A stretch of DNA of 64,000 bases, taken from the NCBI RefSeq assembly GCF_005280655.1, contig NZ_CP040058.1, positions 467,001-531,000 on the forward strand, read 5' to 3'. The position numbers and the translations under genes were made by a program. Positions 1 through 64,000 of this stretch are shown here, in pieces; position 1 is the stretch's first letter; each line of letters opens with the position of its first letter. Source of the stretch: Anaerostipes rhamnosivorans. GTDB taxonomy: Bacteria; Bacillota; Clostridia; Lachnospirales; Lachnospiraceae. Under the pieces are notes generated by a model. That model had not been told where the DNA came from, ran no database searches, and saw only the letters and a list, made by a program, of their open reading frames with translations.

Positions 1-1039
1 CAAGAAGACCCATAAAGAATGGCTGGATGACTTCTGTAAATACATGAACTTAAAACAGCCGGGAAAAGGAAGAGAGTATTTTTGCTTCGTGCAGTACAAG
101 TTCCTGAGCCAGTGGCTGAAACTTAAGCAGTATGCCAACACAAATGGCATCCAGATCATCGGGGACCTTCCGTTTTATGTGGCAAAGGAGGGCGCAGACT
201 TTCTGGCCCACCCGGAAATGTTCCAGCTGGATGAAGACGGGAAACCAAGGGTGCAGGGGGGATGTCCACCGGATGCTTTTGCGGAGAACGGCCAGCTGTG
301 GTCAAACCCTGTCTATGACTGGGAGTATCATAAGAATACAGATTATGACTGGTGGATGAAGAGACTAAGCCACAACTTTCTCTTGTACGATGTGCTGAGA
401 CTAGATCATTTCCGGGGGTTTGACGAATATTTCGTGATTCCTGCGGATGCAGAGACAGCGGCCGGAGGGAAGTGGGAAAAAGGGCCTGGACTTGATTTCT
501 TTCTCGCGTTAAAAAAGAAGCTGGGAGATGTAAAGATCATCGCCGAAGATCTGGGATTCCTGACAGACTCCGTGAGGGAGCTGCAGAGGGAGATCGGTTA
601 TCCGGGTATGAAGATCCTGGAGTTTGCCTTCGGTGCATGGGACGACAGTGCTTATCTGCCGCATAAGTATGAGGATAATTGTGTGGTGTACACAGGAACC
701 CATGACAATGACACAGCCATTGGATGGTATGAGAATATGTCAGAGGAGGACAGAAACTTTCTGCACCATTATCTGGAACACAGCACCATCGTTCCGACCG
801 GACGTGTGAATTTGGATCTGATATCCCTGGCCCTTGAGAGCAGGGGGGATACGGTGATCATCCCACTTCAGGATTATCTTGGGCTCGGCAGCAGCGCAAG
901 GATCAATACACCTTCTACAGTGGGAGAGAACTGGGAGTGGAGAGTGACAAAAGAACAGCTGGACAGCGAACTTAGGACCACCATTTTGACACTGCATGAC
1001 CGCTACCGCAACGAAGAAACGATAGAGAAGAACTCATAA
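1..1039 (+). CDS. malQ: 4-alpha-glucanotransferase (amylomaltase), 5' truncated
   Basis: GH77 amylomaltase, which transfers alpha-1,4-glucan segments between maltooligosaccharides in the cytoplasm. The frame is already open at base 2, so the N-terminal part lies outside the window; about 345 residues remain of a family length near 500. Visible family landmarks are IIGDLPFYVA, LRLDHFRGFDEYF (the Asp belongs to the nucleophile region), IIAEDLG (general acid/base Glu) and YTGTHDNDTAIGW (HDN motif). The ATG at 44 is internal and not the start. nth follows 14 bases after the stop. No other glycogen or maltose genes are visible here. Confidence 0.93.
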   Translation, partial: KKTHKEWLDDFCKYMNLKQPGKGREYFCFVQYKFLSQWLKLKQYANTNGIQIIGDLPFYVAKEGADFLAHPEMFQLDEDGKPRVQGGCPPDAFAENGQLWSNPVYDWEYHKNTDYDWWMKRLSHNFLLYDVLRLDHFRGFDEYFVIPADAETAAGGKWEKGPGLDFFLALKKKLGDVKIIAEDLGFLTDSVRELQREIGYPGMKILEFAFGAWDDSAYLPHKYEDNCVVYTGTHDNDTAIGWYENMSEEDRNFLHHYLEHSTIVPTGRVNLDLISLALESRGDTVIIPLQDYLGLGSSARINTPSTVGENWEWRVTKEQLDSELRTTILTLHDRYRNEETIEKNS

Positions 1040-1053
1040 GGAGCGTAAAACCT

Positions 1054-1704
1054 ATGGCGAAAGTATCCAAGAGGGTAACGAAGGAACGAGTGAGAAAGAT
1101 CTGCGATATTTTAAATGAAACCTATACCACAGAGTATAAATGTTACTTAAATCATGAAAATGCATGGCAGCTTCTGATCGCAACGATGCTCAGCGCACAG
1201 TGTACCGATGCCAGAGTCAACATTGTTACGGAAAAGCTGTTTAAGAAGTATACAAGCCTTGATGCATTTGCGAAAGCAGATCTGAAAGAACTGGAAAGAG
1301 ATATCTATTCCACGGGATTTTATAAGAATAAAGCAAAGAACATTATCGGTGCCGCCAGCCAGATCTTAGAGCGGCACGGAGGGGAAGTTCCGGAGAGCAT
1401 AGAAGAATTGACTGCTCTGGACGGTGTGGGAAGGAAAACAGCCAATGTGATCCGCGGCAATATTTTCCACGAACCCAGCATCGTGGTGGACACCCACGTG
1501 AAAAGGATATCTAAGAAACTATGTCTGACAAAAAATGATGATCCGGTTAAGATCGAGCATGATCTGATGAAAGTCCTGCCCAAAGAGCAGTGGATTCTTT
1601 ATAATATCCAGATCATCACTCACGGGAGGAATGTCTGCATCGCCAGACGGCCCAAGTGCGGGGAGTGTACCCTTCAGTCAGTCTGCCCGTCAAACGAGGT
1701 GTAG
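1054..1704 (+). CDS. nth: Endonuclease III (DNA glycosylase/AP lyase)
   Basis: Base-excision repair enzyme that removes oxidised pyrimidines and nicks abasic sites. At 216 residues it has the usual family length. The helix-hairpin-helix LDGVGRKTANVI (about residue 122) carries the catalytic Lys, VDTHVKRIS carries the catalytic Asp, and the C-terminus has the 4Fe-4S loop with Cys spacing C-x6-C-x2-C-x5-C (CIARRPKCGECTLQSVC). A GGAG-containing site precedes the ATG. It lies between malQ and an exonuclease gene that starts 3 bases after its stop, so the two repair-type genes are probably co-transcribed. Confidence 0.96.
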   Translation: MAKVSKRVTKERVRKICDILNETYTTEYKCYLNHENAWQLLIATMLSAQCTDARVNIVTEKLFKKYTSLDAFAKADLKELERDIYSTGFYKNKAKNIIGAASQILERHGGEVPESIEELTALDGVGRKTANVIRGNIFHEPSIVVDTHVKRISKKLCLTKNDDPVKIEHDLMKVLPKEQWILYNIQIITHGRNVCIARRPKCGECTLQSVCPSNEV

Positions 1705-1707
1705 CCT

Positions 1708-2412
1708 ATGAAGGAATATGTTGCTTTTGACCTGGAAACCACGGGACTATCTGTGGATGAAGACCAGGTGATTGAGATCGGCGCCGTCAAAGTCAAGGAC
1801 GGCAGGATCGCCGGAAAATATAACTGTATCATTTATCCGGAGCGGGAGGTCTCAGATTTTATCATCCAGCTGACCGGCATTTCTAGGAAAATGCTGGACG
1901 GCGGTATAGCACTGAGAGACGGTGTAGAAGGGTTTTTATCTTTCAGCGAGGGCTTTCCGGTGCTGGGGCATAATCTGATGTTTGACTATCGTTTTATGAA
2001 GACAGCGGCTAGAAAGTTTTCTTATCCCTTTGAAAAGGAAGGGGTGGATACGCTGAAGGCCGCGCGGATGCTGCTTCGGCAGTTAAAGAGCAAAAAACTG
2101 GGATGCCTTTGTGAGCATTATCACTATGTGAACCAGGCGGCCCACAGGGCCTATGATGACGCGCTGGCCACGGCGGTTGTGTTCGAGTCCATGAAAAAAG
2201 AATTCGGGGCAGATCAAAAGGTCTTTGAGCCGGAGCCGCTCATGTACCGTCCCAAAAAGCTTCAGATGATCACAGCAAAGCAAAAACGGTACTTGAATGA
2301 ACTGCGGAAATATCATAAAATAGAGGATAACGGCAACATAGATGGACTGACAATGAGCGAAGCTTCCAGAACTATAGATGAGATTATTTCAAAATATGGG
2401 GTGATGCGATGA
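1708..2412 (+). CDS. DEDDh 3'-5' exonuclease (DnaQ/PolC-epsilon-like)
   Basis: Exonuclease of the DnaQ fold. The three Exo motifs are clear: FDLETTGL near residue 8, GHNLMFDYRF near residue 88, and HRAYDDALAT near residue 146, which is the H-x4-D of the DEDDh class. Residues 180-234 add a short helical tail beginning ITAKQKRYLNEL and ending LTMSEASRTIDEI, a pattern often seen at the ends of DNA-processing proteins. Being free-standing, it may proofread or trim DNA or RNA ends; the exact substrate cannot be read from sequence. It follows nth by 3 bases and its stop overlaps the next small gene (ATGA). Confidence 0.88.
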   Translation: MKEYVAFDLETTGLSVDEDQVIEIGAVKVKDGRIAGKYNCIIYPEREVSDFIIQLTGISRKMLDGGIALRDGVEGFLSFSEGFPVLGHNLMFDYRFMKTAARKFSYPFEKEGVDTLKAARMLLRQLKSKKLGCLCEHYHYVNQAAHRAYDDALATAVVFESMKKEFGADQKVFEPEPLMYRPKKLQMITAKQKRYLNELRKYHKIEDNGNIDGLTMSEASRTIDEIISKYGVMR

Positions 2413-2501
2413 AAAAGAAAAGAATGATCGCCGGAATTATTGCGATTCTTTTGGCAATCGTAATGGTTGGCACAACAGTTGCCGGTTATTTACTGGTGTA
2501 A
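2409..2501 (+). CDS. Small single-span membrane peptide, 30 aa
   Basis: A 31-codon frame starts with an ATGA overlap on the exonuclease stop. It encodes MKKKRM followed by about 22 hydrophobic residues (IAGIIAILLAIVMVGTTVAG) and ends YLLV. A basic N-terminus followed by one membrane span is typical of real small membrane proteins. Translational coupling to the upstream stop, and position in a tight operon, support expression. I do not recognise a family. It could also be a vestigial signal peptide, since the next gene, VanW, begins with its own membrane anchor 44 bases later. Confidence 0.6.
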   Translation: MKKKRMIAGIIAILLAIVMVGTTVAGYLLV

Positions 2502-2545
2502 AACGGACAACATTTGTACACGGGAACAAATTAGGAAGGATAGGC

Positions 2546-4048
2546 ATGTCTAAGAAGATCAAGGCCGGTATCGCTGCCGGGGTTTTAGCAGTGATCTGTA
2601 TTGGCGTATTTGTTTATATCAGCCAGACAGTAAAAGGAGCCACCAAGGACCACAAGATCGTCCAGGGGGTAGTATTTGAAGGAAAGTCCCTGGGAGGGAT
2701 GACAAAAGAAGAAGCGAAAAAAGAGATTGAAAATTATATAGAGAAAGAAAAAACAAAGGATATCACATTTTATGTGGACGATAAGAAAGCGGTGACAAAG
2801 CTTTCAAAGACAGGCGTCTCATGGGATGTGGAGAAAACAGTCAAGGATGCCTACGGCGTGGGAAGATCCGGCAGCATCATCAGCCGCTATTCCCAGGTTA
2901 AGAAAGATCAGGTGGAAGTAAAGATCGAGCGCAGCTACGACCAGGAGACCTTTGACAAAGAACTGGAATCAGCAGCGAAAAAGATTGTATCAGAGCCTAA
3001 AAATGCATCCTTAAAGAGGAAAAACGGCAAGTTTGTCATTGTTAAAGAAAAAACCGGATATGCACTTAATAAAAAAAGTACATTCCAGGCTTATAAAAAG
3101 CAGGTTGAGGCGGAGAGTTTTAAGGTGCCGCTGAAGGTCACAAGGAAAAAGGCAGAGTATACCAGCGAGGATATGGCGAAGGTCAAGGATAAGCTGGGTA
3201 CCAAGACAACTTACTACGGTTCTTCTGCACCGGGACGAAAAGGAAACGTTGCCAACGGGGCTAAGATGATCAACGGCAGTGTGGTCTACCCGGGAGAGAC
3301 CTTTTCTGTATATAAAGCAGTCTCACCGTTTACCAGTGAGAATGGATATTATCTGGCAGGTTCCTATGAGAACGGCCAGACAGTACAGACCTACGGCGGA
3401 GGAATCTGCCAGGTTTCCACAACGCTGTACAATGCCGTGATCCGGGCAGAGCTTAAGATCAAGGAGAGACATCCGCACTCTATGACGGTATCCTATGTGC
3501 CGAGATCCGCTGACGCGGCCATCGCGGGAACATACAAGGACCTTAAGTTCCAGAACCAGTTTGATTTCCCTATTTATATAGAAGGAATCGCTGATGGCTC
3601 AAATATCACATTCACTGTCTACGGACAGAAAACCAATCCAAACCGTCACGTGGAGTTTGTCTCTGAGACCACTTCTGTGAGAAACAGTTCCGGTGAAAAG
3701 GTGATTAAGGACCCTACAATGGAAGAGGGGAAACGTGTGGTGGAACAGGTGGGCCATACAGGGTATGAAGCCAGGCTTTGGAAGATTGTCAAGGAAAAGG
3801 GCAAGAAGACAAAAAAGATTCTGTTTAATACATCCAGCTACATGGCAACTCCGAATACCGTAAGAGTGGGTACCAAAAAGAAGGAAAAAGACAAAGACAA
3901 GAAGAAAGATTCCGACAAGAAAAACAAAGACAAAAAGAACACCGAAAAATCTACGGAAAAGACAACAGAGAAGAACAAGACTACAGAAAAGAAGAAAGAA
4001 GCGAAAAAGAAGAGTACTGAGGGAACCAAAAAATCCAAAGAAGATTAA
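2546..4048 (+). CDS. VanW family cell-wall protein with Lys-rich tail
   Basis: Probable cell-surface protein of 500 residues. Residues 7-30 form a membrane anchor or signal. About 40-200 look like peptidoglycan-binding type-4 repeats (VFEGKSLGGMTKEEAKKEIE). About 220-350 are the VanW domain, with AKMINGSVVYPGETFSVY, YGGGICQVSTTLYNA and ERHPHSMTVSYVPRSADAAI. The last 60 residues are almost only Lys, Asp, Thr and Glu, a low-complexity basic tail that may bind wall polymers. VanW is named from vancomycin clusters but is common in Clostridia without resistance, and no vanH/A/X-type neighbours are present. RBS AGGAAGG precedes the ATG. Confidence 0.9.
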   Translation: MSKKIKAGIAAGVLAVICIGVFVYISQTVKGATKDHKIVQGVVFEGKSLGGMTKEEAKKEIENYIEKEKTKDITFYVDDKKAVTKLSKTGVSWDVEKTVKDAYGVGRSGSIISRYSQVKKDQVEVKIERSYDQETFDKELESAAKKIVSEPKNASLKRKNGKFVIVKEKTGYALNKKSTFQAYKKQVEAESFKVPLKVTRKKAEYTSEDMAKVKDKLGTKTTYYGSSAPGRKGNVANGAKMINGSVVYPGETFSVYKAVSPFTSENGYYLAGSYENGQTVQTYGGGICQVSTTLYNAVIRAELKIKERHPHSMTVSYVPRSADAAIAGTYKDLKFQNQFDFPIYIEGIADGSNITFTVYGQKTNPNRHVEFVSETTSVRNSSGEKVIKDPTMEEGKRVVEQVGHTGYEARLWKIVKEKGKKTKKILFNTSSYMATPNTVRVGTKKKEKDKDKKKDSDKKNKDKKNTEKSTEKTTEKNKTTEKKKEAKKKSTEGTKKSKED

Positions 4049-4061
4049 TCAGGGAAAAATC

Positions 4062-5051
4062 ATGAAGATAGGTAAAATTCCAGAATCCACATTAAAAAAG
4101 GTCATATTGGAACAGCTGGGGACAAAGAGAGAGGAAGTCTTGATCGGCCCCGGCATCGGAGAAGACTGTGCGGCCTTGAAGCTTAAGGAGGGGGAAGTGT
4201 TTGTGCTTTCCACTGACCCTATTACCGGCGCGGCCGAGGAAGCTGGGCGTTTGGCGGTGCATGTTACCGCCAACGACTTGATTTCCTCTGGGGCAGAGCC
4301 GATAGGGCTGATGCTTACGGTCCTGCTCCCGCCGGAGACAAAGGAAAAGGAATTAAGGCAGCTGTCCTCAGAAGTGCAGGAAGAGTGTAGAAAGCTTGGC
4401 ATCGCGGTCATCGGCGGGCATACGGAAGTTACGGATGCGGTAAGAAAGCCTTTGATTTCCGTTACCGGTGTTGGGAAAGTAAAGGAAGACCAGCTGCTGT
4501 CCACCAAAGGCGCCAGGCCCGGGCAGGATATCATTGTGACCAAATATATCGGCTTGGAAGGGACAGGGATCATAGCCAGAGAGCAGGAGGATCTGCTGAG
4601 GAAACGTTTTTCCGGAGAGTTTCTTGATGAGGCCAAGGCCTGCCTGGAATATGTCTCCGTTGTCCCGGAAGGAAAGATCGCCGGAGCTTATGCATCTGCC
4701 ATGCATGACATTACAGAGGGAGGTATTTATGGGGCACTTTGGGAAGTGGCCCAGGCCTCTGGTGTAGGGCTGGAAGTGACTATCGAAGATATTCCGGTGA
4801 AGCAGCATACGGTGGAGTTATGTGAGTTTTTTGACTTGAACCCGTACCAGCTGATCTCCAGCGGTTCCATGTTGATCACAACAGATCATGGAAATGCTCT
4901 TGTGAGAGCATTGGAACAGGAAGGGATCAAAGCTTCCATCATCGGCCGCACGACAGATTCTAAGGATAAGATCATCTACCGGGATGGAAAAGCGGCAAGC
5001 CTGGAAGCTCCGAAACAAGACGAATTGTATAAGATTGGAGAGAGATCATGA
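4062..5051 (+). CDS. AIR synthase-related protein (HypE/ThiL-like)
   Basis: A 329-residue member of the AIR-synthase/HypE/ThiL superfamily, which binds ATP and forms dimers. The N-terminal GPGIGEDCAALKL motif and STDPITGAAEEAGRLAVHVTAND block are the nucleotide and Mg sites. The C-terminal half has HDITEGGIYGALWEVA and ISSGSMLITTDHG. HypE needs a C-terminal Cys for carbamoylation; this protein ends in KIGERS without one, and no hyp or hydrogenase genes are nearby, so HypE function is unlikely. Its substrate is unknown. Its stop overlaps the Lrp-type regulator start by 4 bases. Confidence 0.82.
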   Translation: MKIGKIPESTLKKVILEQLGTKREEVLIGPGIGEDCAALKLKEGEVFVLSTDPITGAAEEAGRLAVHVTANDLISSGAEPIGLMLTVLLPPETKEKELRQLSSEVQEECRKLGIAVIGGHTEVTDAVRKPLISVTGVGKVKEDQLLSTKGARPGQDIIVTKYIGLEGTGIIAREQEDLLRKRFSGEFLDEAKACLEYVSVVPEGKIAGAYASAMHDITEGGIYGALWEVAQASGVGLEVTIEDIPVKQHTVELCEFFDLNPYQLISSGSMLITTDHGNALVRALEQEGIKASIIGRTTDSKDKIIYRDGKAASLEAPKQDELYKIGERS

Positions 5052-5542
5052 ATCAAGAGCTGAGAGAGTCAATTTTAAAATTATTAGAAAAGAACAGCCG
5101 TCTGGATCTGAAAGAACTGGCGGTCCTCTTGGATTCCACGGAGGCTGAGATCGCAAATGAAGTGGCGGAGATGGAAAAGGAACATATCATCTGCGGGTAT
5201 CACACTCTGATCAATTGGGATCATACAAGCAGAGAGCAGCTTACAGCGATGATCGAGGTAAAGGTAACACCCCAGAGAGGGGAAGGATTTGACAAGATTG
5301 CAGAGCGCATTTACAATTTTCCAGAAGTTAAGGCATTGTATCTCATGTCTGGAGCCTATGATTTTATGGTCATGCTGGAAGGGAAGACAATGAAGGAGAT
5401 TTCTATGTTTACTTCCTCCAAGCTCGCTCCTCTGGAAGCGGTGTTGAGCACAGCCACCCATTTTGTACTTAAGAAGTATAAGGACCATGGAACTGTATTA
5501 GAAGCAAAAAAGGTAGATAAAAGACAGGCGGTGACTCCATAA
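5048..5542 (+). CDS. Lrp/AsnC family transcriptional regulator
   Basis: 164-residue feast/famine regulator. The N-terminal winged helix is LKELAVLLDSTEAEIANEVAEME. The C-terminal RAM domain (about 65-140) has the ligand-binding pattern VKALYLMSGAYDFMVMLEGKTMKEI. Such proteins sense an amino acid and control its metabolism. The ATG overlaps the preceding stop (ATGA) and its own stop overlaps the following aminotransferase start (TAATG). Regulator and aminotransferase are therefore translationally coupled, and the regulator plausibly senses the aminotransferase substrate. Confidence 0.9.
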   Translation: MNQELRESILKLLEKNSRLDLKELAVLLDSTEAEIANEVAEMEKEHIICGYHTLINWDHTSREQLTAMIEVKVTPQRGEGFDKIAERIYNFPEVKALYLMSGAYDFMVMLEGKTMKEISMFTSSKLAPLEAVLSTATHFVLKKYKDHGTVLEAKKVDKRQAVTP

Positions 5543-6702
5543 TGAAAGATATGCTTTCAAAAAAGGCCGTTATGCTGGAGCCCTCCGGCATACGGAAGTT
5601 TTTCGATATCGTGAGCGAGATGCCGGAAGCAATTTCCCTCGGCGTGGGGGAGCCGGACTTTGATACTCCCTGGAGGATCAGGGAAGAGGGCATCTATTCC
5701 CTTGAGAAGGGCAGAACCTTCTATACATCTAATGCAGGTCTTAAGGAACTGCGGGAAGAGATCTGCAGATATTTAAAAAGAAAATACCATATGCGTTACA
5801 AAACGGAAGAAATTCTAGTGTCTGTGGGCGGAAGTGAAGGGATCGATGTGGCGTTAAGGGCCATCATCAATCCGGGGGATGAGGTTATCGTGCCCCAGCC
5901 GTCCTTTGTCTGTTATGTGCCGTGTGTTGTCATGGCGGACGGAGTGCCGGTCACTGTGGAACTGAAAGCGGAAGATAAATTCAAGCTGACAAGGGAACAG
6001 CTGGAAGCCGTTGTGACAGATAAGACAAAAGCGATCATTATGTCGTTCCCGAACAATCCTACAGGGGCCATTATGACGAAAAAGGACCTGGAGCCGATTG
6101 CGGAATTTGCAAAGGAACATGACCTGCTGGTGATTTCCGATGAGATTTATTCTGAGCTCACATACGGACATAAGCATGTGAGCATCGGTGCTCTTCCGGA
6201 TATGAAGGAACGGACCATTGTGATCAACGGATTTTCAAAGGCGTTTGCTATGACCGGATGGAGGCTTGGATATGCCGCGGCTCCCGGGATCATTATGGAG
6301 CAGATGGTAAAGATCCACCAGTACGGCATTATGGCTGCGCCTACCACAAGCCAGTATGCGGCGGTGGAAGCTCTCCGTGCCTGTGACGACGAGGTGGAGG
6401 AGATGAAGAATTCTTATAACCAGAGAAGGCGGTATTTGCTGCACCGTTTCCATGAACTCGGCCTGGAATGCTTTGAGCCGGAGGGTGCGTTTTATGCCTT
6501 CCCGTCTATCAAAGAATTTGGGATGTCTTCAGAGAAGTTTGCAGAAGAGCTGTTAAAGGAACAGAAGGTAGCCATCGTGCCCGGAACTGCATTCGGTGCA
6601 TGCGGGGAAGGATATCTAAGGGTGTCCTACGCATATTCCATCGATGAGCTGAAGGAAGCCTTGAGCAGGCTTGGTACATTTATTGAAAAACTAAGGAGAT
6701 AA
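5542..6702 (+). CDS. PLP-dependent class I/II aminotransferase (PatA/AspAT-like)
   Basis: 386-residue fold-type I aminotransferase. Landmarks are VGEPDFDTP near residue 35, the SFPNNPTGAIM region with the substrate-loop Asn, VISDEIYSEL (the Asp that pairs with the pyridine nitrogen), and NGFSKAFAMTGWRLGYAA, where the Lys forms the internal aldimine. The C-terminal Arg in GYLRVSYAYS binds the substrate carboxylate. Sequence alone does not separate aspartate, aromatic or branched-chain specificity. The start is coupled to the Lrp gene, suggesting control by that regulator. Confidence 0.9.
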   Translation: MKDMLSKKAVMLEPSGIRKFFDIVSEMPEAISLGVGEPDFDTPWRIREEGIYSLEKGRTFYTSNAGLKELREEICRYLKRKYHMRYKTEEILVSVGGSEGIDVALRAIINPGDEVIVPQPSFVCYVPCVVMADGVPVTVELKAEDKFKLTREQLEAVVTDKTKAIIMSFPNNPTGAIMTKKDLEPIAEFAKEHDLLVISDEIYSELTYGHKHVSIGALPDMKERTIVINGFSKAFAMTGWRLGYAAAPGIIMEQMVKIHQYGIMAAPTTSQYAAVEALRACDDEVEEMKNSYNQRRRYLLHRFHELGLECFEPEGAFYAFPSIKEFGMSSEKFAEELLKEQKVAIVPGTAFGACGEGYLRVSYAYSIDELKEALSRLGTFIEKLRR

Positions 6703-6704
6703 TC

Positions 6705-7205
6705 ATGCTGCATATTGTTCTGCATGAGCCGGAAATGCCGGCCAACACCGGAAATATCGGAAGGACATGCGTCGCCTGCGGTGCGGTCCTGCATCTGATT
6801 GAACCGCTGGGATTTAAGCTGAATGAAAAGATGATCAAAAGGGCAGGATTGGATTACTGGGAGCATCTGGATGTGAGGACTTATGTGAATTTCCAGGAAT
6901 TCTTGGACAAGAACCAGGACCCCAGGATCTATATGGCTACTACAAAGTCCAGACAGACTTATGCAGATGTCACTTATGAAGGGGCAGACGAAGACGTCTA
7001 TCTGGTGTTTGGAAAAGAGAGCGCCGGAATACCGGAAGAGATTTTGCTTGATTATAAAGAGACCGCAGTCCGGATACCGATGCTTCCAGAAATCCGTTCC
7101 CTGAATCTGTCCAATTCCGTGGCAATTGTAGCCTACGAGGTGTTAAGGCAGCAGGGATTCGACCATTTCCAGAGAGAGGGTCAGTTGCACCATTATGAGT
7201 GGTAG
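6705..7205 (+). CDS. trmL: tRNA (cytidine/uridine-34-2'-O)-methyltransferase
   Basis: SPOUT-class methyltransferase that 2'-O-methylates wobble base 34 of leucine tRNAs. It is 166 residues, the usual TrmL size. The N-terminus HIVLHEPEMPANTGNIGRTC is characteristic. The SAM knot is formed by VYLVFGKESAGIPEEIL, IPMLPEIRSLNLSNSVAIVAYE. It starts 2 bases after the aminotransferase stop behind an AAGGAGAT ribosome binding site. Confidence 0.95.
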   Translation: MLHIVLHEPEMPANTGNIGRTCVACGAVLHLIEPLGFKLNEKMIKRAGLDYWEHLDVRTYVNFQEFLDKNQDPRIYMATTKSRQTYADVTYEGADEDVYLVFGKESAGIPEEILLDYKETAVRIPMLPEIRSLNLSNSVAIVAYEVLRQQGFDHFQREGQLHHYEW

Positions 7206-7223
7206 CGGATAAAGAGAGGTATC

Positions 7224-7937
7224 ATGAGAGAGAGAATGAGTTTTAAGGAGATCCGTGCGTTTTCAAAGGAGAAGCTTAAAGAAAATTTAAAAGTTTTAGT
7301 TATCATTGAGTTCATTGTAGTTGTTATCTGTGTAGGGCTGCTGACTTGGCAGGAGGGAATTGATTTAATGTTTCCCTCTTCCATTCTATCGCTGGTGATG
7401 CAGATTGTCATTTATGGGCTGCTGGCTGTTTTCTTTACAGGAAATGTCGTTGCGTGTCTAGGGGTATCTAAGGGCCAGGAGCCTAAGGTAGATCAGGTCT
7501 TTTACTTGTTCAGAAATAAGACGAAACAGGTTTTATGGCTGATTGTTAGAAAAAATATTATAACATTTCTGATTATGTTTATCATAGATTTTTTTGGAGG
7601 TGTTGTGTACTATTCAGCAACAAACGAGGATTTTCCATATATGATGACAATCGCGAGTGTGCTGGCTACAGTTATTGTTGAACTGAGATATTTTCCGGCT
7701 CTGTATCTGCTGCTGGAAGGGGAAGAACAGGTATGCCGGAAGGCAATATGGCGTGGAAACGATTTGATGCGCGGGAATTATATGAGATTAATGGGTCTCT
7801 GGATTTCGTTTGTTCCATGGATGCTGCTCGGCTTGATTCCCTGCGGACTGGGAGTATTTGTTGTAGCTCCCTGGTTCCAGATCAGTCTGGCTGTATTTTA
7901 TACGGATTTAAAGAGGAAGGAAATAATAAAGGATTAG
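7224..7937 (+). CDS. DUF975-like integral membrane protein
   Basis: 237-residue membrane protein with about five hydrophobic spans. The N-terminal pattern MSFKEIRAFSKEKLKENLKV before the first span, and the C-terminal AIWRGNDLMRGNYMRLMGLWISFVPW block followed by GLGVFVVAPWFQISLAVFYTDL, match what I know of DUF975 proteins, whose function is unknown. It has somewhat lower GC than its neighbours, as many membrane protein genes do. It sits between trmL and proS in the same orientation with gaps of 18 and 15 bases. Confidence 0.7.
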   Translation: MRERMSFKEIRAFSKEKLKENLKVLVIIEFIVVVICVGLLTWQEGIDLMFPSSILSLVMQIVIYGLLAVFFTGNVVACLGVSKGQEPKVDQVFYLFRNKTKQVLWLIVRKNIITFLIMFIIDFFGGVVYYSATNEDFPYMMTIASVLATVIVELRYFPALYLLLEGEEQVCRKAIWRGNDLMRGNYMRLMGLWISFVPWMLLGLIPCGLGVFVVAPWFQISLAVFYTDLKRKEIIKD

Positions 7938-7952
7938 AAGGAGATTATTTAT

Positions 7953-9389
7953 ATGGCAAAAGAAAAGAAGCTTGTGGAAGCCATCACAGCAATGGATGAG
8001 GACTTCGCACAGTGGTATACAGATGTTGTTAAAAAAGCAGAATTGATCGAATATTCCAGCGTAAAAGGCTGTATGATCCTGCGTCCCAACGGCTATGCCA
8101 TTTGGGAAAATATTCAGAAGGTACTGGATTCCCAGTTCAAAGAAACCGGAGTGGAAAATGTGGCGATGCCGATGTTTATTCCGGAAAGCCTTTTGGAGAG
8201 AGAAAAAGATCACGTGGAGGGCTTTGCGCCGGAAGTGGCATGGGTTACTCACGGGGGAAATAAAAAGCTGGAAGAGCGCCTTTGTGTGCGTCCGACTTCA
8301 GAGACTTTATTCTGTGACTTCTATTCTAATATCATTCAGTCTTACAGAGACCTGCCGAAGTTATATAACCAGTGGGTGTCCGTAGTACGCTGGGAGAAGA
8401 GTACCAGGCCGTTTCTGCGCACTTCTGAATTTTACTGGCAGGAAGGACATACAGCCCACGCTACTGCTGACGAGGCAGAGGAGCGCACGGTCCAGATGTT
8501 AAATATGTATGCTGATTTCTGTGAGCAGTACCTGGCGATTCCGGTTGTCAAAGGACAGAAGACAGAGAAAGAAAAGTTTGCAGGAGCCAATGCCACCTAT
8601 ACGATCGAGGCGCTGATGCACGATGGAAAAGCACTTCAGTCCGGTACCAGCCATAACTTCGGGGACGGATTTGCCAAGGCATTTGATATCCAGTATACTG
8701 ACAAGAACAATAAACTGCAGTATGTGCACCAGACTTCATGGGGAATGTCCACCCGTATCATCGGAGCCATCATCATGGTCCACGGAGATGATTCAGGACT
8801 TGTGCTTCCTCCGAAAATCGCGCCGGTGCAGACTATGATCGTGCCAATTATGCAGAAAAAAGAAGGGGTGCTTGAGAAAGCGGAAGAGATCCGGGCACGT
8901 CTTTCTAAGAACTATAAAGTTAAGGTTGATGATTCTGACAAGAGTCCGGGATGGAAGTTTAGTGAACAGGAAGTACAGGGAATTCCGACCAGGATCGAGA
9001 TCGGACCAAAAGATATCGAGAAAAACCAGGCAGTCATTGTGCGCCGTGACACAAGAGAAAAGATCATTGTCTCTCTTGACGAGATCGAGACAAAACTTTC
9101 AGAGGTGCTTGGCCAGATGCAGAGCGATATGCTTGAGCGTGCTAAAAAGCATTTAGAGGCGAACACCCATGAGGCGGCAGACTGGGATGAATTCAAAGAG
9201 ATCATCGACAAACAGCAGGGCTTTGTAAAAGCTATGTGGTGTGGAGAGACGGAGTGTGAGGAAGCTATCAAGGATGAGACCGGTGCTACCACACGCTGTA
9301 TGCCGTTTGAACAGGAACATCTGGGTGACGTATGTGTGCACTGCGGAAAACCTGCCAAGAAGATGGTTCTTTTCGGTAAAGCATATTAA
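7953..9389 (+). CDS. proS: Prolyl-tRNA synthetase (short, archaeal/eukaryal-like type)
   Basis: Class II synthetase charging tRNA-Pro. At 478 residues it is the compact form without the YbaK-like editing insertion of E. coli ProS. Motif 2 is [19 protein letters not shown] near residue 150. Motif 3 is [22 protein letters not shown] near 265. The anticodon-binding domain follows, and the C-terminus has a Cys-rich zinc region with CGETEC and [10 protein letters not shown], ending in Tyr as is usual for this type. RBS AAGGAGAT lies 7 bases before the ATG. Confidence 0.96.
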
Positions 9390-9398
9390 AGGAAATTT

Positions 9399-10748
9399 AT
9401 GTTTAAAATAGTGATACCTGAAAAAGCAAAACAAATCATAAATCAGCTGGAACAGGCCGGCTACGAAGCATATGTCGTAGGCGGCCCGGTCCGGGACTGC
9501 ATTTTGGGCAAGTGTCCTATGGATTGGGACATCACCACATCCGCATCTCCTTACCAAGTAAAGGAGATTTTTTCATATACCATTGACACCGGGATTGCCC
9601 ACGGCACTGTCACAGTCATGATGGACAGAGAACCGTTTGAGGTGACCACTTACCGGGTGGACGGAGAATATAAGGACCACAGAAGACCGGAGGAGGTCTG
9701 TTTTACAAAATCTTTAAAAGAAGATCTTCTAAGACGGGATTTCACGATCAACGCCATGGCATATAATGATAGGGATGGGCTGATCGACTACTATGGAGGT
9801 GTGGAGGATCTGAAACGTAAGGTCATCCGCTGCGTGGGTCAGGCTTCCAAACGTTTTGATGAGGATGCCCTGAGGATCTTAAGAGCCCTGCGGTTTCAGG
9901 CACAGCTGGGATTTACCATTGAGGATCAGACAAAGCAGGCAGTCAGAGAGCAGGCCAAATACTTAAAGGACATCAGCGCAGAGCGGATCCAGGTAGAGCT
10001 TACCAAGCTTCTTTTGTCCAAACATCCGGAAACAATCCTGGATGCATATGAACTGGGAGTCACAAGCGTGGTACTGCCTGAATTTGACCGGATGATGGAG
10101 ACTCCCCAGAATAACCCCCATCATCGTTACAGCGTAGGGGTTCACACGGTAGAGGCATTAAAGAATGCTGAGGCGGACCATATTCTGCGCTGGACGATGC
10201 TCCTCCACGATGTGGGAAAACCAGATGCCAGAGTGGAGGGACCGGACAAAGACCGGTTCCAAGGACATCACGTGATCGGTGAGGAGATGGCCAGAAAGAT
10301 TCTAAGGCGGTTGAAGTTCGACAATCAGACAGTGAAGCAGGTGACAAAACTGGTCTACTGGCATGATATTCGGTTCGGCTCTGCAAAGGAAGTGAACAAA
10401 AGGACGGTGAGAAGGTGGGCAAGCAAGCTTTCTGTCCCGTTGTTTGAAAAGCTTTTAAAGGTCCAGCAGGCAGATATCCTGGCCCAGAGCAGTTTTATGC
10501 TGGAGGAAAAGCAGGAGATTCTTGACCGCACCGCAGTGCTGTTTGAGGAGATCAAAAAGGAAAAGGATTGTCTAAAGGTAAAGGATCTTGCCCTTGACGG
10601 AAAGGATCTGATCAGCCTTGGCATGAAACCTGGAAAAGAATTGGGTGAAATGCTCAATGAACTTTTGGAGCTTGTACTGGATGATCCCGGCAAAAACAGC
10701 AGGGAGATACTCACGCAGGCTGTGAAGGAGAAAAGAGGAAAGCAATGA
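9399..10748 (+). CDS. cca: CCA tRNA nucleotidyltransferase with HD domain
   Basis: Adds or repairs the 3' CCA end of tRNA. It is 449 residues. The nucleotidyltransferase head has GGPVRDCILGK and MDWDITTSA, whose two Asp bind metal, followed by RRDFTINAMAYN and the nucleotide-selecting region around DEDALRILRALRFQAQLGF. A C-terminal HD domain is marked by LRWTMLLHDVGKPDA and HHVIGEEMA, as in bacterial class II enzymes with phosphohydrolase activity. Whether it is a full CCA enzyme or an A-adding enzyme is not certain, but no second cca gene is seen here. Its stop overlaps the next start. Confidence 0.93.
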   Translation: MFKIVIPEKAKQIINQLEQAGYEAYVVGGPVRDCILGKCPMDWDITTSASPYQVKEIFSYTIDTGIAHGTVTVMMDREPFEVTTYRVDGEYKDHRRPEEVCFTKSLKEDLLRRDFTINAMAYNDRDGLIDYYGGVEDLKRKVIRCVGQASKRFDEDALRILRALRFQAQLGFTIEDQTKQAVREQAKYLKDISAERIQVELTKLLLSKHPETILDAYELGVTSVVLPEFDRMMETPQNNPHHRYSVGVHTVEALKNAEADHILRWTMLLHDVGKPDARVEGPDKDRFQGHHVIGEEMARKILRRLKFDNQTVKQVTKLVYWHDIRFGSAKEVNKRTVRRWASKLSVPLFEKLLKVQQADILAQSSFMLEEKQEILDRTAVLFEEIKKEKDCLKVKDLALDGKDLISLGMKPGKELGEMLNELLELVLDDPGKNSREILTQAVKEKRGKQ

Positions 10749-11542
10749 TTCTCATTTTGATACCAGTTTTTGTTCTTTTATACTTGTATATGATTTATCC
10801 GGGAAAGTTAAGAAAGCATCCGGTGCTGGAGACGAAATACTTTGCGCACCGGGGGCTGCACGGGTTTGACGGTATTCCGGAAAACTCCATGAAAGCTTTC
10901 CAGAACGCGGTGGATCATGGGTATGGGATCGAACTGGATGTACAGCTTACCAAAGATGACGTGATGGTGGTCCATCATGATTATGACATTAAGAGAACCT
11001 GCGGTGTCAACAAAAAAATCCGGGATCTGACCTATGAGCAGCTGAGAAGATATCCGTTGATGGAAACGAAAGAGCGTATTCCAAGATTTGTGGATGTGCT
11101 GGAAATGGTTCACGGACAGGTTCCCCTTTTGGTAGAGTTAAAAATGGAGCACTGTGACCGGAAGCTGTGCCGGCTGTCGGCGGAGGCGCTGGACCGTTAT
11201 CACGGCCTTTACTGTATGGAGTCCTTCCATCCCTATGCACTGTTTTGGTTCCGGATGAACCGGCCGGAAGTGATCAGAGGACAGCTGTCAATGAATTTCA
11301 GAAAGGATCAGCACAAGGGCAATCAGCTGGCCTACTGGGCAGAACAGAAACTTTTGACCAATTTTGCCACGAAACCGGACTTTATTGCATATAAATATAT
11401 TTACTGGGATGAACCATCGCTGAGGCTGTGCCGCAGGATATCCGGCATCCCTGTCTATGGATGGACCTTCCGGAACAAAAAAGAGTATGAGAAATACCGT
11501 AAAAAGTTTTATGGATATATTTTTGAAAAGTTTCTACCTTAA
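10745..11542 (+). CDS. Glycerophosphodiester phosphodiesterase, membrane-anchored
   Basis: 265-residue GDPD-fold enzyme that hydrolyses glycerophosphodiesters to glycerol-3-phosphate and an alcohol. Residues 1-18 are a membrane segment (ILILIPVFVLLYLYMIYP). The catalytic core begins FAHRGLHGFDGIPENS with the catalytic His and metal Glu, continues GIELDVQLTKDDVMVVHHD, and ends with the LLVELK metal-binding strand. The C-terminal VYGWTFRNKKEYEKY is the usual last strand. It overlaps cca by 4 bases (ATGA). Confidence 0.9.
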   Translation: MILILIPVFVLLYLYMIYPGKLRKHPVLETKYFAHRGLHGFDGIPENSMKAFQNAVDHGYGIELDVQLTKDDVMVVHHDYDIKRTCGVNKKIRDLTYEQLRRYPLMETKERIPRFVDVLEMVHGQVPLLVELKMEHCDRKLCRLSAEALDRYHGLYCMESFHPYALFWFRMNRPEVIRGQLSMNFRKDQHKGNQLAYWAEQKLLTNFATKPDFIAYKYIYWDEPSLRLCRRISGIPVYGWTFRNKKEYEKYRKKFYGYIFEKFLP

Positions 11543-11547
11543 AGGTA

Positions 11548-11556
11548 TGATATAAT
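11548..11556 (+). promoter_or_regulatory. Extended -10 promoter for ddl
   Basis: TGATATAAT: a perfect TATAAT at 11551-11556 preceded by the TGn extension, with no good -35. Transcription would begin near 11563. An upstream in-frame ATG at 11563 would then sit at the transcript start, so the RBS-backed ATG at 11590 is preferred for ddl. Confidence 0.6.
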
Positions 11557-11589
11557 GTCACCATGATGAAAAGGAGATGTAAGACAGAT

Positions 11590-12642
11590 ATGAAGAAGAA
11601 TGTCGCTGTAATTTTCGGGGGTAGATCCTCCGAACATGAAGTGTCCTGTGTTTCGGCTGCTACAGTCATCCGGAGCCTGGATGAGAATAAATATAATGTG
11701 ATCTTAGTGGGGATAACAAGAGGCGGCCGATGGCTGCTTGTGGATAAACTCAAGGACATCGAGGACGGAAGCTGGAGAGAATCCAAAGTGAATGCGGTCA
11801 TTTCTCCGGATACACAGGATCAGGCTCTCGTACTCCTGGCGGAGGGGACTTACCGTCTCCAGCCGGTGGATGTGATCTTTCCGGTTCTGCACGGCTTAAA
11901 CGGAGAGGACGGAACGATCCAGGGATTGTTTGAGATGGCGCAGATTCCATATGTGGGCTGCGGGGTTCTTGCCTCAGCGGTTTCCATGGATAAGGTCTAC
12001 ACAAAGATTATAGTGGAGGATCTGGGGATCCGCCAGGCAGAGTTTGTACACATCCGGAGAAGTGATCTGGCCCGGATGGAAGAGACCCTTGACAGAGCGG
12101 AGGCAAAGCTTTCCTATCCCATGTTCGTGAAACCTTCCAGGGCAGGATCTTCTGTGGGAGTTTCCAAGGCAGAGAACAGGGAAGAACTAGCTGCTGCCCT
12201 TGTGAAGGCCGCAGAGCATGACCGGAACATTTTGGTGGAAGAGACCATTGTGGGACGGGAAGTGGAATGCGCGGTTCTTGGCGGTAAAGAGGTCAAAGCT
12301 TCCGGCGTAGGGGAGATCCTTGCGGCTGCCGATTTCTATGATTATGACGCCAAGTATAACAATGCAGAGTCCAAGACAGTCATCGATCCGCCGATGCCGG
12401 AGGAGACGAGGGAGGAGATCCGCAAGTCAGCGGCAGAGATCTTTAAGGCTGTGGACGGATACGGTCTTTCCCGTGTGGATTTCTTTATTGCGGATAACGG
12501 AGAAGTGGTATTTAATGAGATCAATACTCTCCCTGGGTTTACTTCCATCAGTATGTACCCTATGTTATGGGCAGCCCAGGGAATTGAGACACCGGCACTT
12601 GCGGATGAGCTGATCCGTCTTGCGGAAGAAAGGTTTGAGTAA
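11590..12642 (+). CDS. ddl: D-alanine-D-alanine ligase
   Basis: ATP-grasp ligase making the D-Ala-D-Ala dipeptide for peptidoglycan. It has about 350 residues from MKKNVAVIFGGRSSEHEVSC. ATP-grasp landmarks are MSMDKVYTK-type helix (VSMDKVYTKIIVEDLG), FVKPSRAGSSVGVSKA, EETIVGREVECAVLGG, SRVDFFIADNGEVVFNEINTLPGF in segments, and a C-terminal SMYPMLW. I start it at 11590 behind AAGGAGATG rather than at the upstream ATG 11563, which lies at the predicted transcript start. murI follows 2 bases after the stop, giving a cell-wall precursor pair. Confidence 0.95.
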   Translation: MKKNVAVIFGGRSSEHEVSCVSAATVIRSLDENKYNVILVGITRGGRWLLVDKLKDIEDGSWRESKVNAVISPDTQDQALVLLAEGTYRLQPVDVIFPVLHGLNGEDGTIQGLFEMAQIPYVGCGVLASAVSMDKVYTKIIVEDLGIRQAEFVHIRRSDLARMEETLDRAEAKLSYPMFVKPSRAGSSVGVSKAENREELAAALVKAAEHDRNILVEETIVGREVECAVLGGKEVKASGVGEILAAADFYDYDAKYNNAESKTVIDPPMPEETREEIRKSAAEIFKAVDGYGLSRVDFFIADNGEVVFNEINTLPGFTSISMYPMLWAAQGIETPALADELIRLAEERFE

Positions 12643-12644
12643 TA

Positions 12645-13463
12645 ATGAGCAGCACACATGACAATGCACCCATCGGAGTGTTTGATTCAGGTGTGGGAGG
12701 TCTTACTGTGGCCAGGGAGATCATGAGGCAGCTCCCGGATGAGAGCCTGATCTACTTTGGAGACACGGCGAGAGTTCCCTATGGAACCAAATCAAAGGAT
12801 ACGGTCATCCGGTATTCCAGACAGATCGTAAATTTTTTATTGAGCAAAAATGTGAAAGCCATCGTGGTAGCCTGTAATACGGCCAGTGCCCTGGCTATGT
12901 CAAAACTTCAAAAGGAATATATCGTGCCCATGATCGGCATGGTGAGGCCCGGGGCCATTGCGGCTACCAGAGCCACAAAGAACCAGCACATCGGTATCAT
13001 AGGAACCAACGCCACCATAAAGAGCGGCCAGTACGGCAGGTATTTAAGGGAGCTGAATCCGGAGGTGACGGTCGTGACCAAAGCCTGTCCGATGTTTGTG
13101 CCTCTGGTGGAAGAGGGGCTCATCGATGACAGGATCACGGAGGATATGGTGTCCAGGTATCTGAGGGAATTCGACCAGTATCATATCGATTCTCTGATCC
13201 TGGGATGCACACATTACCCATTGCTTCAAAACCCTATTAAGAATTTTGTAGGGGAAACGGTGACTCTGATCAACCCTGCCTATGAGACTGCAAAGTCTCT
13301 GAAGGAACTGTTAAAAGAGCGCAAAATTGCCGCAGAAAGCGGACACGCCGCAGAATATGAATACTATGTCAGTGACATGGAAGACCAGTTTCTCACCTTT
13401 GCGGACCGAGTGCTGCCGTGTCATGTAGAAAATGTACAGCCGATTGATATTGAAAAATATTAG
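12645..13463 (+). CDS. murI: Glutamate racemase
   Basis: Makes D-glutamate for peptidoglycan. It has 272 residues. The N-terminus IGVFDSGVGGLTVAREI is the family signature. The two catalytic Cys are in VVACNTASA (about residue 75) and LGCTHYPLL (about 187). It starts 2 bases after ddl, so both wall-precursor enzymes are co-transcribed from the promoter near 11551. Confidence 0.96.
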   Translation: MSSTHDNAPIGVFDSGVGGLTVAREIMRQLPDESLIYFGDTARVPYGTKSKDTVIRYSRQIVNFLLSKNVKAIVVACNTASALAMSKLQKEYIVPMIGMVRPGAIAATRATKNQHIGIIGTNATIKSGQYGRYLRELNPEVTVVTKACPMFVPLVEEGLIDDRITEDMVSRYLREFDQYHIDSLILGCTHYPLLQNPIKNFVGETVTLINPAYETAKSLKELLKERKIAAESGHAAEYEYYVSDMEDQFLTFADRVLPCHVENVQPIDIEKY

Positions 13464-13472
13464 AGGAGACAA

Positions 13473-13925
13473 ATGAAGAAAGAAGTAATTATAAATATTT
13501 CCGGCCTTCAGCTGGATGTCAGCTCGGAGGAACCCATCGAATTGATGACTACAGGGGCTTACTATCTGAAAAATGGAAAGCATTATATCATGTATGATGA
13601 GCTGACTGATGACTCTCAGATTGTAAAGAACCGGCTTAAGATCAGTCCGAAGGTTGTGGAAGTAACAAAAAAGGGAGCCAGCAGCTCCCATATGGTTTTT
13701 GAGCGGGGAAAAGAAAACCTCACTTACTACGATACTCCGTTCGGCAGTCTTTTGCTTGGCATCAACACCAGCAAGATTGACCTTCAGGAGACAGAGGACA
13801 GCATGGCCCTGCATATTGACTATGGTCTATCCATCAACTCAGATCATATTTCAGACTGTTCCATTGACGTATCCATTGCGTCGAAAAACACGGAACACAA
13901 AGACTGCGCAAACTGTACCCAGTAA
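13473..13925 (+). CDS. DUF1934 (YwiB-like) beta-barrel protein
   Basis: 150-residue protein of the DUF1934 family, predicted calycin-like beta-barrel of unknown function. Features are the opening KEVIINISGLQLDVS, the ELMTTGAYYLKNGKHYIMYDEL block, FERGKENLTYYDTPFGSLLLGI in segments, and a C-terminal ALHIDYGLSIN. It follows murI by 9 bases with RBS AGAGGAG. Its last 75 bases overlap, tail to tail, the convergent PAP2 gene. The end after LSINSDHIS shows no family feature and may be an extension. Confidence 0.85.
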   Translation: MKKEVIINISGLQLDVSSEEPIELMTTGAYYLKNGKHYIMYDELTDDSQIVKNRLKISPKVVEVTKKGASSSHMVFERGKENLTYYDTPFGSLLLGINTSKIDLQETEDSMALHIDYGLSINSDHISDCSIDVSIASKNTEHKDCANCTQ

Positions 13926-14372
13926 AATACCGCCGAGGACATCGGTAGGATAATGTACATACAGGTACAGCCTGCTGAATGCGATCAGCGCTGCCAGGAC
14001 AAAAGCTGGGATCCCCAGCTTTTTGTCGTATAAGTACAAAAATACTGCCGCGCCGAACGAGGATGCGGAATGTCCGGACGGAAATGAATAGCGGCCGGGA
14101 GGCGGGATCAGCAGTTTGATATCCCGGTAGGTAAAAGGTCTTGCCCTGCCTATCAGAGGTTTGATGATCTGGTCCCCGATGATGTTGGCGATTAGCATAA
14201 CGATCAGCATCCCCAGGCCTGCCTTTCGGTATTTTTTTGTAAACAGAAGAATGACGGCAATCAGAATCCAGACGGTCCCTGCATCGCCTAAATGGGTGAT
14301 CCGGGTAAAGAAACTGTCCAGAAACGGAGTTCTCATGTGCGTTTGGATGAAGTCTAGTATTTGAAAATCCAT
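13851..14372 (-). CDS. PAP2-family phosphatase, integral membrane
   Basis: 173-residue membrane phosphatase, of the type that dephosphorylates lipid phosphates or undecaprenyl pyrophosphate. All three PAP2 motifs are present: KPLIGRARPF (K-x6-RP), PSGHSAS, and SRLYLYVHYPTDVLGG (SR-x5-H-x3-D). About five membrane spans. The start MDFQILDFIQ is preceded on the minus strand by AAGGAGCAG. The 3' end overlaps DUF1934 by 75 bases in antisense, with no terminator between, and the 5' end diverges from a GNAT gene. Confidence 0.92.
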   Translation of the reverse strand: MDFQILDFIQTHMRTPFLDSFFTRITHLGDAGTVWILIAVILLFTKKYRKAGLGMLIVMLIANIIGDQIIKPLIGRARPFTYRDIKLLIPPPGRYSFPSGHSASSFGAAVFLYLYDKKLGIPAFVLAALIAFSRLYLYVHYPTDVLGGILLGTVCAVFVFRVFRRNGYVNGTV

Positions 14373-14421
14373 AACTGCTCCTTACTTTTTTTCTTAAATT
14401 ATATCACAAAAGATGGCTTCG

Positions 14422-14430
14422 TGTTATAAT
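14422..14430 (+). promoter_or_regulatory. Extended -10 promoter for GNAT gene
   Basis: TGTTATAAT: TATAAT at 14425-14430 with the TGn extension, 36 bases before the GNAT start. The -35 position (TATCAC) is poor. It lies in the 93-base region between the divergent PAP2 and GNAT genes. Confidence 0.5.
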
Positions 14431-14465
14431 ATCAAAATGAATTACAACAGATAGAAGGAATAAAA

Positions 14466-14894
14466 ATGATTACACTAGTTGCAAACCACATCGGAGTGGA
14501 TACCTATCTTTGGCTCCGCGAAGCCGTCGGTTTTAAAAAGCTTTCAAGGACTCAGGCAGTTAAAGCGCTGAAAAACAGTCTATATGTAGTAGCGGCCTAT
14601 GCGGATGACAGAATCGTGGGCATGGGACGTATCGTAGGGGACGGAGCAGTGATCTGCTATATTCAGGATTTGATGATACATCCGGACTATCAGAGGGCCG
14701 GCGTCGGAAGTAAGCTGATCGAGAATCTGGCTGCTTTTGTGGAAAGTATCCGGGAAGACGATACGGAGATGATGCTGGATCTGATGTGTGCAAAAGGAAG
14801 AGAAGCCTTTTATGAGGCACATGGTTTTATGGCCCGGCCGAATCAGGATCTGGGGCCTGGCATGATAAGGTACTTAAATGAAAGGAGAGAATGA
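14466..14894 (+). CDS. GNAT-family N-acetyltransferase
   Basis: 142-residue acetyltransferase of the GNAT fold. Acetyl-CoA motif A is YIQDLMIHPDYQRAGVGSKL, with the Q-x-x-G-V-G pyrophosphate loop. Motif B is seen in the C-terminal CAKGREAFYEAHGFMARPN. The acceptor substrate cannot be predicted. RBS AGAAGGAA precedes the ATG. A DUF4190 gene follows 4 bases after the stop. Confidence 0.85.
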   Translation: MITLVANHIGVDTYLWLREAVGFKKLSRTQAVKALKNSLYVVAAYADDRIVGMGRIVGDGAVICYIQDLMIHPDYQRAGVGSKLIENLAAFVESIREDDTEMMLDLMCAKGREAFYEAHGFMARPNQDLGPGMIRYLNERRE

Positions 14895-14898
14895 ATAG

Positions 14899-15519
14899 AT
14901 GGAAGAAAAAAAGTATGACCCTTATACAGGGGAAGAAATCAAGGAGCCAGTGGAGGAGGTTGGAGACCAGGCAGAGCAGGCGGCAGTCCAGAGCGAACCT
15001 GTGGCAGAGCAGACGGAGTCCGAACCATCTCCTGATACGATCGTAGTGGGGGAAAGCGGATATTATTATCAGGAAGAAAGACAGCAGGATTATGGATATC
15101 AGCAGAACCAGACAGGGGCACAGGCATATGCGGCTCAGGAGGAACCTCCGAAAAACAATCATGCGACTGTTTCACTTGTGCTTGGCGTTGTATCCATCGC
15201 ATTGGCATGCTGCTGTTTTCCCGTAGCTTTTGTGCTGGGAATTGTGGCAGTTGTCTTGTTTTGTATTTCACCTAAGTTTATGGGCAAAAAGGACGGAAAG
15301 GCCGTTGCAGGCCTGATCTGCGGTATCTGCGGTATTGTTTTGTCCATAATGATCACTGTGTTTGTGGTTGTAAATATTGCAAGCGGTGACTACCAGAATT
15401 ATGTGAACAATTATGACACTCACAGCAATGATGATGACGATGATGACTTCTGGGATGATACGGATGACACAAATTCCGATGATGTGAATACAAGTGACAA
15501 CTGGAATGAAGATGTCTAA
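14899..15519 (+). CDS. DUF4190 membrane protein with acidic tails
   Basis: 206 residues. The N-terminal 85 residues are hydrophilic, acidic and Gln-rich. Residues about 88-165 hold two membrane spans with the DUF4190 pattern (HATVSLVLGVVSIALACCC, then GLICGICGIVLSIMITVFV). The last 40 residues are an Asp/Asn-rich tail including a run of seven Asp, which suggests a metal- or surface-exposed segment. Function unknown. The next gene (DUF2752) begins directly after its stop, a pairing common in Clostridia. Confidence 0.82.
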   Translation: MEEKKYDPYTGEEIKEPVEEVGDQAEQAAVQSEPVAEQTESEPSPDTIVVGESGYYYQEERQQDYGYQQNQTGAQAYAAQEEPPKNNHATVSLVLGVVSIALACCCFPVAFVLGIVAVVLFCISPKFMGKKDGKAVAGLICGICGIVLSIMITVFVVVNIASGDYQNYVNNYDTHSNDDDDDDFWDDTDDTNSDDVNTSDNWNEDV

Positions 15520-15867
15520 ATGATGGATAAGATATGGACACTGATCCCGGCCTTCCCCTGCGTTTTTAAAATGGTCACGCATCTTTATTGTCCGGCCTGC
15601 GGAGGCACCAGGGCGGCTCTCGCCTTTATACAGATGGATTTTGTTACTTCACTGAAATGCAATCCTATTTTTATGTATTTGGTGTTGGTTGGAGGCTGGG
15701 TTGGTATTGGTGCCCTGATCCGAAAGGCTGGGAGGGGTACCGGAAGTTTTTTCCGTTTCCGCATGTGGATGCTGTATGTGGGTTTGGTCCTGTTTTTTGG
15801 ATTTGGAATCTTGAGGGACATAGGACTGTATTTTTATCACTATGATTATTTGGGAGATTTTTATTAG
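15520..15867 (+). CDS. DUF2752 membrane protein
   Basis: 115 residues with the DUF2752 signature CPACGGTRA near residue 25, followed by two to three membrane spans. Function unknown. It starts at the base after the stop of the DUF4190 gene and is followed by a terminator hairpin, so these two end the transcript that starts at the GNAT gene. Confidence 0.85.
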   Translation: MMDKIWTLIPAFPCVFKMVTHLYCPACGGTRAALAFIQMDFVTSLKCNPIFMYLVLVGGWVGIGALIRKAGRGTGSFFRFRMWMLYVGLVLFFGFGILRDIGLYFYHYDYLGDFY

Positions 15868-15876
15868 AGCAGAGAT

Positions 15877-15912
15877 AAATTCCGGAGCTGAAAGACAGTT
15901 TCCGGAATTTTT
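15877..15912 (+). terminator. Rho-independent terminator after DUF2752
   Basis: Stem AAATTCCGG (15877-15885) pairs with CCGGAATTT (15902-15910), followed by Ts. It lies just after the DUF2752 stop. Confidence 0.75.
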
Positions 15913-16011
15913 AATTAAGTGTAAGTGTTTTGTATTATATGGTTGCTGGATACTGTGACCGGATTTTAAGATTGGAATAGTGGTATAATTTTATGAGGAA
16001 GGGGTGGTACC

Positions 16012-16446
16012 ATGCAGAAAAAAAGCCTGATCAGCCATATTTGCTGGGTGTTTGTGTTTCTAATCCTGTGTTATGGATTTAGATATATCGATGCTTTTTT
16101 GAGAAATGGGTTTTTAGTCAAAAGACAGCTAAACTATATTTCCATCGTCATGACAGCAGAGCCATTGATGTATCTGATCTTGGGTGTAATGCTGGGACTG
16201 CTGCTTTTGATCAGTATGAGTTACAATGTCTCCAGACGGCAGATGGTAAGTGAACTGTTGATTGCAGAAATTCCGGTTTTATTTTCTGTGTTGAATGAAC
16301 TGGTGAGGGACCTAATGGTGAATCATGGATTTATGGTGAACAGAGTTATCAACAGGTCATTCTCTTCAGCACGATGGATCGCAGTTCCATACATTTTGTT
16401 TTTGTATATATGTAGAATAAAATATTTACATAGGGTGGGAAGATAA
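16012..16446 (+). CDS. Hypothetical four-span membrane protein
   Basis: 144 residues, not recognised. Four hydrophobic segments are visible at about 8-28, 48-70, 76-98 and 120-138. There are no charged catalytic motifs. It has a TATAAT at 15984-15989 with TGn extension and an AAGGGG ribosome binding site. A strong bidirectional terminator separates it from the convergent EAL-domain gene, so it is a single-gene transcript. Confidence 0.65.
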   Translation: MQKKSLISHICWVFVFLILCYGFRYIDAFLRNGFLVKRQLNYISIVMTAEPLMYLILGVMLGLLLLISMSYNVSRRQMVSELLIAEIPVLFSVLNELVRDLMVNHGFMVNRVINRSFSSARWIAVPYILFLYICRIKYLHRVGR

Positions 16447-16450
16447 AGAG

Positions 16451-16493
16451 AAGGCAGAAGAAGCAAGGATCAAAGATTTGCTTTTTCTGCCTT
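16451..16493. terminator. Bidirectional terminator
   Basis: Stem AAGGCAGAAGAAGCAA (16451-16466) pairs with TTGCTTTTTCTGCCTT (16478-16493) with one G-T pair. It lies between two convergent genes and can serve both. Confidence 0.8.
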
Positions 16494-16499
16494 CCACTT

Positions 16500-17972
16500 T
16501 TATATGGTATCCTCCCACTGTTCAAAGTCAGGGACCGACAGCGGTTTTGAAAAATAATAACCCTGGACAGTTTCGCAGTGGACACTCTCAAGGATCTGGA
16601 TTTGTTCCTGTGTCTCTATTCCCTCAGCTACAAGCTGGATTCCCAGTTTATTTGCTATTTCGATAAAACCAGAGATAAGATGTACAGCTTTTACATTTGT
16701 CATATCTGCAAAGAACTGGCGGTCCAATTTTACGGTATCTATGTCAAAGTCCTTCAACAGGGCAAGTGTGGAAAAACCAACGCCAAAATCGTCCAGGGCA
16801 CATTGGAATCCAAGCCTGTGCATCTCTGTGATACAGTTCTTTACCAGCTTCCGCTGTTGTTCATCCAGAAAACTGTATTCGGTCAATTCAAACTCAATGA
16901 TCCCGTCGGGTATTTGATACTTCTTCTTGATCTCTGAAAATTTTCTTAGAAAATTGAGATTTTTAAAATGTGCCCGGGACAGATTGACGGATATAGGAAA
17001 CAGCGCCTTCTGTCGTTTGATACGGGCTTGCAGGTAAATACAGACTTCTTCAAACACATAAAGATCAAGCCTGCATATTTTATCGTTTTCTTCAAAGAGA
17101 GGTATAAAATCACCAGGACAGATCATTCCTTTCTCCGGATGAATCCATCTGGCCAACGCCTCGGCTCCGGTTATTGTCCGGTCAGACAACCGGATCTTGG
17201 GCTGGAGATAGACCTGAAAATAACGGTTTTTAATAGAACTTTCAAAAAGAGAGTTCAGCTCATATTCTATCCGTAGTTGTTTTGCCATACCAGGATGGTA
17301 GATATAACAGGGACCAGCACCATCCTGTTTCCGGCAGGCACTCCTGGCCCGGTCCTGTACGATGGTGACATCTAAACTTGGATCATCCACCAGATAGATG
17401 CCATATAAAAGTGTGAGTTCATATTCTATATCAGTAATCTTGTTAAAAGAATTAATATCCGCAGACAAATCCAGAAGACGGCGTGTGATGTTCTGGGCGC
17501 TGTGTTCCTTGAGACAGAGGAAAAAACAGTCCGAGTTATCTCTGGCTGCGGTCTCGCCGGTGCGGATAAAGTGCTCCAGTTTACTGGATACGTACTTTAA
17601 GGTGGCATTTCCGGCGGAAGATCCAAAATTTTCGTTGATCAGCTTAAAGCCTTTTATATTCATAAATACAACGGCATATGTTCCTGCTTTCATATGGGCG
17701 GCCAGTTTTTCATATGCCAGGCAAAACGCTGCCTCATTCATGCCGCCGGTCAACGGGTCCGTCAATGCAGCGGTTTTAAGCTGTCTGAATCTTGATCTGT
17801 AATACAGGACTAGTGACACGAAAACAGAACATATTATCACTGTCTTTAGTTTGAAAGTGCTTGAGATCATAAGAAAACTAAGAGAAACCAACACAATCCA
17901 AACGCAGGCAGACCGGATTTTAAGAAAAGCAAAAGCTCCTTTATCCCTTACGATTCTTTTGTTATTTTTCAT
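16500..17972 (-). CDS. Cyclic-di-GMP phosphodiesterase (EAL) with degenerate GGDEF
   Basis: About 490 residues. Two membrane spans near residues 15-60 are followed by a GGDEF-like domain (about 75-220) and an EAL domain (about 235-485). The GGDEF signature is replaced by DNSDCF, so cyclase activity is unlikely. The EAL domain is intact: AEALARW, SVNLSRAHF, EFELTEYSF, LDDFGVGFSTL, KLDRQF, VAEGIETQEQ and QGYYFSKPL. It should hydrolyse c-di-GMP to pGpG. I start it at MKNNKR because GGAG lies 8 bases upstream there, whereas the earlier ATG at 17990 has its purine run too close. Minus strand, convergent with the preceding gene. Confidence 0.9.
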   Translation of the reverse strand: MKNNKRIVRDKGAFAFLKIRSACVWIVLVSLSFLMISSTFKLKTVIICSVFVSLVLYYRSRFRQLKTAALTDPLTGGMNEAAFCLAYEKLAAHMKAGTYAVVFMNIKGFKLINENFGSSAGNATLKYVSSKLEHFIRTGETAARDNSDCFFLCLKEHSAQNITRRLLDLSADINSFNKITDIEYELTLLYGIYLVDDPSLDVTIVQDRARSACRKQDGAGPCYIYHPGMAKQLRIEYELNSLFESSIKNRYFQVYLQPKIRLSDRTITGAEALARWIHPEKGMICPGDFIPLFEENDKICRLDLYVFEEVCIYLQARIKRQKALFPISVNLSRAHFKNLNFLRKFSEIKKKYQIPDGIIEFELTEYSFLDEQQRKLVKNCITEMHRLGFQCALDDFGVGFSTLALLKDFDIDTVKLDRQFFADMTNVKAVHLISGFIEIANKLGIQLVAEGIETQEQIQILESVHCETVQGYYFSKPLSVPDFEQWEDTI

Positions 17973-18067
17973 CCTTATCACTCCATTCATAACCCCTTCT
18001 AATAAAAAAATAATATCATTGTTTCATAGGTCCAGCAATAAATAATCTGCGTACGTATACAAATAGC

Positions 18068-18096
18068 TTGTTGGAACTTTTTGATTATTGTATAAT
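18068..18096 (+). promoter_or_regulatory. Promoter for the double-GntR regulator
   Basis: TTGTTG at 18068-18073, a 17-base spacer, and TATAAT at 18091-18096. It is 33 bases before the start of the regulator gene, which has a GGGAGG ribosome binding site. Confidence 0.65.
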
Positions 18097-18129
18097 TTAT
18101 TGAAATCAGACTAAAGGGAGGCGGAACGT

Positions 18130-19596
18130 ATGAAACAAAAGCAGACATTGTTTAACTATGTATACCAGAATTTGAAAGAGCAGATCCTTTCCGGGCGTTT
18201 GCAGCACGGGGAAAAGCTTCCGTCTATGAGCCGCCTTTGCGAATTTTACCATGTGGGAATACGCACAGTGAAGGATGTGCTGCTCCGTCTGAAAGAAGAA
18301 GGCTACATCCAAACCGAGGAGAGAAAGGCTGCTGTTGTCATTTACAGGCAGGCTGGAACAGATGCTGCGGTCCGGTTTGTTCTGGAACGGAAGACCTCAA
18401 TCCTCGCGGTTCATCAGACCATTGCCGTTCTTGTGCCGCCGATCTTATCTTTTTGTGCCCAACATTACAGTAAAAAAGATTTGGATTCCATGTTCCGGAG
18501 GCATATGAATACAAAAAAACAAAGTCCGGAAGAAAAGGGGCGTATTTGTGTCAATTGTATTTATGAAATGATGGACCACTCAGAGAATCTTTTACTCCGT
18601 GATTTATTCGCAAGTCTTGAAATCTATGCGCGGATGCCGTTCTTCCAGAACTATGAGCATTTTGTAGAGCTAGTGTTGAAATACAATGAATTTCACAGTA
18701 TTGAATGGGTGCTGGAGGCGTTTGCGGCAAATGAGCCGGCAGAGATTGTCTCCCGGTTCCGCTTGCTGTTTCAGTCTGTCGTACCGGCTGTGGGCCAGTT
18801 TATGGAGGAATTATCCGAGCAGTGCGTTAATATACCTGAGGACCCGGTTTATGGTTACAGATGGGCAGCTGACTGTGGAAGGGATCATTATTATATGCAG
18901 ATTACCCGGGATCTCATTGATAAAATCGGGACAGGCAGATACAAAGAAGGGACATTCCTGCCGCCAGAGGCACAGCTTGCCAGTCAGTACGGTGTCTGTG
19001 TTGCAACTATGCGCAATGCGCTTTCCATGCTGAATGAGCTGGGATTCGGACAGACGATGAATGCAAAGGGGACAAGAGTCATTCTGCAGAACGATGATTC
19101 AGCTGCGCAGTGTCTCAGAAATAAAGCTTTTCAAAGAGACACTTTGGTCTATCTCAGCGGTCTGCAGCTCATGGCCATTGCCATAAAGCCCGCCGCGGTC
19201 ATGGCTTTTGACAGAATGAAAGAAGAGGGAACACAGTATATCCAGGATCGGCTGGGAGACCCTGAATTCATTTTGCTGGACGGGCTGGTCCGCTGTGTGG
19301 TAAGGAACCTGGAACTGGATCCGTTAAAGATGATCCTTAAAGAGACAGGAAATCTCCTTCACTGGGGTTATTACTTTTCTTTTTTCAATGAGGGTATGTC
19401 GGGCACTGACCTGCTCACATTAAAGAGCCTAAAAGCCTATGAGAAGTTGAAGCACGGAAGCGCAGAAGAATTTGGAGAGCATATGTCTTTGTGCTTCTGC
19501 CATATCCTTGATTTTGTACGAGATCACATGGTGAAATTTGGACTAAGCAAAGCCGCAAGACTGATCAGCCCTAAAGAATCATTGGAAGAGGGATGA
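18130..19596 (+). CDS. GntR-type regulator with two winged-helix domains
   Basis: 488 residues. The first GntR winged helix is at about 5-75: LKEQILSGRLQHGEKLPSMS, then HVGIRTVKDVLLRLKEEGYI. A second, complete GntR winged helix is at about 268-345: DLIDKIGTGRYKEGTFLPPE, then YGVCVATMRNALSMLNELGF. The regions between (90-260) and after (345-488) are helical and not recognised as UTRA, FCD or an aminotransferase. Two DNA-reading heads in one chain is uncommon. It is a single gene with its own promoter, followed by the sulfhydrylase promoter. Ligand and targets unknown. Confidence 0.8.
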   Translation: MKQKQTLFNYVYQNLKEQILSGRLQHGEKLPSMSRLCEFYHVGIRTVKDVLLRLKEEGYIQTEERKAAVVIYRQAGTDAAVRFVLERKTSILAVHQTIAVLVPPILSFCAQHYSKKDLDSMFRRHMNTKKQSPEEKGRICVNCIYEMMDHSENLLLRDLFASLEIYARMPFFQNYEHFVELVLKYNEFHSIEWVLEAFAANEPAEIVSRFRLLFQSVVPAVGQFMEELSEQCVNIPEDPVYGYRWAADCGRDHYYMQITRDLIDKIGTGRYKEGTFLPPEAQLASQYGVCVATMRNALSMLNELGFGQTMNAKGTRVILQNDDSAAQCLRNKAFQRDTLVYLSGLQLMAIAIKPAAVMAFDRMKEEGTQYIQDRLGDPEFILLDGLVRCVVRNLELDPLKMILKETGNLLHWGYYFSFFNEGMSGTDLLTLKSLKAYEKLKHGSAEEFGEHMSLCFCHILDFVRDHMVKFGLSKAARLISPKESLEEG

Positions 19597-19606
19597 AGAA
19601 AATTCC

Positions 19607-19634
19607 AATTTCCTATTGACTTTATATGAAATTA
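19607..19634 (-). promoter_or_regulatory. CymR-like operator, distal copy
   Basis: Read on the minus strand this begins TAATTTC and ends ATAGGAAATT. It agrees at most fixed positions with the Bacillus CymR box as I recall it (TAAWWNC at the left, ATMGGAATTW at the right, 28 bases). It covers the -35 of the sulfhydrylase promoter and is inverted relative to the second copy. Confidence 0.5.
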
Positions 19635-19644
19635 TCCTTATAAT
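19616..19644 (+). promoter_or_regulatory. Promoter of O-acetylhomoserine sulfhydrylase
   Basis: TTGACT at 19616-19621, a 17-base spacer, and TATAAT at 19639-19644: a near-consensus sigma-A promoter 48 bases before the start codon. Confidence 0.85.
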
Positions 19645-19652
19645 ACAACACA

Positions 19653-19680
19653 ACAATTCATAGTAATCATATAGGAAATA
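19653..19680 (+). promoter_or_regulatory. CymR-like operator, proximal copy
   Basis: A 28-base site ending ATAGGAAATA on the plus strand, downstream of the -10. With 19607-19634 it gives the inverted repeat ATTTCCTAT / ATAGGAAAT around the promoter, a layout suited to repression when cysteine is plentiful. Confidence 0.5.
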
Positions 19681-19692
19681 AGGAGAAGCGCC

Positions 19693-21006
19693 ATGTATCA
19701 GAAAAAAACCAGGAATGAAAGAAATTTGAAATTTGAGACATTACAGCTGCATGTGGGGCAGGAACAGGCAGATCCGGCAACGGATGCCAGGGCCGTTCCC
19801 ATCTATCAGACATCTTCCTATGTGTTTCACAACAGTGAACATGCGGAGGCGAGATTTAACCTGAGTGATGCAGGGAATATTTATGGAAGGCTGACAAATC
19901 CCACACAGGATGTGTTTGAGCAGCGTGTGGCTGCATTAGAGGGAGGAGTGGCAGCTCTGGCCACAGCATCAGGTGCGGCGGCCATTACATATACTTTCCA
20001 GAATCTCGCACGAAACGGCGACCATATCGTCTCAGCAAAAAATATTTACGGAGGAAGCTATAATCTTCTGGCCCACACTCTGCCCGAGTTCGGAGTTAAG
20101 ACAACGTTTGTGGACATTTTTGAAGACGGGGCAGTGGAAGCGGCTATAAAGGAAAATACAAAGGCCGTATTTATCGAGACCCTGGGCAATCCCCACTCTG
20201 ATGTGGCGGATATCGAGGCCTTGGCTGAGATTGCTCATAAGCATAAGATCCCTCTGGTCATTGACAATACATTCGGGACACCGTATCTGATCCGGCCTAT
20301 TGAATTCGGAGCTGACATTGTGGTCCATTCTGCCACCAAGTTCATCGGCGGCCACGGCACAGCCATCGGAGGGGTCATCGTAGACAGCGGAAATTTTGAC
20401 TGGGAGGCTTCTGGAAAGTTCCCGTTCCTTACAGAACCAAACGAAAGCTATCACGGGATCAGCTTTACCCAGGCGGTCGGCAAAGCAGCGTTTGTCACAA
20501 GGATCCGCGCTGTATTGCTGAGAGATATGGGAGCCACCCTGTCACCATTCCATGCTTTTTTGTTCCTGCAGGGATTGGAGACACTGTCACTGAGAGTGGA
20601 GAGACATGTAGAAAACGCTTTAAGAACTGCTTCCTTTTTAAATGATCATCCACAGGTGGAAGCAGTCCACCACCCGTCTCTTACCCAGGATGTAAGGCAA
20701 AAGGAGTTATATCAAAAGTATTTTCCAAACGGCGGCGGTTCCATCTTTACTTTTGAGATCAAGGGAGACGCACAGACAGCTAAGACATTTATAGACAATT
20801 TGGAAATCTTTTCTTTACTGGCCAATGTTGCTGACGTAAAATCTCTGGCAATCCATCCGGCATCCACCACCCATTCACAGCTGAATGAGGAAGAACTGAA
20901 GGAACAGGGATTGAAACCAAATACCATCAGGCTTTCTATTGGAACAGAGAACATAGACGATATCCTGGAAGACTTAAGCGAGGCTTTTAAAGCAGTCAGA
21001 GAATAG
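19693..21006 (+). CDS. O-acetylhomoserine aminocarboxypropyltransferase / sulfhydrylase
   Basis: 437-residue PLP enzyme of the Cys/Met metabolism family. It condenses O-acetylhomoserine with sulfide (or methanethiol) to homocysteine (or methionine). The PLP Lys is in VVHSATKFIGGHGTAIGG near residue 215. Other landmarks are YGRLTNPTQDVFEQRVAALE and TASGAAAITY. Its length and the C-terminal HPASTTHSQL block match the MetY group rather than the shorter cystathionine enzymes. It is transcribed alone, between its CymR-like controlled promoter and a terminator. metF and metH just downstream use the homocysteine it makes. Confidence 0.93.
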   Translation: MYQKKTRNERNLKFETLQLHVGQEQADPATDARAVPIYQTSSYVFHNSEHAEARFNLSDAGNIYGRLTNPTQDVFEQRVAALEGGVAALATASGAAAITYTFQNLARNGDHIVSAKNIYGGSYNLLAHTLPEFGVKTTFVDIFEDGAVEAAIKENTKAVFIETLGNPHSDVADIEALAEIAHKHKIPLVIDNTFGTPYLIRPIEFGADIVVHSATKFIGGHGTAIGGVIVDSGNFDWEASGKFPFLTEPNESYHGISFTQAVGKAAFVTRIRAVLLRDMGATLSPFHAFLFLQGLETLSLRVERHVENALRTASFLNDHPQVEAVHHPSLTQDVRQKELYQKYFPNGGGSIFTFEIKGDAQTAKTFIDNLEIFSLLANVADVKSLAIHPASTTHSQLNEEELKEQGLKPNTIRLSIGTENIDDILEDLSEAFKAVRE

Positions 21007-21017
21007 AAGGGTTTAGC

Positions 21018-21050
21018 AAAGCAGCGTCTGAAATGGCGTTGCTTTTCTTT
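21018..21050 (+). terminator. Terminator after the sulfhydrylase gene
   Basis: Stem AAAGCAGCG (21018-21026) pairs with CGTTGCTTT (21037-21045) with one G-T pair, followed by TTCTTT. It directly abuts the palindromic repeat element at 21051. Confidence 0.75.
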
Positions 21051-21105
21051 GTTCCATAGGAAAGTTCCCCCTATGGAACAAAAAAGCCCTACGGGCACTA
21101 TGCAC
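21051..21105. repeat. Palindromic intergenic repeat, copy A
   Basis: Perfect hairpin GTTCCATAGG / CCTATGGAAC, then AAAAAA, then a GCCC-TAC-GGGC mini-hairpin and ATGCAC. A related copy at 61537-61589 shares CATAGGAAAGT, CCTATG, AAAAAAGCCCT, CGGGC and TATGCAC. On the minus strand GCCC-GTA-GGGC-TTTTTT looks like a terminator. Confidence 0.65.
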
Positions 21106-21107
21106 AC

Positions 21108-21186
21108 AAATGCGTAAGGAAACTATTTGACTACGTCAAATCGCATTTGGCGCTCAAAGTTGTCAAGCCCCTCAAAGAGTGAGGGG
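21108..21186. repeat. Structured leader region upstream of metF
   Basis: Nested inverted repeats follow copy A. AAATGCG (21108-21114) pairs with CGCATTT (21142-21148) around TTTGAC-TAC-GTCAAA (21126-21140). A separate hairpin CCCCTCA-TGAGGGG lies at 21168-21186. This part is upstream of the metF promoter, so it is not the metF 5' UTR. Nature unknown; it does not match a SAM riboswitch or T-box that I know. Confidence 0.45.
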
Positions 21187-21225
21187 TTGGGGAGATGAAG
21201 TGGGATTGCCTACTTTGTTCTAGAG

Positions 21226-21254
21226 TAGACAGGAAAATTCTAACATGATAAAAT
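21226..21254 (+). promoter_or_regulatory. Promoter of metF-metH operon
   Basis: TAGACA at 21226-21231, a 17-base spacer, and TAAAAT at 21249-21254. It is 36 bases before the metF ATG, which has an AAGGAGAAG ribosome binding site. Confidence 0.6.
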
Positions 21255-21289
21255 TGCTTTAATGTATTACAGGGATAAAGGAGAAGCAG

Positions 21290-22186
21290 ATGAAAATATC
21301 AGAGTTACTAAAAGAAAAAGCAACCATATCGTTTGAAGTATTTCCGCCGAAAAATAAGGAAGGAGATATTTCATCCATCTATCATACCATTGGGGAGCTT
21401 AAAAAGCTTAACCCTGATTTTATCAGTGTTACTTACGGAGCAGGGGGCTCCTCCAAAGGAAAGACCGTGGAGATCGCCTCAGCCATAAAAAACCAATATC
21501 AGATCGAATCTGTGGCCCACTTAAGCTGTATCACATCCACCAAAGAAGATGTCCTCACAGAATGCCGGGCTTTAAAGGAGCACCATGTGGACAACATCCT
21601 GGCCCTGCGGGGTGATTATCCAGCCGGGGAAGAAGAGAAATACCGGGAAAAGGAGATGGAATTTCATTACGCAAGCGAACTGAACCAGTTCATTAAGGAA
21701 AACTTCGGGGACACGTTCTGTCTTTCCGGTGCATGTTATCCTGAGATTCACCAGGAGGCCGACTGCTTTCAGGATGACCTTCAGGCACTGAAAAAGAAGG
21801 TGGATGCCGGCGCAGAATATCTGATCACGCAGATATTTTTTGACAACAATTATTACTACCGGCTGATAAAAGAGGCAAGAAAGATCGGCATCACAGTTCC
21901 GATCCTTGCAGGGATCATGCCAGTGACCAACGCCAAATCCCTTCTCCGGACAGCAAAGCTGTGCGGATGTTCCATCCCGTTCCAGCTGTCAACTATGATC
22001 GAGACTTATTACAACTACCCGGAGGCCATGAAAGAGATCGGGATCAACTATGCGGCCCACCAGATCATCGATCTGATCACAAACGGCGTGGATGGTATTC
22101 ATATTTATACAATGAACAGGCCGGAGATTGCGCAGAGAATTTTCGCCAATATTCCTACGGTCTTAAAAGAGCTGAACCATGATTAA
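21290..22186 (+). CDS. metF: 5,10-methylenetetrahydrofolate reductase
   Basis: 298-residue FAD enzyme producing 5-methyl-THF for methionine synthase. The N-terminus ISFEVFPPKN carries the catalytic Glu. Other landmarks are DFISVTYGAGGSS, HLSCITSTKED, ILALRGDYP and QIFFDNNYYYRL. The last 8 bases overlap the next gene, which encodes the MetH activation protein, and metH follows. The three genes form a one-carbon/methionine operon. Confidence 0.95.
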   Translation: MKISELLKEKATISFEVFPPKNKEGDISSIYHTIGELKKLNPDFISVTYGAGGSSKGKTVEIASAIKNQYQIESVAHLSCITSTKEDVLTECRALKEHHVDNILALRGDYPAGEEEKYREKEMEFHYASELNQFIKENFGDTFCLSGACYPEIHQEADCFQDDLQALKKKVDAGAEYLITQIFFDNNYYYRLIKEARKIGITVPILAGIMPVTNAKSLLRTAKLCGCSIPFQLSTMIETYYNYPEAMKEIGINYAAHQIIDLITNGVDGIHIYTMNRPEIAQRIFANIPTVLKELNHD

Positions 22187-22805
22187 AGAAACGGCACTGA
22201 AATATCTGGGCCATACAGGACAGAATATTACAGAGGATATGGAAAGGCTGCTGGACGAGTGCGTAAAAGAGGTAAGGCAGGTTTCACAGCCTAAGGTCAT
22301 TTCAAAGCGGTTTGACTTGTCGGCAGAGCCTCTTAAGATCAAAGATCTGGATCTTTGTCTTCCGGGGGAGCAGTTAAAGGATGCTTTCGCCCAATGCACC
22401 CACTGCCTGCTGCTTGGAGCCACGCTTGGGATCACTCTGGAGAGGAAGATCAAATACTACGGAAAAATCAACATGACCAAGGCGGCTGTGATGGACGCAG
22501 TGAGCAGCGCTTATCTGGAGGAATACTGTGATGAGTATGAGGAGGGACTCGGATACCCCAACAGAACGTTCCGGCTCTGTCCTGGGTACGGCGATATCCC
22601 TCTGTCCTTCAACCGGGAAATCGCAAGGGCCCTGGATATTGGAAAGAGACTTGGAATCACTCTGACACCGGACAATTTGATGATCCCCCAGAAGTCCATG
22701 CTTGGACTTATCGGGATCGGGGCGCCAAAGCGAAAGAAACAGTGCGGACAGTGTGTAATGAGAGAAGACTGTCCGTTTAGAAAGAGAGGCCAGAGATGTT
22801 ACTAG
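22179..22805 (+). CDS. Free-standing methionine synthase activation protein
   Basis: 208 residues resembling the AdoMet-binding reactivation domain that is the C-terminal module of E. coli MetH. Landmarks are the RLCPGYGDIPL segment, equivalent to the RxxPGY motif that binds AdoMet, and the preceding DAVSSAYLEEYCDEYEEGL. A Cys cluster CGQC-x5-C near the C-terminus is not part of the E. coli domain. It overlaps metF (8 bases) and metH (10 bases), so it is made with MetH, which lacks this module. It is inferred to supply the methyl group that reactivates oxidised cobalamin. Confidence 0.85.
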   Translation: MIKETALKYLGHTGQNITEDMERLLDECVKEVRQVSQPKVISKRFDLSAEPLKIKDLDLCLPGEQLKDAFAQCTHCLLLGATLGITLERKIKYYGKINMTKAAVMDAVSSAYLEEYCDEYEEGLGYPNRTFRLCPGYGDIPLSFNREIARALDIGKRLGITLTPDNLMIPQKSMLGLIGIGAPKRKKQCGQCVMREDCPFRKRGQRCY

Positions 22806-25150
22806 ATAGAATCGGAAGAGAGTTATTACTATTTGACGGAGCCATGGGAACTCAGCTCCAGGAAGCGGGACTGAAGGCAGGAGATATCCCAGAAGAATTA
22901 AATATCGAACAGCCGGAACTGATCCGGTCCATCCATGAGAGATATCTTAACGCCGGAGCTGATTTTATCACCACCAATACGTTCGGATGCAATAAACTGA
23001 AAATGGAGGAGTCCAAATACAGCTTTCAGGACATGCTTAAGGCAGCCACAGCCAATGCCAGACAGGCCAGGGAAAACGCAGGCCGTGAAGAGGATGCCTA
23101 TATTGTTCTGGACATCGGGCCCATCGGGCAGCTGCTGGAGCCCATGGGGACTCTTACATTTGATGAGGCATATGACATCATTCTTGCACAGGTGGAGGCG
23201 GTGAAGGAGGATGTGGATGCGGTTCTGTTTGAGACTATGAGCGATCTGTATGAGGTGAAAGCCGGGATACTGGCAGTAAAGGAAAACACATCCCTGCCGG
23301 TTTTTGTGACCATGACCTTTGAGTCAAACGGGCGGACCTTATCCGGAAACGACCCTGTCACCTTTGTGAATACCGTGCAGGGACTGGGAGCCGATGTTCT
23401 GGGCGTGAACTGCTCCCTGGGGCCGGCGGAGCTTGGACCGATCATTGAGGAAATTTTAAGCGCTGCATCCATACCAGTGATGATCCAGCCCAATGCAGGA
23501 CTTCCCTGCCTGGAACACGGGGAGACACACTACCATGTGAGCAGCCAGGAATATGCTCAGCTCATGCAGGGTTACCTGAAAGACGGCGTTTCCATAGCGG
23601 GCGGTTGCTGCGGGACCACGCCGGAGTTTATCCAAAAGCTGAAAGAGACAGCTCCGTTAAAGGCAGCTCCCCGAAAGATTGTAAAAAAGACCAGGGTGTC
23701 CAGCCAGACAAAAACAGTGACCTTTGGGGAGCGGGTTATTGTCTGCGGAGAGAGGTTAAACCCTACAGGAAAGAAAAAACTGAAGCTGGCCTTAAAGGAA
23801 GAACGGTACGATGAGCTTGTGACGGAGGCCATCAAACAGGATGAGGCAGGGGCCGATGTGCTGGATGTCAACGTGGGGCTGCCGGGCATCGACGAACCAG
23901 CCACCATGAAGCATGTGGTCAGGCTTCTTCAGGAGGTCATCACACTGCCGCTGCAGATCGACAGTTCCAACGCAGATGCCATTGAACTGGCATGCCGTTA
24001 CTACAACGGAAAACCACTGATCAACTCCGTCAATGGCAAGGATGAAGTTATGGAAGCCATTTTCCCGATTGTAAAAAAATATGGGGGAGTGGTCATCGGT
24101 CTTACGTTAGACGAGGGAATCCCGTTAAAAGCAGAGGAGAGGTTTGCCATTGCACAAAAGATCATTGCGAAAGCGACGGAATACGGCATCGGCAAAGAGG
24201 ATATCATCATTGACTGCCTGACCCTGACAGCTTCAGCCCAGCAAAAGGAAGTCAAAGAGACATTAAGGGCGATCGAGATGGTAAAAGAGCTGGGGGTCCA
24301 CACAGTCCTGGGTGTATCCAATGTATCCTTCGGACTGCCCAACCGGCCTCTTTTAAATCGGACATTTCTTACCATGGCAATGCAGGCTGGGCTGGACCTT
24401 CCGATCATCAATCCGCTGGACCGGGAGCTTATGAGCACCATTGATGCATTCCATGTGCTGTTTTACAAGGACATTGATAGTGAGCGGTATATTTTAAATC
24501 AGTCTGATGCCGTGCAGATGAAGTCGGAGACTAAGACAGAATTTACTCTTCACGATATTATCATCCATGGGTTAAAGGATGAGGTGGAGGCAAAGACAAA
24601 GGAAGAACTCCAGAATACAGAACCTTTGGAACTGATCAACAAAGTCATCATTCCGGCCCTGAATGTGGTGGGCAAGGATTATGAGACCGGAAAGATTTTT
24701 CTGCCTCAGCTGATCCAGTCAGCAGAGACGACCAAAAAAGCCTTTGAGGCGGTAAAACAGTGCTTCAGCGGCAGCGCGGACCAGGAGAAAGGGCCTGTGC
24801 TCATGGCCACTGTGGAGGGAGACATCCACGACATCGGCAAAAATATTGTCAAAGTGGTGCTGGAGAGCTATGGGTACCGTATCATTGATCTGGGAAAGGA
24901 CGTTAAAGTTGAAAAAGTGGTGGAGGCATGGCATAAGTACCAGCCCAAAGCTATAGGCCTCAGCGCGCTGATGACGACCACAGTCCTTTCCATGGAAAGG
25001 ACCATCGAAAGTCTTAGAAAGGAACAGTGCACCTGCCCGATCTGGGTAGGGGGAGCGGTGCTTACAGAAGACATTGCCAAGAATATCGGAGCGGATTATT
25101 ATGCGGAGGACGCCATGGCGTCCGTGGCGCTTCTAGAAAAACTTATATGA
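22796..25150 (+). CDS. metH: Cobalamin-dependent methionine synthase, no activation domain
   Basis: 784 residues. Homocysteine-binding barrel at about 1-285, with zinc Cys in LGVNCSLGP and GGCCGTTPE. Pterin-binding barrel at about 310-580 (GERLNPTGKKKLK, DVLDVNVGLPG, SVNGKDE). Helical cap at about 590-665. Cobalamin domain at about 670-784 with DIHDIGKNIV, the D-x-H-x-x-G that supplies the axial His. The polypeptide ends after the B12 domain, whereas the E. coli enzyme is about 1,227 residues with an activation domain, which here is the preceding gene. It needs vitamin B12; no cobalamin riboswitch is visible. Confidence 0.95.
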   Translation: MLLDRIGRELLLFDGAMGTQLQEAGLKAGDIPEELNIEQPELIRSIHERYLNAGADFITTNTFGCNKLKMEESKYSFQDMLKAATANARQARENAGREEDAYIVLDIGPIGQLLEPMGTLTFDEAYDIILAQVEAVKEDVDAVLFETMSDLYEVKAGILAVKENTSLPVFVTMTFESNGRTLSGNDPVTFVNTVQGLGADVLGVNCSLGPAELGPIIEEILSAASIPVMIQPNAGLPCLEHGETHYHVSSQEYAQLMQGYLKDGVSIAGGCCGTTPEFIQKLKETAPLKAAPRKIVKKTRVSSQTKTVTFGERVIVCGERLNPTGKKKLKLALKEERYDELVTEAIKQDEAGADVLDVNVGLPGIDEPATMKHVVRLLQEVITLPLQIDSSNADAIELACRYYNGKPLINSVNGKDEVMEAIFPIVKKYGGVVIGLTLDEGIPLKAEERFAIAQKIIAKATEYGIGKEDIIIDCLTLTASAQQKEVKETLRAIEMVKELGVHTVLGVSNVSFGLPNRPLLNRTFLTMAMQAGLDLPIINPLDRELMSTIDAFHVLFYKDIDSERYILNQSDAVQMKSETKTEFTLHDIIIHGLKDEVEAKTKEELQNTEPLELINKVIIPALNVVGKDYETGKIFLPQLIQSAETTKKAFEAVKQCFSGSADQEKGPVLMATVEGDIHDIGKNIVKVVLESYGYRIIDLGKDVKVEKVVEAWHKYQPKAIGLSALMTTTVLSMERTIESLRKEQCTCPIWVGGAVLTEDIAKNIGADYYAEDAMASVALLEKLI

Positions 25151-25211
25151 CATGTTCTACCTGATTTCCGTTCGTCTCTTAGAATGCCTCACTCCAATCA
25201 TGTAGAACATG
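25151..25211. repeat. Inverted repeat between metH and azlC
   Basis: CATGTTCTAC (25151-25160) and GTAGAACATG (25202-25211) are perfect reverse complements separated by 41 bases. There is no T-run after the right arm, so it is not a standard terminator. It may be an RNA hairpin or a paired protein-binding site. Confidence 0.45.
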
Positions 25212-25253
25212 GACGTAGTGTCTGCCAGATAGTATTAAATTAGGAGAATTTCA

Positions 25254-25961
25254 GTGAGTGATAAAAGTCAAAAGAAGAAAGAGAATTTCAGATATGCTGT
25301 GGCGAAATCCGTTCCGGTTTTCTTCGGATATATCTTTTTAGGGATCGCCTTTGGGATCCTTATGGCCAAGGCCGGTTACGGGCCGCTCTGGACTCTGGGA
25401 GCCAGCCTGTTTATCTATGCGGGATCTATGCAGTTTGTCTTAGTGTCCTTTCTGGCAGCCGGAGCGCCTCTGGGCCTTGTGGCCCTGACTACGCTGTTCA
25501 TCAATGGAAGACATATTTTTTACGGGTTATCCTTTGTGGACCGTTTTAAAAAGATGGGGAAATATTACCCCTACATGGTCTTTTCCCTGACCGATGAGAC
25601 CTACTCTGTCCTTTGTTCCTGTCCGGAAGAAAAAGTAGAGCAGGAACCCCGGATCTTATTCTGGATCTCGGCTCTGGACCAGAGCTATTGGGCCGCCGGC
25701 TCCCTTATTGGGGCGTTAGCCGGAGGACTGCTCCCCTTTGACTTTCAAGGGATTGAGTTTTCCATGACCGCACTGTTCCTGGTGATTTTTCTGGACCAGT
25801 GGAAAGGTTCAAATGGACACAGCCCGGCAATCGCAGGACTGGCTGTGTCCGCTTTCTTTTTGGTACTGCTGGGTCCAAACCGGTTTCTGCTGCCTGCGCT
25901 GCTGGTCATCGCTGCGGTGATGTGCATTGGATATATCAGAGAGGAGAGAAAGAGATCTTGA
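25254..25961 (+). CDS. azlC: AzlC-family branched-chain amino acid exporter, large subunit
   Basis: 235-residue membrane protein, the large subunit of the two-component AzlCD exporter. The AzlC signature is near the N-terminus: PVFFGYIFLGIAFGILMAKAG, then YAGSMQFVLVSFLAAGAPL. About seven spans; it ends in basic residues (REERKRS). RBS TAGGAGAAT, start GTG at 25254. Its stop overlaps the TTG start of azlD by 4 bases, the usual AzlCD arrangement. Confidence 0.9.
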   Translation: MSDKSQKKKENFRYAVAKSVPVFFGYIFLGIAFGILMAKAGYGPLWTLGASLFIYAGSMQFVLVSFLAAGAPLGLVALTTLFINGRHIFYGLSFVDRFKKMGKYYPYMVFSLTDETYSVLCSCPEEKVEQEPRILFWISALDQSYWAAGSLIGALAGGLLPFDFQGIEFSMTALFLVIFLDQWKGSNGHSPAIAGLAVSAFFLVLLGPNRFLLPALLVIAAVMCIGYIREERKRS

Positions 25962-26281
25962 ACAATATTGTTTATGGAATCTGCATCATGGCAGTAGTGG
26001 CATTTGTGACTGTTTTTACAAGGGTTCTTCCCTTTGCTTTGTTCGGCGGGAAAAAGGGTATGCCGAAAATGATCGGTTATCTGGGGAGGGTGCTGCCGGC
26101 AGCCATCATTGCGGCGCTTGTTGTGTACTGCTTTAAAGAGCTGGTCGTCCAGGCGGCTTCAGACAGACTGTGCAGTCTGGCGGCGGGAGCCGCAGTGGTT
26201 TTTCTGCATCTTTGGAAGAGAAATACCTTGTTAAGTATTGCGGGCGGGACAATTTTATATATGCTTCTGATCCGCCTATAA
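25958..26281 (+). CDS. azlD: AzlD-family branched-chain amino acid exporter, small subunit
   Basis: 107 residues, AzlD size. The pattern TVFTRVLPFALFGGKKGMPKMIGYLGRVLPAAIIAAL (seen in parts) marks the family. I place the start at TTG 25958, overlapping the azlC stop (TTGA) with GAGGAG upstream, because the frame before it has no family similarity and lies inside azlC. Four hydrophobic spans. It functions with AzlC to export branched-chain or analogue amino acids. Confidence 0.85.
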   Translation: MNNIVYGICIMAVVAFVTVFTRVLPFALFGGKKGMPKMIGYLGRVLPAAIIAALVVYCFKELVVQAASDRLCSLAAGAAVVFLHLWKRNTLLSIAGGTILYMLLIRL

Positions 26282-26297
26282 ATGGAAAAGCTGTGAC

Positions 26298-26326
26298 TTG
26301 CGAAACTTGGACAAATAAGATATAAT
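26298..26326 (+). promoter_or_regulatory. Promoter of fba
   Basis: TTGCGA at 26298-26303, a 17-base spacer, and a perfect TATAAT at 26321-26326. It is 53 bases before the ATG of the aldolase gene, which has a GGAGG site. Confidence 0.7.
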
Positions 26327-26379
26327 AAGTGTGATGTGAAAAAAATAACAATTCATTAAAGAATTATGGAGGATTTATC

Positions 26380-27249
26380 ATGTTAGTATCAGCAAAAGAG
26401 ATGTTGACCAAGGCAAAAGCCGGACAGTATGCTGTTGGACAGTTTAACATCAATAATCTGGAGTGGACAAAGGCCATCTTATTGGCAGCAGAAGAGACAA
26501 GATCCCCGGTGATCTTAGGTGTCTCTGAAGGTGCCGGAAAATATATGACAGGATACAAGACAGTGGTTGGAATGGTAAACGGAATGTTAGAAGGACTAAA
26601 CATTTCTGTACCGGTTGCCCTTCATTTAGATCATGGTTCTTACGAAGGATGTAAAGCATGCATCGAAGCAGGATTTTCATCTGTTATGTTTGACGGATCT
26701 CACTATCCGATCGAAGAGAATGTAGAAAAGACAACAGAACTTGTGAAAGTTACAAAAGGAAAAGGAATGTCCATCGAAGCTGAAGTAGGTTCTATTGGCG
26801 GAGAAGAAGACGGAGTCATCGGAAAAGGTGAATGTGCAGATCCAGAAGAGTGTAAAGCAGTTGCAGACTTAGGTGTCACAATGCTTGCGGCAGGTATCGG
26901 AAACATCCACGGTAAATATCCTGAAAACTGGGAAGGCTTAAGCTTTGAGACATTGGATGCCATCCAGAAGCTCACAGGAGACATGCCGTTAGTACTTCAC
27001 GGCGGTACAGGAATCCCTGATGATATGATCAAACAGGCAATTTCTCTGGGAGTTGCAAAGATCAACGTCAACACAGAGTGCCAGCTGGCATTTGCTGAAG
27101 CTACACGTGGATACATCGAAGCTGGAAAGGATCAGGAAGGAAAAGGATTTGATCCTCGTAAATTACTTGCTCCTGGTACAGACGCGATCAAAGACATGGT
27201 AATCACAAAGATCAAATTATTCGGATCTGAAGGAAAAGCAGACGAATAG
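26380..27249 (+). CDS. fba: Class II fructose-bisphosphate aldolase
   Basis: 289 residues, zinc-dependent aldolase of glycolysis, splitting FBP to DHAP and glyceraldehyde-3-phosphate. Zinc and phosphate ligands are seen in LHLDHGSYEGCK (His near 86), EAEVGSIGGEEDGV, ANIHGKY-like GIGNIHGKYPENW, LVLHGGTGIPDDM and KINVNTECQLAF. Codon use is biased toward AT-rich, apparently optimal codons, as expected for a highly expressed gene. It is transcribed alone between its promoter and terminator, which fits the housekeeping aldolase as opposed to the two paralogues at 49569 and 53410. Confidence 0.93.
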   Translation: MLVSAKEMLTKAKAGQYAVGQFNINNLEWTKAILLAAEETRSPVILGVSEGAGKYMTGYKTVVGMVNGMLEGLNISVPVALHLDHGSYEGCKACIEAGFSSVMFDGSHYPIEENVEKTTELVKVTKGKGMSIEAEVGSIGGEEDGVIGKGECADPEECKAVADLGVTMLAAGIGNIHGKYPENWEGLSFETLDAIQKLTGDMPLVLHGGTGIPDDMIKQAISLGVAKINVNTECQLAFAEATRGYIEAGKDQEGKGFDPRKLLAPGTDAIKDMVITKIKLFGSEGKADE

Positions 27250-27304
27250 ATCTCAATAAAACAGATTGTACTTGCATAGCTGGATTCAGGCTATGAAATT
27301 GTGA

Positions 27305-27341
27305 GGAGAACATCCCGGATGAAGGGGGTGTTCTTCTTTTT
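27305..27341 (+). terminator. Terminator after fba
   Basis: AGAACATCCC (27307-27316) pairs with GGGGTGTTCT (27325-27334), followed by TCTTTTT. Confidence 0.8.
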
Positions 27342-27382
27342 ACGTCTAGGGGCAGAAAACATCAATATGTTCCGTCATATAT

Positions 27383-27412
27383 TTGTATTTTTGTCGCAAA
27401 AGCTAGTATAAT
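27383..27412 (+). promoter_or_regulatory. Probable promoter of the diguanylate cyclase gene
   Basis: TATAAT at 27407-27412 with a weak -35 TTGTAT at 27383-27388 and an 18-base spacer; 38 bases before the start codon. Confidence 0.45.
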
Positions 27413-27450
27413 ATAAAAAAAGTGAGGATCACAGGAAAGGACAAACAGTT

Positions 27451-28560
27451 ATGGATATACTGGTAAATCTCCTGGCCGCTCTTGAGATGCTGGCTGTCAA
27501 CTTGAGCGTGACCAATTTCTGCTCTACAAGAAAATATTCTCTAAAATGGACTGTGTTTGTACTGGTGGCTTTTTCTGTGCCAGTGATTACTGTCACCTAC
27601 ACAGGACTTTCCAGAGGGAGAGGTTTCGGGAATGGAAACGGGATGTTTGCGCTGACTGGGATTCTGTATCTGATCCCTCTAAATTATTTGTATCGAGAGA
27701 CGGTAAAGAGGATCATCAGTATTGCCTGTTCGTCATGGATCTATACGATGCTGATCTTCTCCATCTCGGTCCTCACTGGAAAGATGGCTGGGACAAAAGA
27801 TCTGGCCGCCACGGTTCTGGCAGTCCAGACAGCTCTCTATCTGGTCACAGTCACATTATTTATCTCATGGATTAAAAAACGGCTGATGAGGGTGCTGCAG
27901 ATCATGAAAGACGGCACAAAAAACATATTTTTGGTCTTCAGCCTGGGCTGGTTTTTTACAGTCGTCTTATTTAATGTGCATTTTACGTATCCCCAGAACG
28001 GCATCTTGAAACTATTATGTCTGCTGGCTCTGACATTGAATGTAAGCCTGAACTTTGTGATTATTTATTATCTTGTGGTAAACAGCAAAAGCATCAGTGA
28101 CCTGAAAGAGATCGCATATACGGACAGCCTGACAGGATTAAAAAACCGGAACAGCCTGTTCCAGGATGCGGAGGAAATGATCCACAAGGATCAGAGGTTC
28201 AGCCTGATTTTTATTGACCTGGACCGGTTTAAGCAGGTCAATGATCTGTACGGACATTTGGCCGGTGACGGATACATCTGCGAGTTTGCCAGAAGAACCG
28301 GGCGGCTCCTGAGAAACCAGGGCACTTTCTACCGTATGTCCGGGGACGAGTTCATCTGTCTTTTTACAGATGGGGATCCCAGAGAATTCATGAAGAAGCT
28401 TTCACAGCTCAGCTACAGTGTATCGGACTGCTACATTCCGTTTAAAGGGTGCAGTGCAGGCAGAGCTGATTTTCCTGAGGACGGCAGATCCCTGGACAAG
28501 CTGATCTCCCTGGCGGACACGAAGATGTACCGGAATAAGCAGAAACACCAGCCTAGTTGA
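27451..28560 (+). CDS. Membrane GGDEF protein (probable diguanylate cyclase)
   Basis: 369 residues. Residues 1-205 form about six membrane spans of no recognised sensor family. The GGDEF domain is at about 215-365: TDSLTGLKNRNSLF, FIDLDRFKQVNDLYGHLAGD with the metal Asp and substrate Asn, and the active-site loop SGDEF. The first Gly of GGDEF is Ser, which active cyclases tolerate. No RxxD product-inhibition site is visible five residues before it. It should make c-di-GMP in response to a membrane signal, opposing the EAL protein at 16500. Confidence 0.88.
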   Translation: MDILVNLLAALEMLAVNLSVTNFCSTRKYSLKWTVFVLVAFSVPVITVTYTGLSRGRGFGNGNGMFALTGILYLIPLNYLYRETVKRIISIACSSWIYTMLIFSISVLTGKMAGTKDLAATVLAVQTALYLVTVTLFISWIKKRLMRVLQIMKDGTKNIFLVFSLGWFFTVVLFNVHFTYPQNGILKLLCLLALTLNVSLNFVIIYYLVVNSKSISDLKEIAYTDSLTGLKNRNSLFQDAEEMIHKDQRFSLIFIDLDRFKQVNDLYGHLAGDGYICEFARRTGRLLRNQGTFYRMSGDEFICLFTDGDPREFMKKLSQLSYSVSDCYIPFKGCSAGRADFPEDGRSLDKLISLADTKMYRNKQKHQPS

Positions 28561-28582
28561 GTATTTTCCTCGATTATATTTG

Positions 28583-28611
28583 TTGACAAAGAATTGTCGC
28601 CGTATTATAGT
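28583..28611 (+). promoter_or_regulatory. Promoter of the TrmB-lysA operon
   Basis: TTGACA at 28583-28588, a 17-base spacer, and TATAGT at 28606-28611. Transcription from about 28618 rules out the upstream ATG at 28594 and supports the start at 28645. Confidence 0.8.
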
Positions 28612-28644
28612 ATTCCTATAAAGGAACACGAATGGAGGCGCAGA

Positions 28645-29340
28645 ATGGAAAATGTTGAATGCCTGATGAATTTCGGGCTGACCAGACAGGAAGCGAACCT
28701 CTATGTTCTTCTGGTCTTGGAAGGGGAGCTCAATGGATACGAGGCAGCCAAGAAAAGCGGGATCTCCCGGTCTAATACCTACAACGCATTAGCCGGACTC
28801 GTGGAAAAAGGGGCGGCTTATATGTCTGAGGAAGACACGGTAAAGTACCAGGCAGTCCCGGTAGAAGAATTCTGCGAAAACAGGCTTCGGGATCTTACCA
28901 GGAGCAAAGAAGAGCTGGTGGCCAAACTTCCAAAACAGAGGATGAATAAGGGAGCGTATCTGACGGTCAAAGGGGAAAAACAGATCCTCGATAAGTTTAC
29001 CAATATGCTGCTGGAGACAAGGGAGCGGGTCTATGTGTCCGCCTCCAATGAAAAGCTTACAATGTTCCGGCCGTATTTTGCAGATCTTGTTGGCCGGGGG
29101 ATCAAGGTTGTGATCATCACAAATGAACCCTTTGAACTGGAGGGAGCCATCATCTACCTGACAGAGCGCAAGAAGGAGCAGATTCGTCTGATCACGGATT
29201 CCACCTACGTGCTGACCGGCGATCTGGTGGACCAGTACAATGCTGCCTGTCTATATTCCAGCAATCATAATCTGGCGGAGGTATTTAAGGACGCTCTGGC
29301 CAATGAGATAAAACTATTAGAGATCAAGAAAGGGAATTAA
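28645..29340 (+). CDS. TrmB-family transcriptional regulator
   Basis: About 231 residues from MENVECLMNFGLTRQEANLY. The N-terminal TrmB winged helix includes LTRQEANLYVLLVLEG and KKSGISRSNTYNALAGLVEKG. A C-terminal half of about 130 residues resembles the PLD-like effector domain of TrmB regulators (YVSASNEKLTMFRPYFADLV). GGAGG lies 6 bases before the ATG at 28645. It is followed 4 bases later by a diaminopimelate decarboxylase gene, so it probably controls that gene. TrmB proteins are best known as archaeal sugar regulators. Confidence 0.82.
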   Translation: MENVECLMNFGLTRQEANLYVLLVLEGELNGYEAAKKSGISRSNTYNALAGLVEKGAAYMSEEDTVKYQAVPVEEFCENRLRDLTRSKEELVAKLPKQRMNKGAYLTVKGEKQILDKFTNMLLETRERVYVSASNEKLTMFRPYFADLVGRGIKVVIITNEPFELEGAIIYLTERKKEQIRLITDSTYVLTGDLVDQYNAACLYSSNHNLAEVFKDALANEIKLLEIKKGN

Positions 29341-29344
29341 TAAA

Positions 29345-30595
29345 ATGGGAAAAAAACCGTTTGTAACAAAAGAGCAGCTAGACAACATCGTAAAAGAGTA
29401 TCCGACACCATTTCACCTGTATGATGAAAAGGGAATCCGGGAAACAGCCAGAAACCTGAATAAGGCGTTTTCATGGAACAAAGGATTTAAAGAATATTTT
29501 GCAGTGAAGGCAACTCCGAACCCAACGATCCTGAAAATCTTAAGAGAGGAAGGATGCGGAACGGACTGCTCTTCTCTCACAGAGCTTATGATGTCTGACC
29601 GCTGTGGATTTCAGGGAAATGAGATCATGTTTTCATCCAATGACACTCCGGCGGAGGAGTTTGTGCTGGCTAAGAAGCTGGGGGCAACGATCAATCTGGA
29701 CGATATCACACATATTGAATTCTTAAAAGAGGCAGCGGGGATCCCTGAAGTGATTTCCTGCCGTTACAATCCGGGAGGAGTGTTCTCTCTGGGCACTGAT
29801 ATCATGGATAACCCGGGGGATGCCAAGTACGGCATGACCAGGCCGCAGATGACAGAGGCATTTTTGAAGTTAAAGGAACTGGGAGTGAAGGAGTTTGGAA
29901 TTCATTCATTTTTAGCAAGCAACACAGTGACAAACGAATATTACCCGGCCCTTGCAAAGCAGCTGTTTGAACTGGCAGTGGAACTGCAGAAAGAGACAGG
30001 AGTCCACATTGGATTCATTAACCTGTCAGGCGGCGTGGGAGTTCCGTATCTTCCGGACCAGGAAGGCAATGACATTGCGGTGATCGGAGAAGGAGTCCAT
30101 AAGGCATTTGATGAAGTTCTTGTACCGGCAGGCATGGGCGATGTGAAGATCTTTACGGAGCTGGGACGTTATATGCTGGCACCAAACGGACATCTGGTGA
30201 CAAAGGCCATTCATGAAAAGCATACCCACAAAGAGTATATCGGGGTAGATGCCTGCGCGGTCAATCTCATGCGTCCGGCTATGTATGGAGCATATCACCA
30301 TATCACGGTCATGGGAAAAGAGGATCAGCCTTGTGACCACATGTATGATGTAACTGGTTCTTTGTGTGAGAACAACGACAAGTTCGCCATTGACCGGATG
30401 CTTCCGAAGATTGATAAGGGAGATGTGCTGGTGATCCACGATACAGGTGCTCATGGATTTGCCATGGGATACAATTATAATGGGAAGCTAAAATCAGCGG
30501 AGATTCTTATGAAGGAAGACGGAAGTACAGAAATGATCCGGAGAGCCGAGACACCAGAAGATTACTTTGCTACTATTGAAGGATTTAATTTTTAA
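29345..30595 (+). CDS. lysA: Diaminopimelate decarboxylase-type PLP enzyme
   Basis: 416-residue fold-type III decarboxylase, the last step of lysine synthesis (meso-DAP to lysine). The PLP Lys is in YFAVKATPNP near residue 53. Other landmarks are GTDCSSLTEL, FGIHSF, GGVGVPY, TELGRYMLA, GSLCENNDKFA (the Cys contributed to the partner active site), and HDTGAHGFAMGYNYNG. It is transcribed with the TrmB gene and ends at a strong terminator. No dap genes are nearby. Specificity for DAP against other basic amino acids is inferred from overall similarity. Confidence 0.85.
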   Translation: MGKKPFVTKEQLDNIVKEYPTPFHLYDEKGIRETARNLNKAFSWNKGFKEYFAVKATPNPTILKILREEGCGTDCSSLTELMMSDRCGFQGNEIMFSSNDTPAEEFVLAKKLGATINLDDITHIEFLKEAAGIPEVISCRYNPGGVFSLGTDIMDNPGDAKYGMTRPQMTEAFLKLKELGVKEFGIHSFLASNTVTNEYYPALAKQLFELAVELQKETGVHIGFINLSGGVGVPYLPDQEGNDIAVIGEGVHKAFDEVLVPAGMGDVKIFTELGRYMLAPNGHLVTKAIHEKHTHKEYIGVDACAVNLMRPAMYGAYHHITVMGKEDQPCDHMYDVTGSLCENNDKFAIDRMLPKIDKGDVLVIHDTGAHGFAMGYNYNGKLKSAEILMKEDGSTEMIRRAETPEDYFATIEGFNF

Positions 30596-30614
30596 GAATA
30601 ATTATATATAAGGG

Positions 30615-30657
30615 AGGCACATTCTGTACACAATAAGACAGAATGTGCCTTCTTTTT
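30615..30657 (+). terminator. Terminator after lysA
   Basis: AGGCACATTCTGT (30615-30627) and ACAGAATGTGCCT (30638-30650) form a perfect 13-base stem, followed by TCTTTTT. Confidence 0.88.
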
Positions 30658-30767
30658 CTACATATGTGGAAAACTTTTGGCATAGATTGCCTGGTTGTGG
30701 ATATGCTACACTTTTTGTATCACCAGAATTATCTTGAATGAACGATACAGAAGAAAGGGAGAGAGCA

Positions 30768-32702
30768 TTGCTGACGGAGAGACAGGTGCAGTTAATGAAA
30801 TACTTGCAGGGATGTGAGGACTATACTACAACGGGAAGGCTGGCTGAGGTATTCCATGTCAGCAGCAGATCCATACGCAACGACCTGGATGCTATCCAAT
30901 ATTTTCTAAAGGGGATGCCTGTGGAGATCGAGAGGACGCCCCGGCTTGGCATTAAACTGATTATCCAGAAAGGGTTTGATATCACGGGTTTGTATTCCAA
31001 CAACGAGATCAAAGTATACTCCAGGGAGGAAAGGATCGTCATCATTACAGTGCTTCTCACCATATTTGATAAGATGACCATTGAGCAGCTGGCCCAAAAA
31101 CTGCAGATGAGTAAGAACACCATTGTACAGGATATACGGCAGGCAGATGATTTTCTCTCACGCCGCGGCATCACTCTGGTAAAGAAATCATATTTCGGGC
31201 TTTCCTTAAAGGGAGATGAGGAGCAGATACGGAACATGCTTTTTAACCTTTACATAAAAACGGAGAGCCAAGGGAGTCTGAACATCCTGGAGGTTCTAAG
31301 GGAACACGCCGTGATTGATCCCGAAACCGGCAAAAGGTTGATACACCGCATGGAGCAGGCCATGGGACTCAAGTTTGTGGATGAGTCTATCGGGGAGCTG
31401 GAGAGTATGATCCTGGCATCCCTATGCAGGATCCACCACGGTTTTCATGTGGAGGATAAGGAAGCAGAGGGTGAGTTGGCGGATGATCCTTATGCACAGG
31501 CAATCTTACAGGAACTGCAGGATTTTTCTCTGACAGAGGGAGATCTGCGGTATTTTGCAATGCTGTTTCAGAGCACCAAACGGATGAATGGGGAGCTTAA
31601 GAGGGAGAGTGAGGAAGACCGGACCATCATCAAGGCCACGGAGCTTCTCATCCGGCAGTTCTGCTGTTATCTGAAGATTGGATGCCGCCTTCAGTCGGAT
31701 ATCCGCAAACAGATCATGATGCATTTAAAGGTGGCAGTGTTCCGGCTGAAAAATAAGATCGAGATCCAGAATCCTCTTTTGGAGGATATTAAATATTCCC
31801 ACTCCTTTATGTATGAGATCACCGAACGGCTTTTGAAGGAACAGGAGGAAATGCTGGGTGTGGTATTTCCTGAATCAGAGATTGCCTATACCACCATGTA
31901 TTTTGAAGTGTTGTTCCAGGAAAATTTCAGCCTAAAGCTATCCCCGGAAATCCTTCTCGTATGCGGAGGAGGAACAGCTACAGCGGTTCTGCTCAAACAG
32001 AGGCTGCAGGAGTGTTTTCCTGAACTACAGGTCAGGAAGATATGTCGTGCCAGCGACGTGGAAGAGGAGATCAGAAAGGCCAGGCCGGATTTTATCATTA
32101 GTACCGTGCCGCTGCATCTGGAAAAACAACAGGTGATCCAGGTGAATCCTCTTCTCAACCCTCCGGATATCGACAAGATCAAAAATATCATTTCCGTGCT
32201 AGTCTATAACCGCAAAAATTCCTATTTGGTCCACCGCATCCATCAGACGATGAATAAAGGCATCCGGGAGCTTTTGAAGGAAGAATACTGCCAGTTTGAT
32301 GTGGAGACAGATGACTGGAGGGAGGCCATTGCAATCGCCGCGGCTCCCCTGATCAAAGACGGCCTTGTTGAACCTTCCTATGTGGATGAGATGGTCAGAA
32401 CGGTCCAGAACCTGGGGAACTACATGGTCTTTATCCCGGAGATCGCCTTTGTACATGGAAAAAAAGACAAGGTCAGAGAAAACTGTATCAGCTTTTTAAG
32501 GCTTCATCATGCCATCGATTTTGGAAGCAAAGCAAAGGTGGATGTGAAGGTGGTCATTGTCCTTGGCAATGTGACGGAGAATGAAAATCTGGCAGACTTG
32601 GTAAGAATCCTTGCACAGGGCGGGAACATGGAGAAGATCAAGCAGATCAACTCTTACCAGGAACTTGTCTCCCTCAGGGAAGATGCAGAGGAGGAGCTAT
32701 GA
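30768..32702 (+). CDS. PRD-domain PTS operon activator (MtlR/LicR-like)
   Basis: About 644 residues. Two N-terminal helix-turn-helix domains (TTGRLAEVFHVSSRSIRNDL; TIEQLAQKLQMSKNTIVQDI), two PTS-regulation domains at about 180-400, an EIIB-like domain (PEILLVCGGGTATAVLLKQR) whose usual Cys is Gly-rich here, and a C-terminal EIIA-like domain with a His in IAFVHGKK. It is inferred to activate the ascorbate-type PTS genes that follow, controlled by phosphorylation. I choose TTG 30768, preceded by AAAGGGAG at 6 bases. The ATG at 30738 in the same frame has no ribosome binding site. Its stop overlaps the EIIA gene. Confidence 0.87.
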   Translation: MLTERQVQLMKYLQGCEDYTTTGRLAEVFHVSSRSIRNDLDAIQYFLKGMPVEIERTPRLGIKLIIQKGFDITGLYSNNEIKVYSREERIVIITVLLTIFDKMTIEQLAQKLQMSKNTIVQDIRQADDFLSRRGITLVKKSYFGLSLKGDEEQIRNMLFNLYIKTESQGSLNILEVLREHAVIDPETGKRLIHRMEQAMGLKFVDESIGELESMILASLCRIHHGFHVEDKEAEGELADDPYAQAILQELQDFSLTEGDLRYFAMLFQSTKRMNGELKRESEEDRTIIKATELLIRQFCCYLKIGCRLQSDIRKQIMMHLKVAVFRLKNKIEIQNPLLEDIKYSHSFMYEITERLLKEQEEMLGVVFPESEIAYTTMYFEVLFQENFSLKLSPEILLVCGGGTATAVLLKQRLQECFPELQVRKICRASDVEEEIRKARPDFIISTVPLHLEKQQVIQVNPLLNPPDIDKIKNIISVLVYNRKNSYLVHRIHQTMNKGIRELLKEEYCQFDVETDDWREAIAIAAAPLIKDGLVEPSYVDEMVRTVQNLGNYMVFIPEIAFVHGKKDKVRENCISFLRLHHAIDFGSKAKVDVKVVIVLGNVTENENLADLVRILAQGGNMEKIKQINSYQELVSLREDAEEEL

Positions 32703-33115
32703 TTTACGCAGAGATCATGGACGGTGCCGCCCTGTACACAGAGGCGATTCAAAGAAGCTGTGATGTTCTGGAACAGCATGGCATTGTCACAAAACAGTAT
32801 TATCAGGGCATCTTAAGCAGTATTAGTCAGTACGGGGGCTATTTTTATCTGGGAGAAGGGGTCTGCATGCCCCATGCCAAGCCGGAGGACGGAGTACTGG
32901 CATCCGGTCTTTGTATTGTAAAGCTCAATACACCGGTAGATTTTGAGGGGAAAAAGGTTCATATTTTTTTTACTCTGGCTGCCAGAGACGAGAGTTCCCA
33001 TTACACACTGATGAAGCAGATTGCCGGGGTCTGTTCAAAGAAACAGAGCTTAAGGAAGATGCTGGGGTCAAGGACGCGGGAGGAGATGCTTAAGATTATG
33101 GAGGAAAAACTATGA
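32699..33115 (+). CDS. PTS EIIA, fructose/mannitol (ascorbate-associated) type
   Basis: 138 residues, EIIA type 2. It accepts phosphate from HPr on the His of VCMPHAKPEDG (near residue 58) and passes it to EIIB. It overlaps the regulator (4 bases) and the EIIB gene (4 bases). The set EIIA, EIIB with CGTGLGSS and a UlaA-like EIIC identifies the ascorbate/galactitol superfamily. Confidence 0.9.
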   Translation: MIYAEIMDGAALYTEAIQRSCDVLEQHGIVTKQYYQGILSSISQYGGYFYLGEGVCMPHAKPEDGVLASGLCIVKLNTPVDFEGKKVHIFFTLAARDESSHYTLMKQIAGVCSKKQSLRKMLGSRTREEMLKIMEEKL

Positions 33116-33390
33116 AAAGGATCATGACAGTCTGCGGGACAGGGCTTGGGTCCAGCTTTCTTGTAGAGATGAACATTCAAAAGATACTCTGGGAGATGGG
33201 AAAGGAGACAGAGTTTGAGACCTGTCATTCATCAGTTTATGAGATGAGTGCCATGGACGCAGACTATTTTATCGTAGCAAATGATCTAAAAGACAGCATT
33301 CCACCTGTGGGGCACCTGATCGTGCTGGAATCGCTGATCGATGAAGAGGAACTGAGAGAAAAACTGACAACAGTCTTGCTGTCAAGATAA
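33112..33390 (+). CDS. PTS EIIB, ascorbate type
   Basis: 92 residues. The phosphocysteine loop is at the extreme N-terminus: MTVCGTGLGSSFLVEMNI. This matches the UlaB/SgaB group. It overlaps EIIA by 4 bases and is 13 bases before the EIIC gene. Confidence 0.88.
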   Translation: MKRIMTVCGTGLGSSFLVEMNIQKILWEMGKETEFETCHSSVYEMSAMDADYFIVANDLKDSIPPVGHLIVLESLIDEEELREKLTTVLLSR

Positions 33391-33403
33391 AAGAGGGATC
33401 GAT

Positions 33404-34813
33404 ATGCTGAAAATGCTGAAAGACCTTGTACTGGAGCCGGCCATTGTAGTGGGAGGCATTGTGTTTTTAGGCCTGGTGCTGCAGAGAAAGAGCCTGGAGG
33501 CAACGGTGAAGGGAACACTGAAATCGGCCATTGGGTTTATGGTCATACGGATTGGAGGGAATATCATCGCCGAATGTGTGGAACCGTTCGGGAAAATGTT
33601 CCAATACGCCTTTCATGTATCCGGTGTCATACTGAGCGTGGAAGGGGCCGCCGGCATTGCCGTGGGCAGGTTCGGGATGGAAATATCCCTGGTCATGCTG
33701 CTTGGAATGGCGGTCAATCTTCTCCTTGCCAGGATTACCAGATTCCGGTATGTGTTTGTGACAGGGCACCAGACGTTGTTCATGGCCTGTATGATCGTGG
33801 TCTCCTTAAAAGGGGCGGACATGGAGGGCTGGATTTTCTATGCCATCGGAGGGCTGGCTCTTGGTATTGTCATGGTGATCTCACCGGCTATTCTTCAGAA
33901 GTATACAAGGGAGATCTGCCATAATGACTCTGTGGCCGTGGGGCATTTCGGGGGAAGTGCATATTTTCTGTCTGCATGGCTGGGAAAGATCTATGGGGAA
34001 AATTCCAGGTCCACGGAGGAGATGAAAATACCAAAAAAGCTGGCGTTTCTACGGGATTCTTCTGTTACTGTCTCCATCACGATGATACTCATGTACCTTG
34101 TGGCCGCCGTGGCGTGCGGCAGTGATTTTGTGGAACAGAATCTGTCGGAGGGGAAAAATTATCTGGTCTATGCAATCATCCAGGGGCTGACTTTTGCCGT
34201 TGGATTTTCTGTGGTCATCACCGGGGTCCGATGGTTCATCAATGAGATCGTGCCGGCTGTCAAGGGAATTGCCGACAACTGGATCCCCAATGCCAAACCC
34301 GCCGTGGACAGTCCGGTGGTGTTCCCCTATGCGCCCAATGCGCTGATTGTGGGATTCATCTCGTCGTTTTTGGGTGGACTCATTTCTTTGGGTATTATGA
34401 TGGCATGCAATCTGACTATAATCCTGCCCGGTGTGGTGCCTCATTTTTTCTGCGGGGCTACGGCAGGTGTGTACGGCAATTCCACCGGTGGAAGGCGGGG
34501 AGCAATCTTAGGCGGGTTTTTAAACGGTGTCATTATCTCCTTTCTGCCGGTCATTTTCCTTCCTCATCTGGGATCTTTGTCCGATGCATCGGTTACTTTT
34601 CCTGATGCTGACCTGGGCTTTGTAGGTGCTTTTCTTGGGGACTGGCTGAACCGGATCGGCAGCTATGGGACACTGACCATCCTGATCGGGATCGTCATCA
34701 TCATGATCCTGATCCCTGAAATGATGGATGACATGGAGGACAGCCAGGAGGATTGGTTTTCCTTTGATACAGACAAGATTCTGGAGGAATCCAAGATGTC
34801 ACAGAAAAAATAG
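33404..34813 (+). CDS. PTS EIIC, ascorbate (UlaA) family permease
   Basis: 469-residue membrane permease of the UlaA family. About ten to eleven spans, with characteristic segments GTLKSAIGFMVIRIGGNIIA, VTGHQTLFMACMIV, and the C-terminal substrate region VVPHFFCGATAGVYGNSTGG. It completes EIIA and EIIB to a full transporter. None of the L-ascorbate enzymes (UlaD, UlaE, UlaF, UlaG) is beside it, so the substrate is open. A weak terminator follows. Confidence 0.9.
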   Translation: MLKMLKDLVLEPAIVVGGIVFLGLVLQRKSLEATVKGTLKSAIGFMVIRIGGNIIAECVEPFGKMFQYAFHVSGVILSVEGAAGIAVGRFGMEISLVMLLGMAVNLLLARITRFRYVFVTGHQTLFMACMIVVSLKGADMEGWIFYAIGGLALGIVMVISPAILQKYTREICHNDSVAVGHFGGSAYFLSAWLGKIYGENSRSTEEMKIPKKLAFLRDSSVTVSITMILMYLVAAVACGSDFVEQNLSEGKNYLVYAIIQGLTFAVGFSVVITGVRWFINEIVPAVKGIADNWIPNAKPAVDSPVVFPYAPNALIVGFISSFLGGLISLGIMMACNLTIILPGVVPHFFCGATAGVYGNSTGGRRGAILGGFLNGVIISFLPVIFLPHLGSLSDASVTFPDADLGFVGAFLGDWLNRIGSYGTLTILIGIVIIMILIPEMMDDMEDSQEDWFSFDTDKILEESKMSQKK

Positions 34814-34818
34814 AAGAG

Positions 34819-34854
34819 AAAGCGGGAATCTGGGTTTATTCAGGTTTCCGCTTT
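34819..34854 (+). terminator. Hairpin after the ascorbate-type EIIC gene
   Basis: AAAGCGGGAATCTG (34819-34832) pairs with CAGGTTTCCGCTTT (34841-34854) through 14 pairs, two of them G-T. Only three Ts end the right arm, so termination may be partial. Confidence 0.55.
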
Positions 34855-34940
34855 CCGCAATACTGGAAAACAAATGGTATGGCGGGGATGTTTGGGTGCC
34901 GGTACACTAAAGATACATCAAAAGAAAAGGAGGAAGTATT

Positions 34941-36545
34941 ATGTTAATTTCAGCAATCTTGGTGGCGTTGATCGCCATTGGAAGCCAGTGGTGGTTCAGC
35001 CACACAGTGACCCGTACATGGCTGTATCCGATCTGGGCAGGATTTCTTGTGGCAGTCGTTATGGGGGAACCAGTCACAGGAATGAAAGCCGCCGCCTATA
35101 TCCAGCTTACATATCTGGGATGGATCACCGCAGGGGGGACCATGCCGGGGAACCTAATGGTAGCCGGTGTCTTCGGAACTGCACTGACTATCATCTCAGG
35201 GGCATCCCCGAACCTGGCGCCGACTTTTGCGGTACCATTCAGTCTGCTGGGCATCCTGATCAACCAGGCGTATATGACCATTAATAGTTTCTGGGTACAT
35301 AAAGCGGACCAGTATCTGGAGAAAGGCAACATAAGGGGGCTCAGGCTGATGAACTACCTGCCTTCCGGTATTACCGCCACAGTGCTTTACGGTATCCCGG
35401 CCTTTGCCCTTGTGTATTTCGGAGGGGATTTTGCCACCAACGCACTGAAGGCGATTCCGGAACCGATGATCGATGCGCTGAACGTGGTGGGAGCCTTAAT
35501 GCCGGCACTTGGAATTGCCATGCTGCTGAGCTTTCTCGGGAAAAAGAAGATCGTGGCCTTTTTCTTCATCGGTTATTTCCTGACCATCTATGCAAAGGTT
35601 GATACCATGGCTGTCACAGTATTTGCGGCGGCAGTGGCGATCCTCATTTATCTGTTCACAGGAAAAGCAGAGCAGGGACAGGAGGAAATACAGGAGACAG
35701 AACTTAACCTGGAGGAAGAGAAGCAGACTGGTTCCAAGAAGCTTCTGAAAAAGGATCTTGTGAAGCATTTCCTTCTGGGCTACTCCAGTGAGACCTGTTA
35801 CAACTATGAGCGTCTCCAGGCACTTGGAACCGCCAATGCTATGGTGCCGATTGTGAGAAGACTGTATGACACCAAGGAAAAGCAGGCAAAAGCACTGAAA
35901 AAGTACATGGTATTCTTCAACACTGAACCGTCATGGATCGGAACCGTGATCCACGGTGTCACCGCATCCATGGAGGAACAGTCCGCCAACGGGGCAGACA
36001 TTGACGCGGAGGACATCAACGCAGTCCGTACCGGTCTTATGGGGCCTATGGCTGGGATCGGAGATACGGTATCACAGGGAATCGCTTACCCGATTTTAGC
36101 CGGTATCGCCTGCAGTCTTGCATTGGCAGGCAACATCGCCGGACCGATTCTGTTTGAGATCGCGTACAAGGTGCTCATGATCGGTATGGGTTACGCCATG
36201 TACATGATGGGTTATAAACAGGGTAAAAATGCGATCGTGAAAATCTTGAGCGCAGGTACGTTAAACCGCATCACAGAAGCTTTCAGTATTGTGGGATTGA
36301 TGGTAGTTGGAAATATGGCGGCCACACGAGTCAATATCAAAACTCCGATTGCCTTTAAGGTTGGGGAAGTAGGGATCAATCTTCAAAATATCTTAAACTC
36401 CCTTCTTCCGGGAATGCTGCCGCTCATTGCAACTTTGCTTGTGTGGAAGCTTCTGAGCAAGAAAGTGAAACCGACCTATATCATTGTTATTATTTTTGTA
36501 GTCGGTGTGATCACTTCCCTGATCGGTCTGCTGGCTGTTGCGTAA
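34941..36545 (+). CDS. PTS mannose/sorbose-family EIIC-EIID fusion
   Basis: 534 residues joining two proteins that are normally separate. Residues about 1-240 are EIIC (GFLVAVVMGEPVTGMKAAAY, then GGTMPGNLMVAGVFGTAL). An acidic linker at about 235-262 (QEEIQETELNLEEEKQ) leads to EIID at about 265-534 (FLLGYSSETCYNYERLQALG, then GTVIHGVTASMEEQ, GLMGPMAGIGDTVSQG). The fusion fixes EIIC:EIID at 1:1. RBS AAAGGAGGAAG. EIIA follows 18 bases later and the EIIB is five genes downstream at 39301. Confidence 0.92.
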   Translation: MLISAILVALIAIGSQWWFSHTVTRTWLYPIWAGFLVAVVMGEPVTGMKAAAYIQLTYLGWITAGGTMPGNLMVAGVFGTALTIISGASPNLAPTFAVPFSLLGILINQAYMTINSFWVHKADQYLEKGNIRGLRLMNYLPSGITATVLYGIPAFALVYFGGDFATNALKAIPEPMIDALNVVGALMPALGIAMLLSFLGKKKIVAFFFIGYFLTIYAKVDTMAVTVFAAAVAILIYLFTGKAEQGQEEIQETELNLEEEKQTGSKKLLKKDLVKHFLLGYSSETCYNYERLQALGTANAMVPIVRRLYDTKEKQAKALKKYMVFFNTEPSWIGTVIHGVTASMEEQSANGADIDAEDINAVRTGLMGPMAGIGDTVSQGIAYPILAGIACSLALAGNIAGPILFEIAYKVLMIGMGYAMYMMGYKQGKNAIVKILSAGTLNRITEAFSIVGLMVVGNMAATRVNIKTPIAFKVGEVGINLQNILNSLLPGMLPLIATLLVWKLLSKKVKPTYIIVIIFVVGVITSLIGLLAVA

Positions 36546-36563
36546 TCAGAACAGGAGGAAAAA

Positions 36564-36974
36564 ATGGTAGGAGTTTTAATCATCAGCCATGGAACGCTGT
36601 GTAAAGGTCTGGTAGACAGCGTATCCATGGTGGCAGGAGACATAGAACAGTCCAAGTGTATTTCTCTACTTCCCGGGCAGGAGCCCGGGGAGTTCAGGGA
36701 AACGGTAACAAAAGCACTGGAAGCACTGGATACAGGAATGGGCGTGCTGGTGCTCACTGACCTTTTAGGGGGCACCCCGTTTAATACCATCGCCATGTTG
36801 AGCCAGGAATATACGGTATCGGTCATCACCGGTATGAACATGGCAATGGGGATCTGTACAGCCCTTCAGAGAGAGGCGGATATGTCTCTTGAAGAACTGT
36901 CAAATCTCGCCGAGGCAGCGGGACACGACGGTATCAAAAGGCTGGGGATACAGAAGAGAGGAGCGGCAGAATAA
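36564..36974 (+). CDS. PTS mannose-family EIIA
   Basis: 136 residues. The phosphorylated His is in VLIISHGTLCKGLVDS near residue 10, and LVLTDLLGGTPFN is the second signature of the EIIA-Man fold. It sits directly after the EIIC-EIID fusion and abuts the first dehydrogenase gene (next start at the base after its stop). Confidence 0.92.
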   Translation: MVGVLIISHGTLCKGLVDSVSMVAGDIEQSKCISLLPGQEPGEFRETVTKALEALDTGMGVLVLTDLLGGTPFNTIAMLSQEYTVSVITGMNMAMGICTALQREADMSLEELSNLAEAAGHDGIKRLGIQKRGAAE

Positions 36975-38024
36975 ATGAAAGCAGTGAGACTGAATAAAAT
37001 CGGGGACTTCCGACTGGAGGAGACAGAGATCCCGGAGATAAAAGGGGAAGAACTTCTTGTAAAAGTGGAGGCCTGCGGCATCTGTGGTTCGGATCTTCCG
37101 AGAGTGTTTGAACTGGGAGCCCATGTCCATCCCATCACAATCGGGCATGAGTTTGCGGGCACTATCGTAAAAGCAGCCAGGGATGAAGACCAGGAGCTGG
37201 TAGGGAAGACTGCCGCCGTTTTCCCGCTGATTCCATGTAACGAGTGTGAGTTCTGCAAGACAGGGCATTATGCCCAGTGTGAGAACTATAATTACCTCGG
37301 GTCCCGGTGCGACGGAGGGTTTGCAGAATACTGCGTGGTACCGTCCCGTTGGAATCTGGTGTTTTCAAACAGCCCCGATGTGACCAAAGAAGAATTGAGT
37401 CTTGTAGAGCCGGCAACAGTGGCCCAGCATGCAGTGCGCAGATCCAAAGTGCAGGCAGGTCAGAGCATCGCCATCTTCGGGGCAGGTCCTATTGGAATCA
37501 TGACAGCCCGTTGGGCGGAACTTTTTGGAGCAGAGAAAGTCATTCTGTTTGACATCAGTGAGCAAAAAATAGATTTTGCCAGGGAGAGGGGACTCACCAT
37601 CGTAAATTCCATGGAGGAGGACCCGAAAGAAGCACTGAGACGGATCCTGGGGACCGGCTGTGTGGACGTTGTCATCGAGGGAACCGGCACTTCGGCAGCC
37701 CTTAACCAGGCGGTGGAGATCGTCAGAACATTCGGAAGGATCGCTATGCTTGGAAATCCTCATCAGGATACCTTCCTAAAGCTTGGAAACCATAGCAGTA
37801 TCCTGAGAAAAGAGGTGGACATCGCTGGGGTATGGAATTCTTATTATGCACAGATGCCCCTCAATGAATGGAAGTATACGGTCCAGATGATGGACAGAGG
37901 GAAGTTGAAGACAGACGATCTGATCACCCACGTATCAGACCTTGACCATCTAAGTGAACTGTTTACAAAGATTTACCGGAAGGAGATCACCATCTGTAAA
38001 GCAATCTACAGCTCCAGGGCATAA
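36975..38024 (+). CDS. Zinc-dependent polyol-phosphate dehydrogenase (GatD-like), copy 1
   Basis: 349-residue medium-chain dehydrogenase like galactitol-1-phosphate 5-dehydrogenase. Catalytic zinc ligands are in EACGICGSDL (Cys) and TIGHEFAG (His, Glu). The structural zinc Cys set is PCNECEFCKTGHYAQC. The NAD fold is SIAIFGAGPIGIMTARWAELFGA in parts. Within this PTS operon it is inferred to oxidise an imported hexitol phosphate, or to reduce a ketose phosphate. The second copy at 39790 is clearly related but divergent, which suggests different substrates or opposite directions. Confidence 0.88.
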   Translation: MKAVRLNKIGDFRLEETEIPEIKGEELLVKVEACGICGSDLPRVFELGAHVHPITIGHEFAGTIVKAARDEDQELVGKTAAVFPLIPCNECEFCKTGHYAQCENYNYLGSRCDGGFAEYCVVPSRWNLVFSNSPDVTKEELSLVEPATVAQHAVRRSKVQAGQSIAIFGAGPIGIMTARWAELFGAEKVILFDISEQKIDFARERGLTIVNSMEEDPKEALRRILGTGCVDVVIEGTGTSAALNQAVEIVRTFGRIAMLGNPHQDTFLKLGNHSSILRKEVDIAGVWNSYYAQMPLNEWKYTVQMMDRGKLKTDDLITHVSDLDHLSELFTKIYRKEITICKAIYSSRA

Positions 38025-38039
38025 AGGACGGAGGAAATC

Positions 38040-38738
38040 ATGAAAGAGAACTTTTCTGTTTCCCTGATGTGTATGGATTTCTTAAACATCAGGGAGCAGC
38101 TTGAAATATTAAATGAACAGGTTGGTATGTATCATGTGGATATCATGGACGGCCACTACTGTAAGAATATCACCCTGTCACCGGATATGGTCAAAGCATT
38201 TAAAAAGGTGTCAAAGGTCCCTCTTGACGTACACCTTATGACAACAAATCCTGAACTTTGGATTAACACCGTGGCAGAAGCCGGGGCAGACATCATATCC
38301 CTGCATGCGGAAACCATCAATGGGCAGGCGTTCCGGCTGTATAACCAGATCCGGGAGCTGGGGTTGAAAACCGGACTGGTACTCAATCCGGCAACCCCGC
38401 TTTCGGAGGCGGCCCATTATCTGGGCAGGATTGACCTGCTGACCATTATGACCGTGGATGTGGGATTTGCGGGGCAGCCGTTTATTGAAGAGATGCTGGA
38501 CAAAATAGCCGAGGCCAAAAGGCTGCGGGAAGAAAACGGATACCATTACCGTATACAGATCGACGGTTCCTGCAAGCCGTCCACATTTAAGAGACTTATG
38601 GATGCGGGGGCCGATGTGTTGATACTGGGAAGTTCCGGGTTGTTCGGGCTGGATCAGGACTTACATGAGGCATGCAGGAAAATGACGGAAAGCTACAGGA
38701 AGGCACTGGAAGGATCGGAGGTTTCTTGTGGATTATAA
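38040..38738 (+). CDS. alsE: D-allulose-6-phosphate 3-epimerase (AlsE-like)
   Basis: 232-residue beta-barrel epimerase. It resembles E. coli AlsE more than ribulose-phosphate epimerase: SLMCMDFLNIREQLE, HVDIMDGHYCKNITLSP, HAETINGQAFRL, GLVLNPATPL, MTVDVGFAGQPFI, and IDGSCKPSTFKRLMDAGAD. The ETINGQAFR and DGSC segments are typical of AlsE. It interconverts allulose-6-P and fructose-6-P. Its presence suggests that the operon passes through allulose-6-P. Its stop overlaps the next start by 11 bases. Confidence 0.88.
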   Translation: MKENFSVSLMCMDFLNIREQLEILNEQVGMYHVDIMDGHYCKNITLSPDMVKAFKKVSKVPLDVHLMTTNPELWINTVAEAGADIISLHAETINGQAFRLYNQIRELGLKTGLVLNPATPLSEAAHYLGRIDLLTIMTVDVGFAGQPFIEEMLDKIAEAKRLREENGYHYRIQIDGSCKPSTFKRLMDAGADVLILGSSGLFGLDQDLHEACRKMTESYRKALEGSEVSCGL

Positions 38739-39288
38739 AGATTACAAAGAGCTGATCCTGGGGGAACTTGACCAGTCACTCTCCGCGGTAAACGGACAGG
38801 AAGTGCGGGAGATGACAGAAATGATCCTAAAAGCAGAGAAAGTATTTGTGACCGGAGTGGGGAGAGTGTTTATGATGATGGAAGCATTTGCAAAACGTCT
38901 GAATCATCTGGGAATCGAAGCTTACTGTGTGGGGGATGTGAATGAACCTGCAGTCACAAAACATGATGTGCTGATAGCCGGCTCCGGATCCGGGGAGAGT
39001 ATCATACCCCTGGAGCTTGCGAAAAAGGCAAAACAGTATGGGACATCCGTCATCCACATCGGTTCCAATGCGGAAAGCTCCATGTCAGCATATGAAGATC
39101 TGTTTGTAAGGATTCCATGCAGGACAAAACTGCACCTTGAGGATGAAATAGAATCAGCACAGATCATGAGCAGCCTGTTTGAGCAGAGTCTGTTGCTTCT
39201 TTTGGATGCGGCCGCGCTGATGATCATGCAGGAGAAGAAGATCGAAGATATAGACTCCCTTTGGGAGAAGCATGCGAATCTGGAATAG
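38728..39288 (+). CDS. hxlB: SIS-domain sugar-phosphate isomerase (6-phospho-3-hexuloisomerase-like)
   Basis: 186 residues, HxlB size. The SIS fold has KVFVTGVGRVFMMMEAFAKRL, YCVGDVNEPAV and DVLIAGSGSGESIIP, with the C-terminal EDEIESAQIMSSLFEQSLLLLLDA in parts. HxlB turns D-arabino-3-hexulose-6-P into fructose-6-P in the ribulose monophosphate cycle, but no HxlA is present, so the substrate here is probably a 3-keto or aldose phosphate from the imported sugar. Start GTG 38728 with GGAGG 7 bases upstream, inside the alsE end. Confidence 0.82.
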   Translation: MDYKDYKELILGELDQSLSAVNGQEVREMTEMILKAEKVFVTGVGRVFMMMEAFAKRLNHLGIEAYCVGDVNEPAVTKHDVLIAGSGSGESIIPLELAKKAKQYGTSVIHIGSNAESSMSAYEDLFVRIPCRTKLHLEDEIESAQIMSSLFEQSLLLLLDAAALMIMQEKKIEDIDSLWEKHANLE

Positions 39289-39300
39289 GAGGAAAAGAAA

Positions 39301-39771
39301 ATGGAACATTTACTATTGGCCCGGGTGGACGACCGACTGATCCACGGACAGGTGATGACGGCATGGATGAAGCTGCTGCCGGCAAAAGAAATACTCATCG
39401 CGGATGACAAAGTGGCAAAGGACCCGTTTATGACACAGGTCCTGACAATGGCGGCGCCTGGGGGTGTGAAGGTCAAGGTCTACTCCGTGGAACAGGCGGC
39501 ACAGGCACTGAAAGAAGGGCTTAAGGCCCCTTCCATTATGCTGGCAAAGACTCCGCTGACCTACAAAAAGATCATGGATCTGGGAGCAGAGATACCGGAG
39601 ATCAATATCGGAGGTATGGGAATCAGTGGTGAGCGGAAGACATTATACAAGAATATCGCAGCTGACCCGCAGGAGAGGGATGCCATAAAAGAATTTATCA
39701 ACAAGGGCATCCAAGTGAAGATCCAGGTAATTCCTGCGGATAAAGTTGTCGATGTGTCCGGACTTTTATAG
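39301..39771 (+). CDS. PTS mannose/fructose/sorbose-family EIIB
   Basis: 156 residues. The phospho-His is in RVDDRLIHGQVMTAW near residue 15, the EIIB signature of this family, and not a Cys as in the other PTS families. It lies apart from the EIIC-EIID and EIIA genes, behind three enzyme genes, but in the same strand and with short gaps, so it completes the same transporter. Confidence 0.92.
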   Translation: MEHLLLARVDDRLIHGQVMTAWMKLLPAKEILIADDKVAKDPFMTQVLTMAAPGGVKVKVYSVEQAAQALKEGLKAPSIMLAKTPLTYKKIMDLGAEIPEINIGGMGISGERKTLYKNIAADPQERDAIKEFINKGIQVKIQVIPADKVVDVSGLL

Positions 39772-39789
39772 GACGGGGAGGGACAGAAA

Positions 39790-40836
39790 ATGAAAGCAAT
39801 GAGACTGCATGAGATCGACAGATTTACGCTGGATGAGGTTGAAAAGCCCAAACCTTCAGGACGGGAAATTCTTGTGAGGGTTGAGGCCTGCGGCATTTGT
39901 GGTTCGGACATTCCGCGGGTGTATGAACTTGGCACTAAGGTTTATCCCGTGACGCTGGGACATGAATATTCAGGCACAGTTGTGAGTGTCGGGGACGAGC
40001 AGGACACAGATCTGATTGGAAAGACAGGAGCGATCTATCCAGTAGTACCATGTATGAAATGTCAAAGCTGCAGGATTGGACAGTATGCCCAGTGCAGTAA
40101 TTATAAAAATCTTGGTTCCAGGACCGACGGAGGTTTTGCACAGTACTGTCTGCTCCCGTCAGCGGACCACCTGGTGTTCCCAAAGAATGAGGACGTACCG
40201 GCAGAGTGGCTGGCGCTGACGGAGCCTGCCTGTGTGGCACTGCATGCTATCCGAAAGGGAGAGATCAAAGGCGGGGATACCGTAGTGATTTTTGGCGCAG
40301 GGCCAATTGGGATACTCACAGCGCGCTGGTGCCGATTATTTGGGATTCAGGCTCTGCTGGTAGAGATCGACCGGAAGAAAACAGAATTTGCGAGGGAAAA
40401 GGGACTGACGGTCATCCACCCGGAGGATGGAGAAGTTGAGGAGCAGGTAAGAAAACTGACCGGCAAAGGCATGGCAGATGCGGTCATTGAGGGGACCGGA
40501 AGTTCTCCGGCACTGAACCAGGCAGTAGAGTGTTTAAAACCGTTTGGCATGCTGGTCCTTTTGGGCAATCCCCACAAGGATACTGTTCTGGCGCTGGACA
40601 GCCACAGCCAGATTCTCCGGAAGGAATTGAGACTTACTGGGGTGTGGAACAATTATTTTAACGACCTGCCGTTTAACGAGTGGCAGTATACGGTTGACAG
40701 GATCGCGGACGGGAGGCTTTTGGTGGAGGATCTGATAACACACAGGTCGGATCTTACACATTTGAAAGAAATGTTTGACCAGATTTATAAAAGAGAGATC
40801 ACCATATGCAAGGCGATCTGTTTGCCGGAAGAATAG
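39790..40836 (+). CDS. Zinc-dependent polyol-phosphate dehydrogenase (GatD-like), copy 2
   Basis: 348 residues, related to the protein at 36975. Catalytic zinc ligands are in EACGICGSDI and TLGHEYSG. Structural zinc Cys: PCMKCQSCRIGQYAQC. NAD fold: TVVIFGAGPIGILTARWCRLFG in parts. The shared C-terminal features are LLGNPHKDT and GVWNNYFNDLPFNEWQYTV. As the last gene of the PTS operon it may work in sequence with copy 1, as SorE and SorD do in sorbose operons. Confidence 0.88.
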   Translation: MKAMRLHEIDRFTLDEVEKPKPSGREILVRVEACGICGSDIPRVYELGTKVYPVTLGHEYSGTVVSVGDEQDTDLIGKTGAIYPVVPCMKCQSCRIGQYAQCSNYKNLGSRTDGGFAQYCLLPSADHLVFPKNEDVPAEWLALTEPACVALHAIRKGEIKGGDTVVIFGAGPIGILTARWCRLFGIQALLVEIDRKKTEFAREKGLTVIHPEDGEVEEQVRKLTGKGMADAVIEGTGSSPALNQAVECLKPFGMLVLLGNPHKDTVLALDSHSQILRKELRLTGVWNNYFNDLPFNEWQYTVDRIADGRLLVEDLITHRSDLTHLKEMFDQIYKREITICKAICLPEE

Positions 40837-40913
40837 CAGGGGATGTCCATTATGGGAATTCTGACACCTCCGGCCAGTAAACCGGTACCGACAAAATTAC
40901 TGACGGGCAGTGA

Positions 40914-40944
40914 AAAAGATCAGAGAAAGCTTCTGATCTTTTTT
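40914..40944 (+). terminator. Terminator of the mannose-type PTS operon
   Basis: AAAAAGATCAGA (40913-40924) pairs with TCTGATCTTTTT (40932-40943), followed by further T. Confidence 0.85.
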
Positions 40945-40946
40945 AT

Positions 40947-40975
40947 TTGACATCTATCAGGATCAAATTTACAAT
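40947..40975 (+). promoter_or_regulatory. Promoter of sorC-like gene 1
   Basis: TTGACA at 40947-40952, a 17-base spacer, and TACAAT at 40970-40975, 47 bases before the start. It has the same -35, spacer length and -10 as the promoter of the second SorC gene. Confidence 0.85.
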
Positions 40976-41022
40976 AAAAAAGATAGAAGAAAATATATCC
41001 AAGATTCTGGGAGAACAGCAAG

Positions 41023-41982
41023 ATGAAGAATGACAGATTTTTAATAAAGGTAGTGGAATTGTATTATCAGGATGGTTTGTCGCAGGAGAAAATAGCCAAG
41101 AAACTGAACACATCAAGGACTACCATATCCAGGACACTGATCAAGGCGAGGAAAGAAGGATATGTCCAGATCCACATCAATTATCCTGACCAGAGTGATT
41201 TGAAACTAGAAAAACAGATAGAACAGAAATTTGATCTGAAAGAGGCGCTGATCGCTGTTCCGGGATGTGACCAGACCGTGGAGCAGGCCGTTTCATTTCA
41301 GACCGCAGATTTTATTATCAGGGTACTGAAAAAGAACATGACCTTTGGCATGACCTGGGGGAGAGCTATGTTCCGTTTTGTAGAACAGCTGAAGATTGAT
41401 GCAAGGATCAGATCTCTTTCTTTCCAGAATGTCAAAGTCGTGCCGTTCCTGGGCACACCCAGCGGCATCAACAGCGACTACAAATATACGATGACATACT
41501 CCAACACATTGGCCACAGAAGTGGGAGGAATTCTTGGATGCATCAGCTATAACCTGTCAGCTCCCATGTCCGTGGAAGATGAAAAGACGAAGCAGATGAT
41601 CGAGAGTATCGGAGAGATCTCAAATGTACTTAAGATGGCAGAACAAGCTGATATCGCTTTGTTTGGTATCGGCTCCATGGGCAAAGACTCCTCTATACTG
41701 AAAGCCGGTATAAGGACAGAAGCCGAATACCTGGAATTAGTGGAGAGGGGAGGCATCGGAGAGATTGTCGGCAGGATCTATGATGCTGAGGGAAATCCTG
41801 TGGACCAGGAAATGAAGAAAAAGATGATCGGAATCTCCCTGGAAAGTATGAAAAAAATCCCCATCCGTGTGGGAGTCGCATATGGAAAAGATAAGATAGA
41901 GGCCATTCAGGGCGCTATAAAAGGGCAGATTATCAATGTGCTCATCACAGATACAGCCACTGCGGAAGCTGTTCTGGGCTGA
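41023..41982 (+). CDS. SorC-family sugar-binding regulator 1
   Basis: 319 residues. N-terminal helix-turn-helix YYQDGLSQEKIAKKLNTSRT, then TISRTLIKARKEGYVQIHI. A C-terminal sugar-phosphate-binding domain is at about 60-319 (TFGMTWGRAMFRFVEQL, FLGTPSGINSDYKYTMTYSN, FGIGSMGKDSSILKAG). It is a close paralogue of the regulator at 44834. It sits behind the mannose-type PTS operon, which is inferred to be its target, and is followed 26 bases later by an AraC regulator. Confidence 0.9.
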   Translation: MKNDRFLIKVVELYYQDGLSQEKIAKKLNTSRTTISRTLIKARKEGYVQIHINYPDQSDLKLEKQIEQKFDLKEALIAVPGCDQTVEQAVSFQTADFIIRVLKKNMTFGMTWGRAMFRFVEQLKIDARIRSLSFQNVKVVPFLGTPSGINSDYKYTMTYSNTLATEVGGILGCISYNLSAPMSVEDEKTKQMIESIGEISNVLKMAEQADIALFGIGSMGKDSSILKAGIRTEAEYLELVERGGIGEIVGRIYDAEGNPVDQEMKKKMIGISLESMKKIPIRVGVAYGKDKIEAIQGAIKGQIINVLITDTATAEAVLG

Positions 41983-42008
41983 GCAGAAACAGTGAGGAGG
42001 AAAAGAAC

Positions 42009-42878
42009 GTGGCGCATATTCCTGTGTATGGAAAAGAGCATACCTTTCTGGACGAAAAAACCGGGCTGCTGTTTCGCAACTCCCGGTTTCAAGAGACGGC
42101 GTCTATCCACACCCATACCTTTTATGAATTTTTTATCGTTGCGGGGGGCAGTGCCCTGCATCTTGTGAACGATTCCATACAGACCATTACTCAGGGAGAC
42201 TTAATCTTTATACGCCCTAAAGACACCCACAGCTATGAGTTCTATTATTCCCAGGACTTCCGGATTGTGAACATCGGATTCAGTGAACAGCTGTTTTTGA
42301 ATGTCAGGCTGTTCTTAGACCACACAGTCATGCTGCAGGATATGGTGGACGCGGAGCTGCCGCCATGTGTCCATATGGATGCAGATGAGAAAAAAGAGAT
42401 CATCACCCGTTTTGAGGAAATCGGATCTCTTATGAATGGTTCGTCCGTGCAGAAAACGGTTCTCTATGCCAAAAGCTGCCTTGCAGATATATTTACAAGA
42501 TATTTCTTCTCCTACGATGCAGAAGAATTACCGGCGGTCAGCTGTCCTTCCTGGTTCCAGCCTATGCTGGAGGAAATGCAGAAGATCGACAATCTAAGGA
42601 TCGGTTTTCCTAAAATGATCGAACTGTCCGCATGTTCTTCCAATCATCTGTGCAGGGTATTTAAGTCGGTTATGTCCGTGACACCCACAGAATATATCAA
42701 CAGCAAACGGCTGGAATATTCGGTCTATCTTCTGACCCAGACTTCCAAGGAGATCATAGAGATCAGTATGCTTTGCGGATTTTCATCCCTGAGCCATTTT
42801 TACCATCTGTTCAAAAAGAAATACCAATGTCCTCCGTCAAAATTTAGAAAGATGAATGGGAGAGCACCGTCACAGTGA
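42009..42878 (+). CDS. AraC-family regulator with cupin domain
   Basis: 289 residues. An N-terminal cupin with SIHTHTFYEFFIVAGGSALHL and RPKDTHSYEF binds a small ligand, and two C-terminal helix-turn-helix motifs at about 190-285 (IELSACSSNHLCRVFK; IIEISMLCGFSSLSHFYHLF) bind DNA. Start GTG at 42009 with AGGAGG 8 bases upstream. It is probably co-transcribed with sorC-like gene 1. It converges with the ydcF-like gene, only 3 bases apart. The target is likely a sugar operon of this island. Confidence 0.88.
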   Translation: MAHIPVYGKEHTFLDEKTGLLFRNSRFQETASIHTHTFYEFFIVAGGSALHLVNDSIQTITQGDLIFIRPKDTHSYEFYYSQDFRIVNIGFSEQLFLNVRLFLDHTVMLQDMVDAELPPCVHMDADEKKEIITRFEEIGSLMNGSSVQKTVLYAKSCLADIFTRYFFSYDAEELPAVSCPSWFQPMLEEMQKIDNLRIGFPKMIELSACSSNHLCRVFKSVMSVTPTEYINSKRLEYSVYLLTQTSKEIIEISMLCGFSSLSHFYHLFKKKYQCPPSKFRKMNGRAPSQ

Positions 42879-42881
42879 TGT

Positions 42882-43673
42882 CTATCTTGGGGCGGTGCTT
42901 CTTAATTTATCCTCATATATCTCTTTCAGTTCGTAAAAAGCATTCATAACCACATCTGGGATCTGCACCTCTGCAATATAACCGCGTCCCATTGGACCGT
43001 ATCCCTCTTCATTATTGGATAAGCGGGGGACCTCACTCATAAGCAGCGAAATATAGTGATCCATTTCCCACATGCCCCACAAAGTGCTGTCGCTGAACTG
43101 TAATTCTCCGTCCTGTACTATCACCTGATTACGGTAAGATGCATAGTTGATCACTTTGATGCTGGGTGCGTATCTTTTAAAGCCCGCACACATACGCCGC
43201 TGCATAGAAGCGTCCTGCATCAAAATGATATGTTTAGCATCTATATGGTGAAGCCGCAGAATTTCTAGTGCATTGGTCACATTGTTTCCGCAGTTAGTAG
43301 AGTTACGTTCCAGCAGGATATCCCGGATTCCATATTTTTGTGTGATATAGTCCTGCATGATATCCGCTTCCATCCTGCCTTCCACAGGTATTTCAGGATA
43401 TCTGGCATGGAAGCGGCTGCGCAGGGCATCCGTTGTATGGCCCTCTCCGCCGACGATCATCAGCCGGGAGGCAGTTCCGTTAAGGAACCCCTCCGCCGCT
43501 GTATCACATCCTGCGGGAATACTGCCGCCGAATAATATTAAGACGTCAGCCTGCCGGATCCCATAGGTTTCATTCAGAGAAACCGAATCCAGATGTTTTA
43601 TGTCTCTTATGCCGCAGAAATCAGCCAGAATATTTAGGTTCTTCGCTGTTCTTTCTAATTCTGCTGTCATCAT
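42882..43673 (-). CDS. YdcF/DUF218-family protein
   Basis: 263 residues of the DUF218 (ElyC/SanA/YdcF) fold. The core is DVLILFGGSIPAGCDTAAEG, RLMIVGGEGHTTDAL, LLERNSTNCGNNVTNAL and IILMQDASMQRRM. No signal peptide or membrane span is seen, so it is the cytoplasmic YdcF-like group, which binds nucleotide-like molecules; function unknown. It starts 2 bases after deoC on the minus strand, and that link suggests a role with deoxynucleoside or sugar-phosphate metabolism. Confidence 0.82.
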   Translation of the reverse strand: MMTAELERTAKNLNILADFCGIRDIKHLDSVSLNETYGIRQADVLILFGGSIPAGCDTAAEGFLNGTASRLMIVGGEGHTTDALRSRFHARYPEIPVEGRMEADIMQDYITQKYGIRDILLERNSTNCGNNVTNALEILRLHHIDAKHIILMQDASMQRRMCAGFKRYAPSIKVINYASYRNQVIVQDGELQFSDSTLWGMWEMDHYISLLMSEVPRLSNNEEGYGPMGRGYIAEVQIPDVVMNAFYELKEIYEDKLRSTAPR

Positions 43674-43675
43674 TC

Positions 43676-44389
43676 TCAGGAATCCAGCCCCAGGACTACA
43701 GGCACTGATTTATATCCCACGCCCATTCTGTCAATTCCCATGTCGATCAGTTGTAAGAAATGCTCTCTTGTACGGATAGACCCGCTTCCCTTGATCTTAC
43801 ACTTGTCACCAACCTCGTCCATCATAAGCTTAATCACCTCCGGTGTGGCACCGTGCAGCTCAAAGCCTGTCAGGAATCCAGTACTGGTCTTTACAAAATC
43901 CACACCCGCTTCGATACAGCACTGACAGGTCTTTTTGATCTGTTCTTCTGTGAGTGCATCGGTCTCAAAAATGGCTTTCAGTTCTTTCCCATGCTTGTGT
44001 GCAGCATCCGCGCAGGCTTTCAGATCCTCGGTGACTTTGCCGTATTCTCCGGAACGGATCCATCCGAAGTTTGCCACCACGTCAATCTCCTTTACACATT
44101 CATAACGGGCCGCGATCTCGATCTGTGCAACCTTGGATTCTGTGGCGCTTGTGCCGAACGGGAAGTCTGTCACCGGGCAGAGTCCTGTATTAGTTCCTTC
44201 TACATATGGTGTGCAGAGTTCAATGTATCCAGGGTTGATGCAGATTGTGGCACATCCCTGTTTTACCCCGTCTTTTGTCAGATCAATGATCTGCTCCTCT
44301 GTGAATTCCGGCTTCAGCACGGAATAGTCAATGTAGGCTGCCAGTTCTTTCACTGTCATTTCACTTGCTTTTTTAGATATCTTTTTCAT
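43676..44389 (-). CDS. deoC: Deoxyribose-phosphate aldolase
   Basis: 237 residues. It splits 2-deoxyribose-5-phosphate to acetaldehyde and glyceraldehyde-3-phosphate. The Schiff-base Lys is in DFVKTSTGFLTG near residue 160. The second Lys is in CKIKGSGSIRTREHFLQL. It has AGGAGG 6 bases before its ATG on the minus strand. It heads a two-gene transcript with the ydcF-like gene. No deoxynucleoside phosphorylase or phosphopentomutase is nearby, so it may act on another 2-deoxy sugar phosphate. Confidence 0.93.
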   Translation of the reverse strand: MKKISKKASEMTVKELAAYIDYSVLKPEFTEEQIIDLTKDGVKQGCATICINPGYIELCTPYVEGTNTGLCPVTDFPFGTSATESKVAQIEIAARYECVKEIDVVANFGWIRSGEYGKVTEDLKACADAAHKHGKELKAIFETDALTEEQIKKTCQCCIEAGVDFVKTSTGFLTGFELHGATPEVIKLMMDEVGDKCKIKGSGSIRTREHFLQLIDMGIDRMGVGYKSVPVVLGLDS

Positions 44390-44733
44390 GATTTACCTCC
44401 TGAAAGTGCTTTTGTTTGTTTCTGTAATTGTAATATATCATCGTTCCATAAGCTTTTCTTGTTTTGGAAATCCAAGTTTTTGTAATATATTGATATCTCT
44501 AAAAAACTTATTATTCTCAATCCCGACATATCCGATCACTCATATATATTGTAGAAAAAGGTATCTAGAAAAAGTTTAAAAGAGATCTCCATTTTCTTCT
44601 ATCCAGGTTCCGTTTTTCTACAGATTTGAAAGTTTTCTTTTATTATTTCCAAAATCATCATCAGCAATAAAACTATAAATAACAATTGTCCATGTGCAGA
44701 ATTGCTGAAAAAAATGAAAAAGTTTTATGGTTA
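44390..44733. other. AT-rich divergent intergenic region with direct repeats
   Basis: About 340 bases between divergent deoC and sorC-like gene 2, with no gene. TTGTAATATAT occurs twice (44428-44438 and 44480-44490), 52 bases apart, which is close to five helical turns and suits paired operator sites on the deoC side. No clear minus-strand promoter could be fixed. Confidence 0.45.
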
Positions 44734-44762
44734 TTGACAACCCATACAAACGAACGTACAAT
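44734..44762 (+). promoter_or_regulatory. Promoter of the sorbitol-type operon
   Basis: TTGACA at 44734-44739, a 17-base spacer, and TACAAT at 44757-44762. The next terminator is at 51599, so it can drive nine genes. Confidence 0.88.
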
Positions 44763-44833
44763 GTAGAAAACGATCAATAGAACAGGAACATGGTCAAATG
44801 ACCAAAGACATCAGAGAAAGGAGGACGGAGAAA

Positions 44834-45796
44834 GTGGAAGACAATCGATTTTTGATCAAAGTGTCAGAATTATATTTTAAGGATGGACTGTCCCAGGAAA
44901 AAATAGCAAAAAAACTGAATGTGTCGAGGACTACCATCTCCAGGGCACTGGGGAAAGCAAAGCAGGAAGGGATCGTCCGGATCCACATTACATATCCCGA
45001 ATCCAGCAACATGATGATGGAAAAAGAGATGGAAAAGAGATTTGGACTGAAGGAGGCACTGATCGCCGTACCTGTGGAGGGACAGACATCCGCTCAGGCT
45101 GTGGCTGGTCAGACTGCAGACTATGTCATCCGGGTCCTCAAGAAGAATATGATCCTGGGAGTGACCTGGGGAAGAGCTATGTATGAGTTTGTGAGGCGTC
45201 TAGGCGAGGATGAACGGACCAGGGCCCTATCCTACCGGAATGTAAAGATCGTTCCTTTCCTTGGAACACCTAGTGAGGTGGACCGGAATTATAAGTACCG
45301 TATGACTTACTCTAATACACTGGCCACCGGCATCGGGGATATTTTAGGCTGTACCAGCTATAATCTGTCGGCACCTATGTTTGTACAGGATGAGCAGGCT
45401 AAAAATATGATTGAGAGCATCGATGGAGTTTCAAAGGTGTTAAAGATTGCGGAGCAGTCGGATATCGCCCTGTTTGGCATCGGCTCCATAGGAGCGGATT
45501 CCTCGATCATAAAGGCAGGGATGAGGACTGGGGAAGAATATGAAGAATTGAGAAGACAGGGCGGTGCGGGAGAGATCGTAGGCAGAATCTATGATTCTTT
45601 TGGAAATACAATAGATGAAAAACTGAACAAAAAGATGGTAGGGATCTCATTGGAACGCATGAGGACCATACCAATCCGGGCCGGGGTTGCCTACGGGCCT
45701 GGAAAAACAGAAGCCATCAGGGGAGCAATGAAAGGAGGAATCATCAATGTGCTGATCACGGATGCCGCAACTGCAGAAAATATCTTAGAGATTTAG
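44834..45796 (+). CDS. SorC-family sugar-binding regulator 2
   Basis: 320 residues. HTH: YFKDGLSQEKIAKKLNVSRT, then TISRALGKAKQEGIVRIHI. The sugar-binding domain has LGVTWGRAMYEFVRRLG, FLGTPSEVDRNYKYRMTYSN and FGIGSIGADSSIIKAG. I choose GTG 44834, with AAGGAGG 9 bases upstream, over the ATG at 44798. This gives MEDNRFLIKV, matching the start of its paralogue MKNDRFLIKV at 41023. First gene of the glucitol PTS operon and inferred to be its regulator, alongside GutM. Confidence 0.9.
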   Translation: MEDNRFLIKVSELYFKDGLSQEKIAKKLNVSRTTISRALGKAKQEGIVRIHITYPESSNMMMEKEMEKRFGLKEALIAVPVEGQTSAQAVAGQTADYVIRVLKKNMILGVTWGRAMYEFVRRLGEDERTRALSYRNVKIVPFLGTPSEVDRNYKYRMTYSNTLATGIGDILGCTSYNLSAPMFVQDEQAKNMIESIDGVSKVLKIAEQSDIALFGIGSIGADSSIIKAGMRTGEEYEELRRQGGAGEIVGRIYDSFGNTIDEKLNKKMVGISLERMRTIPIRAGVAYGPGKTEAIRGAMKGGIINVLITDAATAENILEI

Positions 45797-45808
45797 GGAG
45801 GTGTATGT

Positions 45809-46273
45809 ATGAAATTAACGATGGCAATTGTATTTGGAGGAATCGTTATTGCATGGCTGCTGCAGGGATTCTTTGCATTCAGCCAGGCCAGGAACATCCA
45901 GAAGACCTACAAAGAACTGACAGACCGATACGCCAAAGACTACTGTATCGGATTCGGCCAGGCAAAGGGAAGGTTCTTCGGAAAAGGCTGCATCCTGCTT
46001 GTGGTGGCGGACCGGAATATGATCGTAAAGGATTCTGTGAAACTGGCAGGAGTTTCTGTGTTGAGCAGGATGAGGCCCAACCGGGACCTGATCGGCAGAG
46101 ATCTATCGCTGACAGTCAGAAAGGAGGAGTTTTTACAATTAAGAGATCAGCCAAAAAGAAGATTTATTAAGAAAAGAGACCAAAGAAAAACAAGTGAGGA
46201 AAAAGCAATCAGTCTGGCCGCTAGAAATATTTATGATTATATCAATCAGAAAAACCAAGTGAGCCAGGCATAA
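45809..46273 (+). CDS. gutM: Glucitol operon activator GutM
   Basis: 154 residues of the GutM family. An N-terminal hydrophobic segment (AIVFGGIVIAWLLQGFFAF) is followed by the conserved GFGQAKGRFFGKGCILLVVAD block and SRMRPNRDLIGRDL. GutM activates glucitol (sorbitol) PTS genes in enterobacteria. It lies between the SorC gene (12-base gap) and the EIIC gene (15-base gap) and directly supports sorbitol as the operon substrate. RBS GGGAGGTG. Confidence 0.92.
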   Translation: MKLTMAIVFGGIVIAWLLQGFFAFSQARNIQKTYKELTDRYAKDYCIGFGQAKGRFFGKGCILLVVADRNMIVKDSVKLAGVSVLSRMRPNRDLIGRDLSLTVRKEEFLQLRDQPKRRFIKKRDQRKTSEEKAISLAARNIYDYINQKNQVSQA

Positions 46274-46288
46274 CCAAAGGAGGTAATT

Positions 46289-46840
46289 ATGGACGCAGTT
46301 AGTTCTTTTTTTGAAGGTTTCATCAAGATGTTCAACGCAGGAGGCGAGAATCTGATGGGACTGATCACATCAATTCTGCCGACACTGGCATGTCTTATGA
46401 CATTCGTGCTGGCAATCGTAAAACTGATCGGAGAGGAGCGCATTGAAAAATTAGCCCTGAAAGGATCAAAGAACGTGATCATGAGATACACGATCCTTCC
46501 GATGATCTCTTACTTCGTGTTCACTAACCCAATGAACTTCGCGCTGGGAAGATTTCTCCCTGAGAAATACAAAGGATCTTTCTTTGACGCATGCTGTACG
46601 GTGGTACATCCAATGACCGGATTATTTCCACATGTAAATTCAGGAGAATTATTTATCTGGCTTGGAATTTCCAGCGGAATCACGAAGCTGGGACTGGGAA
46701 CCACAGGGCTTGCGGTGCGGTTCCTGCTGATCGGTATTGTGCTCGCGTTTATCCGGGGTGTGCTGACAGAAAAGATCTGGATGATCTACGCAAAGAAAAA
46801 CGATGTTCCGTTCAGAGATTCCAATGAACTGACAATTTAA
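46289..46840 (+). CDS. srlA: PTS glucitol/sorbitol EIIC (SrlA/GutA-like)
   Basis: 183 residues, the usual SrlA size. About four to five membrane spans, with FEGFIKMFNAGGENLMGLI at the start, LPMISYFVFTNPMNFALGRF and HPMTGLFPHVNSGELFIWLG in the middle. First transporter subunit of the glucitol system; the EIIB, second EIIC and EIIA genes follow at once. Confidence 0.93.
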   Translation: MDAVSSFFEGFIKMFNAGGENLMGLITSILPTLACLMTFVLAIVKLIGEERIEKLALKGSKNVIMRYTILPMISYFVFTNPMNFALGRFLPEKYKGSFFDACCTVVHPMTGLFPHVNSGELFIWLGISSGITKLGLGTTGLAVRFLLIGIVLAFIRGVLTEKIWMIYAKKNDVPFRDSNELTI

Positions 46841-46869
46841 TCAAAGGTGATATAAGGAGGATATGAATC

Positions 46870-47241
46870 ATGAGTTATAAAACAGTGAAAGTTGAAAAAG
46901 GAAGAAGCGGATGGGGAACCCCTTTAATCGTGACACCAAAAGAAGGGCAGAAGATTGTCAGCGTCACTGGAGGAAAGATTCATCCGGTAGCTGAGAAGAT
47001 CGCGGAGCTTACAGGGGCACCGGTGGTGGATGGATTTAAAAATCCGGTAAAAGATGAAGAGACAGCCTGTGCAGTCATTGACTGTGGCGGAACCTGCCGT
47101 CTGGGCATCCTTCCGAAAAAGGGAATTTTGACGATCAACATCAACGGAGGAGGGCCTTCCGGGCCGCTTAAAAGCTTTATCAAGGAAGGGCTTTATGTAT
47201 CCGGAGTAAAACCAGAGAACGTTTCATTGAGTGAAGATTAG
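46870..47241 (+). CDS. PTS glucitol/sorbitol EIIB (separate protein)
   Basis: 123 residues, equal to the N-terminal part of enterobacterial SrlE. It begins KTVKVEKGRSGWGTPLIV, and its phosphocysteine loop is AVIDCGGTCRLGILP near residue 77. In E. coli this domain is fused to the second EIIC; here it ends in SLSED and a new gene starts 14 bases later with its own AGAGGAGG site, so the split is genuine. Confidence 0.9.
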   Translation: MSYKTVKVEKGRSGWGTPLIVTPKEGQKIVSVTGGKIHPVAEKIAELTGAPVVDGFKNPVKDEETACAVIDCGGTCRLGILPKKGILTININGGGPSGPLKSFIKEGLYVSGVKPENVSLSED

Positions 47242-47255
47242 AGGAGGATGAACTG

Positions 47256-47807
47256 ATGGAGGAAAAGAAAGGCAATGTAATTTCCAGAATTATTGATACA
47301 TTTGGACGGGGAGCCGGTAAATTTACTTCCGTATTCTTTCAGGCGGGAAGAGAAACGATGGAAGTTATCACAGGAACGATCCTTCCCTTTATGTTTTTTG
47401 TCTCAGCTCTGGTGGGGATCATTACAGCCACTGGGGTGGGAAATATGATCGCCAACGGATTAAAGCCGCTGGCAGGAAACCTGATTGGATTAATTATCAT
47501 CTCCCTGATCTGCGGAGTTCCTATCCTGTCCCCTCTTCTGGGACCGGGAGCTGTTATCGCCCAGGTCATCGGTGTTTTGATCGGTACAGAGATTGGAAAA
47601 GGGACCATCCCTCCCCAATATGCACTTCCGGCACTGTTTGCCATCAACCCGCAGGTGGGATGTGACTTTATCCCAGTTGCCCTGGGATTGGAGGACGCGC
47701 AGCCTGAGACGGTGGAATGTACGGTTCCTTCGGTGCTGATGGTGAGGTTCATCACTGCCCCTGTAGGTGTGCTGCTTGGATTCATCCTGATGACTGGAAT
47801 GTTTTAA
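47256..47807 (+). CDS. srlE: PTS glucitol/sorbitol second EIIC subunit
   Basis: 183 residues, equal to the membrane C-terminal half of SrlE. Landmarks are FFQAGRETMEVITGTILPFM, GVPILSPLLGPGAVIAQVIG and FAINPQVGCDFIPVALGLED. About four spans. With SrlA, the free EIIB and EIIA it completes the sorbitol transporter. RBS AGAGGAGG. Confidence 0.9.
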   Translation: MEEKKGNVISRIIDTFGRGAGKFTSVFFQAGRETMEVITGTILPFMFFVSALVGIITATGVGNMIANGLKPLAGNLIGLIIISLICGVPILSPLLGPGAVIAQVIGVLIGTEIGKGTIPPQYALPALFAINPQVGCDFIPVALGLEDAQPETVECTVPSVLMVRFITAPVGVLLGFILMTGMF

Positions 47808-47825
47808 CGGAGGTAGAGGAGACAA

Positions 47826-48197
47826 ATGAGCCAGGTAATATATAAGACAGAAGTGATCCGTCTTGGATCAGAGGCCATGGATGCGCTGGACCAGAACCTG
47901 TTGATCCTGTTCGGACAGGAAGTGCCGGAGATCCTGGAGGACATGGTGTTTGTACATAACAACAATGAAGTGCTGGCAGAGCCAAAAAAGGGAGACTATC
48001 TCCTGGTGGACGAACAGGAATTTGAGATTCTTAGTGTTGGGGAAGTGGCATACCAGAATCTGTCACAGCTGGGGCACTGCACCCTGACATTTGGAGAAAA
48101 TCAGGACCAGGAGATTCTTCCGGGCAGCATCTATTTAAAATCACTTAGGGCGCCGAAGGCTGGTGTGGGAAGCATCATACAGATCATTCAGGCATAG
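47826..48197 (+). CDS. srlB: PTS glucitol/sorbitol EIIA
   Basis: 123 residues, the usual SrlB size. The phospho-His is in LSQLGHCTLTFGENQDQEILPG in parts, near residue 80. Early residues include LILFGQEVPEILEDM. RBS GAGGTAGAGGAG. It receives phosphate from HPr and passes it to the free EIIB. Confidence 0.92.
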   Translation: MSQVIYKTEVIRLGSEAMDALDQNLLILFGQEVPEILEDMVFVHNNNEVLAEPKKGDYLLVDEQEFEILSVGEVAYQNLSQLGHCTLTFGENQDQEILPGSIYLKSLRAPKAGVGSIIQIIQA

Positions 48198-48219
48198 CAG
48201 AAGGAAGGAATAAAAAAGA

Positions 48220-49476
48220 ATGAAAACGAAAGCAGTTAGAATTTACGGAAAAGAAGACCTGAGACTGGAAGAGTTTGATTTACCGGAGTTGAATGATGAT
48301 GAGATCCTTATGGAGATTGTTTCAGACAGCGTCTGCATGTCTACTTATAAGGAAGCATTACAGGGAGAAAATCACCAGAGAGTCAACAAAGATATCAAAG
48401 AACGCCCGGTGATCGTAGGACATGAGTGTGCGGGGATCATTCGGAAGGTAGGGAAAAAGTGGAAGGATCAATACAAGGAAAATGAGACCTACACTATCCA
48501 GCCGGCTTTGAACATCGAAGGGTCCATGGCTTCTGTGGGATACTCCTTTGAATACTGCGGAGGGGATGCAACCTTTATTGTTGTACCGGACATTGTGATG
48601 GAAAAGGGCTGCCTGCTTCCGTTTGACAGCGGCAATGGCTTTTTCCAGGCATCTTTGGCAGAACCTATGAGTTGTATTATCGGGGCATTCCATTCCATGT
48701 ATCACGGGGAGCGGGGAGTTTACCAGCATGAGATGGGCATTGTAAAAGGCGGGAAAAGCGCGCTGTTAGCCTGCTGCGGACCTATGGGGCTGGGAGCTAT
48801 CGGATATATGCTGAACTGCGTAAGAAGACCGGGATTGCTTGTGGTGACTGACATTGATGAAGACCGGCTCAAAAGGGCGCAGACGCTGTTTTCTGAGGAC
48901 TATGCAAAAGAGCGAGGCGTGGAACTTCACTATGTGAACACTGCAAAAGAAGAAAATGAAGTGGAGACTTTGAGAGCTCTCACAGGCGGAACAGGCTTTG
49001 ACGATGTGTCTGTATATGCACCGGTCCGCCAGGTGATCGAGACCGCTGATAAGATCCTTGGTTTTGACGGCTGTCTGAACTTTTTTGCCGGACCGGTAGA
49101 TCCGGAATTGTCAGCGATGTTTAACTTCTTTAATGTCCACTACAAGATGACCCATATTGTAGGCTCCAGCGGCGGCAATACGGAGGATATGAAGGAATGC
49201 CTCAGAATGTCCGGAGAAGGAATCCTTAATCCGGCCGTGATGGTGACCCATGTGGGCGGAATGGACGCGGTCATTGACACTACATTAAATCTTCCTAAGA
49301 TCCCCGGGGGCAAGAAGCTGATCTATGTGGGAATTGACATGGAACTGACAGCGATTGATGAATTTGAAGAAAAAGGCAGGACAGATGAGAGATTTCAAAC
49401 ACTTGCCAATATTACACAAAAAAATAATGGACTGTGGTGTGCAGAAGCAGAAAATTATCTCTTAGATAACTTTTAA
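48220..49476 (+). CDS. L-sorbose-1-phosphate reductase-like zinc dehydrogenase (SorE-like), copy 1
   Basis: 418-residue medium-chain dehydrogenase of the SorE group. SorE interconverts sorbitol-6-P and L-sorbose-1-P. Catalytic zinc ligands are in SDSVCMSTYK and VIVGHECAG. The structural zinc Cys cluster found in GatD-type enzymes is absent. LAEPMSCIIGAFHSMYH and CCGPMGLGAIGYML follow, and the C-terminus has LPKIPGGKKLIYVGIDMELT. No SrlD-type short-chain sorbitol-6-P dehydrogenase is in the operon, so this enzyme is inferred to do the oxidation. It is similar throughout to the protein at 59926. Confidence 0.87.
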   Translation: MKTKAVRIYGKEDLRLEEFDLPELNDDEILMEIVSDSVCMSTYKEALQGENHQRVNKDIKERPVIVGHECAGIIRKVGKKWKDQYKENETYTIQPALNIEGSMASVGYSFEYCGGDATFIVVPDIVMEKGCLLPFDSGNGFFQASLAEPMSCIIGAFHSMYHGERGVYQHEMGIVKGGKSALLACCGPMGLGAIGYMLNCVRRPGLLVVTDIDEDRLKRAQTLFSEDYAKERGVELHYVNTAKEENEVETLRALTGGTGFDDVSVYAPVRQVIETADKILGFDGCLNFFAGPVDPELSAMFNFFNVHYKMTHIVGSSGGNTEDMKECLRMSGEGILNPAVMVTHVGGMDAVIDTTLNLPKIPGGKKLIYVGIDMELTAIDEFEEKGRTDERFQTLANITQKNNGLWCAEAENYLLDNF

Positions 49477-49568
49477 CAAACGGTCAAATTTGTTTTCTGA
49501 ACACCAAATCCATCATTAAGACCAGAATATACGAAAACATAAATCAAGTCAACGTAAAGGAGCATCTT

Positions 49569-50408
49569 ATGTTAGTGAACAGCAAAGAAATTTTATTGGC
49601 AGCGAAAAAAGGACACTATGCAGTGCCTGCGACAAATGTATTTAACTTAGAGAGCATCAAAGGAGTACTCAGTGCAGCAGAAGAGACAAACCATCCGTTG
49701 ATGGTCTGCTTGGCGGAAGTACATACACCGGAACTTGGGATTGAGGAAGCAGCCCATATTGTAAAATATTATGCTGAAAAATGCAGTCAGGACATTGTCC
49801 TTCACTATGACCACGGATTTACAAGTGAGATGGTAAAGCAGGCCATTGATGCGGGTTTCACTTCCGTTATGATCGACGGCTCCAGCCTTCCGTTTGAAGA
49901 AAATGTGGAGAAAACAAAGGAGATCGTGGCTTATGCCCATAAGCGCAATGTAACAGTGGAAGCAGAGATCGGACACGTGGGCGGGGGAGAATCTTATCTG
50001 GACCCGGAAGATGACGACACAATGCTCACCACAGTAGATGAGGCAGTAAAATTCGCGGAGCTCACAGGAGTGGACTCCCTGGCTGTATCCATTGGCACTG
50101 CGCACGGGGAATACAAAGGCATTCCTCATCTGAATTTTGACAGATTAAGCCAGATCGCAGAGCGTGTGGAAGTGCCGCTGGTACTCCACGGAGGTTCCGG
50201 TTCCGGGGATGAGAATCTGACAAAGGCAGTCCAGCTTGGCATATGCAAAGTGAATATTTTTACAGACCTGACCATTGCCGCAAAAGAAAAGACAAAAGAA
50301 GGATATGCTGACAGAAGTTATTATGACAGTACAAAGTTAGCTGTCCAGGGAATTAAAGAATGTCTGATGCACTATTATGAAGTGTTCCAGACCAAAGGAG
50401 AAAAGTAA
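49569..50408 (+). CDS. Class II ketose-phosphate aldolase
   Basis: 279-residue zinc aldolase. Metal ligands are in LHYDHGFTSEM, EAEIGHVGGGESY, GTAHGEYKGIPHL and LVLHGGSGSGDENL; CKVNIFTDLTIA binds phosphate. It is shorter than the housekeeping Fba at 26380 and diverges from the GatY-like protein at 53410. The operon has no sugar-phosphate kinase, so it is inferred to cleave a ketose monophosphate: L-sorbose-1-P to DHAP and L-glyceraldehyde. RBS AAAGGAG, 92 bases after the dehydrogenase gene. Confidence 0.87.
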   Translation: MLVNSKEILLAAKKGHYAVPATNVFNLESIKGVLSAAEETNHPLMVCLAEVHTPELGIEEAAHIVKYYAEKCSQDIVLHYDHGFTSEMVKQAIDAGFTSVMIDGSSLPFEENVEKTKEIVAYAHKRNVTVEAEIGHVGGGESYLDPEDDDTMLTTVDEAVKFAELTGVDSLAVSIGTAHGEYKGIPHLNFDRLSQIAERVEVPLVLHGGSGSGDENLTKAVQLGICKVNIFTDLTIAAKEKTKEGYADRSYYDSTKLAVQGIKECLMHYYEVFQTKGEK

Positions 50409-50413
50409 AAACC

Positions 50414-51571
50414 ATGAGATATTATGATTATATGGCGCCGTCTGTGAATTTTATGGGACCGGGATGTATTGAAGTCCTCGGAGAACGTGTAAAACTGCTC
50501 GGCGTAAAAAAGCCGCTTCTGGTTACAGATACATTTTTAAATGAGTTGGAGGACGGCCCTGTCATGCAGGCAGCAGCTTCCCTGAAAAATACAGGCATTG
50601 AATATGCTGTTTATACAGGAGTTGAGCCAAACCCGAAGGTACAGAACTGTCTGGACGGGCTTAAGATCTATAAAGAAGAAGGTTGTGACTCCATCATTAC
50701 AGTGGGAGGCGGTTCTTCCCATGACTGCGGAAAGGGAATTGGTATCGCGGCAACTCATGAAAAACCCTTGACAGAATATGCAGGGATTGAGACTCTGACC
50801 AACCCGCTGCCTCCGGTGATCGCTGTAAATACCACAGCAGGTACTGCGAGTGAAGTTACAAGACATTGTGTGCTTACTAATTTAGACACTCACCTTAAGT
50901 TCGTCATTGTGAGCTGGAGAAATGTACCGCTGGTTTCCATCAATGATCCGCTGCTTATGCTGGGTGTGCCTAAAGGTCTCACTGCAGCCACAGGAATGGA
51001 TGCGCTGACTCATGCAGTGGAATCCTATGTATCCGTGGACGCCAATCCGGTCACAGATGCTGCGGCTGTCCAGGCCATCAAGCTGGTGGCAGGAAACTTA
51101 AGGCAGGCAACAGCCAACGGGCAGAATGAAAAGGCAAGAGAAAATATGGCCTATGCATCACTTTTAGCGGGAATGGCATTCAACAATGCCAACCTGGGTT
51201 ATGTCCACGCCATGGCACATCAGCTGGGAGGGCAGTATGACATGCCCCACGGTGTAGCCAATGCGATCCTTCTGCCGACAGTGGAGGAATACAACCTGAA
51301 CTCAGCGCCGGAAAGATTTGCGGATCTGGCAGTGCTTCTCGGAGAGAACATTGATGGGCTGTCTGTGATGGAAGCCGGACAAAAAGCCATTCAAGCAATG
51401 AGAAATCTGGCGGAAGATGTAGGGATACCAAAAACCTTAAAAGAGATGGGAGTTAAAAGGGAAGATTTCGAGCTGATGGCAGAGAACGCACTGTTAGACG
51501 GAAATGCGTTCAGCAACCCAAGAAAAGGGTCAAAAGAAGATATCATCCGTTTGTTTGAGAAAGCTTATTAA
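50414..51571 (+). CDS. Iron-containing alcohol dehydrogenase
   Basis: 385-residue group III dehydrogenase. The NAD motif is ITVGGGSSHDCGKGIGIAA near residue 95. Metal ligands: ATGMDALTHAVESYV, and VHAMAHQLGGQYDMPHGVAN with the two His of the C-terminal set. It resembles lactaldehyde/1,3-propanediol-type reductases. As last gene of the sorbitol operon, 5 bases after the aldolase, it is inferred to reduce the aldehyde from cleavage (L-glyceraldehyde to glycerol), reoxidising the NADH made in the first step. Confidence 0.9.
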   Translation: MRYYDYMAPSVNFMGPGCIEVLGERVKLLGVKKPLLVTDTFLNELEDGPVMQAAASLKNTGIEYAVYTGVEPNPKVQNCLDGLKIYKEEGCDSIITVGGGSSHDCGKGIGIAATHEKPLTEYAGIETLTNPLPPVIAVNTTAGTASEVTRHCVLTNLDTHLKFVIVSWRNVPLVSINDPLLMLGVPKGLTAATGMDALTHAVESYVSVDANPVTDAAAVQAIKLVAGNLRQATANGQNEKARENMAYASLLAGMAFNNANLGYVHAMAHQLGGQYDMPHGVANAILLPTVEEYNLNSAPERFADLAVLLGENIDGLSVMEAGQKAIQAMRNLAEDVGIPKTLKEMGVKREDFELMAENALLDGNAFSNPRKGSKEDIIRLFEKAY

Positions 51572-51598
51572 GAAAAACAATGTATGTCGTTTGGATAA

Positions 51599-51631
51599 AA
51601 ACAGGTATGAATGTTCTCATACCTGTTTTTT
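51599..51631 (+). terminator. Terminator of the sorbitol-type operon
   Basis: AAACAGGTATGA (51599-51610) and TCATACCTGTTT (51617-51628) form a perfect stem, followed by TTT. Confidence 0.9.
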
Positions 51632-51780
51632 CGGCGTGGATTCATAAAAAGATACCAAAAGAAACATAATATATACGAAAGTTATTTCATACAAAAAATC
51701 GGTTAAAAAACAGAAGGCAATACCTGCGATTATTTTTCTCCATTGTCGCAAGGAGGCCTTTCCAGAGCCGACTGGAGATA

Positions 51781-52458
51781 ATGGAGAAAAATATGATGAA
51801 TCTATACGATATTATGGGCCCCGTCATGGTGGGTCCTTCTAGTTCACACACGGCAGGTGCGGCAAGGATCGGCCTGATCTCCAGAAAGCTTTTGGGGGAG
51901 CCGGTCTGGCGGGCGGAGATCTTGTTTCATGGATCCTTTCAGGCTACCGGTGTCGGACATGGAACTGACCGGGCGGTCATGGCAGGGCTTCTGGGCATGG
52001 GACAGGATGATCTGAGAATCCCGCAAAGTTTAGAGATTGCCAGGGATGAGGGGATCCAATGGAGGTTTGGAAAGACGTTCTTAAAAGATGTCCATCCAAA
52101 CAGTGTGAAACTTCTGCTCACAGGCAAAAGCGGAAGAGAACTTGAGATCGTCGCAAGTTCTCCAGGAGGCGGCAGGGTTTTGATCTGCCGGATGGATGGG
52201 CTTGAGACAGATTTTTCAGGAGACATGCCCACGATGATCGTACACAATGACGATAATCCAGGACATGTGGCCGCAGTGGCTTCCCTGCTGGCTGAATCAG
52301 GGATCAACATCGCATCTATGCGGCTTTCCAGGGACCGGAGAGAGGGAAATGCTGTCATGGTGTTGGAATGTGACCAGGAGATTTCTAACGAAACAGTGAG
52401 ACAGATAGAAAAGATGAAAGGAATCCACAAAGCCGCCTGCCTGGCGGGAATGGATTGA
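51781..52458 (+). CDS. sdaAB: L-serine ammonia-lyase, beta subunit
   Basis: 225 residues. The N-terminus is LYDIMGPVMVGPSSSHTAGAAR, the SdaAB signature. A C-terminal ACT domain is at about 148-222 (MIVHNDDNPGHVAAVASLLAE in parts), likely for regulation. Together with the alpha subunit it makes pyruvate and ammonia from serine with a 4Fe-4S cluster. The start could be 51781 or the ATG 51793; both have GGAG nearby. sdaAA begins 1 to 13 bases after its stop. Confidence 0.93.
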   Translation: MEKNMMNLYDIMGPVMVGPSSSHTAGAARIGLISRKLLGEPVWRAEILFHGSFQATGVGHGTDRAVMAGLLGMGQDDLRIPQSLEIARDEGIQWRFGKTFLKDVHPNSVKLLLTGKSGRELEIVASSPGGGRVLICRMDGLETDFSGDMPTMIVHNDDNPGHVAAVASLLAESGINIASMRLSRDRREGNAVMVLECDQEISNETVRQIEKMKGIHKAACLAGMD

Positions 52459-52471
52459 GGTGAGGTTTGGA

Positions 52472-53362
52472 ATGGGATTTCAATCAATGGCGGAGATGGA
52501 GGAAGCGGCAAAGGAGGCCGGGATCCCGCTCTGGAAAGCGGTCATGGAAGACGATAAGAGGGAGCGTCATGTATCGGAAGAGGAGACAATGTTGAAGATG
52601 AGGGAGCGCTATCATGCCATGAAACAGTCAGACGCGGACTATGAGGAAAATCTTAGTTCATGGAGCGGCCTTTCCGGCGGGGACGGGGCCAAAATGCAGA
52701 GATTTGTGTCCCAGGGAAATGCAGTCTCAGGGGAACTGATGGGCGAAGTGATCGCGGGAGCGCTGAAAATGGGAGAATCCAATGCCTGCATGAAGCGGAT
52801 CGTGGCGGCTCCCACGGCCGGGGCCTGTGGAGTGGTTCCTGCTGTGTTTCTGGCTTACGAAAAGTTTTATAAGATACCGGAGAGGTCCATGCTGGAGGGA
52901 ATGTTCTTAGCTGCGGGCATTGGACAGGTCATTGCACATAGGGCCAGCATTTCCGGGGCACAGGGAGGCTGCCAGGCAGAGATCGGATCGGCCTCTGCCA
53001 TGTGCGCAGGGGCTCTAACCCATATCCGCGGTGGGAATACGCAGCAGATCTGTTCGGCAGGTGCCTTTGCCTTAAAAGGTCTGCTGGGGCTGGTCTGTGA
53101 TCCTCTGGGCGGGTTGGTGGAGATTCCGTGTATACGGAGAAATGTGACCGGTGCTGTAGGTGCAGTGGCCTGTTCTGACATGGCAATGGCAGGAGTTTAC
53201 TCCAGGGTGCCGTTTGACGAGGTGATTGACGCCATGGGGGAGATCGGTGAGATGATGCCGGGAGGTTTAAAGGAGACAAGCCAGGCGGGACTTGCCGCCA
53301 CGGAGACTGGAAAGAAGATCGCCCTCGACCTGGCACAGAGGAACCAGACGCCCCAGTGCTGA
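52472..53362 (+). CDS. sdaAA: L-serine ammonia-lyase, alpha subunit
   Basis: About 296 residues. Cluster and active-site Cys are in AAPTAGACGVVPAVF, GAQGGCQAEIGSASAMCAGAL and NTQQICSAGAF. The other landmarks are GEVIAGALKMGESNACM and the C-terminal PGGLKETSQAGLAATETG. I place the start at ATG 52472, since TGAGG lies 6 bases upstream; a GTG at 52460 in the same frame is possible. It ends at a bidirectional terminator shared with the convergent gatY-like gene. Confidence 0.93.
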   Translation: MGFQSMAEMEEAAKEAGIPLWKAVMEDDKRERHVSEEETMLKMRERYHAMKQSDADYEENLSSWSGLSGGDGAKMQRFVSQGNAVSGELMGEVIAGALKMGESNACMKRIVAAPTAGACGVVPAVFLAYEKFYKIPERSMLEGMFLAAGIGQVIAHRASISGAQGGCQAEIGSASAMCAGALTHIRGGNTQQICSAGAFALKGLLGLVCDPLGGLVEIPCIRRNVTGAVGAVACSDMAMAGVYSRVPFDEVIDAMGEIGEMMPGGLKETSQAGLAATETGKKIALDLAQRNQTPQC

Positions 53363-53367
53363 AAAAA

Positions 53368-53396
53368 ATCCCCGGTCAGGAAAGGCCTGCCGGGGA
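53368..53396. terminator. Bidirectional terminator, sdaAA / gatY-like
   Basis: ATCCCCGG (53368-53375) pairs with CCGGGGAT (53389-53396), extended by CAGG/CCTG across a one-base bulge. An A-run on the left gives Ts for the minus strand. Confidence 0.7.
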
Positions 53397-53409
53397 TAAA
53401 TAGATAAAA

Positions 53410-54300
<891 letters not shown>

Positions 54301-54317
54301 TTAGTTTAACCATTTAC

Positions 54318-54350
54318 ATTATAAAAAAACTGCCGGTGAAAATCTTTTCA
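54318..54350 (-). promoter_or_regulatory. gatY promoter with RpiR-type palindrome
   Basis: On the minus strand TGAAAAGATTTTCA (54337-54350) is followed after 13 bases by TATAAT (54318-54323). The palindrome covers the -35 zone, which has no good hexamer. Same layout as at 55211-55243. Confidence 0.7.
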
Positions 54351-54382
54351 GGTTATGAAAACCAATGAAAATCATGTATAAT
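54351..54382 (+). promoter_or_regulatory. rpiR-type gene promoter with TGAAAA half sites
   Basis: TATAAT at 54377-54382, preceded by TGAAAA at 54356-54361 and 54366-54371. TTTTCA-GGTTA-TGAAAA (54345-54361) is repeated as TTTTCA-GGATA-TGAAAA at 55200-55216. Suggests autoregulation. Confidence 0.55.
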
Positions 54383-54418
54383 AAAAAAGATCTTTCACAC
54401 AGACAGGAGGGACAAGTT

Positions 54419-55171
54419 ATGATTATTGAATTAAACAGCAAGATTGCTGAGAACCTTTCTAAGACTGAATTAGGGGTTGTCAATTATATCAATGACAATG
54501 AGGATAAGCTTTCAGACCTATCGATTGTGGATATAGCCTTTGAGACATTCTCTTCACCGGCAACTGTTTCCAGGGCCATCCGCAAATGCGGCATCAATGG
54601 CTTTAATGAGCTGCGGTATAAATTAACGGCGAAAACAGAAAATACGGAAGTAAAGGACTTAAATGAGATCATGAACAAGTCTTTGATCGAGGCCACTTCC
54701 GTTATTGAGCATATGTCCATTCCAAATGTGCTGGATATACTCCATGCCATTCGGGATGCCAAAAGGGTTTTGATCTTCTCCAGGGGACCTACCCATTTGG
54801 TGGCACAGGAGCTGAGCATGAAGCTTCAGGTGCTGGATTTTTTTGTGGTGGATGTGGAAGATCCGCAGATCATGAGGATCATGTCAAAGAACTTACAGGA
54901 AGATGAGGTTGTGATTATTCTGTCGTTAAACGGGGAGACTAAGGAACTGATCGACTCAGCCAGGAACGCGAAACTCAGAGGCTGCAAGGTCATCACGCTC
55001 TGCTGCAGCAGTACCAGTGAGCTATTTGAGTATTCAGATTATACATGGCTGGGCTACAAACACTCCCACATTGCAATAAGAAACTATGAGGTAACGTCCA
55101 GGCTTCCGCTGTACATTATGTGCCGAATCCTCGTAGACTTTTTAGTCGAGAATATAGACCATAAAAAATAA
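54419..55171 (+). CDS. RpiR/MurR-family regulator with SIS domain
   Basis: About 250 residues from MIIELNSKIAENLSKTELG. N-terminal RpiR helix-turn-helix at about 20-75 (LSIVDIAFETFSSPATVSRA, GINGFNELRYKL) and C-terminal SIS sugar-phosphate-binding domain at about 105-240 (RVLIFSRGPTHLVAQELSMK, VVIILSLNGETKELIDSA). AGGAGG lies 8 bases before the ATG at 54419. It is flanked by two promoters with identical palindromes and is inferred to control gatY, itself and the kinase-PTS operon. Confidence 0.9.
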   Translation: MIIELNSKIAENLSKTELGVVNYINDNEDKLSDLSIVDIAFETFSSPATVSRAIRKCGINGFNELRYKLTAKTENTEVKDLNEIMNKSLIEATSVIEHMSIPNVLDILHAIRDAKRVLIFSRGPTHLVAQELSMKLQVLDFFVVDVEDPQIMRIMSKNLQEDEVVIILSLNGETKELIDSARNAKLRGCKVITLCCSSTSELFEYSDYTWLGYKHSHIAIRNYEVTSRLPLYIMCRILVDFLVENIDHKK

Positions 55172-55195
55172 GGCCTTTGAAGGTCTTATTTTTTT
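55167..55195 (+). terminator. Terminator after the rpiR-type gene
   Basis: AATAAGGCCTT (55167-55177) pairs with AAGGTCTTATT (55180-55190) with one G-T pair, followed by Ts. It overlaps the stop codon and separates the regulator from the kinase operon. Confidence 0.8.
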
Positions 55196-55210
55196 GTCGT
55201 TTTCAGGATA

Positions 55211-55243
55211 TGAAAAGATTTTCATGGAATACTTGTCTATAAT
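55211..55243 (+). promoter_or_regulatory. Kinase-PTS operon promoter with RpiR-type palindrome
   Basis: TGAAAAGATTTTCA (55211-55224), 13 bases, then TATAAT (55238-55243). TTTTCAGGATA upstream adds a further half site. Confidence 0.7.
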
Positions 55244-55283
55244 AAAGACTGTAAAAAGAAATTGTATTCTATGGATGAGCAGT

Positions 55284-56207
55284 ATGATTTATACGTTAAC
55301 TACAAATCCTGCCATCGATATGAACATTTCCACAAAAGGAATGGAACGTGCAAAAGTAAACCGCACATTCGATACGGTTTACACTCCCAATGGAAAAGGT
55401 GTCAACGTCACGCTGACATTAAAGCATTATGGGGTTGATTCCACGGTTACTGGATTTTTTGGAGGATTTTCGGGAAAATATATTGTAGAGGAACTGGAAA
55501 ATAGACAGGTGGCTGTAAAGCCGGTCTGGGTCGGTGACACAACAAGGATCAATATATTTTTAAATGATGGAGAGGGCGAATTCAAATTTGTCAACAGCGG
55601 ATCGTTTGTCGGAAGGGACCAGCAGGAAGAAATGCTGCATCTTTTCGAGACAGCCGAAGATCTGAGCTGTCTTGTGATCAGCGGCAGTCTTCCGCCTGGA
55701 ATCGAACCGAGTTATTACGAAAGTATTTTGTCAATCTGTAAAAAGAGGGGCATTGATGTGGTGCTGGATATCAGTTCTCCGAAACTGAAAGACTTATTAA
55801 AATACCAGCCCTTGCTGATCAAACCAAACGATGAAGAGATCGAAGAGATCTTCGGGATTAAGATCAAGGACGAAGAAGACATACTGCATGTCCTTACCTT
55901 CCTGAAAGAACAGGGGGCCAGGAATGTACTGCTGACGCTCGGAAGCAAAGGAGCGTATTTCAGTAACGGAGAAGATGTGTATTATTCATCTTCCCAGCCG
56001 GTTAAGTTATTAAGCTCGGCGTGTGCGGGAGATGCCGCATTGGCAAGCTTTTTAAGCCTTTGGCTCGACCATCCGGAAAATGTTGAGGATGCATTGAAGC
56101 GTTCAGCTGCCACAGGGGCAAATGTGGCGGAGAGCAACGCACTCGGTGATTTTGCCAAAGTAGATACTTACTTTCACAATATCAAAATAAGAAAGGTGGA
56201 GAAATGA
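55284..56207 (+). CDS. PfkB-family ketose-1-phosphate 6-kinase (FruK/TagK-like)
   Basis: About 307 residues from MIYTLTTNPAIDMNISTKG. Substrate loop PNGKGVNVTLTLKHYG, LVISGSLPPGI, LIKPNDEEI, and the C-terminal anion-hole region SACAGDAALASFL. The usual GAGDS is CAGDA here; the catalytic Asp stays. It phosphorylates the ketose-1-P delivered by the fructose-type PTS to a 1,6-bisphosphate, which GatY can cleave. Start at 55284 or ATG 55275; no strong ribosome binding site for either. The EIIBC gene starts 1 base after the stop. Confidence 0.88.
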   Translation: MIYTLTTNPAIDMNISTKGMERAKVNRTFDTVYTPNGKGVNVTLTLKHYGVDSTVTGFFGGFSGKYIVEELENRQVAVKPVWVGDTTRINIFLNDGEGEFKFVNSGSFVGRDQQEEMLHLFETAEDLSCLVISGSLPPGIEPSYYESILSICKKRGIDVVLDISSPKLKDLLKYQPLLIKPNDEEIEEIFGIKIKDEEDILHVLTFLKEQGARNVLLTLGSKGAYFSNGEDVYYSSSQPVKLLSSACAGDAALASFLSLWLDHPENVEDALKRSAATGANVAESNALGDFAKVDTYFHNIKIRKVEK

Positions 56208-56208
56208 T

Positions 56209-57594
56209 ATGAAAAAACTATTAGGTGTTACAGGTTGCCCAACCGGGATCGCCCATACTTACATGGCGGAGGAAGCTTTAAAGGAAGCTGCCGAAAAGCT
56301 GGGCGCTGAAATGAAAGTTGAGACCAACGGAGCTGTTGGTGTCGAGAATGAATTGACTGCTGAGGATATTGCTGAATGTGACGGAATTATCGTAGCTTGT
56401 GATAAAAATGTAGACATGGACCGTTTTAACGGAAAACCAGTCATAGAAGTGCCGGTCTCAGACGGGATCAGCAAAGCGGAAGAATTAGTGCAGAAGATGC
56501 TTGATGGAAACGTTTCCGTAAGAGGCGGGGAAGTGAAAGCAGCTGGAAGCGAAAAGAAAGCAGAAGAAGGAAAAGATTCTATTGGACATCAGATCTATAA
56601 GCATCTGATGAACGGTGTCTCCCATATGCTTCCGTTCGTTGTAGCCGGTGGTGTATTGACAGCCATCTCTTTCTTATGGGGAATTTATTCTTTCGATCCG
56701 AACTCTGATCAGTATAATGTAATTGCAGCCACTATCAAGACTGTCGGTGGTACATCCATGGGAATGATGGTTCCTGTGCTGGCAGCATTCATCGCCCAGT
56801 CAATCGGTGACCGTCCGGGTATGATCGCAGGTTTTGTAGGCGGTATGATCGCCAACACTACAGGGTCCGGATTTATCGGAGCTATCATTGCAGGTTTCTT
56901 TGCAGGATACTTATGTAAGTTTGTTGTAAATGCATTAAAAGGACTTCCAAGACAGTTTGAAGGTTTAAAATCTATCTTCTTTATACCGATCATCACAGTG
57001 GCTGTCGTGGGTATTGTAATGCAGGTAACTGCGGGTCCAGTTTCAGGAATCAATAAGGGAATGATGGATTTCCTAGCAGGGCTTCAGAACTCCAGCCCGA
57101 TCATTTTGGGACTTGCTGTAGGATGTATGTCTGCATTTGACATGGGAGGCCCGGTAAACAAAGCTGCATATGTAACAGGAACAACACTTTTAGCACAGGG
57201 GAACTTTTACTTTATGGCAGGTGTATCTGCGGCATGTATTACACCGCCGTTGATCATCGCGCTTGCAGCAACATTTGCACCAAAGAAATTTACAAAAGCT
57301 GACCGTGCAGCAGGACTTGTAAACTATGTGCTTGGATGCACCCACATCACAGAAGGTGCAATTCCATTTGCGGCAAAAGATCCGGTGAGAGTGCTGCCAA
57401 TTCTGATGGTAGGTTCCTCAATCTCAGCGATCCTGTCCTACGTGATGAAGGTCCAGGTACCGGCACCTCACGGCGGATTCTTGATCCTTCCATTAGTACA
57501 TCCGGCTGTCACATGGGTATTATGTATCCTGGCAGGTTCTGTAGTAGGCGCAGTACTTTATGTTCTCACTGCAAAGGATGTAGAACAGAAATAA
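56209..57594 (+). CDS. fruA: PTS fructose-family EIIB-EIIC
   Basis: 461 residues. EIIB is at about 1-100, with the phosphocysteine in LLGVTGCPTGIAHTYMAEEA near residue 10. After an acidic linker, EIIC is at about 125-460 with nine or so spans (KHLMNGVSHMLPFVVAGGVL, PGMIAGFVGGMIANTTGSGF, CTHITEGAIPFAAKDP). It delivers ketose-1-phosphate. AT-rich, optimal-looking codons suggest strong expression. EIIA is a separate gene downstream. Confidence 0.95.
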   Translation: MKKLLGVTGCPTGIAHTYMAEEALKEAAEKLGAEMKVETNGAVGVENELTAEDIAECDGIIVACDKNVDMDRFNGKPVIEVPVSDGISKAEELVQKMLDGNVSVRGGEVKAAGSEKKAEEGKDSIGHQIYKHLMNGVSHMLPFVVAGGVLTAISFLWGIYSFDPNSDQYNVIAATIKTVGGTSMGMMVPVLAAFIAQSIGDRPGMIAGFVGGMIANTTGSGFIGAIIAGFFAGYLCKFVVNALKGLPRQFEGLKSIFFIPIITVAVVGIVMQVTAGPVSGINKGMMDFLAGLQNSSPIILGLAVGCMSAFDMGGPVNKAAYVTGTTLLAQGNFYFMAGVSAACITPPLIIALAATFAPKKFTKADRAAGLVNYVLGCTHITEGAIPFAAKDPVRVLPILMVGSSISAILSYVMKVQVPAPHGGFLILPLVHPAVTWVLCILAGSVVGAVLYVLTAKDVEQK

Positions 57595-57634
57595 ACGTTT
57601 ACCCTACTGGGTATTAGAAAGGTTGGTAACTTTT

Positions 57635-58084
57635 ATGGAAATTATAGAATTATTTGATGAGTCAACAATGAATCTAAACTTACAGGGAGAGACAAAAGAC
57701 CAGATCATTGAAGAAATGGTAACACTTTTAGACGAAGGCGGAGTACTCGCTGATAAGGACGACTATAAAAAAGCAATCTATGCAAGAGAAGAACAGTCTT
57801 CCACAGGACTTGGATTCGACATCGCGATCCCACATGCAAAAACTGCGGCGGTTAAAACTGCGAGAGTAGCCTTCGGGAAATCTGACAAAGGATTTGACTT
57901 CGGTGCCGAGGACGGGACAAAAGCGCACCTGATTTTCATGATAGCGGCAACCGATACAGACAGCAACCTGCATCTACAGGCGCTGGCAACACTCTCAAGA
58001 AATCTGATTAAAGCAGACTTTAGAGCGAAGCTTCTGGCAGCCAATACTGCAGGCGAAGTTATGGATGTGTTGAAAACTTTATAA
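57635..58084 (+). CDS. PTS fructose-family EIIA
   Basis: About 149 residues from MEIIELFDESTMNLNLQG. The phospho-His is in GFDIAIPHAKTAAVKTA near residue 67. It passes phosphate to the EIIB domain of the preceding gene. Start ATG 57635 is preferred over TTG 57623, which touches the AGAAAGG site. Last gene of the kinase-PTS operon, followed by a strong terminator. Confidence 0.92.
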   Translation: MEIIELFDESTMNLNLQGETKDQIIEEMVTLLDEGGVLADKDDYKKAIYAREEQSSTGLGFDIAIPHAKTAAVKTARVAFGKSDKGFDFGAEDGTKAHLIFMIAATDTDSNLHLQALATLSRNLIKADFRAKLLAANTAGEVMDVLKTL

Positions 58085-58094
58085 ATAATAGCAG

Positions 58095-58130
58095 ACCGGC
58101 AGTGGAAATAGATTTTCCGCTGCCGGTTTT
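58095..58130 (+). terminator. Terminator of the kinase-PTS operon
   Basis: ACCGGCAGTGGAAA (58095-58108) pairs with TTTCCGCTGCCGGT (58114-58127) with one G-T pair, followed by TTT. Confidence 0.88.
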
Positions 58131-58196
58131 AACAATTTATTTATCATTATTGGTAGCTGCTTTCGCAAATTATAAAGAATGGGCCAGCTGAAAATC

Positions 58197-58958
58197 TTAA
58201 ATTAGTATAACTTCCGTGAGCTCGCTCAATGTCTTATAAACAGCGGACGGCAGATCTTTATCCGTGATAAAATAGTCGATATCCTTCCAGTTGGCGTACT
58301 GCACCAGAGAGCAGATATGGGCCTTGGAGCTGTCAGAGATGACAACAATGATCTTAGACTGGGGGATGATGGCCTGTTTGATCTGTGCATCTGTGAACTC
58401 TGAGACTGCCGGCCCGTTGTGCTGCTCAAATCCGCTGGTCCCCAGAAATGAAATATCTACCTTGATGGTGTTGATAAAGTTGGTGGTCTGGAACCCTTCT
58501 GTGGACATATTGTTCGGGTTCAGCTGGCCTCCGGTTAAGATGGTCACGTTGTTGCCGTTATTTAAATGGTAAGTGGTATTGATGGAATTGGTCACAATGG
58601 TATAACCGGATTTCTGGCTTAAAAGCTGTGCCATACACTGCATCGTGCTCCCGGCATCCAGATAAATGACCCCCTGTTCCGGGATTAATTCCAACCCCTT
58701 CTCACAGAGGGCATACTTTACGGAGCTGTTTTCGCTGACCCGTGTTTCGATAGGGATCGGGCGGAAGCTTGAGACTAGGGTGGCGCCCCCGTGGCTGCGC
58801 TCTATCGCCCCGATCTCCTGAAGATGAGTCAGGTCTCTTCTGATGGTTTCTTTTGTCACTTCAAATTTATCTGCCAGGTCGCCGATTTTAGCGCTTCCTG
58901 TACTGTTGATATATTCAACAATTTCCTTCTGGCGTTCTTTTGCGAGAAGTTTTCCCAT
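58197..58958 (-). CDS. DeoR/GlpR-family sugar regulator
   Basis: 253 residues. N-terminal HTH: ERQKEIVEYINSTGSAKIGD, then FEVTKETIRRDLTHLQEIGA, with the ERSHGGA hinge. The C-terminal DeoR sensor fold has VIYLDAGSTMQCMAQLL, ILTGGQLNPNNMSTEG and SFLGTSGF. It binds a phosphorylated sugar. It diverges from a kinase and SorE-like gene pair, which is the likely target. AGGAGG is at the proper distance on the minus strand. Confidence 0.93.
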   Translation of the reverse strand: MGKLLAKERQKEIVEYINSTGSAKIGDLADKFEVTKETIRRDLTHLQEIGAIERSHGGATLVSSFRPIPIETRVSENSSVKYALCEKGLELIPEQGVIYLDAGSTMQCMAQLLSQKSGYTIVTNSINTTYHLNNGNNVTILTGGQLNPNNMSTEGFQTTNFINTIKVDISFLGTSGFEQHNGPAVSEFTDAQIKQAIIPQSKIIVVISDSSKAHICSLVQYANWKDIDYFITDKDLPSAVYKTLSELTEVILI

Positions 58959-58987
58959 AATCGTTCCTCCTTCATACTGATAACCTC

Positions 58988-59016
58988 ATCATAACAGAAA
59001 ATATGGATAAATTCAA
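58988..59016 (-). promoter_or_regulatory. deoR-type gene promoter
   Basis: On the minus strand, TTGAAT (59011-59016), a 17-base spacer, and TATGAT (58988-58993). Confidence 0.6.
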
Positions 59017-59030
59017 ATGTGAACACACAC

Positions 59031-59128
59031 AAACAAAAATAAAACAACAAAACTACACATTTTTTGTGGGAAAGCATTGACATATATCATTAAAAAACTT
59101 ATAATTCACGTATAAACAAAAACAAACG
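59031..59128. promoter_or_regulatory. Possible DeoR operators (A/C-rich direct repeats)
   Basis: AAACAAAAATAAAAC (59031-59045) and AAACAAAAACAAACG (59114-59128) are near-identical direct repeats 83 bases apart, about eight helical turns, on either side of the kinase promoter. A/C-rich repeats of this kind are typical DeoR-family sites. Confidence 0.45.
59077..59105 (+). promoter_or_regulatory. Consensus promoter of the kinase-SorE operon
   Basis: TTGACA at 59077-59082, exactly 17 bases, and TATAAT at 59100-59105: a full-consensus promoter that would need repression, which the divergent DeoR protein could supply. Confidence 0.9.
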
Positions 59129-59167
59129 GACACAAAACCAAGAAAAGCAAATATTAAGAGGTAGATC

Positions 59168-59914
59168 ATGAAAAAATGGAAGGAATATGTGTTTGATGTC
59201 AATGGTTTTCAGGTAAACACCATCTACAATGAGGAAACCATAGAGAAAATTTTCTTGCCTTTACTTAGAAATCTGACCGAGATGCAGAAGAAAAAGAACC
59301 GCAGACTGATTGTGTTTATGGCAGCGCCTCCTGCAGTGGGAAAGACCACACTGTCAAAATTTCTGGAGTATCTGTCTGTACAGTCGGAAGACCTGACGGA
59401 GATCCAGGCTATCGGTTTAGATGGTTTCCATTACCATTCGGATTACATCAATACCCACAATGCAGTGGTCATGGGAAAAGAGGTTCCTATGAAGAAAGTC
59501 AAAGGATGTCCGGAAACCTATGACACGGAAAAACTCAGGGAGAAGTTCAGAAGGATCAAAGAGGAAGATATCCTGTGGCCAGTGTATGACAGGACGATCC
59601 ACGATGTTGTGGAGGATGTGGAGAAGATCACAAAGGACATTATCCTGATTGAGGGAAACTGGCTGCTTTTAGACGAGGAGCCATGGAGATCTATGAAGGA
59701 TACGGCAGATTATACAATCATGATCCGCTCTGAGGAAGAGACTTTAAAAGAACGGCTGGTGGGAAGAAAGATGAAGGGCGGCCTTACGAGAGAAGAGGCA
59801 GAGGATTGGTACATCAACAGTGACAGCGTGAATGTCAGGAGGGTGCTTAAGACATCTTTAGACGGAGACTTCATGTTAAAAGTCGAAGCAGATAACGATT
59901 ATATAGAATTATAG
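59168..59914 (+). CDS. P-loop sugar or nucleoside kinase (uridine kinase/PRK-like)
   Basis: 248 residues. Walker A is MAAPPAVGKTTLS near residue 58, followed by IQAIGLDGFHYHSDYI, resembling the LDGFH motif of the panthothenate kinase/phosphoribulokinase/FrcK group, and DIILIEGNWLLLDEEPW. C-terminal RREEE-like LVGRKMKGGLTREEAEDWY contacts the nucleotide. FrcK-type members accompany fructose uptake systems. Paired with a SorE-like dehydrogenase 12 bases downstream, it may phosphorylate a free ketose or polyol. Substrate not known. Confidence 0.8.
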   Translation: MKKWKEYVFDVNGFQVNTIYNEETIEKIFLPLLRNLTEMQKKKNRRLIVFMAAPPAVGKTTLSKFLEYLSVQSEDLTEIQAIGLDGFHYHSDYINTHNAVVMGKEVPMKKVKGCPETYDTEKLREKFRRIKEEDILWPVYDRTIHDVVEDVEKITKDIILIEGNWLLLDEEPWRSMKDTADYTIMIRSEEETLKERLVGRKMKGGLTREEAEDWYINSDSVNVRRVLKTSLDGDFMLKVEADNDYIEL

Positions 59915-59925
59915 GAGGATCAGGG

Positions 59926-61191
59926 ATGAAATCAACAGCGGCAGTTTTGGCAGCAAAAAATCAGGTTTATGTAAAAGAAGTGGAACTTCCGGAGATCGGA
60001 GAAGAGGAACTTTTGGTAAAGGTAGTATCAAACAGTATCTGTCTTTCTACATATAAGGCGGCTTTAAGGGGAGGGGACCACAAGAGAGTACCGGATGATC
60101 TGAGTCCGGAACATCCGACGATCACAGGCCATGAGTTCGGCGGATATATTGTAGAAGTGGGAGAGAAGCTAAAAGACCGTTTTAAACCGGGAGAAAAGTT
60201 TGTGCTCCAGCCGGCCATGGGACTTCCAAGCGGTTACTCCGCGGGATACAGCTACGAATATTACGGAGGAAATGCTACCTACTGCATCATCCCGAAGGTA
60301 TCCATTGATATCGGATGTGTGCTTCCATATGAGGGAGATTATTTTGCAAATGCTTCCCTGGCAGAGCCCATGTCATGCATCATCGGCGCATTTCATGCGA
60401 CCTATCATACAACACCGTATGTGTATGAGCACAGGATGGGCTTAAAAGACGGAGGAAGTGTCGCGCTGCTGGGATGTGCAGGACCTATGGGGATCGGAGC
60501 CATTGATTATGCGTTAAACGGGCCTTATAACTCAAAACGGATTGTAGTCACGGATATCAACGAAGAGAGACTTGAGCGCGCAAAATCCCTAATCACTCCG
60601 GAGGATGCGGCGGCAAAGGGAGTAGAGCTTATTTATGTGAACACGGCTGGGAACGATCATGCTGTGGAGGATCTGAAAGAGCTGAACGGAGGCAAAGGAT
60701 ATGATGAGGTCTTTGTATTCGCGCCGGTAGAACCCCTGATTGAGATGGGAGACGATCTCCTTGGAAATGACGGCTGCCTGAACTTCTTTGCAGGGCCGAC
60801 GGACAACAACTTTAAAGCAAAATATAATTTCTACAATGTTCACTATGAAGGAACCCATATCTGCGGAACTTCAGGAGGCGCCCCTGCCGATATGATCGAG
60901 TCTCTGGAGCTTTCTGCGGCTGGAAAGATCAATCCGTCCTATATGGTAACACATATCGGAGGAATCAATGCGGCACCGGATACGATCTTAAATCTTCCGA
61001 AGCTCCCGGGAGGCAAGAAGCTGATCTATCCTCATATCCAGATGGAATTGACTGCCATCGAGGATTTCGGAAAGCTTGGGAAAGATAATGAAATGTTTGC
61101 ACATCTGGCAGAGATCTGCGAGGCAAATAACAATGTATGGTGTCAGGAGGCAGAGGAATATCTGCTGAAGACACTGGCACCTGAGGAATAA
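59926..61191 (+). CDS. L-sorbose-1-phosphate reductase-like zinc dehydrogenase (SorE-like), copy 2
   Basis: 421 residues, paralogue of the protein at 48220 along its whole length. Catalytic zinc ligands are in SNSICLSTYK and TITGHEFGG; LAEPMSCIIGAFHATYH, GCAGPMGIGAIDYAL and LPKLPGGKKLIYPHIQMELT are shared. The structural zinc cluster is again missing. It follows the kinase by 11 bases (RBS AGGAGG), so it probably acts on the product of that kinase, for example L-sorbose-1-P reduced to sorbitol-6-P. It ends before a terminator hairpin. Confidence 0.87.
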   Translation: MKSTAAVLAAKNQVYVKEVELPEIGEEELLVKVVSNSICLSTYKAALRGGDHKRVPDDLSPEHPTITGHEFGGYIVEVGEKLKDRFKPGEKFVLQPAMGLPSGYSAGYSYEYYGGNATYCIIPKVSIDIGCVLPYEGDYFANASLAEPMSCIIGAFHATYHTTPYVYEHRMGLKDGGSVALLGCAGPMGIGAIDYALNGPYNSKRIVVTDINEERLERAKSLITPEDAAAKGVELIYVNTAGNDHAVEDLKELNGGKGYDEVFVFAPVEPLIEMGDDLLGNDGCLNFFAGPTDNNFKAKYNFYNVHYEGTHICGTSGGAPADMIESLELSAAGKINPSYMVTHIGGINAAPDTILNLPKLPGGKKLIYPHIQMELTAIEDFGKLGKDNEMFAHLAEICEANNNVWCQEAEEYLLKTLAPEE

Positions 61192-61314
61192 AGATTTAAT
61201 AGTAGATGATTGCAGATTCGGGATAGATGTGGTAAGATGCCTGAGAAAGAAAAATTAAACATAAAGTGATGGTGTGCCCGGATAAAACCCGACTGCTGGG
61301 AAAAAATAAAACGG

Positions 61315-61374
61315 AAGACTGCCGAAGCGTACATATGCCTTTAGGGGATGTGTACACTTTTGGCAGTCTTTTTT
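61315..61374 (+). terminator. Terminator of the kinase-SorE operon
   Basis: AAGACTGCC (61315-61323) pairs with GGCAGTCTT (61362-61370), with inner pairing GTACA/TGTAC, followed by TTTT. It abuts the palindromic repeat copy B. Confidence 0.75.
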
Positions 61375-61385
61375 ATTTCATAGGA
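61369..61385. repeat. Palindromic repeat copy B, left arm cut off by an insertion
   Basis: TTTTTTATTTCATAGGA is the exact reverse complement of 61553-61569. The two arms are now separated by the MITE-like element at 61384-61536. Without the insert they would form a 17-base perfect stem with loop AAGTGCG. Confidence 0.65.
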
Positions 61386-61536
61386 TTCGGGTGTCAAAAG
61401 GTATCTTTGCCAAAAGTCATTGTAGATTTTGCACAAATAGCCATACCTTTTAAGCGTTCGAAAAGCTATTTAGTGGATAATTTATTATGCAATATCACAA
61501 CAATTATTTCAAATCGAACCTTTTGGCACCCTAATC
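61384..61536. mobile_element. MITE-like insertion, 153 bp
   Basis: Terminal inverted repeats GATTCGGGTGTCAAAAGGT (61384-61402) and the complement of GATTAGGGTGCCAAAAGGT (61518-61536) agree at 17 of 19 positions. The flanks carry the direct repeat TTCATAG (61377-61383 and 61537-61543), which fits a 7-bp target duplication (9 bp match in all). The inside is AT-rich and has no coding frame of note. No transposase is present, so it would be non-autonomous. Confidence 0.62.
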
Positions 61537-61589
61537 TTCATAGGAAAGTGCGTCCTATGAAATAAAAAAGCCCTGCGGGCGTTATGCAC
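61537..61589. repeat. Palindromic intergenic repeat, copy B (right part)
   Basis: TTCATAGGA-AAGTGCG-TCCTATGAA hairpin, then AAAAAA, the GCCC-TGC-GGGC mini-hairpin and TATGCACT, as in copy A at 21051-21105. It lies 28 bases before pabA, so it is probably in the pabA leader. Confidence 0.65.
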
Positions 61590-61616
61590 TCTTTGTTTTA
61601 GAAAGGAATTTTTGAT

Positions 61617-62219
61617 ATGTTTGTGATCATCGACCATTATGACTCTTATGTCCATAATCTGGCACGGGACCTGGAGGTCCTGGGGGGAAAAACAGAATTG
61701 ATCAGAAGTGACAAAGCAGATGCAGAATATCTGGAGGATCTGAGAGAACAGGGCAGGCTTGAGGGATTGATTTTATCACCGGGTCCCAAACGCCCGGAGG
61801 ACTGTGATTCCTCTGTCAGGCTGGTGCGGCATTTTGCCGGCCGTGTCCCGGTTTTGGGTGTGTGTCTGGGGCATCAGATGATCTGCCGGGCGTTTGGGGG
61901 CAGGATCGTAAAAGGAGCCAGGCCTATGCACGGGAAGGTGACGAAGATCACACATGATCAGAGGGACCTGTTTAGGGGACTTCCAAGGGAGTTTCTTGTG
62001 ACCAGATATCATTCCCTGGTGGCTGAGAGAGACAGCCTGCCAGATGTGCTCCGGTTGGACGCAGTCTCAGAGGACCAGGAGATCATGGCAGTCAGCCATA
62101 AAACGAAACCTGTCTACGGTGTCCAGTTTCACCCGGAAGCGGTGCTTACGGAATATGGCAGAGAGCTGTTGCAGAATTTTATGAAAATATGCCAGGAATG
62201 GAGAGAGCATGAAGACTAA
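61617..62219 (+). CDS. pabA: Aminodeoxychorismate synthase, glutamine amidotransferase subunit
   Basis: 200-residue class I amidotransferase that supplies ammonia to PabB. The catalytic triad is in GVCLGHQMICRAFGG (Cys near residue 82) and VQFHPEAVLTEYG (His, Glu). LILSPGPKRPEDC is the oxyanion region. TrpG and PabA are alike, but the neighbours are pabB and pabC, so folate synthesis is the likely role. RBS AGAAAGGA. It overlaps pabB by 11 bases. Confidence 0.92.
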   Translation: MFVIIDHYDSYVHNLARDLEVLGGKTELIRSDKADAEYLEDLREQGRLEGLILSPGPKRPEDCDSSVRLVRHFAGRVPVLGVCLGHQMICRAFGGRIVKGARPMHGKVTKITHDQRDLFRGLPREFLVTRYHSLVAERDSLPDVLRLDAVSEDQEIMAVSHKTKPVYGVQFHPEAVLTEYGRELLQNFMKICQEWREHED

Positions 62220-63582
62220 GATAAAACAACTGTCCTTTTATAAAGATCCGGAGGAGATTTTTTATCCTTACAGGGAGGAACAATATGCGGTGTTTCTCGA
62301 TTCTTCTCTGGAAAACGATCAGGGAAGATATTCAATCATCGGTGTGAATCCATATCTGATCTTAAGCCAGGAAAATGGCCAATGCACCGTCAATGGCACA
62401 GCAGATGCGCGTCCATTGGAAGAGGTCCTGGATCACTATCTGGAAGCCTTTGAGGAGGAGAACCAGACAGAACTGCCCCTTGTGTCCGGTGCCGTGGGAT
62501 ATCTGTCCTATGATTTTGGGAGAAGGTTTGAGCATGTTTTGTCCTGTCATCAGAAAGAGACAGGAGTGCCGGAGGCAGTGTTTGTATTTTATGACAATCT
62601 GATCATTGCGGACCAAAGGGAAAGAAAGCTTTACCTGACAGCCAGGGAAGAAAATCGAAGCGCCGAAGACGTATTCCGGGAGATGGAGCGGACGGCCAGG
62701 GAGAGTTTTTCGCTCAGAAAGCCGCAGAGACAGCAGCGGATCGCGGACTTTGTCCCTGATTTTCAAAAACAGGAGTATGAAAAGGCGGTGAAGAAGATGA
62801 TCTCCTATATTGAAGAGGGAGATATTTATATCGCCAACATGACACAGCAGCTGAGGATTCCGGGAAAAGGACAGTGTTATGATGTATTTCATTACCTGCG
62901 CACCCACAATCCGTCCCCCTTCGGAGCGTACATGAATTATGGGGATTTCCAGGTGATCTGTGCGTCGCCGGAGCGGTTTTTAAAGGTTACAGACAAAACT
63001 GCCGTCACCAGGCCCATCAAGGGCACCAGGAGGCGGGGAAGGAACAGGGCGGAGGACGTTCAGCTGAGACAGGAGCTGCTGGACTCGGAAAAGGACCGCA
63101 GTGAATTATTGATGATCGTGGATCTGGAGCGGAATGATTTAAACTGTATCTGCGAGCCCGGAACTGTCAAGGTGCCGGAGCACTGTACCGTTGAGGAGTA
63201 CGCAACTGTGTTCCACCTGGTCAGCACAGTGAAGGGAAAACTCAGGGAGGGGACGAATGTCCAGGAGCTGTTAAAAGCCATGTTCCCAGGGGGATCAGTC
63301 ACTGGTGCTCCCAAGATCCATGCAATGGAGATCATCGACCGTCTGGAGCGGAGCCAGAGAGGACTCTATACCGGTTCCATTGGGTATGTCTCTCTGAACG
63401 GGGACTGTGATTTTAACATCGTGATCCGCACGGCTGTCTATCAGGACGGGATGTATCGGCTGGGCGTGGGCGGAGGTATTACATGGGAGTCAGATCCCAA
63501 ATTTGAATATGAAGAAACTATGCAGAAAGCCAAAGCAGTGCTGGAGGCAGTTGCGGCAGCAGAAGGGAGGCAGGATTTATGA
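62209..63582 (+). CDS. pabB: Aminodeoxychorismate synthase component I
   Basis: 457 residues of the chorismate-utilising fold. It converts chorismate plus ammonia to 4-amino-4-deoxychorismate. PabB and not TrpE is shown by TRPIKGTRRRG, where the Lys replaces the Ala of TrpE (PIAGT). The other landmarks are AYMNYGDFQVICASPERFL, LMIVDLERNDLNCI and FPGGSVTGAPKIHAMEIIDR in parts. Its start lies inside pabA and its stop overlaps the pabC start (ATGA), which gives tight coupling. Confidence 0.95.
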   Translation: MKTKIKQLSFYKDPEEIFYPYREEQYAVFLDSSLENDQGRYSIIGVNPYLILSQENGQCTVNGTADARPLEEVLDHYLEAFEEENQTELPLVSGAVGYLSYDFGRRFEHVLSCHQKETGVPEAVFVFYDNLIIADQRERKLYLTAREENRSAEDVFREMERTARESFSLRKPQRQQRIADFVPDFQKQEYEKAVKKMISYIEEGDIYIANMTQQLRIPGKGQCYDVFHYLRTHNPSPFGAYMNYGDFQVICASPERFLKVTDKTAVTRPIKGTRRRGRNRAEDVQLRQELLDSEKDRSELLMIVDLERNDLNCICEPGTVKVPEHCTVEEYATVFHLVSTVKGKLREGTNVQELLKAMFPGGSVTGAPKIHAMEIIDRLERSQRGLYTGSIGYVSLNGDCDFNIVIRTAVYQDGMYRLGVGGGITWESDPKFEYEETMQKAKAVLEAVAAAEGRQDL

Positions 63583-64000
63583 ACATACAGGCAGATGAAG
63601 GGTATTATTTTGGGATCGGGGCATTTGAAACCATTGCCCTGGAACATGGCAGACGGATTCTTTTTGAACGACATATGGAAAGACTTGAGAGAACAGTGCA
63701 TTTTCTTGGTCTCCCAGTTCGGCCTGGCGGTGTGGAATGTAAGATAGAGGAGTATCTGAAAGACAGGGAGGCGGATCTCTCCAGACACGATGCATTGAAG
63801 ATCGTTGTGTCAGAGAAGAATACAGCAGTCGCTGTCCGCAGGAATCCATACGCAGGCTGTGATGAAACGAATGGGTTTCGGACCGTGTACAGCGGGATCC
63901 GCAGAAATGAGACATCTCCGCTTATCTTTCACAAGACCCTGAACTATGCGGAAAATCTGTTGGAGAGAAGAAGAGTGCAGGAGCTGGGATATGACGAGGC
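63579..64000 (+). CDS. pabC: Aminodeoxychorismate lyase (class IV PLP), 3' truncated
   Basis: The frame from ATG 63579 stays open to the window end, giving about 140 residues of a roughly 250-residue protein. It begins MNIQADEGYYFGIGAFETIA, followed by HMERLERTVHFLG with the class IV Arg. The PLP Lys is in IFHKTLNYAENLLERRRVQE near residue 122. It releases pyruvate from aminodeoxychorismate to give p-aminobenzoate. Coupled to pabB by ATGA, it completes pabABC. Confidence 0.9.
   Translation, partial: MNIQADEGYYFGIGAFETIALEHGRRILFERHMERLERTVHFLGLPVRPGGVECKIEEYLKDREADLSRHDALKIVVSEKNTAVAVRRNPYAGCDETNGFRTVYSGIRRNETSPLIFHKTLNYAENLLERRRVQELGYDE

Follow-up and report, generated by a model that had tools for sequence, protein, structure and literature searches.

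A candidate kinase-free route from an alditol phosphate through a ketose-1-phosphate in an accessory operon of Anaerostipes rhamnosivorans

The food polyols sorbitol, mannitol, xylitol and arabitol are degraded by gut Clostridia. Cleavage of a ketose-1-phosphate ends the L-fucose and L-rhamnose pathways, in which FucA and RhaD yield DHAP and an aldehyde that the iron-dependent alcohol dehydrogenase (Fe-ADH) FucO reduces, and it occurs in eukaryotic fructolysis, where aldolase B acts on fructose-1-phosphate. Here, we describe an operon within a 64,000-nucleotide window of the A. rhamnosivorans genome (NZ_CP040058.1, positions 467,001–531,000; coordinates below are those of this window) that may apply comparable chemistry to an alditol. 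The predicted route would share with the fucose and rhamnose pathways the cleavage of a ketose-1-phosphate to DHAP and a free aldehyde reduced by an Fe-ADH; those pathways, however, use an aldolase of the PF00596 fold, start from a sugar rather than an alditol, and depend on a kinase rather than a PTS. Fructolysis likewise converts a ketose-1-phosphate to free glyceraldehyde and DHAP, but with a class I aldolase and beginning with fructose and fructokinase.

The srl/gut sorbitol operon encodes EIIC, EIIB/C and EIIA proteins of the same families as the window operon, together with GutM, but the latter lacks SrlD and has instead a YggP/SorE-family dehydrogenase, an aldolase, an Fe-ADH, a SorC regulator and an EIIB gene split from EIIC2. 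The L-sorbose pathway (SorE, then SorD/SrlD) has in common the dehydrogenase family and the L-sorbose-1-phosphate/sorbitol-6-phosphate pair, whereas the window route would proceed toward the ketose-1-phosphate and then to an aldolase. E. coli cmtBA–yggP and the clostridial operons encoding a mannitol PTS, PfkB, dehydrogenase, HPr and EI combine a PTS with a relative of the dehydrogenase (YggP, 54% identity), but their PTS is of the mannitol type, and a kinase or FBPase gene replaces the aldolase and Fe-ADH. E. coli YdjI, a PF01116 1-phosphate aldolase named L-glycero-L-galacto-octuluronate-1-phosphate aldolase in NC_000913, resembles the window aldolase in fold and in the absence of a DPR motif, but is 36% identical and takes its substrate from the annotated kinase YdjH rather than from a PTS. 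No title or abstract opening describing the pathway proposed here was found in the literature covered, outside which most subscription journals lie.

The operon comprises nine forward-strand genes, all with open frames, in the order originally predicted and enclosed by one promoter-like site and one terminator. The predicted sigma-70-like promoter (44734–44762, forward strand; TTGACA-17-TACAAT, 11/12 consensus positions) ranks best of 22 promoter-like sites found by consensus scan in 43500–53000 (shuffle mean 12.7). The intrinsic terminator (51597–51630, forward strand; fold z −4.56), absent from the consensus-scan list and found by folding instead, has a 14-bp hairpin with its 3' arm running into the U run, and none of 200 shuffles was equally good. 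The first two genes encode a SorC/DeoR-type sugar-binding regulator (44798–45796; PF04198, 205 bits), 67% identical to a second SorC at 41023, and GutM (45809–46273; PF06923, 62.8 bits, cut-off 25). As had been noted from the sequence, none of the nine genes encodes an SrlD-type SDR or a kinase. The operon is accessory: two sister genomes lack it at the corresponding position.

The dehydrogenase (48220–49476, forward strand) is predicted by homology and phylogeny to be a YggP/SorE-family zinc enzyme converting an alditol-1-phosphate to a ketose-1-phosphate. It had been called SorE-like, which holds at the level of family, with full-length homology to both namesakes; E. coli YggP (54%), however, is closer over the full length than Citrobacter SorE (47%). 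In the tree it pairs with its ortholog from a related genome, G006 (support 100), within a 47-row group (98) that holds all 24 PfkB-linked rows and lies apart from the SorE trio, which forms its own group (91). This tree was built by a quick method with three rows omitted (L097 and two of genome G009), and L131 and L133 are long branches. A gene elsewhere in this genome (L132:8804-10066) probably encodes the genuine SorE, a protein 55% identical to Citrobacter SorE and 49% to the window dehydrogenase. Beside the latter, the operon contains no Man/sorbose-type PTS and no SDR.

A genome scan returned at least 594 relatives of the dehydrogenase, of which the best 80 named loci were considered. 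Among the 78 of these that were parsed, the dehydrogenase operon includes PfkB in 21 and a PF00596 aldolase–SDR fusion in 25, while 30 have none of PfkB, PF00596–SDR, PF01116 or FGGY; the count omits the L133 aldolase, whose gene overlaps the next by 68 bases. In none of the same 80 loci does the dehydrogenase stand directly beside a PF01116 aldolase, and a PF01116 gene lies within 6 kb of it in two (L067 and L091); fbaA of E. coli is found some genes past yggP on the same strand. At a further PfkB-linked locus (L137, genome G049), the PfkB scores 336.7 against a 1-phosphofructokinase cut-off of 292 and the PTS 553 against a mannitol cut-off of 468. The grouping of the window dehydrogenase with relatives linked to a PTS, many of which adjoin a 1-phosphofructokinase-like gene, fits a family that makes ketose-1-phosphates. 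SorE acts on the L-sorbose-1-phosphate/sorbitol-6-phosphate pair, and the record of L099 carries that name; from SorE and the PfkB context the family reaction would take place at the carbon beside the phosphate-bearing carbon. The window dehydrogenase thus fits an enzyme that would oxidize next to the phosphate to yield a ketose-1-phosphate.

The frequency of PfkB in these operons also accords with a different course, in which a kinase outside the operon would convert the ketose-1-phosphate to a bisphosphate, the aldolase would be a bisphosphate enzyme and the Fe-ADH a side activity. A candidate kinase, PfkB at 55194–56207, lies 3.6 kb downstream and scores 289.2 bits for 1-phosphofructokinase (cut-off 292). 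However, it belongs to a fructose operon that is also present in the sister genome G009, which lacks the window operon, and a bisphosphate route would leave the co-transcribed Fe-ADH without explanation. We consider this course quite unlikely, and the features of the aldolase bear on it from both sides.

The class II aldolase (49569–50408, forward strand; PF01116, 308.9 bits) has the PF01116 barrel with its invariant residues and is predicted to be of the ketose-1-phosphate type. It exceeds the threshold of the broad NCBIfam ketose-bisphosphate subfamily TIGR00167 (258.4 over 215.6), as a bisphosphate enzyme would, but falls below that of TIGR01859, the class II fructose-1,6-bisphosphate aldolase equivalog (277.4, under 343), which another aldolase at window position 26380 passes (393). 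Its predicted structure (pLDDT 90.2) resembles bisphosphate aldolases and YdjI equally well. A C-terminal DPR motif, whose arginine we take to contact the distal phosphate in bisphosphate aldolases, occurs in five of five bisphosphate references, whereas the window, G006, L146, L014, L131, IolJ-like and YdjI enzymes all lack it; among the 24 PF01116 aldolases of this genome, two have DPR and two DPK. Arg249 may replace the DPR arginine, with which MAFFT aligns it, although the HMMER alignment to 3q94 places Thr255 there instead. Across 114 sequences of 260–300 aa among the best 120 of 1693 homologues, Arg249 is kept in 11 of 12 that are at least 75% identical, 3 of 17 at 65–75%, 15 of 41 at 58–65% and none of the 44 below, so it is not conserved throughout the clade. 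The clade of the aldolase is suggestive of ketose-1-phosphate rather than bisphosphate enzymes.

The final gene encodes, as originally predicted, an iron alcohol dehydrogenase (50414–51571, forward strand), which can be refined by homology to a DhaT-type Fe-ADH and predicted aldehyde reductase: it scores 583 bits to the 1,3-propanediol oxidoreductase 3bfj and shares 72% identity with a protein from C. butyricum that bears the name 1,3-propanediol dehydrogenase. The substrate of DhaT is 3-hydroxypropanal, and this close resemblance would suit an aldolase that frees 3-hydroxypropanal for reduction to 1,3-propanediol; we regard that as very improbable, as the starting compound would be a rare deoxy-alditol and other Fe-ADHs, such as FucO, named lactaldehyde reductase, take other aldehydes. 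None of the nine operon genes encodes the glycerol dehydratase partner of DhaT. In each of five pairs of an aldolase and an Fe-ADH cluster, the two clusters have a longest contig of equal length, which suggests that the two genes may occur together elsewhere too.

From the gene content, homologies and context patterns observed, we infer each step of a pathway that we consider probable overall: an accessory, kinase-free operon dedicated to one alditol. The glucitol-type PTS would import the alditol and phosphorylate one end; the YggP/SorE-family dehydrogenase would oxidize the carbon adjoining the phosphate-bearing carbon to give a ketose-1-phosphate; the class II aldolase would split that product into DHAP and a free aldehyde; and the DhaT-type Fe-ADH would reduce the aldehyde to a small alcohol with recovery of NADH. 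The stereochemistry would equally suit sorbitol (via L-sorbose-1-phosphate and L-glyceraldehyde to glycerol) and D-arabitol (via D-xylulose-1-phosphate and glycolaldehyde to ethylene glycol).

Turning to the substrate, the four PTS genes encode EIIC (46289–46840; PTSGlctlSorbSrlA, 225 bits, cut-off 150), EIIB as a gene separate from EIIC2 (46870–47241; PF03612, 173 bits), EIIC2 (47256–47807; PF07663, 137 bits) and EIIA (47826–48197; PF03829, 108.5 bits), all on the forward strand, and each of these domains of a glucitol-type PTS exceeds a Pfam cut-off. The EIIB DCGG cysteine and EIIA LGH histidine are common to the window, E. coli SrlE/SrlB and L009, a second locus of the same genome. E. coli SrlB His43, which we take to be the phosphorylation site, corresponds to His in the window and Val in L009, which makes that assignment doubtful.

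The original prediction named sorbitol as the alditol, to be cleaved to DHAP and L-glyceraldehyde and thence to glycerol. The glucitol-type PTS and GutM and the reaction of SorE agree with this, as does a minimal SorC–dehydrogenase–aldolase operon in G006, whose proteins are 59%, 75% and 77% identical, respectively, to those of the window. This operon encodes no PTS, and of the pair of glucitol EIIA genes in G006 one belongs to the sorbitol operon and the other is solitary, as if the substrate were sorbitol-6-phosphate or another shared intermediate. A 61% paralogue of the aldolase in L170 also points to a C3 aldehyde, since the accompanying sorbose/mannose-type PTS, aldehyde-dehydrogenase-like, APH-type kinase and enolase genes would consume free glyceraldehyde. 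The case is weakened, however, by the separate canonical sorbitol operon at L009 (genome G000), with an SrlD-type SDR, a PRD-type regulator, GutM and a PTS. An srlD elsewhere in the genome and induced by sorbitol had been named as evidence against the prediction; of these two elements, the gene is present in L009 with its own glucitol PTS, and a further SrlD-type SDR sits in L132. Matches to the L009 SDR at 86% or above occur in 9 of 10 other genomes of the genus, those of G002 and G007 with one internal stop; G004 has only 90–95% fragments at contig ends. A published study of the relative Anaerobutyricum soehngenii reports that sorbitol strongly induces an operon of sorbitol-6-phosphate dehydrogenase, gutM and a sorbitol PTS (PMC7702098).

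PTS similarity points the same way in part: E. coli SrlA is nearer the EIIC of L009 (50%) than that of the window (43%), as is EIIBC (56% and 52%), but EIIA breaks this order (L012 41%, L014 38%, L009 34%, window 32%). Because another four glucitol-type PTS units are encoded in this genome (L012, L014, L015 and L131), the PTS family alone does not identify a substrate. Sorbitol is therefore not supported as the substrate, and we judge it rather unlikely, while sequence comparison supports the other parts of the prediction: a dehydrogenase family that fits ketose-1-phosphate formation, a candidate ketose-1-phosphate aldolase and a putative terminal aldehyde reductase.

For D-arabitol, which would enter as D-arabitol-5-phosphate, a Fischer projection drawn by hand places sorbitol-6-phosphate, mannitol-1-phosphate and D-arabitol-5-phosphate alike at the three carbons by the phosphate, so an enzyme of the mannitol/sorbitol line could accept the pentitol and the aldolase would meet the same C3/C4. 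The window EIIC is also nearer its paralogues in L014 and L131 (49%), to which no substrate is assigned, than to L009 (39%) or E. coli SrlA (43%). No sequence feature, however, points to D-arabitol by name, and action of DhaT on glycolaldehyde is assumed; this choice is unlikely.

The alditol scheme would spare the ATP of phosphofructokinase, an advantage claimed for it with sorbitol, but without net gain, because half of the carbon would exit as glycerol: textbook stoichiometry gives about 1 ATP per sorbitol by cleavage and about 2 by the usual route.

If correct, a route yielding DHAP and a small alcohol would alter the expected products of polyol use (glycerol or ethylene glycol) and its redox balance, and change which enzymes count as markers of it. 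As a tentative and rather doubtful extension, this genus might ferment a common hexitol kinase-free, through oxidation beside the phosphate, a dedicated ketose-1-phosphate aldolase and reduction of L-glyceraldehyde to glycerol, and the whole YggP/SorE family might form ketose-1-phosphates (mannitol to fructose-1-phosphate in clostridia) for 1-phosphofructokinase or direct cleavage. The scheme offers a clear test for PF01116 aldolases annotated as fructose-bisphosphate aldolase and, if true, would point to a function for E. coli YggP and for many related dehydrogenases named by similarity alone.

The operon at window 44734–51631 comprises genes for a SorC regulator, GutM, glucitol-type PTS components (EIIC, EIIB, EIIC2 and EIIA), a YggP/SorE-family dehydrogenase, a class II aldolase and an iron-containing alcohol dehydrogenase (Fe-ADH), a content and order that gene calls and profile searches confirmed as originally predicted. 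The promoter and terminator predicted to enclose it were likewise recovered: a consensus scan found a strong promoter-like site, and folding revealed a clear intrinsic terminator, though this was missing from the consensus-scan list. The A. rhamnosivorans genome (G000) is one contig of 3.59 Mb, with the window at G000:C1:467001–531000. At the corresponding site in the sister genomes G009 and G004 the operon is absent, and serine dehydratase genes follow the upstream PTS operon, with a DUF218 gene between them in G009. Genes in neighbouring loci were in many cases named by eye, among them regulators, serine dehydratase alpha and TIM-like genes. A close relative of the dehydrogenase occurs in one of the ten other genomes of the genus (G006, 75%; best match elsewhere ≤54%), in a unit of SorC, dehydrogenase and aldolase only, without PTS or Fe-ADH. 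Two glucitol EIIA genes were found in G006, one within a sorbitol operon and one solitary. Because it is absent from G009 and G004, and has a close and minimal relative only in G006, the window operon is an accessory unit, the core of which looks to be the regulator, dehydrogenase and aldolase.

The original prediction assigned these genes to sorbitol cleavage, in which sorbitol-6-P is oxidized to L-sorbose-1-P and split to DHAP and L-glyceraldehyde, the latter being reduced to glycerol. Its chemistry stands as the best reading of the genes, with sorbitol as one candidate substrate and a putative aldolase step. Judged from sequence, the operon is best read as a putative route from an alditol phosphate via a ketose-1-phosphate to DHAP and an aldehyde, which would then be reduced to an alcohol. 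The enzyme families themselves are known and their combination is new; among the titles and abstract openings in our literature search, we found no description of such a pathway. The Fe-ADH, a candidate for the last step, is DhaT-like. For both the aldolase and the Fe-ADH, the named relatives in the database at 90–91% come from Anaerostipes sp. Longest-contig sizes are equal in five aldolase/Fe-ADH cluster pairs (79976 and 16157 at 90–91% identity; 12468, 22513 and 15044 at 63–79%), which suggests that the two genes may lie together elsewhere too.

Turning to the substrate, G000 encodes eight glucitol EIIA proteins, and one locus (L009) holds a standard sorbitol set: an SrlD-type SDR (PRK06171, 426.6 bits versus a cut-off of 304), a PRD-domain regulator, GutM, EIIC, EIIBC and EIIA. 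This SDR has matches at ≥86% in nine of the ten other genomes of the genus, with one stop inside the stretch in G002 and G007; in G004, the tenth, contig-end fragments match. The L009 EIIC is closer to E. coli SrlA than is that of the window (50% versus 43%), and EIIBC follows the same direction (56% versus 52%); EIIA breaks the pattern (L012 41%, L014 38%, L009 34%, window 32%). In Anaerobutyricum soehngenii, sorbitol is reported to strongly induce an operon that combines gutM and a sorbitol PTS with sorbitol-6-phosphate dehydrogenase (PMC7702098), and growth on sorbitol is reported for an Anaerostipes caccae strain (PMC8375055). Given the standard set in L009, its genus-wide SDR, the EIIC and EIIBC identities and the induction in A. 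soehngenii, sorbitol most likely takes the ordinary route in G000. The window PTS may serve an alditol other than sorbitol. In a separate locus, L132, sorbose-type EIIC and EIID occur with a SorE-type dehydrogenase and another SrlD-type SDR, together forming a sorbose set. In the canonical sorbitol operon, the EIIA (L009:9439–9789) has Val at the position of E. coli SrlB His43, the presumed phosphorylation site, and shares with SrlB a later LGH histidine; the assignment of His43 may be wrong or not general.

The best named relatives of the window dehydrogenase are E. coli YggP (54%) and SorE (45–47%), and G000 holds at least eight full-length members of the family at ≥46%, including that of the window. 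In other genomes, among the 78 loci parsed from the best 80 named of at least 594 relatives, the dehydrogenase gene shares its operon with PfkB in 21, a mannitol-type PTS in 21, HPr in 14 and a PF00596 aldolase–SDR fusion in 25; in 30 of the 78 that operon has no PfkB, PF00596–SDR fusion, PF01116 aldolase or FGGY kinase. At a further PfkB-type locus (L137, in G049), both proteins score above their model cut-offs, the kinase as a 1-phosphofructokinase and the transporter as a mannitol type. Oxidation of mannitol-1-P at C5 would yield F6P, and 1-phosphofructokinase would therefore be superfluous; oxidation next to the phosphate yields fructose-1-P, the substrate of that kinase. SorE performs the same oxidation beside the phosphate on sorbitol-6-P, and in Fischer projection the three carbons nearest the phosphate are identical in sorbitol-6-P, mannitol-1-P and D-arabitol-5-P. 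A tree built by a quick method placed the window dehydrogenase inside the PfkB-linked group (support 98), apart from SorE.

The window aldolase carries class II residues and scores above the broad NCBIfam ketose-bisphosphate model cut-off and below those of narrower models. It lacks the C-terminal DPR, the arginine of which serves the distal phosphate, and which is present in all five bisphosphate references: E. coli GatY, KbaY and FbaA, and the aldolases at window 26380 (above the FBP aldolase cut-off) and window 53410 (above the tagatose-bisphosphate cut-off). DPR is also missing from YdjI and an IolJ-like protein. The alignments disagree on the arginine column, which falls at Arg249 in two MAFFT alignments and at Thr255 in a HMMER alignment to 3q94; Arg249 is retained by 11 of the 12 homologues with ≥75% identity and by 29 of 114 overall (from the best 120 of 1693). 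Of 24 PF01116 class II aldolases in G000 (~3.6 Mb), two have DPR and two DPK, one of the latter (L188) exceeding the FBP aldolase cut-off. A 61% paralogue of the window aldolase lies in L170 (5107–14354; G000:C1:1754000–1773900) with a sorbose/mannose-type PTS, a zinc dehydrogenase, an APH-type kinase, an enolase (540 bits) and an aldehyde-dehydrogenase-family gene, a set that we infer would convert free glyceraldehyde via glycerate and 2-phosphoglycerate to PEP.

Several other loci of G000 hold related genes. At L131:6254–11611 (G000:C1:132000–150000), a second glucitol-type PTS unit is divergent from genes for a YggP-family dehydrogenase, a non-DPR class II aldolase and a SorC regulator. At L133:6865–10486 (G000:C1:974000–992000), genes for a mannitol-type PTS, a dehydrogenase of the YggP family and a class II aldolase without DPR lie in a row, and a glycyl radical enzyme of the PFL/glycerol dehydratase family is encoded nearby. 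Aldolases 53–56% identical to that of the window occur in L014 (6433–13508), L168 and L169, in a common block with a TIM-like isomerase and a UPF0047 gene, joined in L014 by a glucitol-type PTS and a DRL-type oxidoreductase and in L168 (by eye) and L169 (by scan) by FGGY-type kinases. L015:8106–11148 contains two similar genes, one matching Fe-ADH_2 by scan, beside a glucitol-type PTS and RpiB-like and HAD-like genes (by eye). Within the window, a yggC–yggP-like pair (59168–61191) adjoins a fructose operon and resembles the E. coli cmtBA-yggP-yggF-fumE-yggC cluster. A PTS operon at 30738–40836 encodes an ascorbate-type EIIC, a fused Man-type IIC–IID, two zinc-dehydrogenase-like proteins, allulose-6-P epimerase and 6-phospho-3-hexuloisomerase, and the SorC at 41023 is 67% identical to that of the window operon.

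An ATP saving had been predicted for the proposed route, but by textbook stoichiometry it would gain no ATP without further use of the glycerol: with PEP-driven uptake and one triose phosphate, sorbitol gives about +1 ATP and one net NADH, versus about +2 ATP and three NADH by the standard route. The proposed route would be redox-light.
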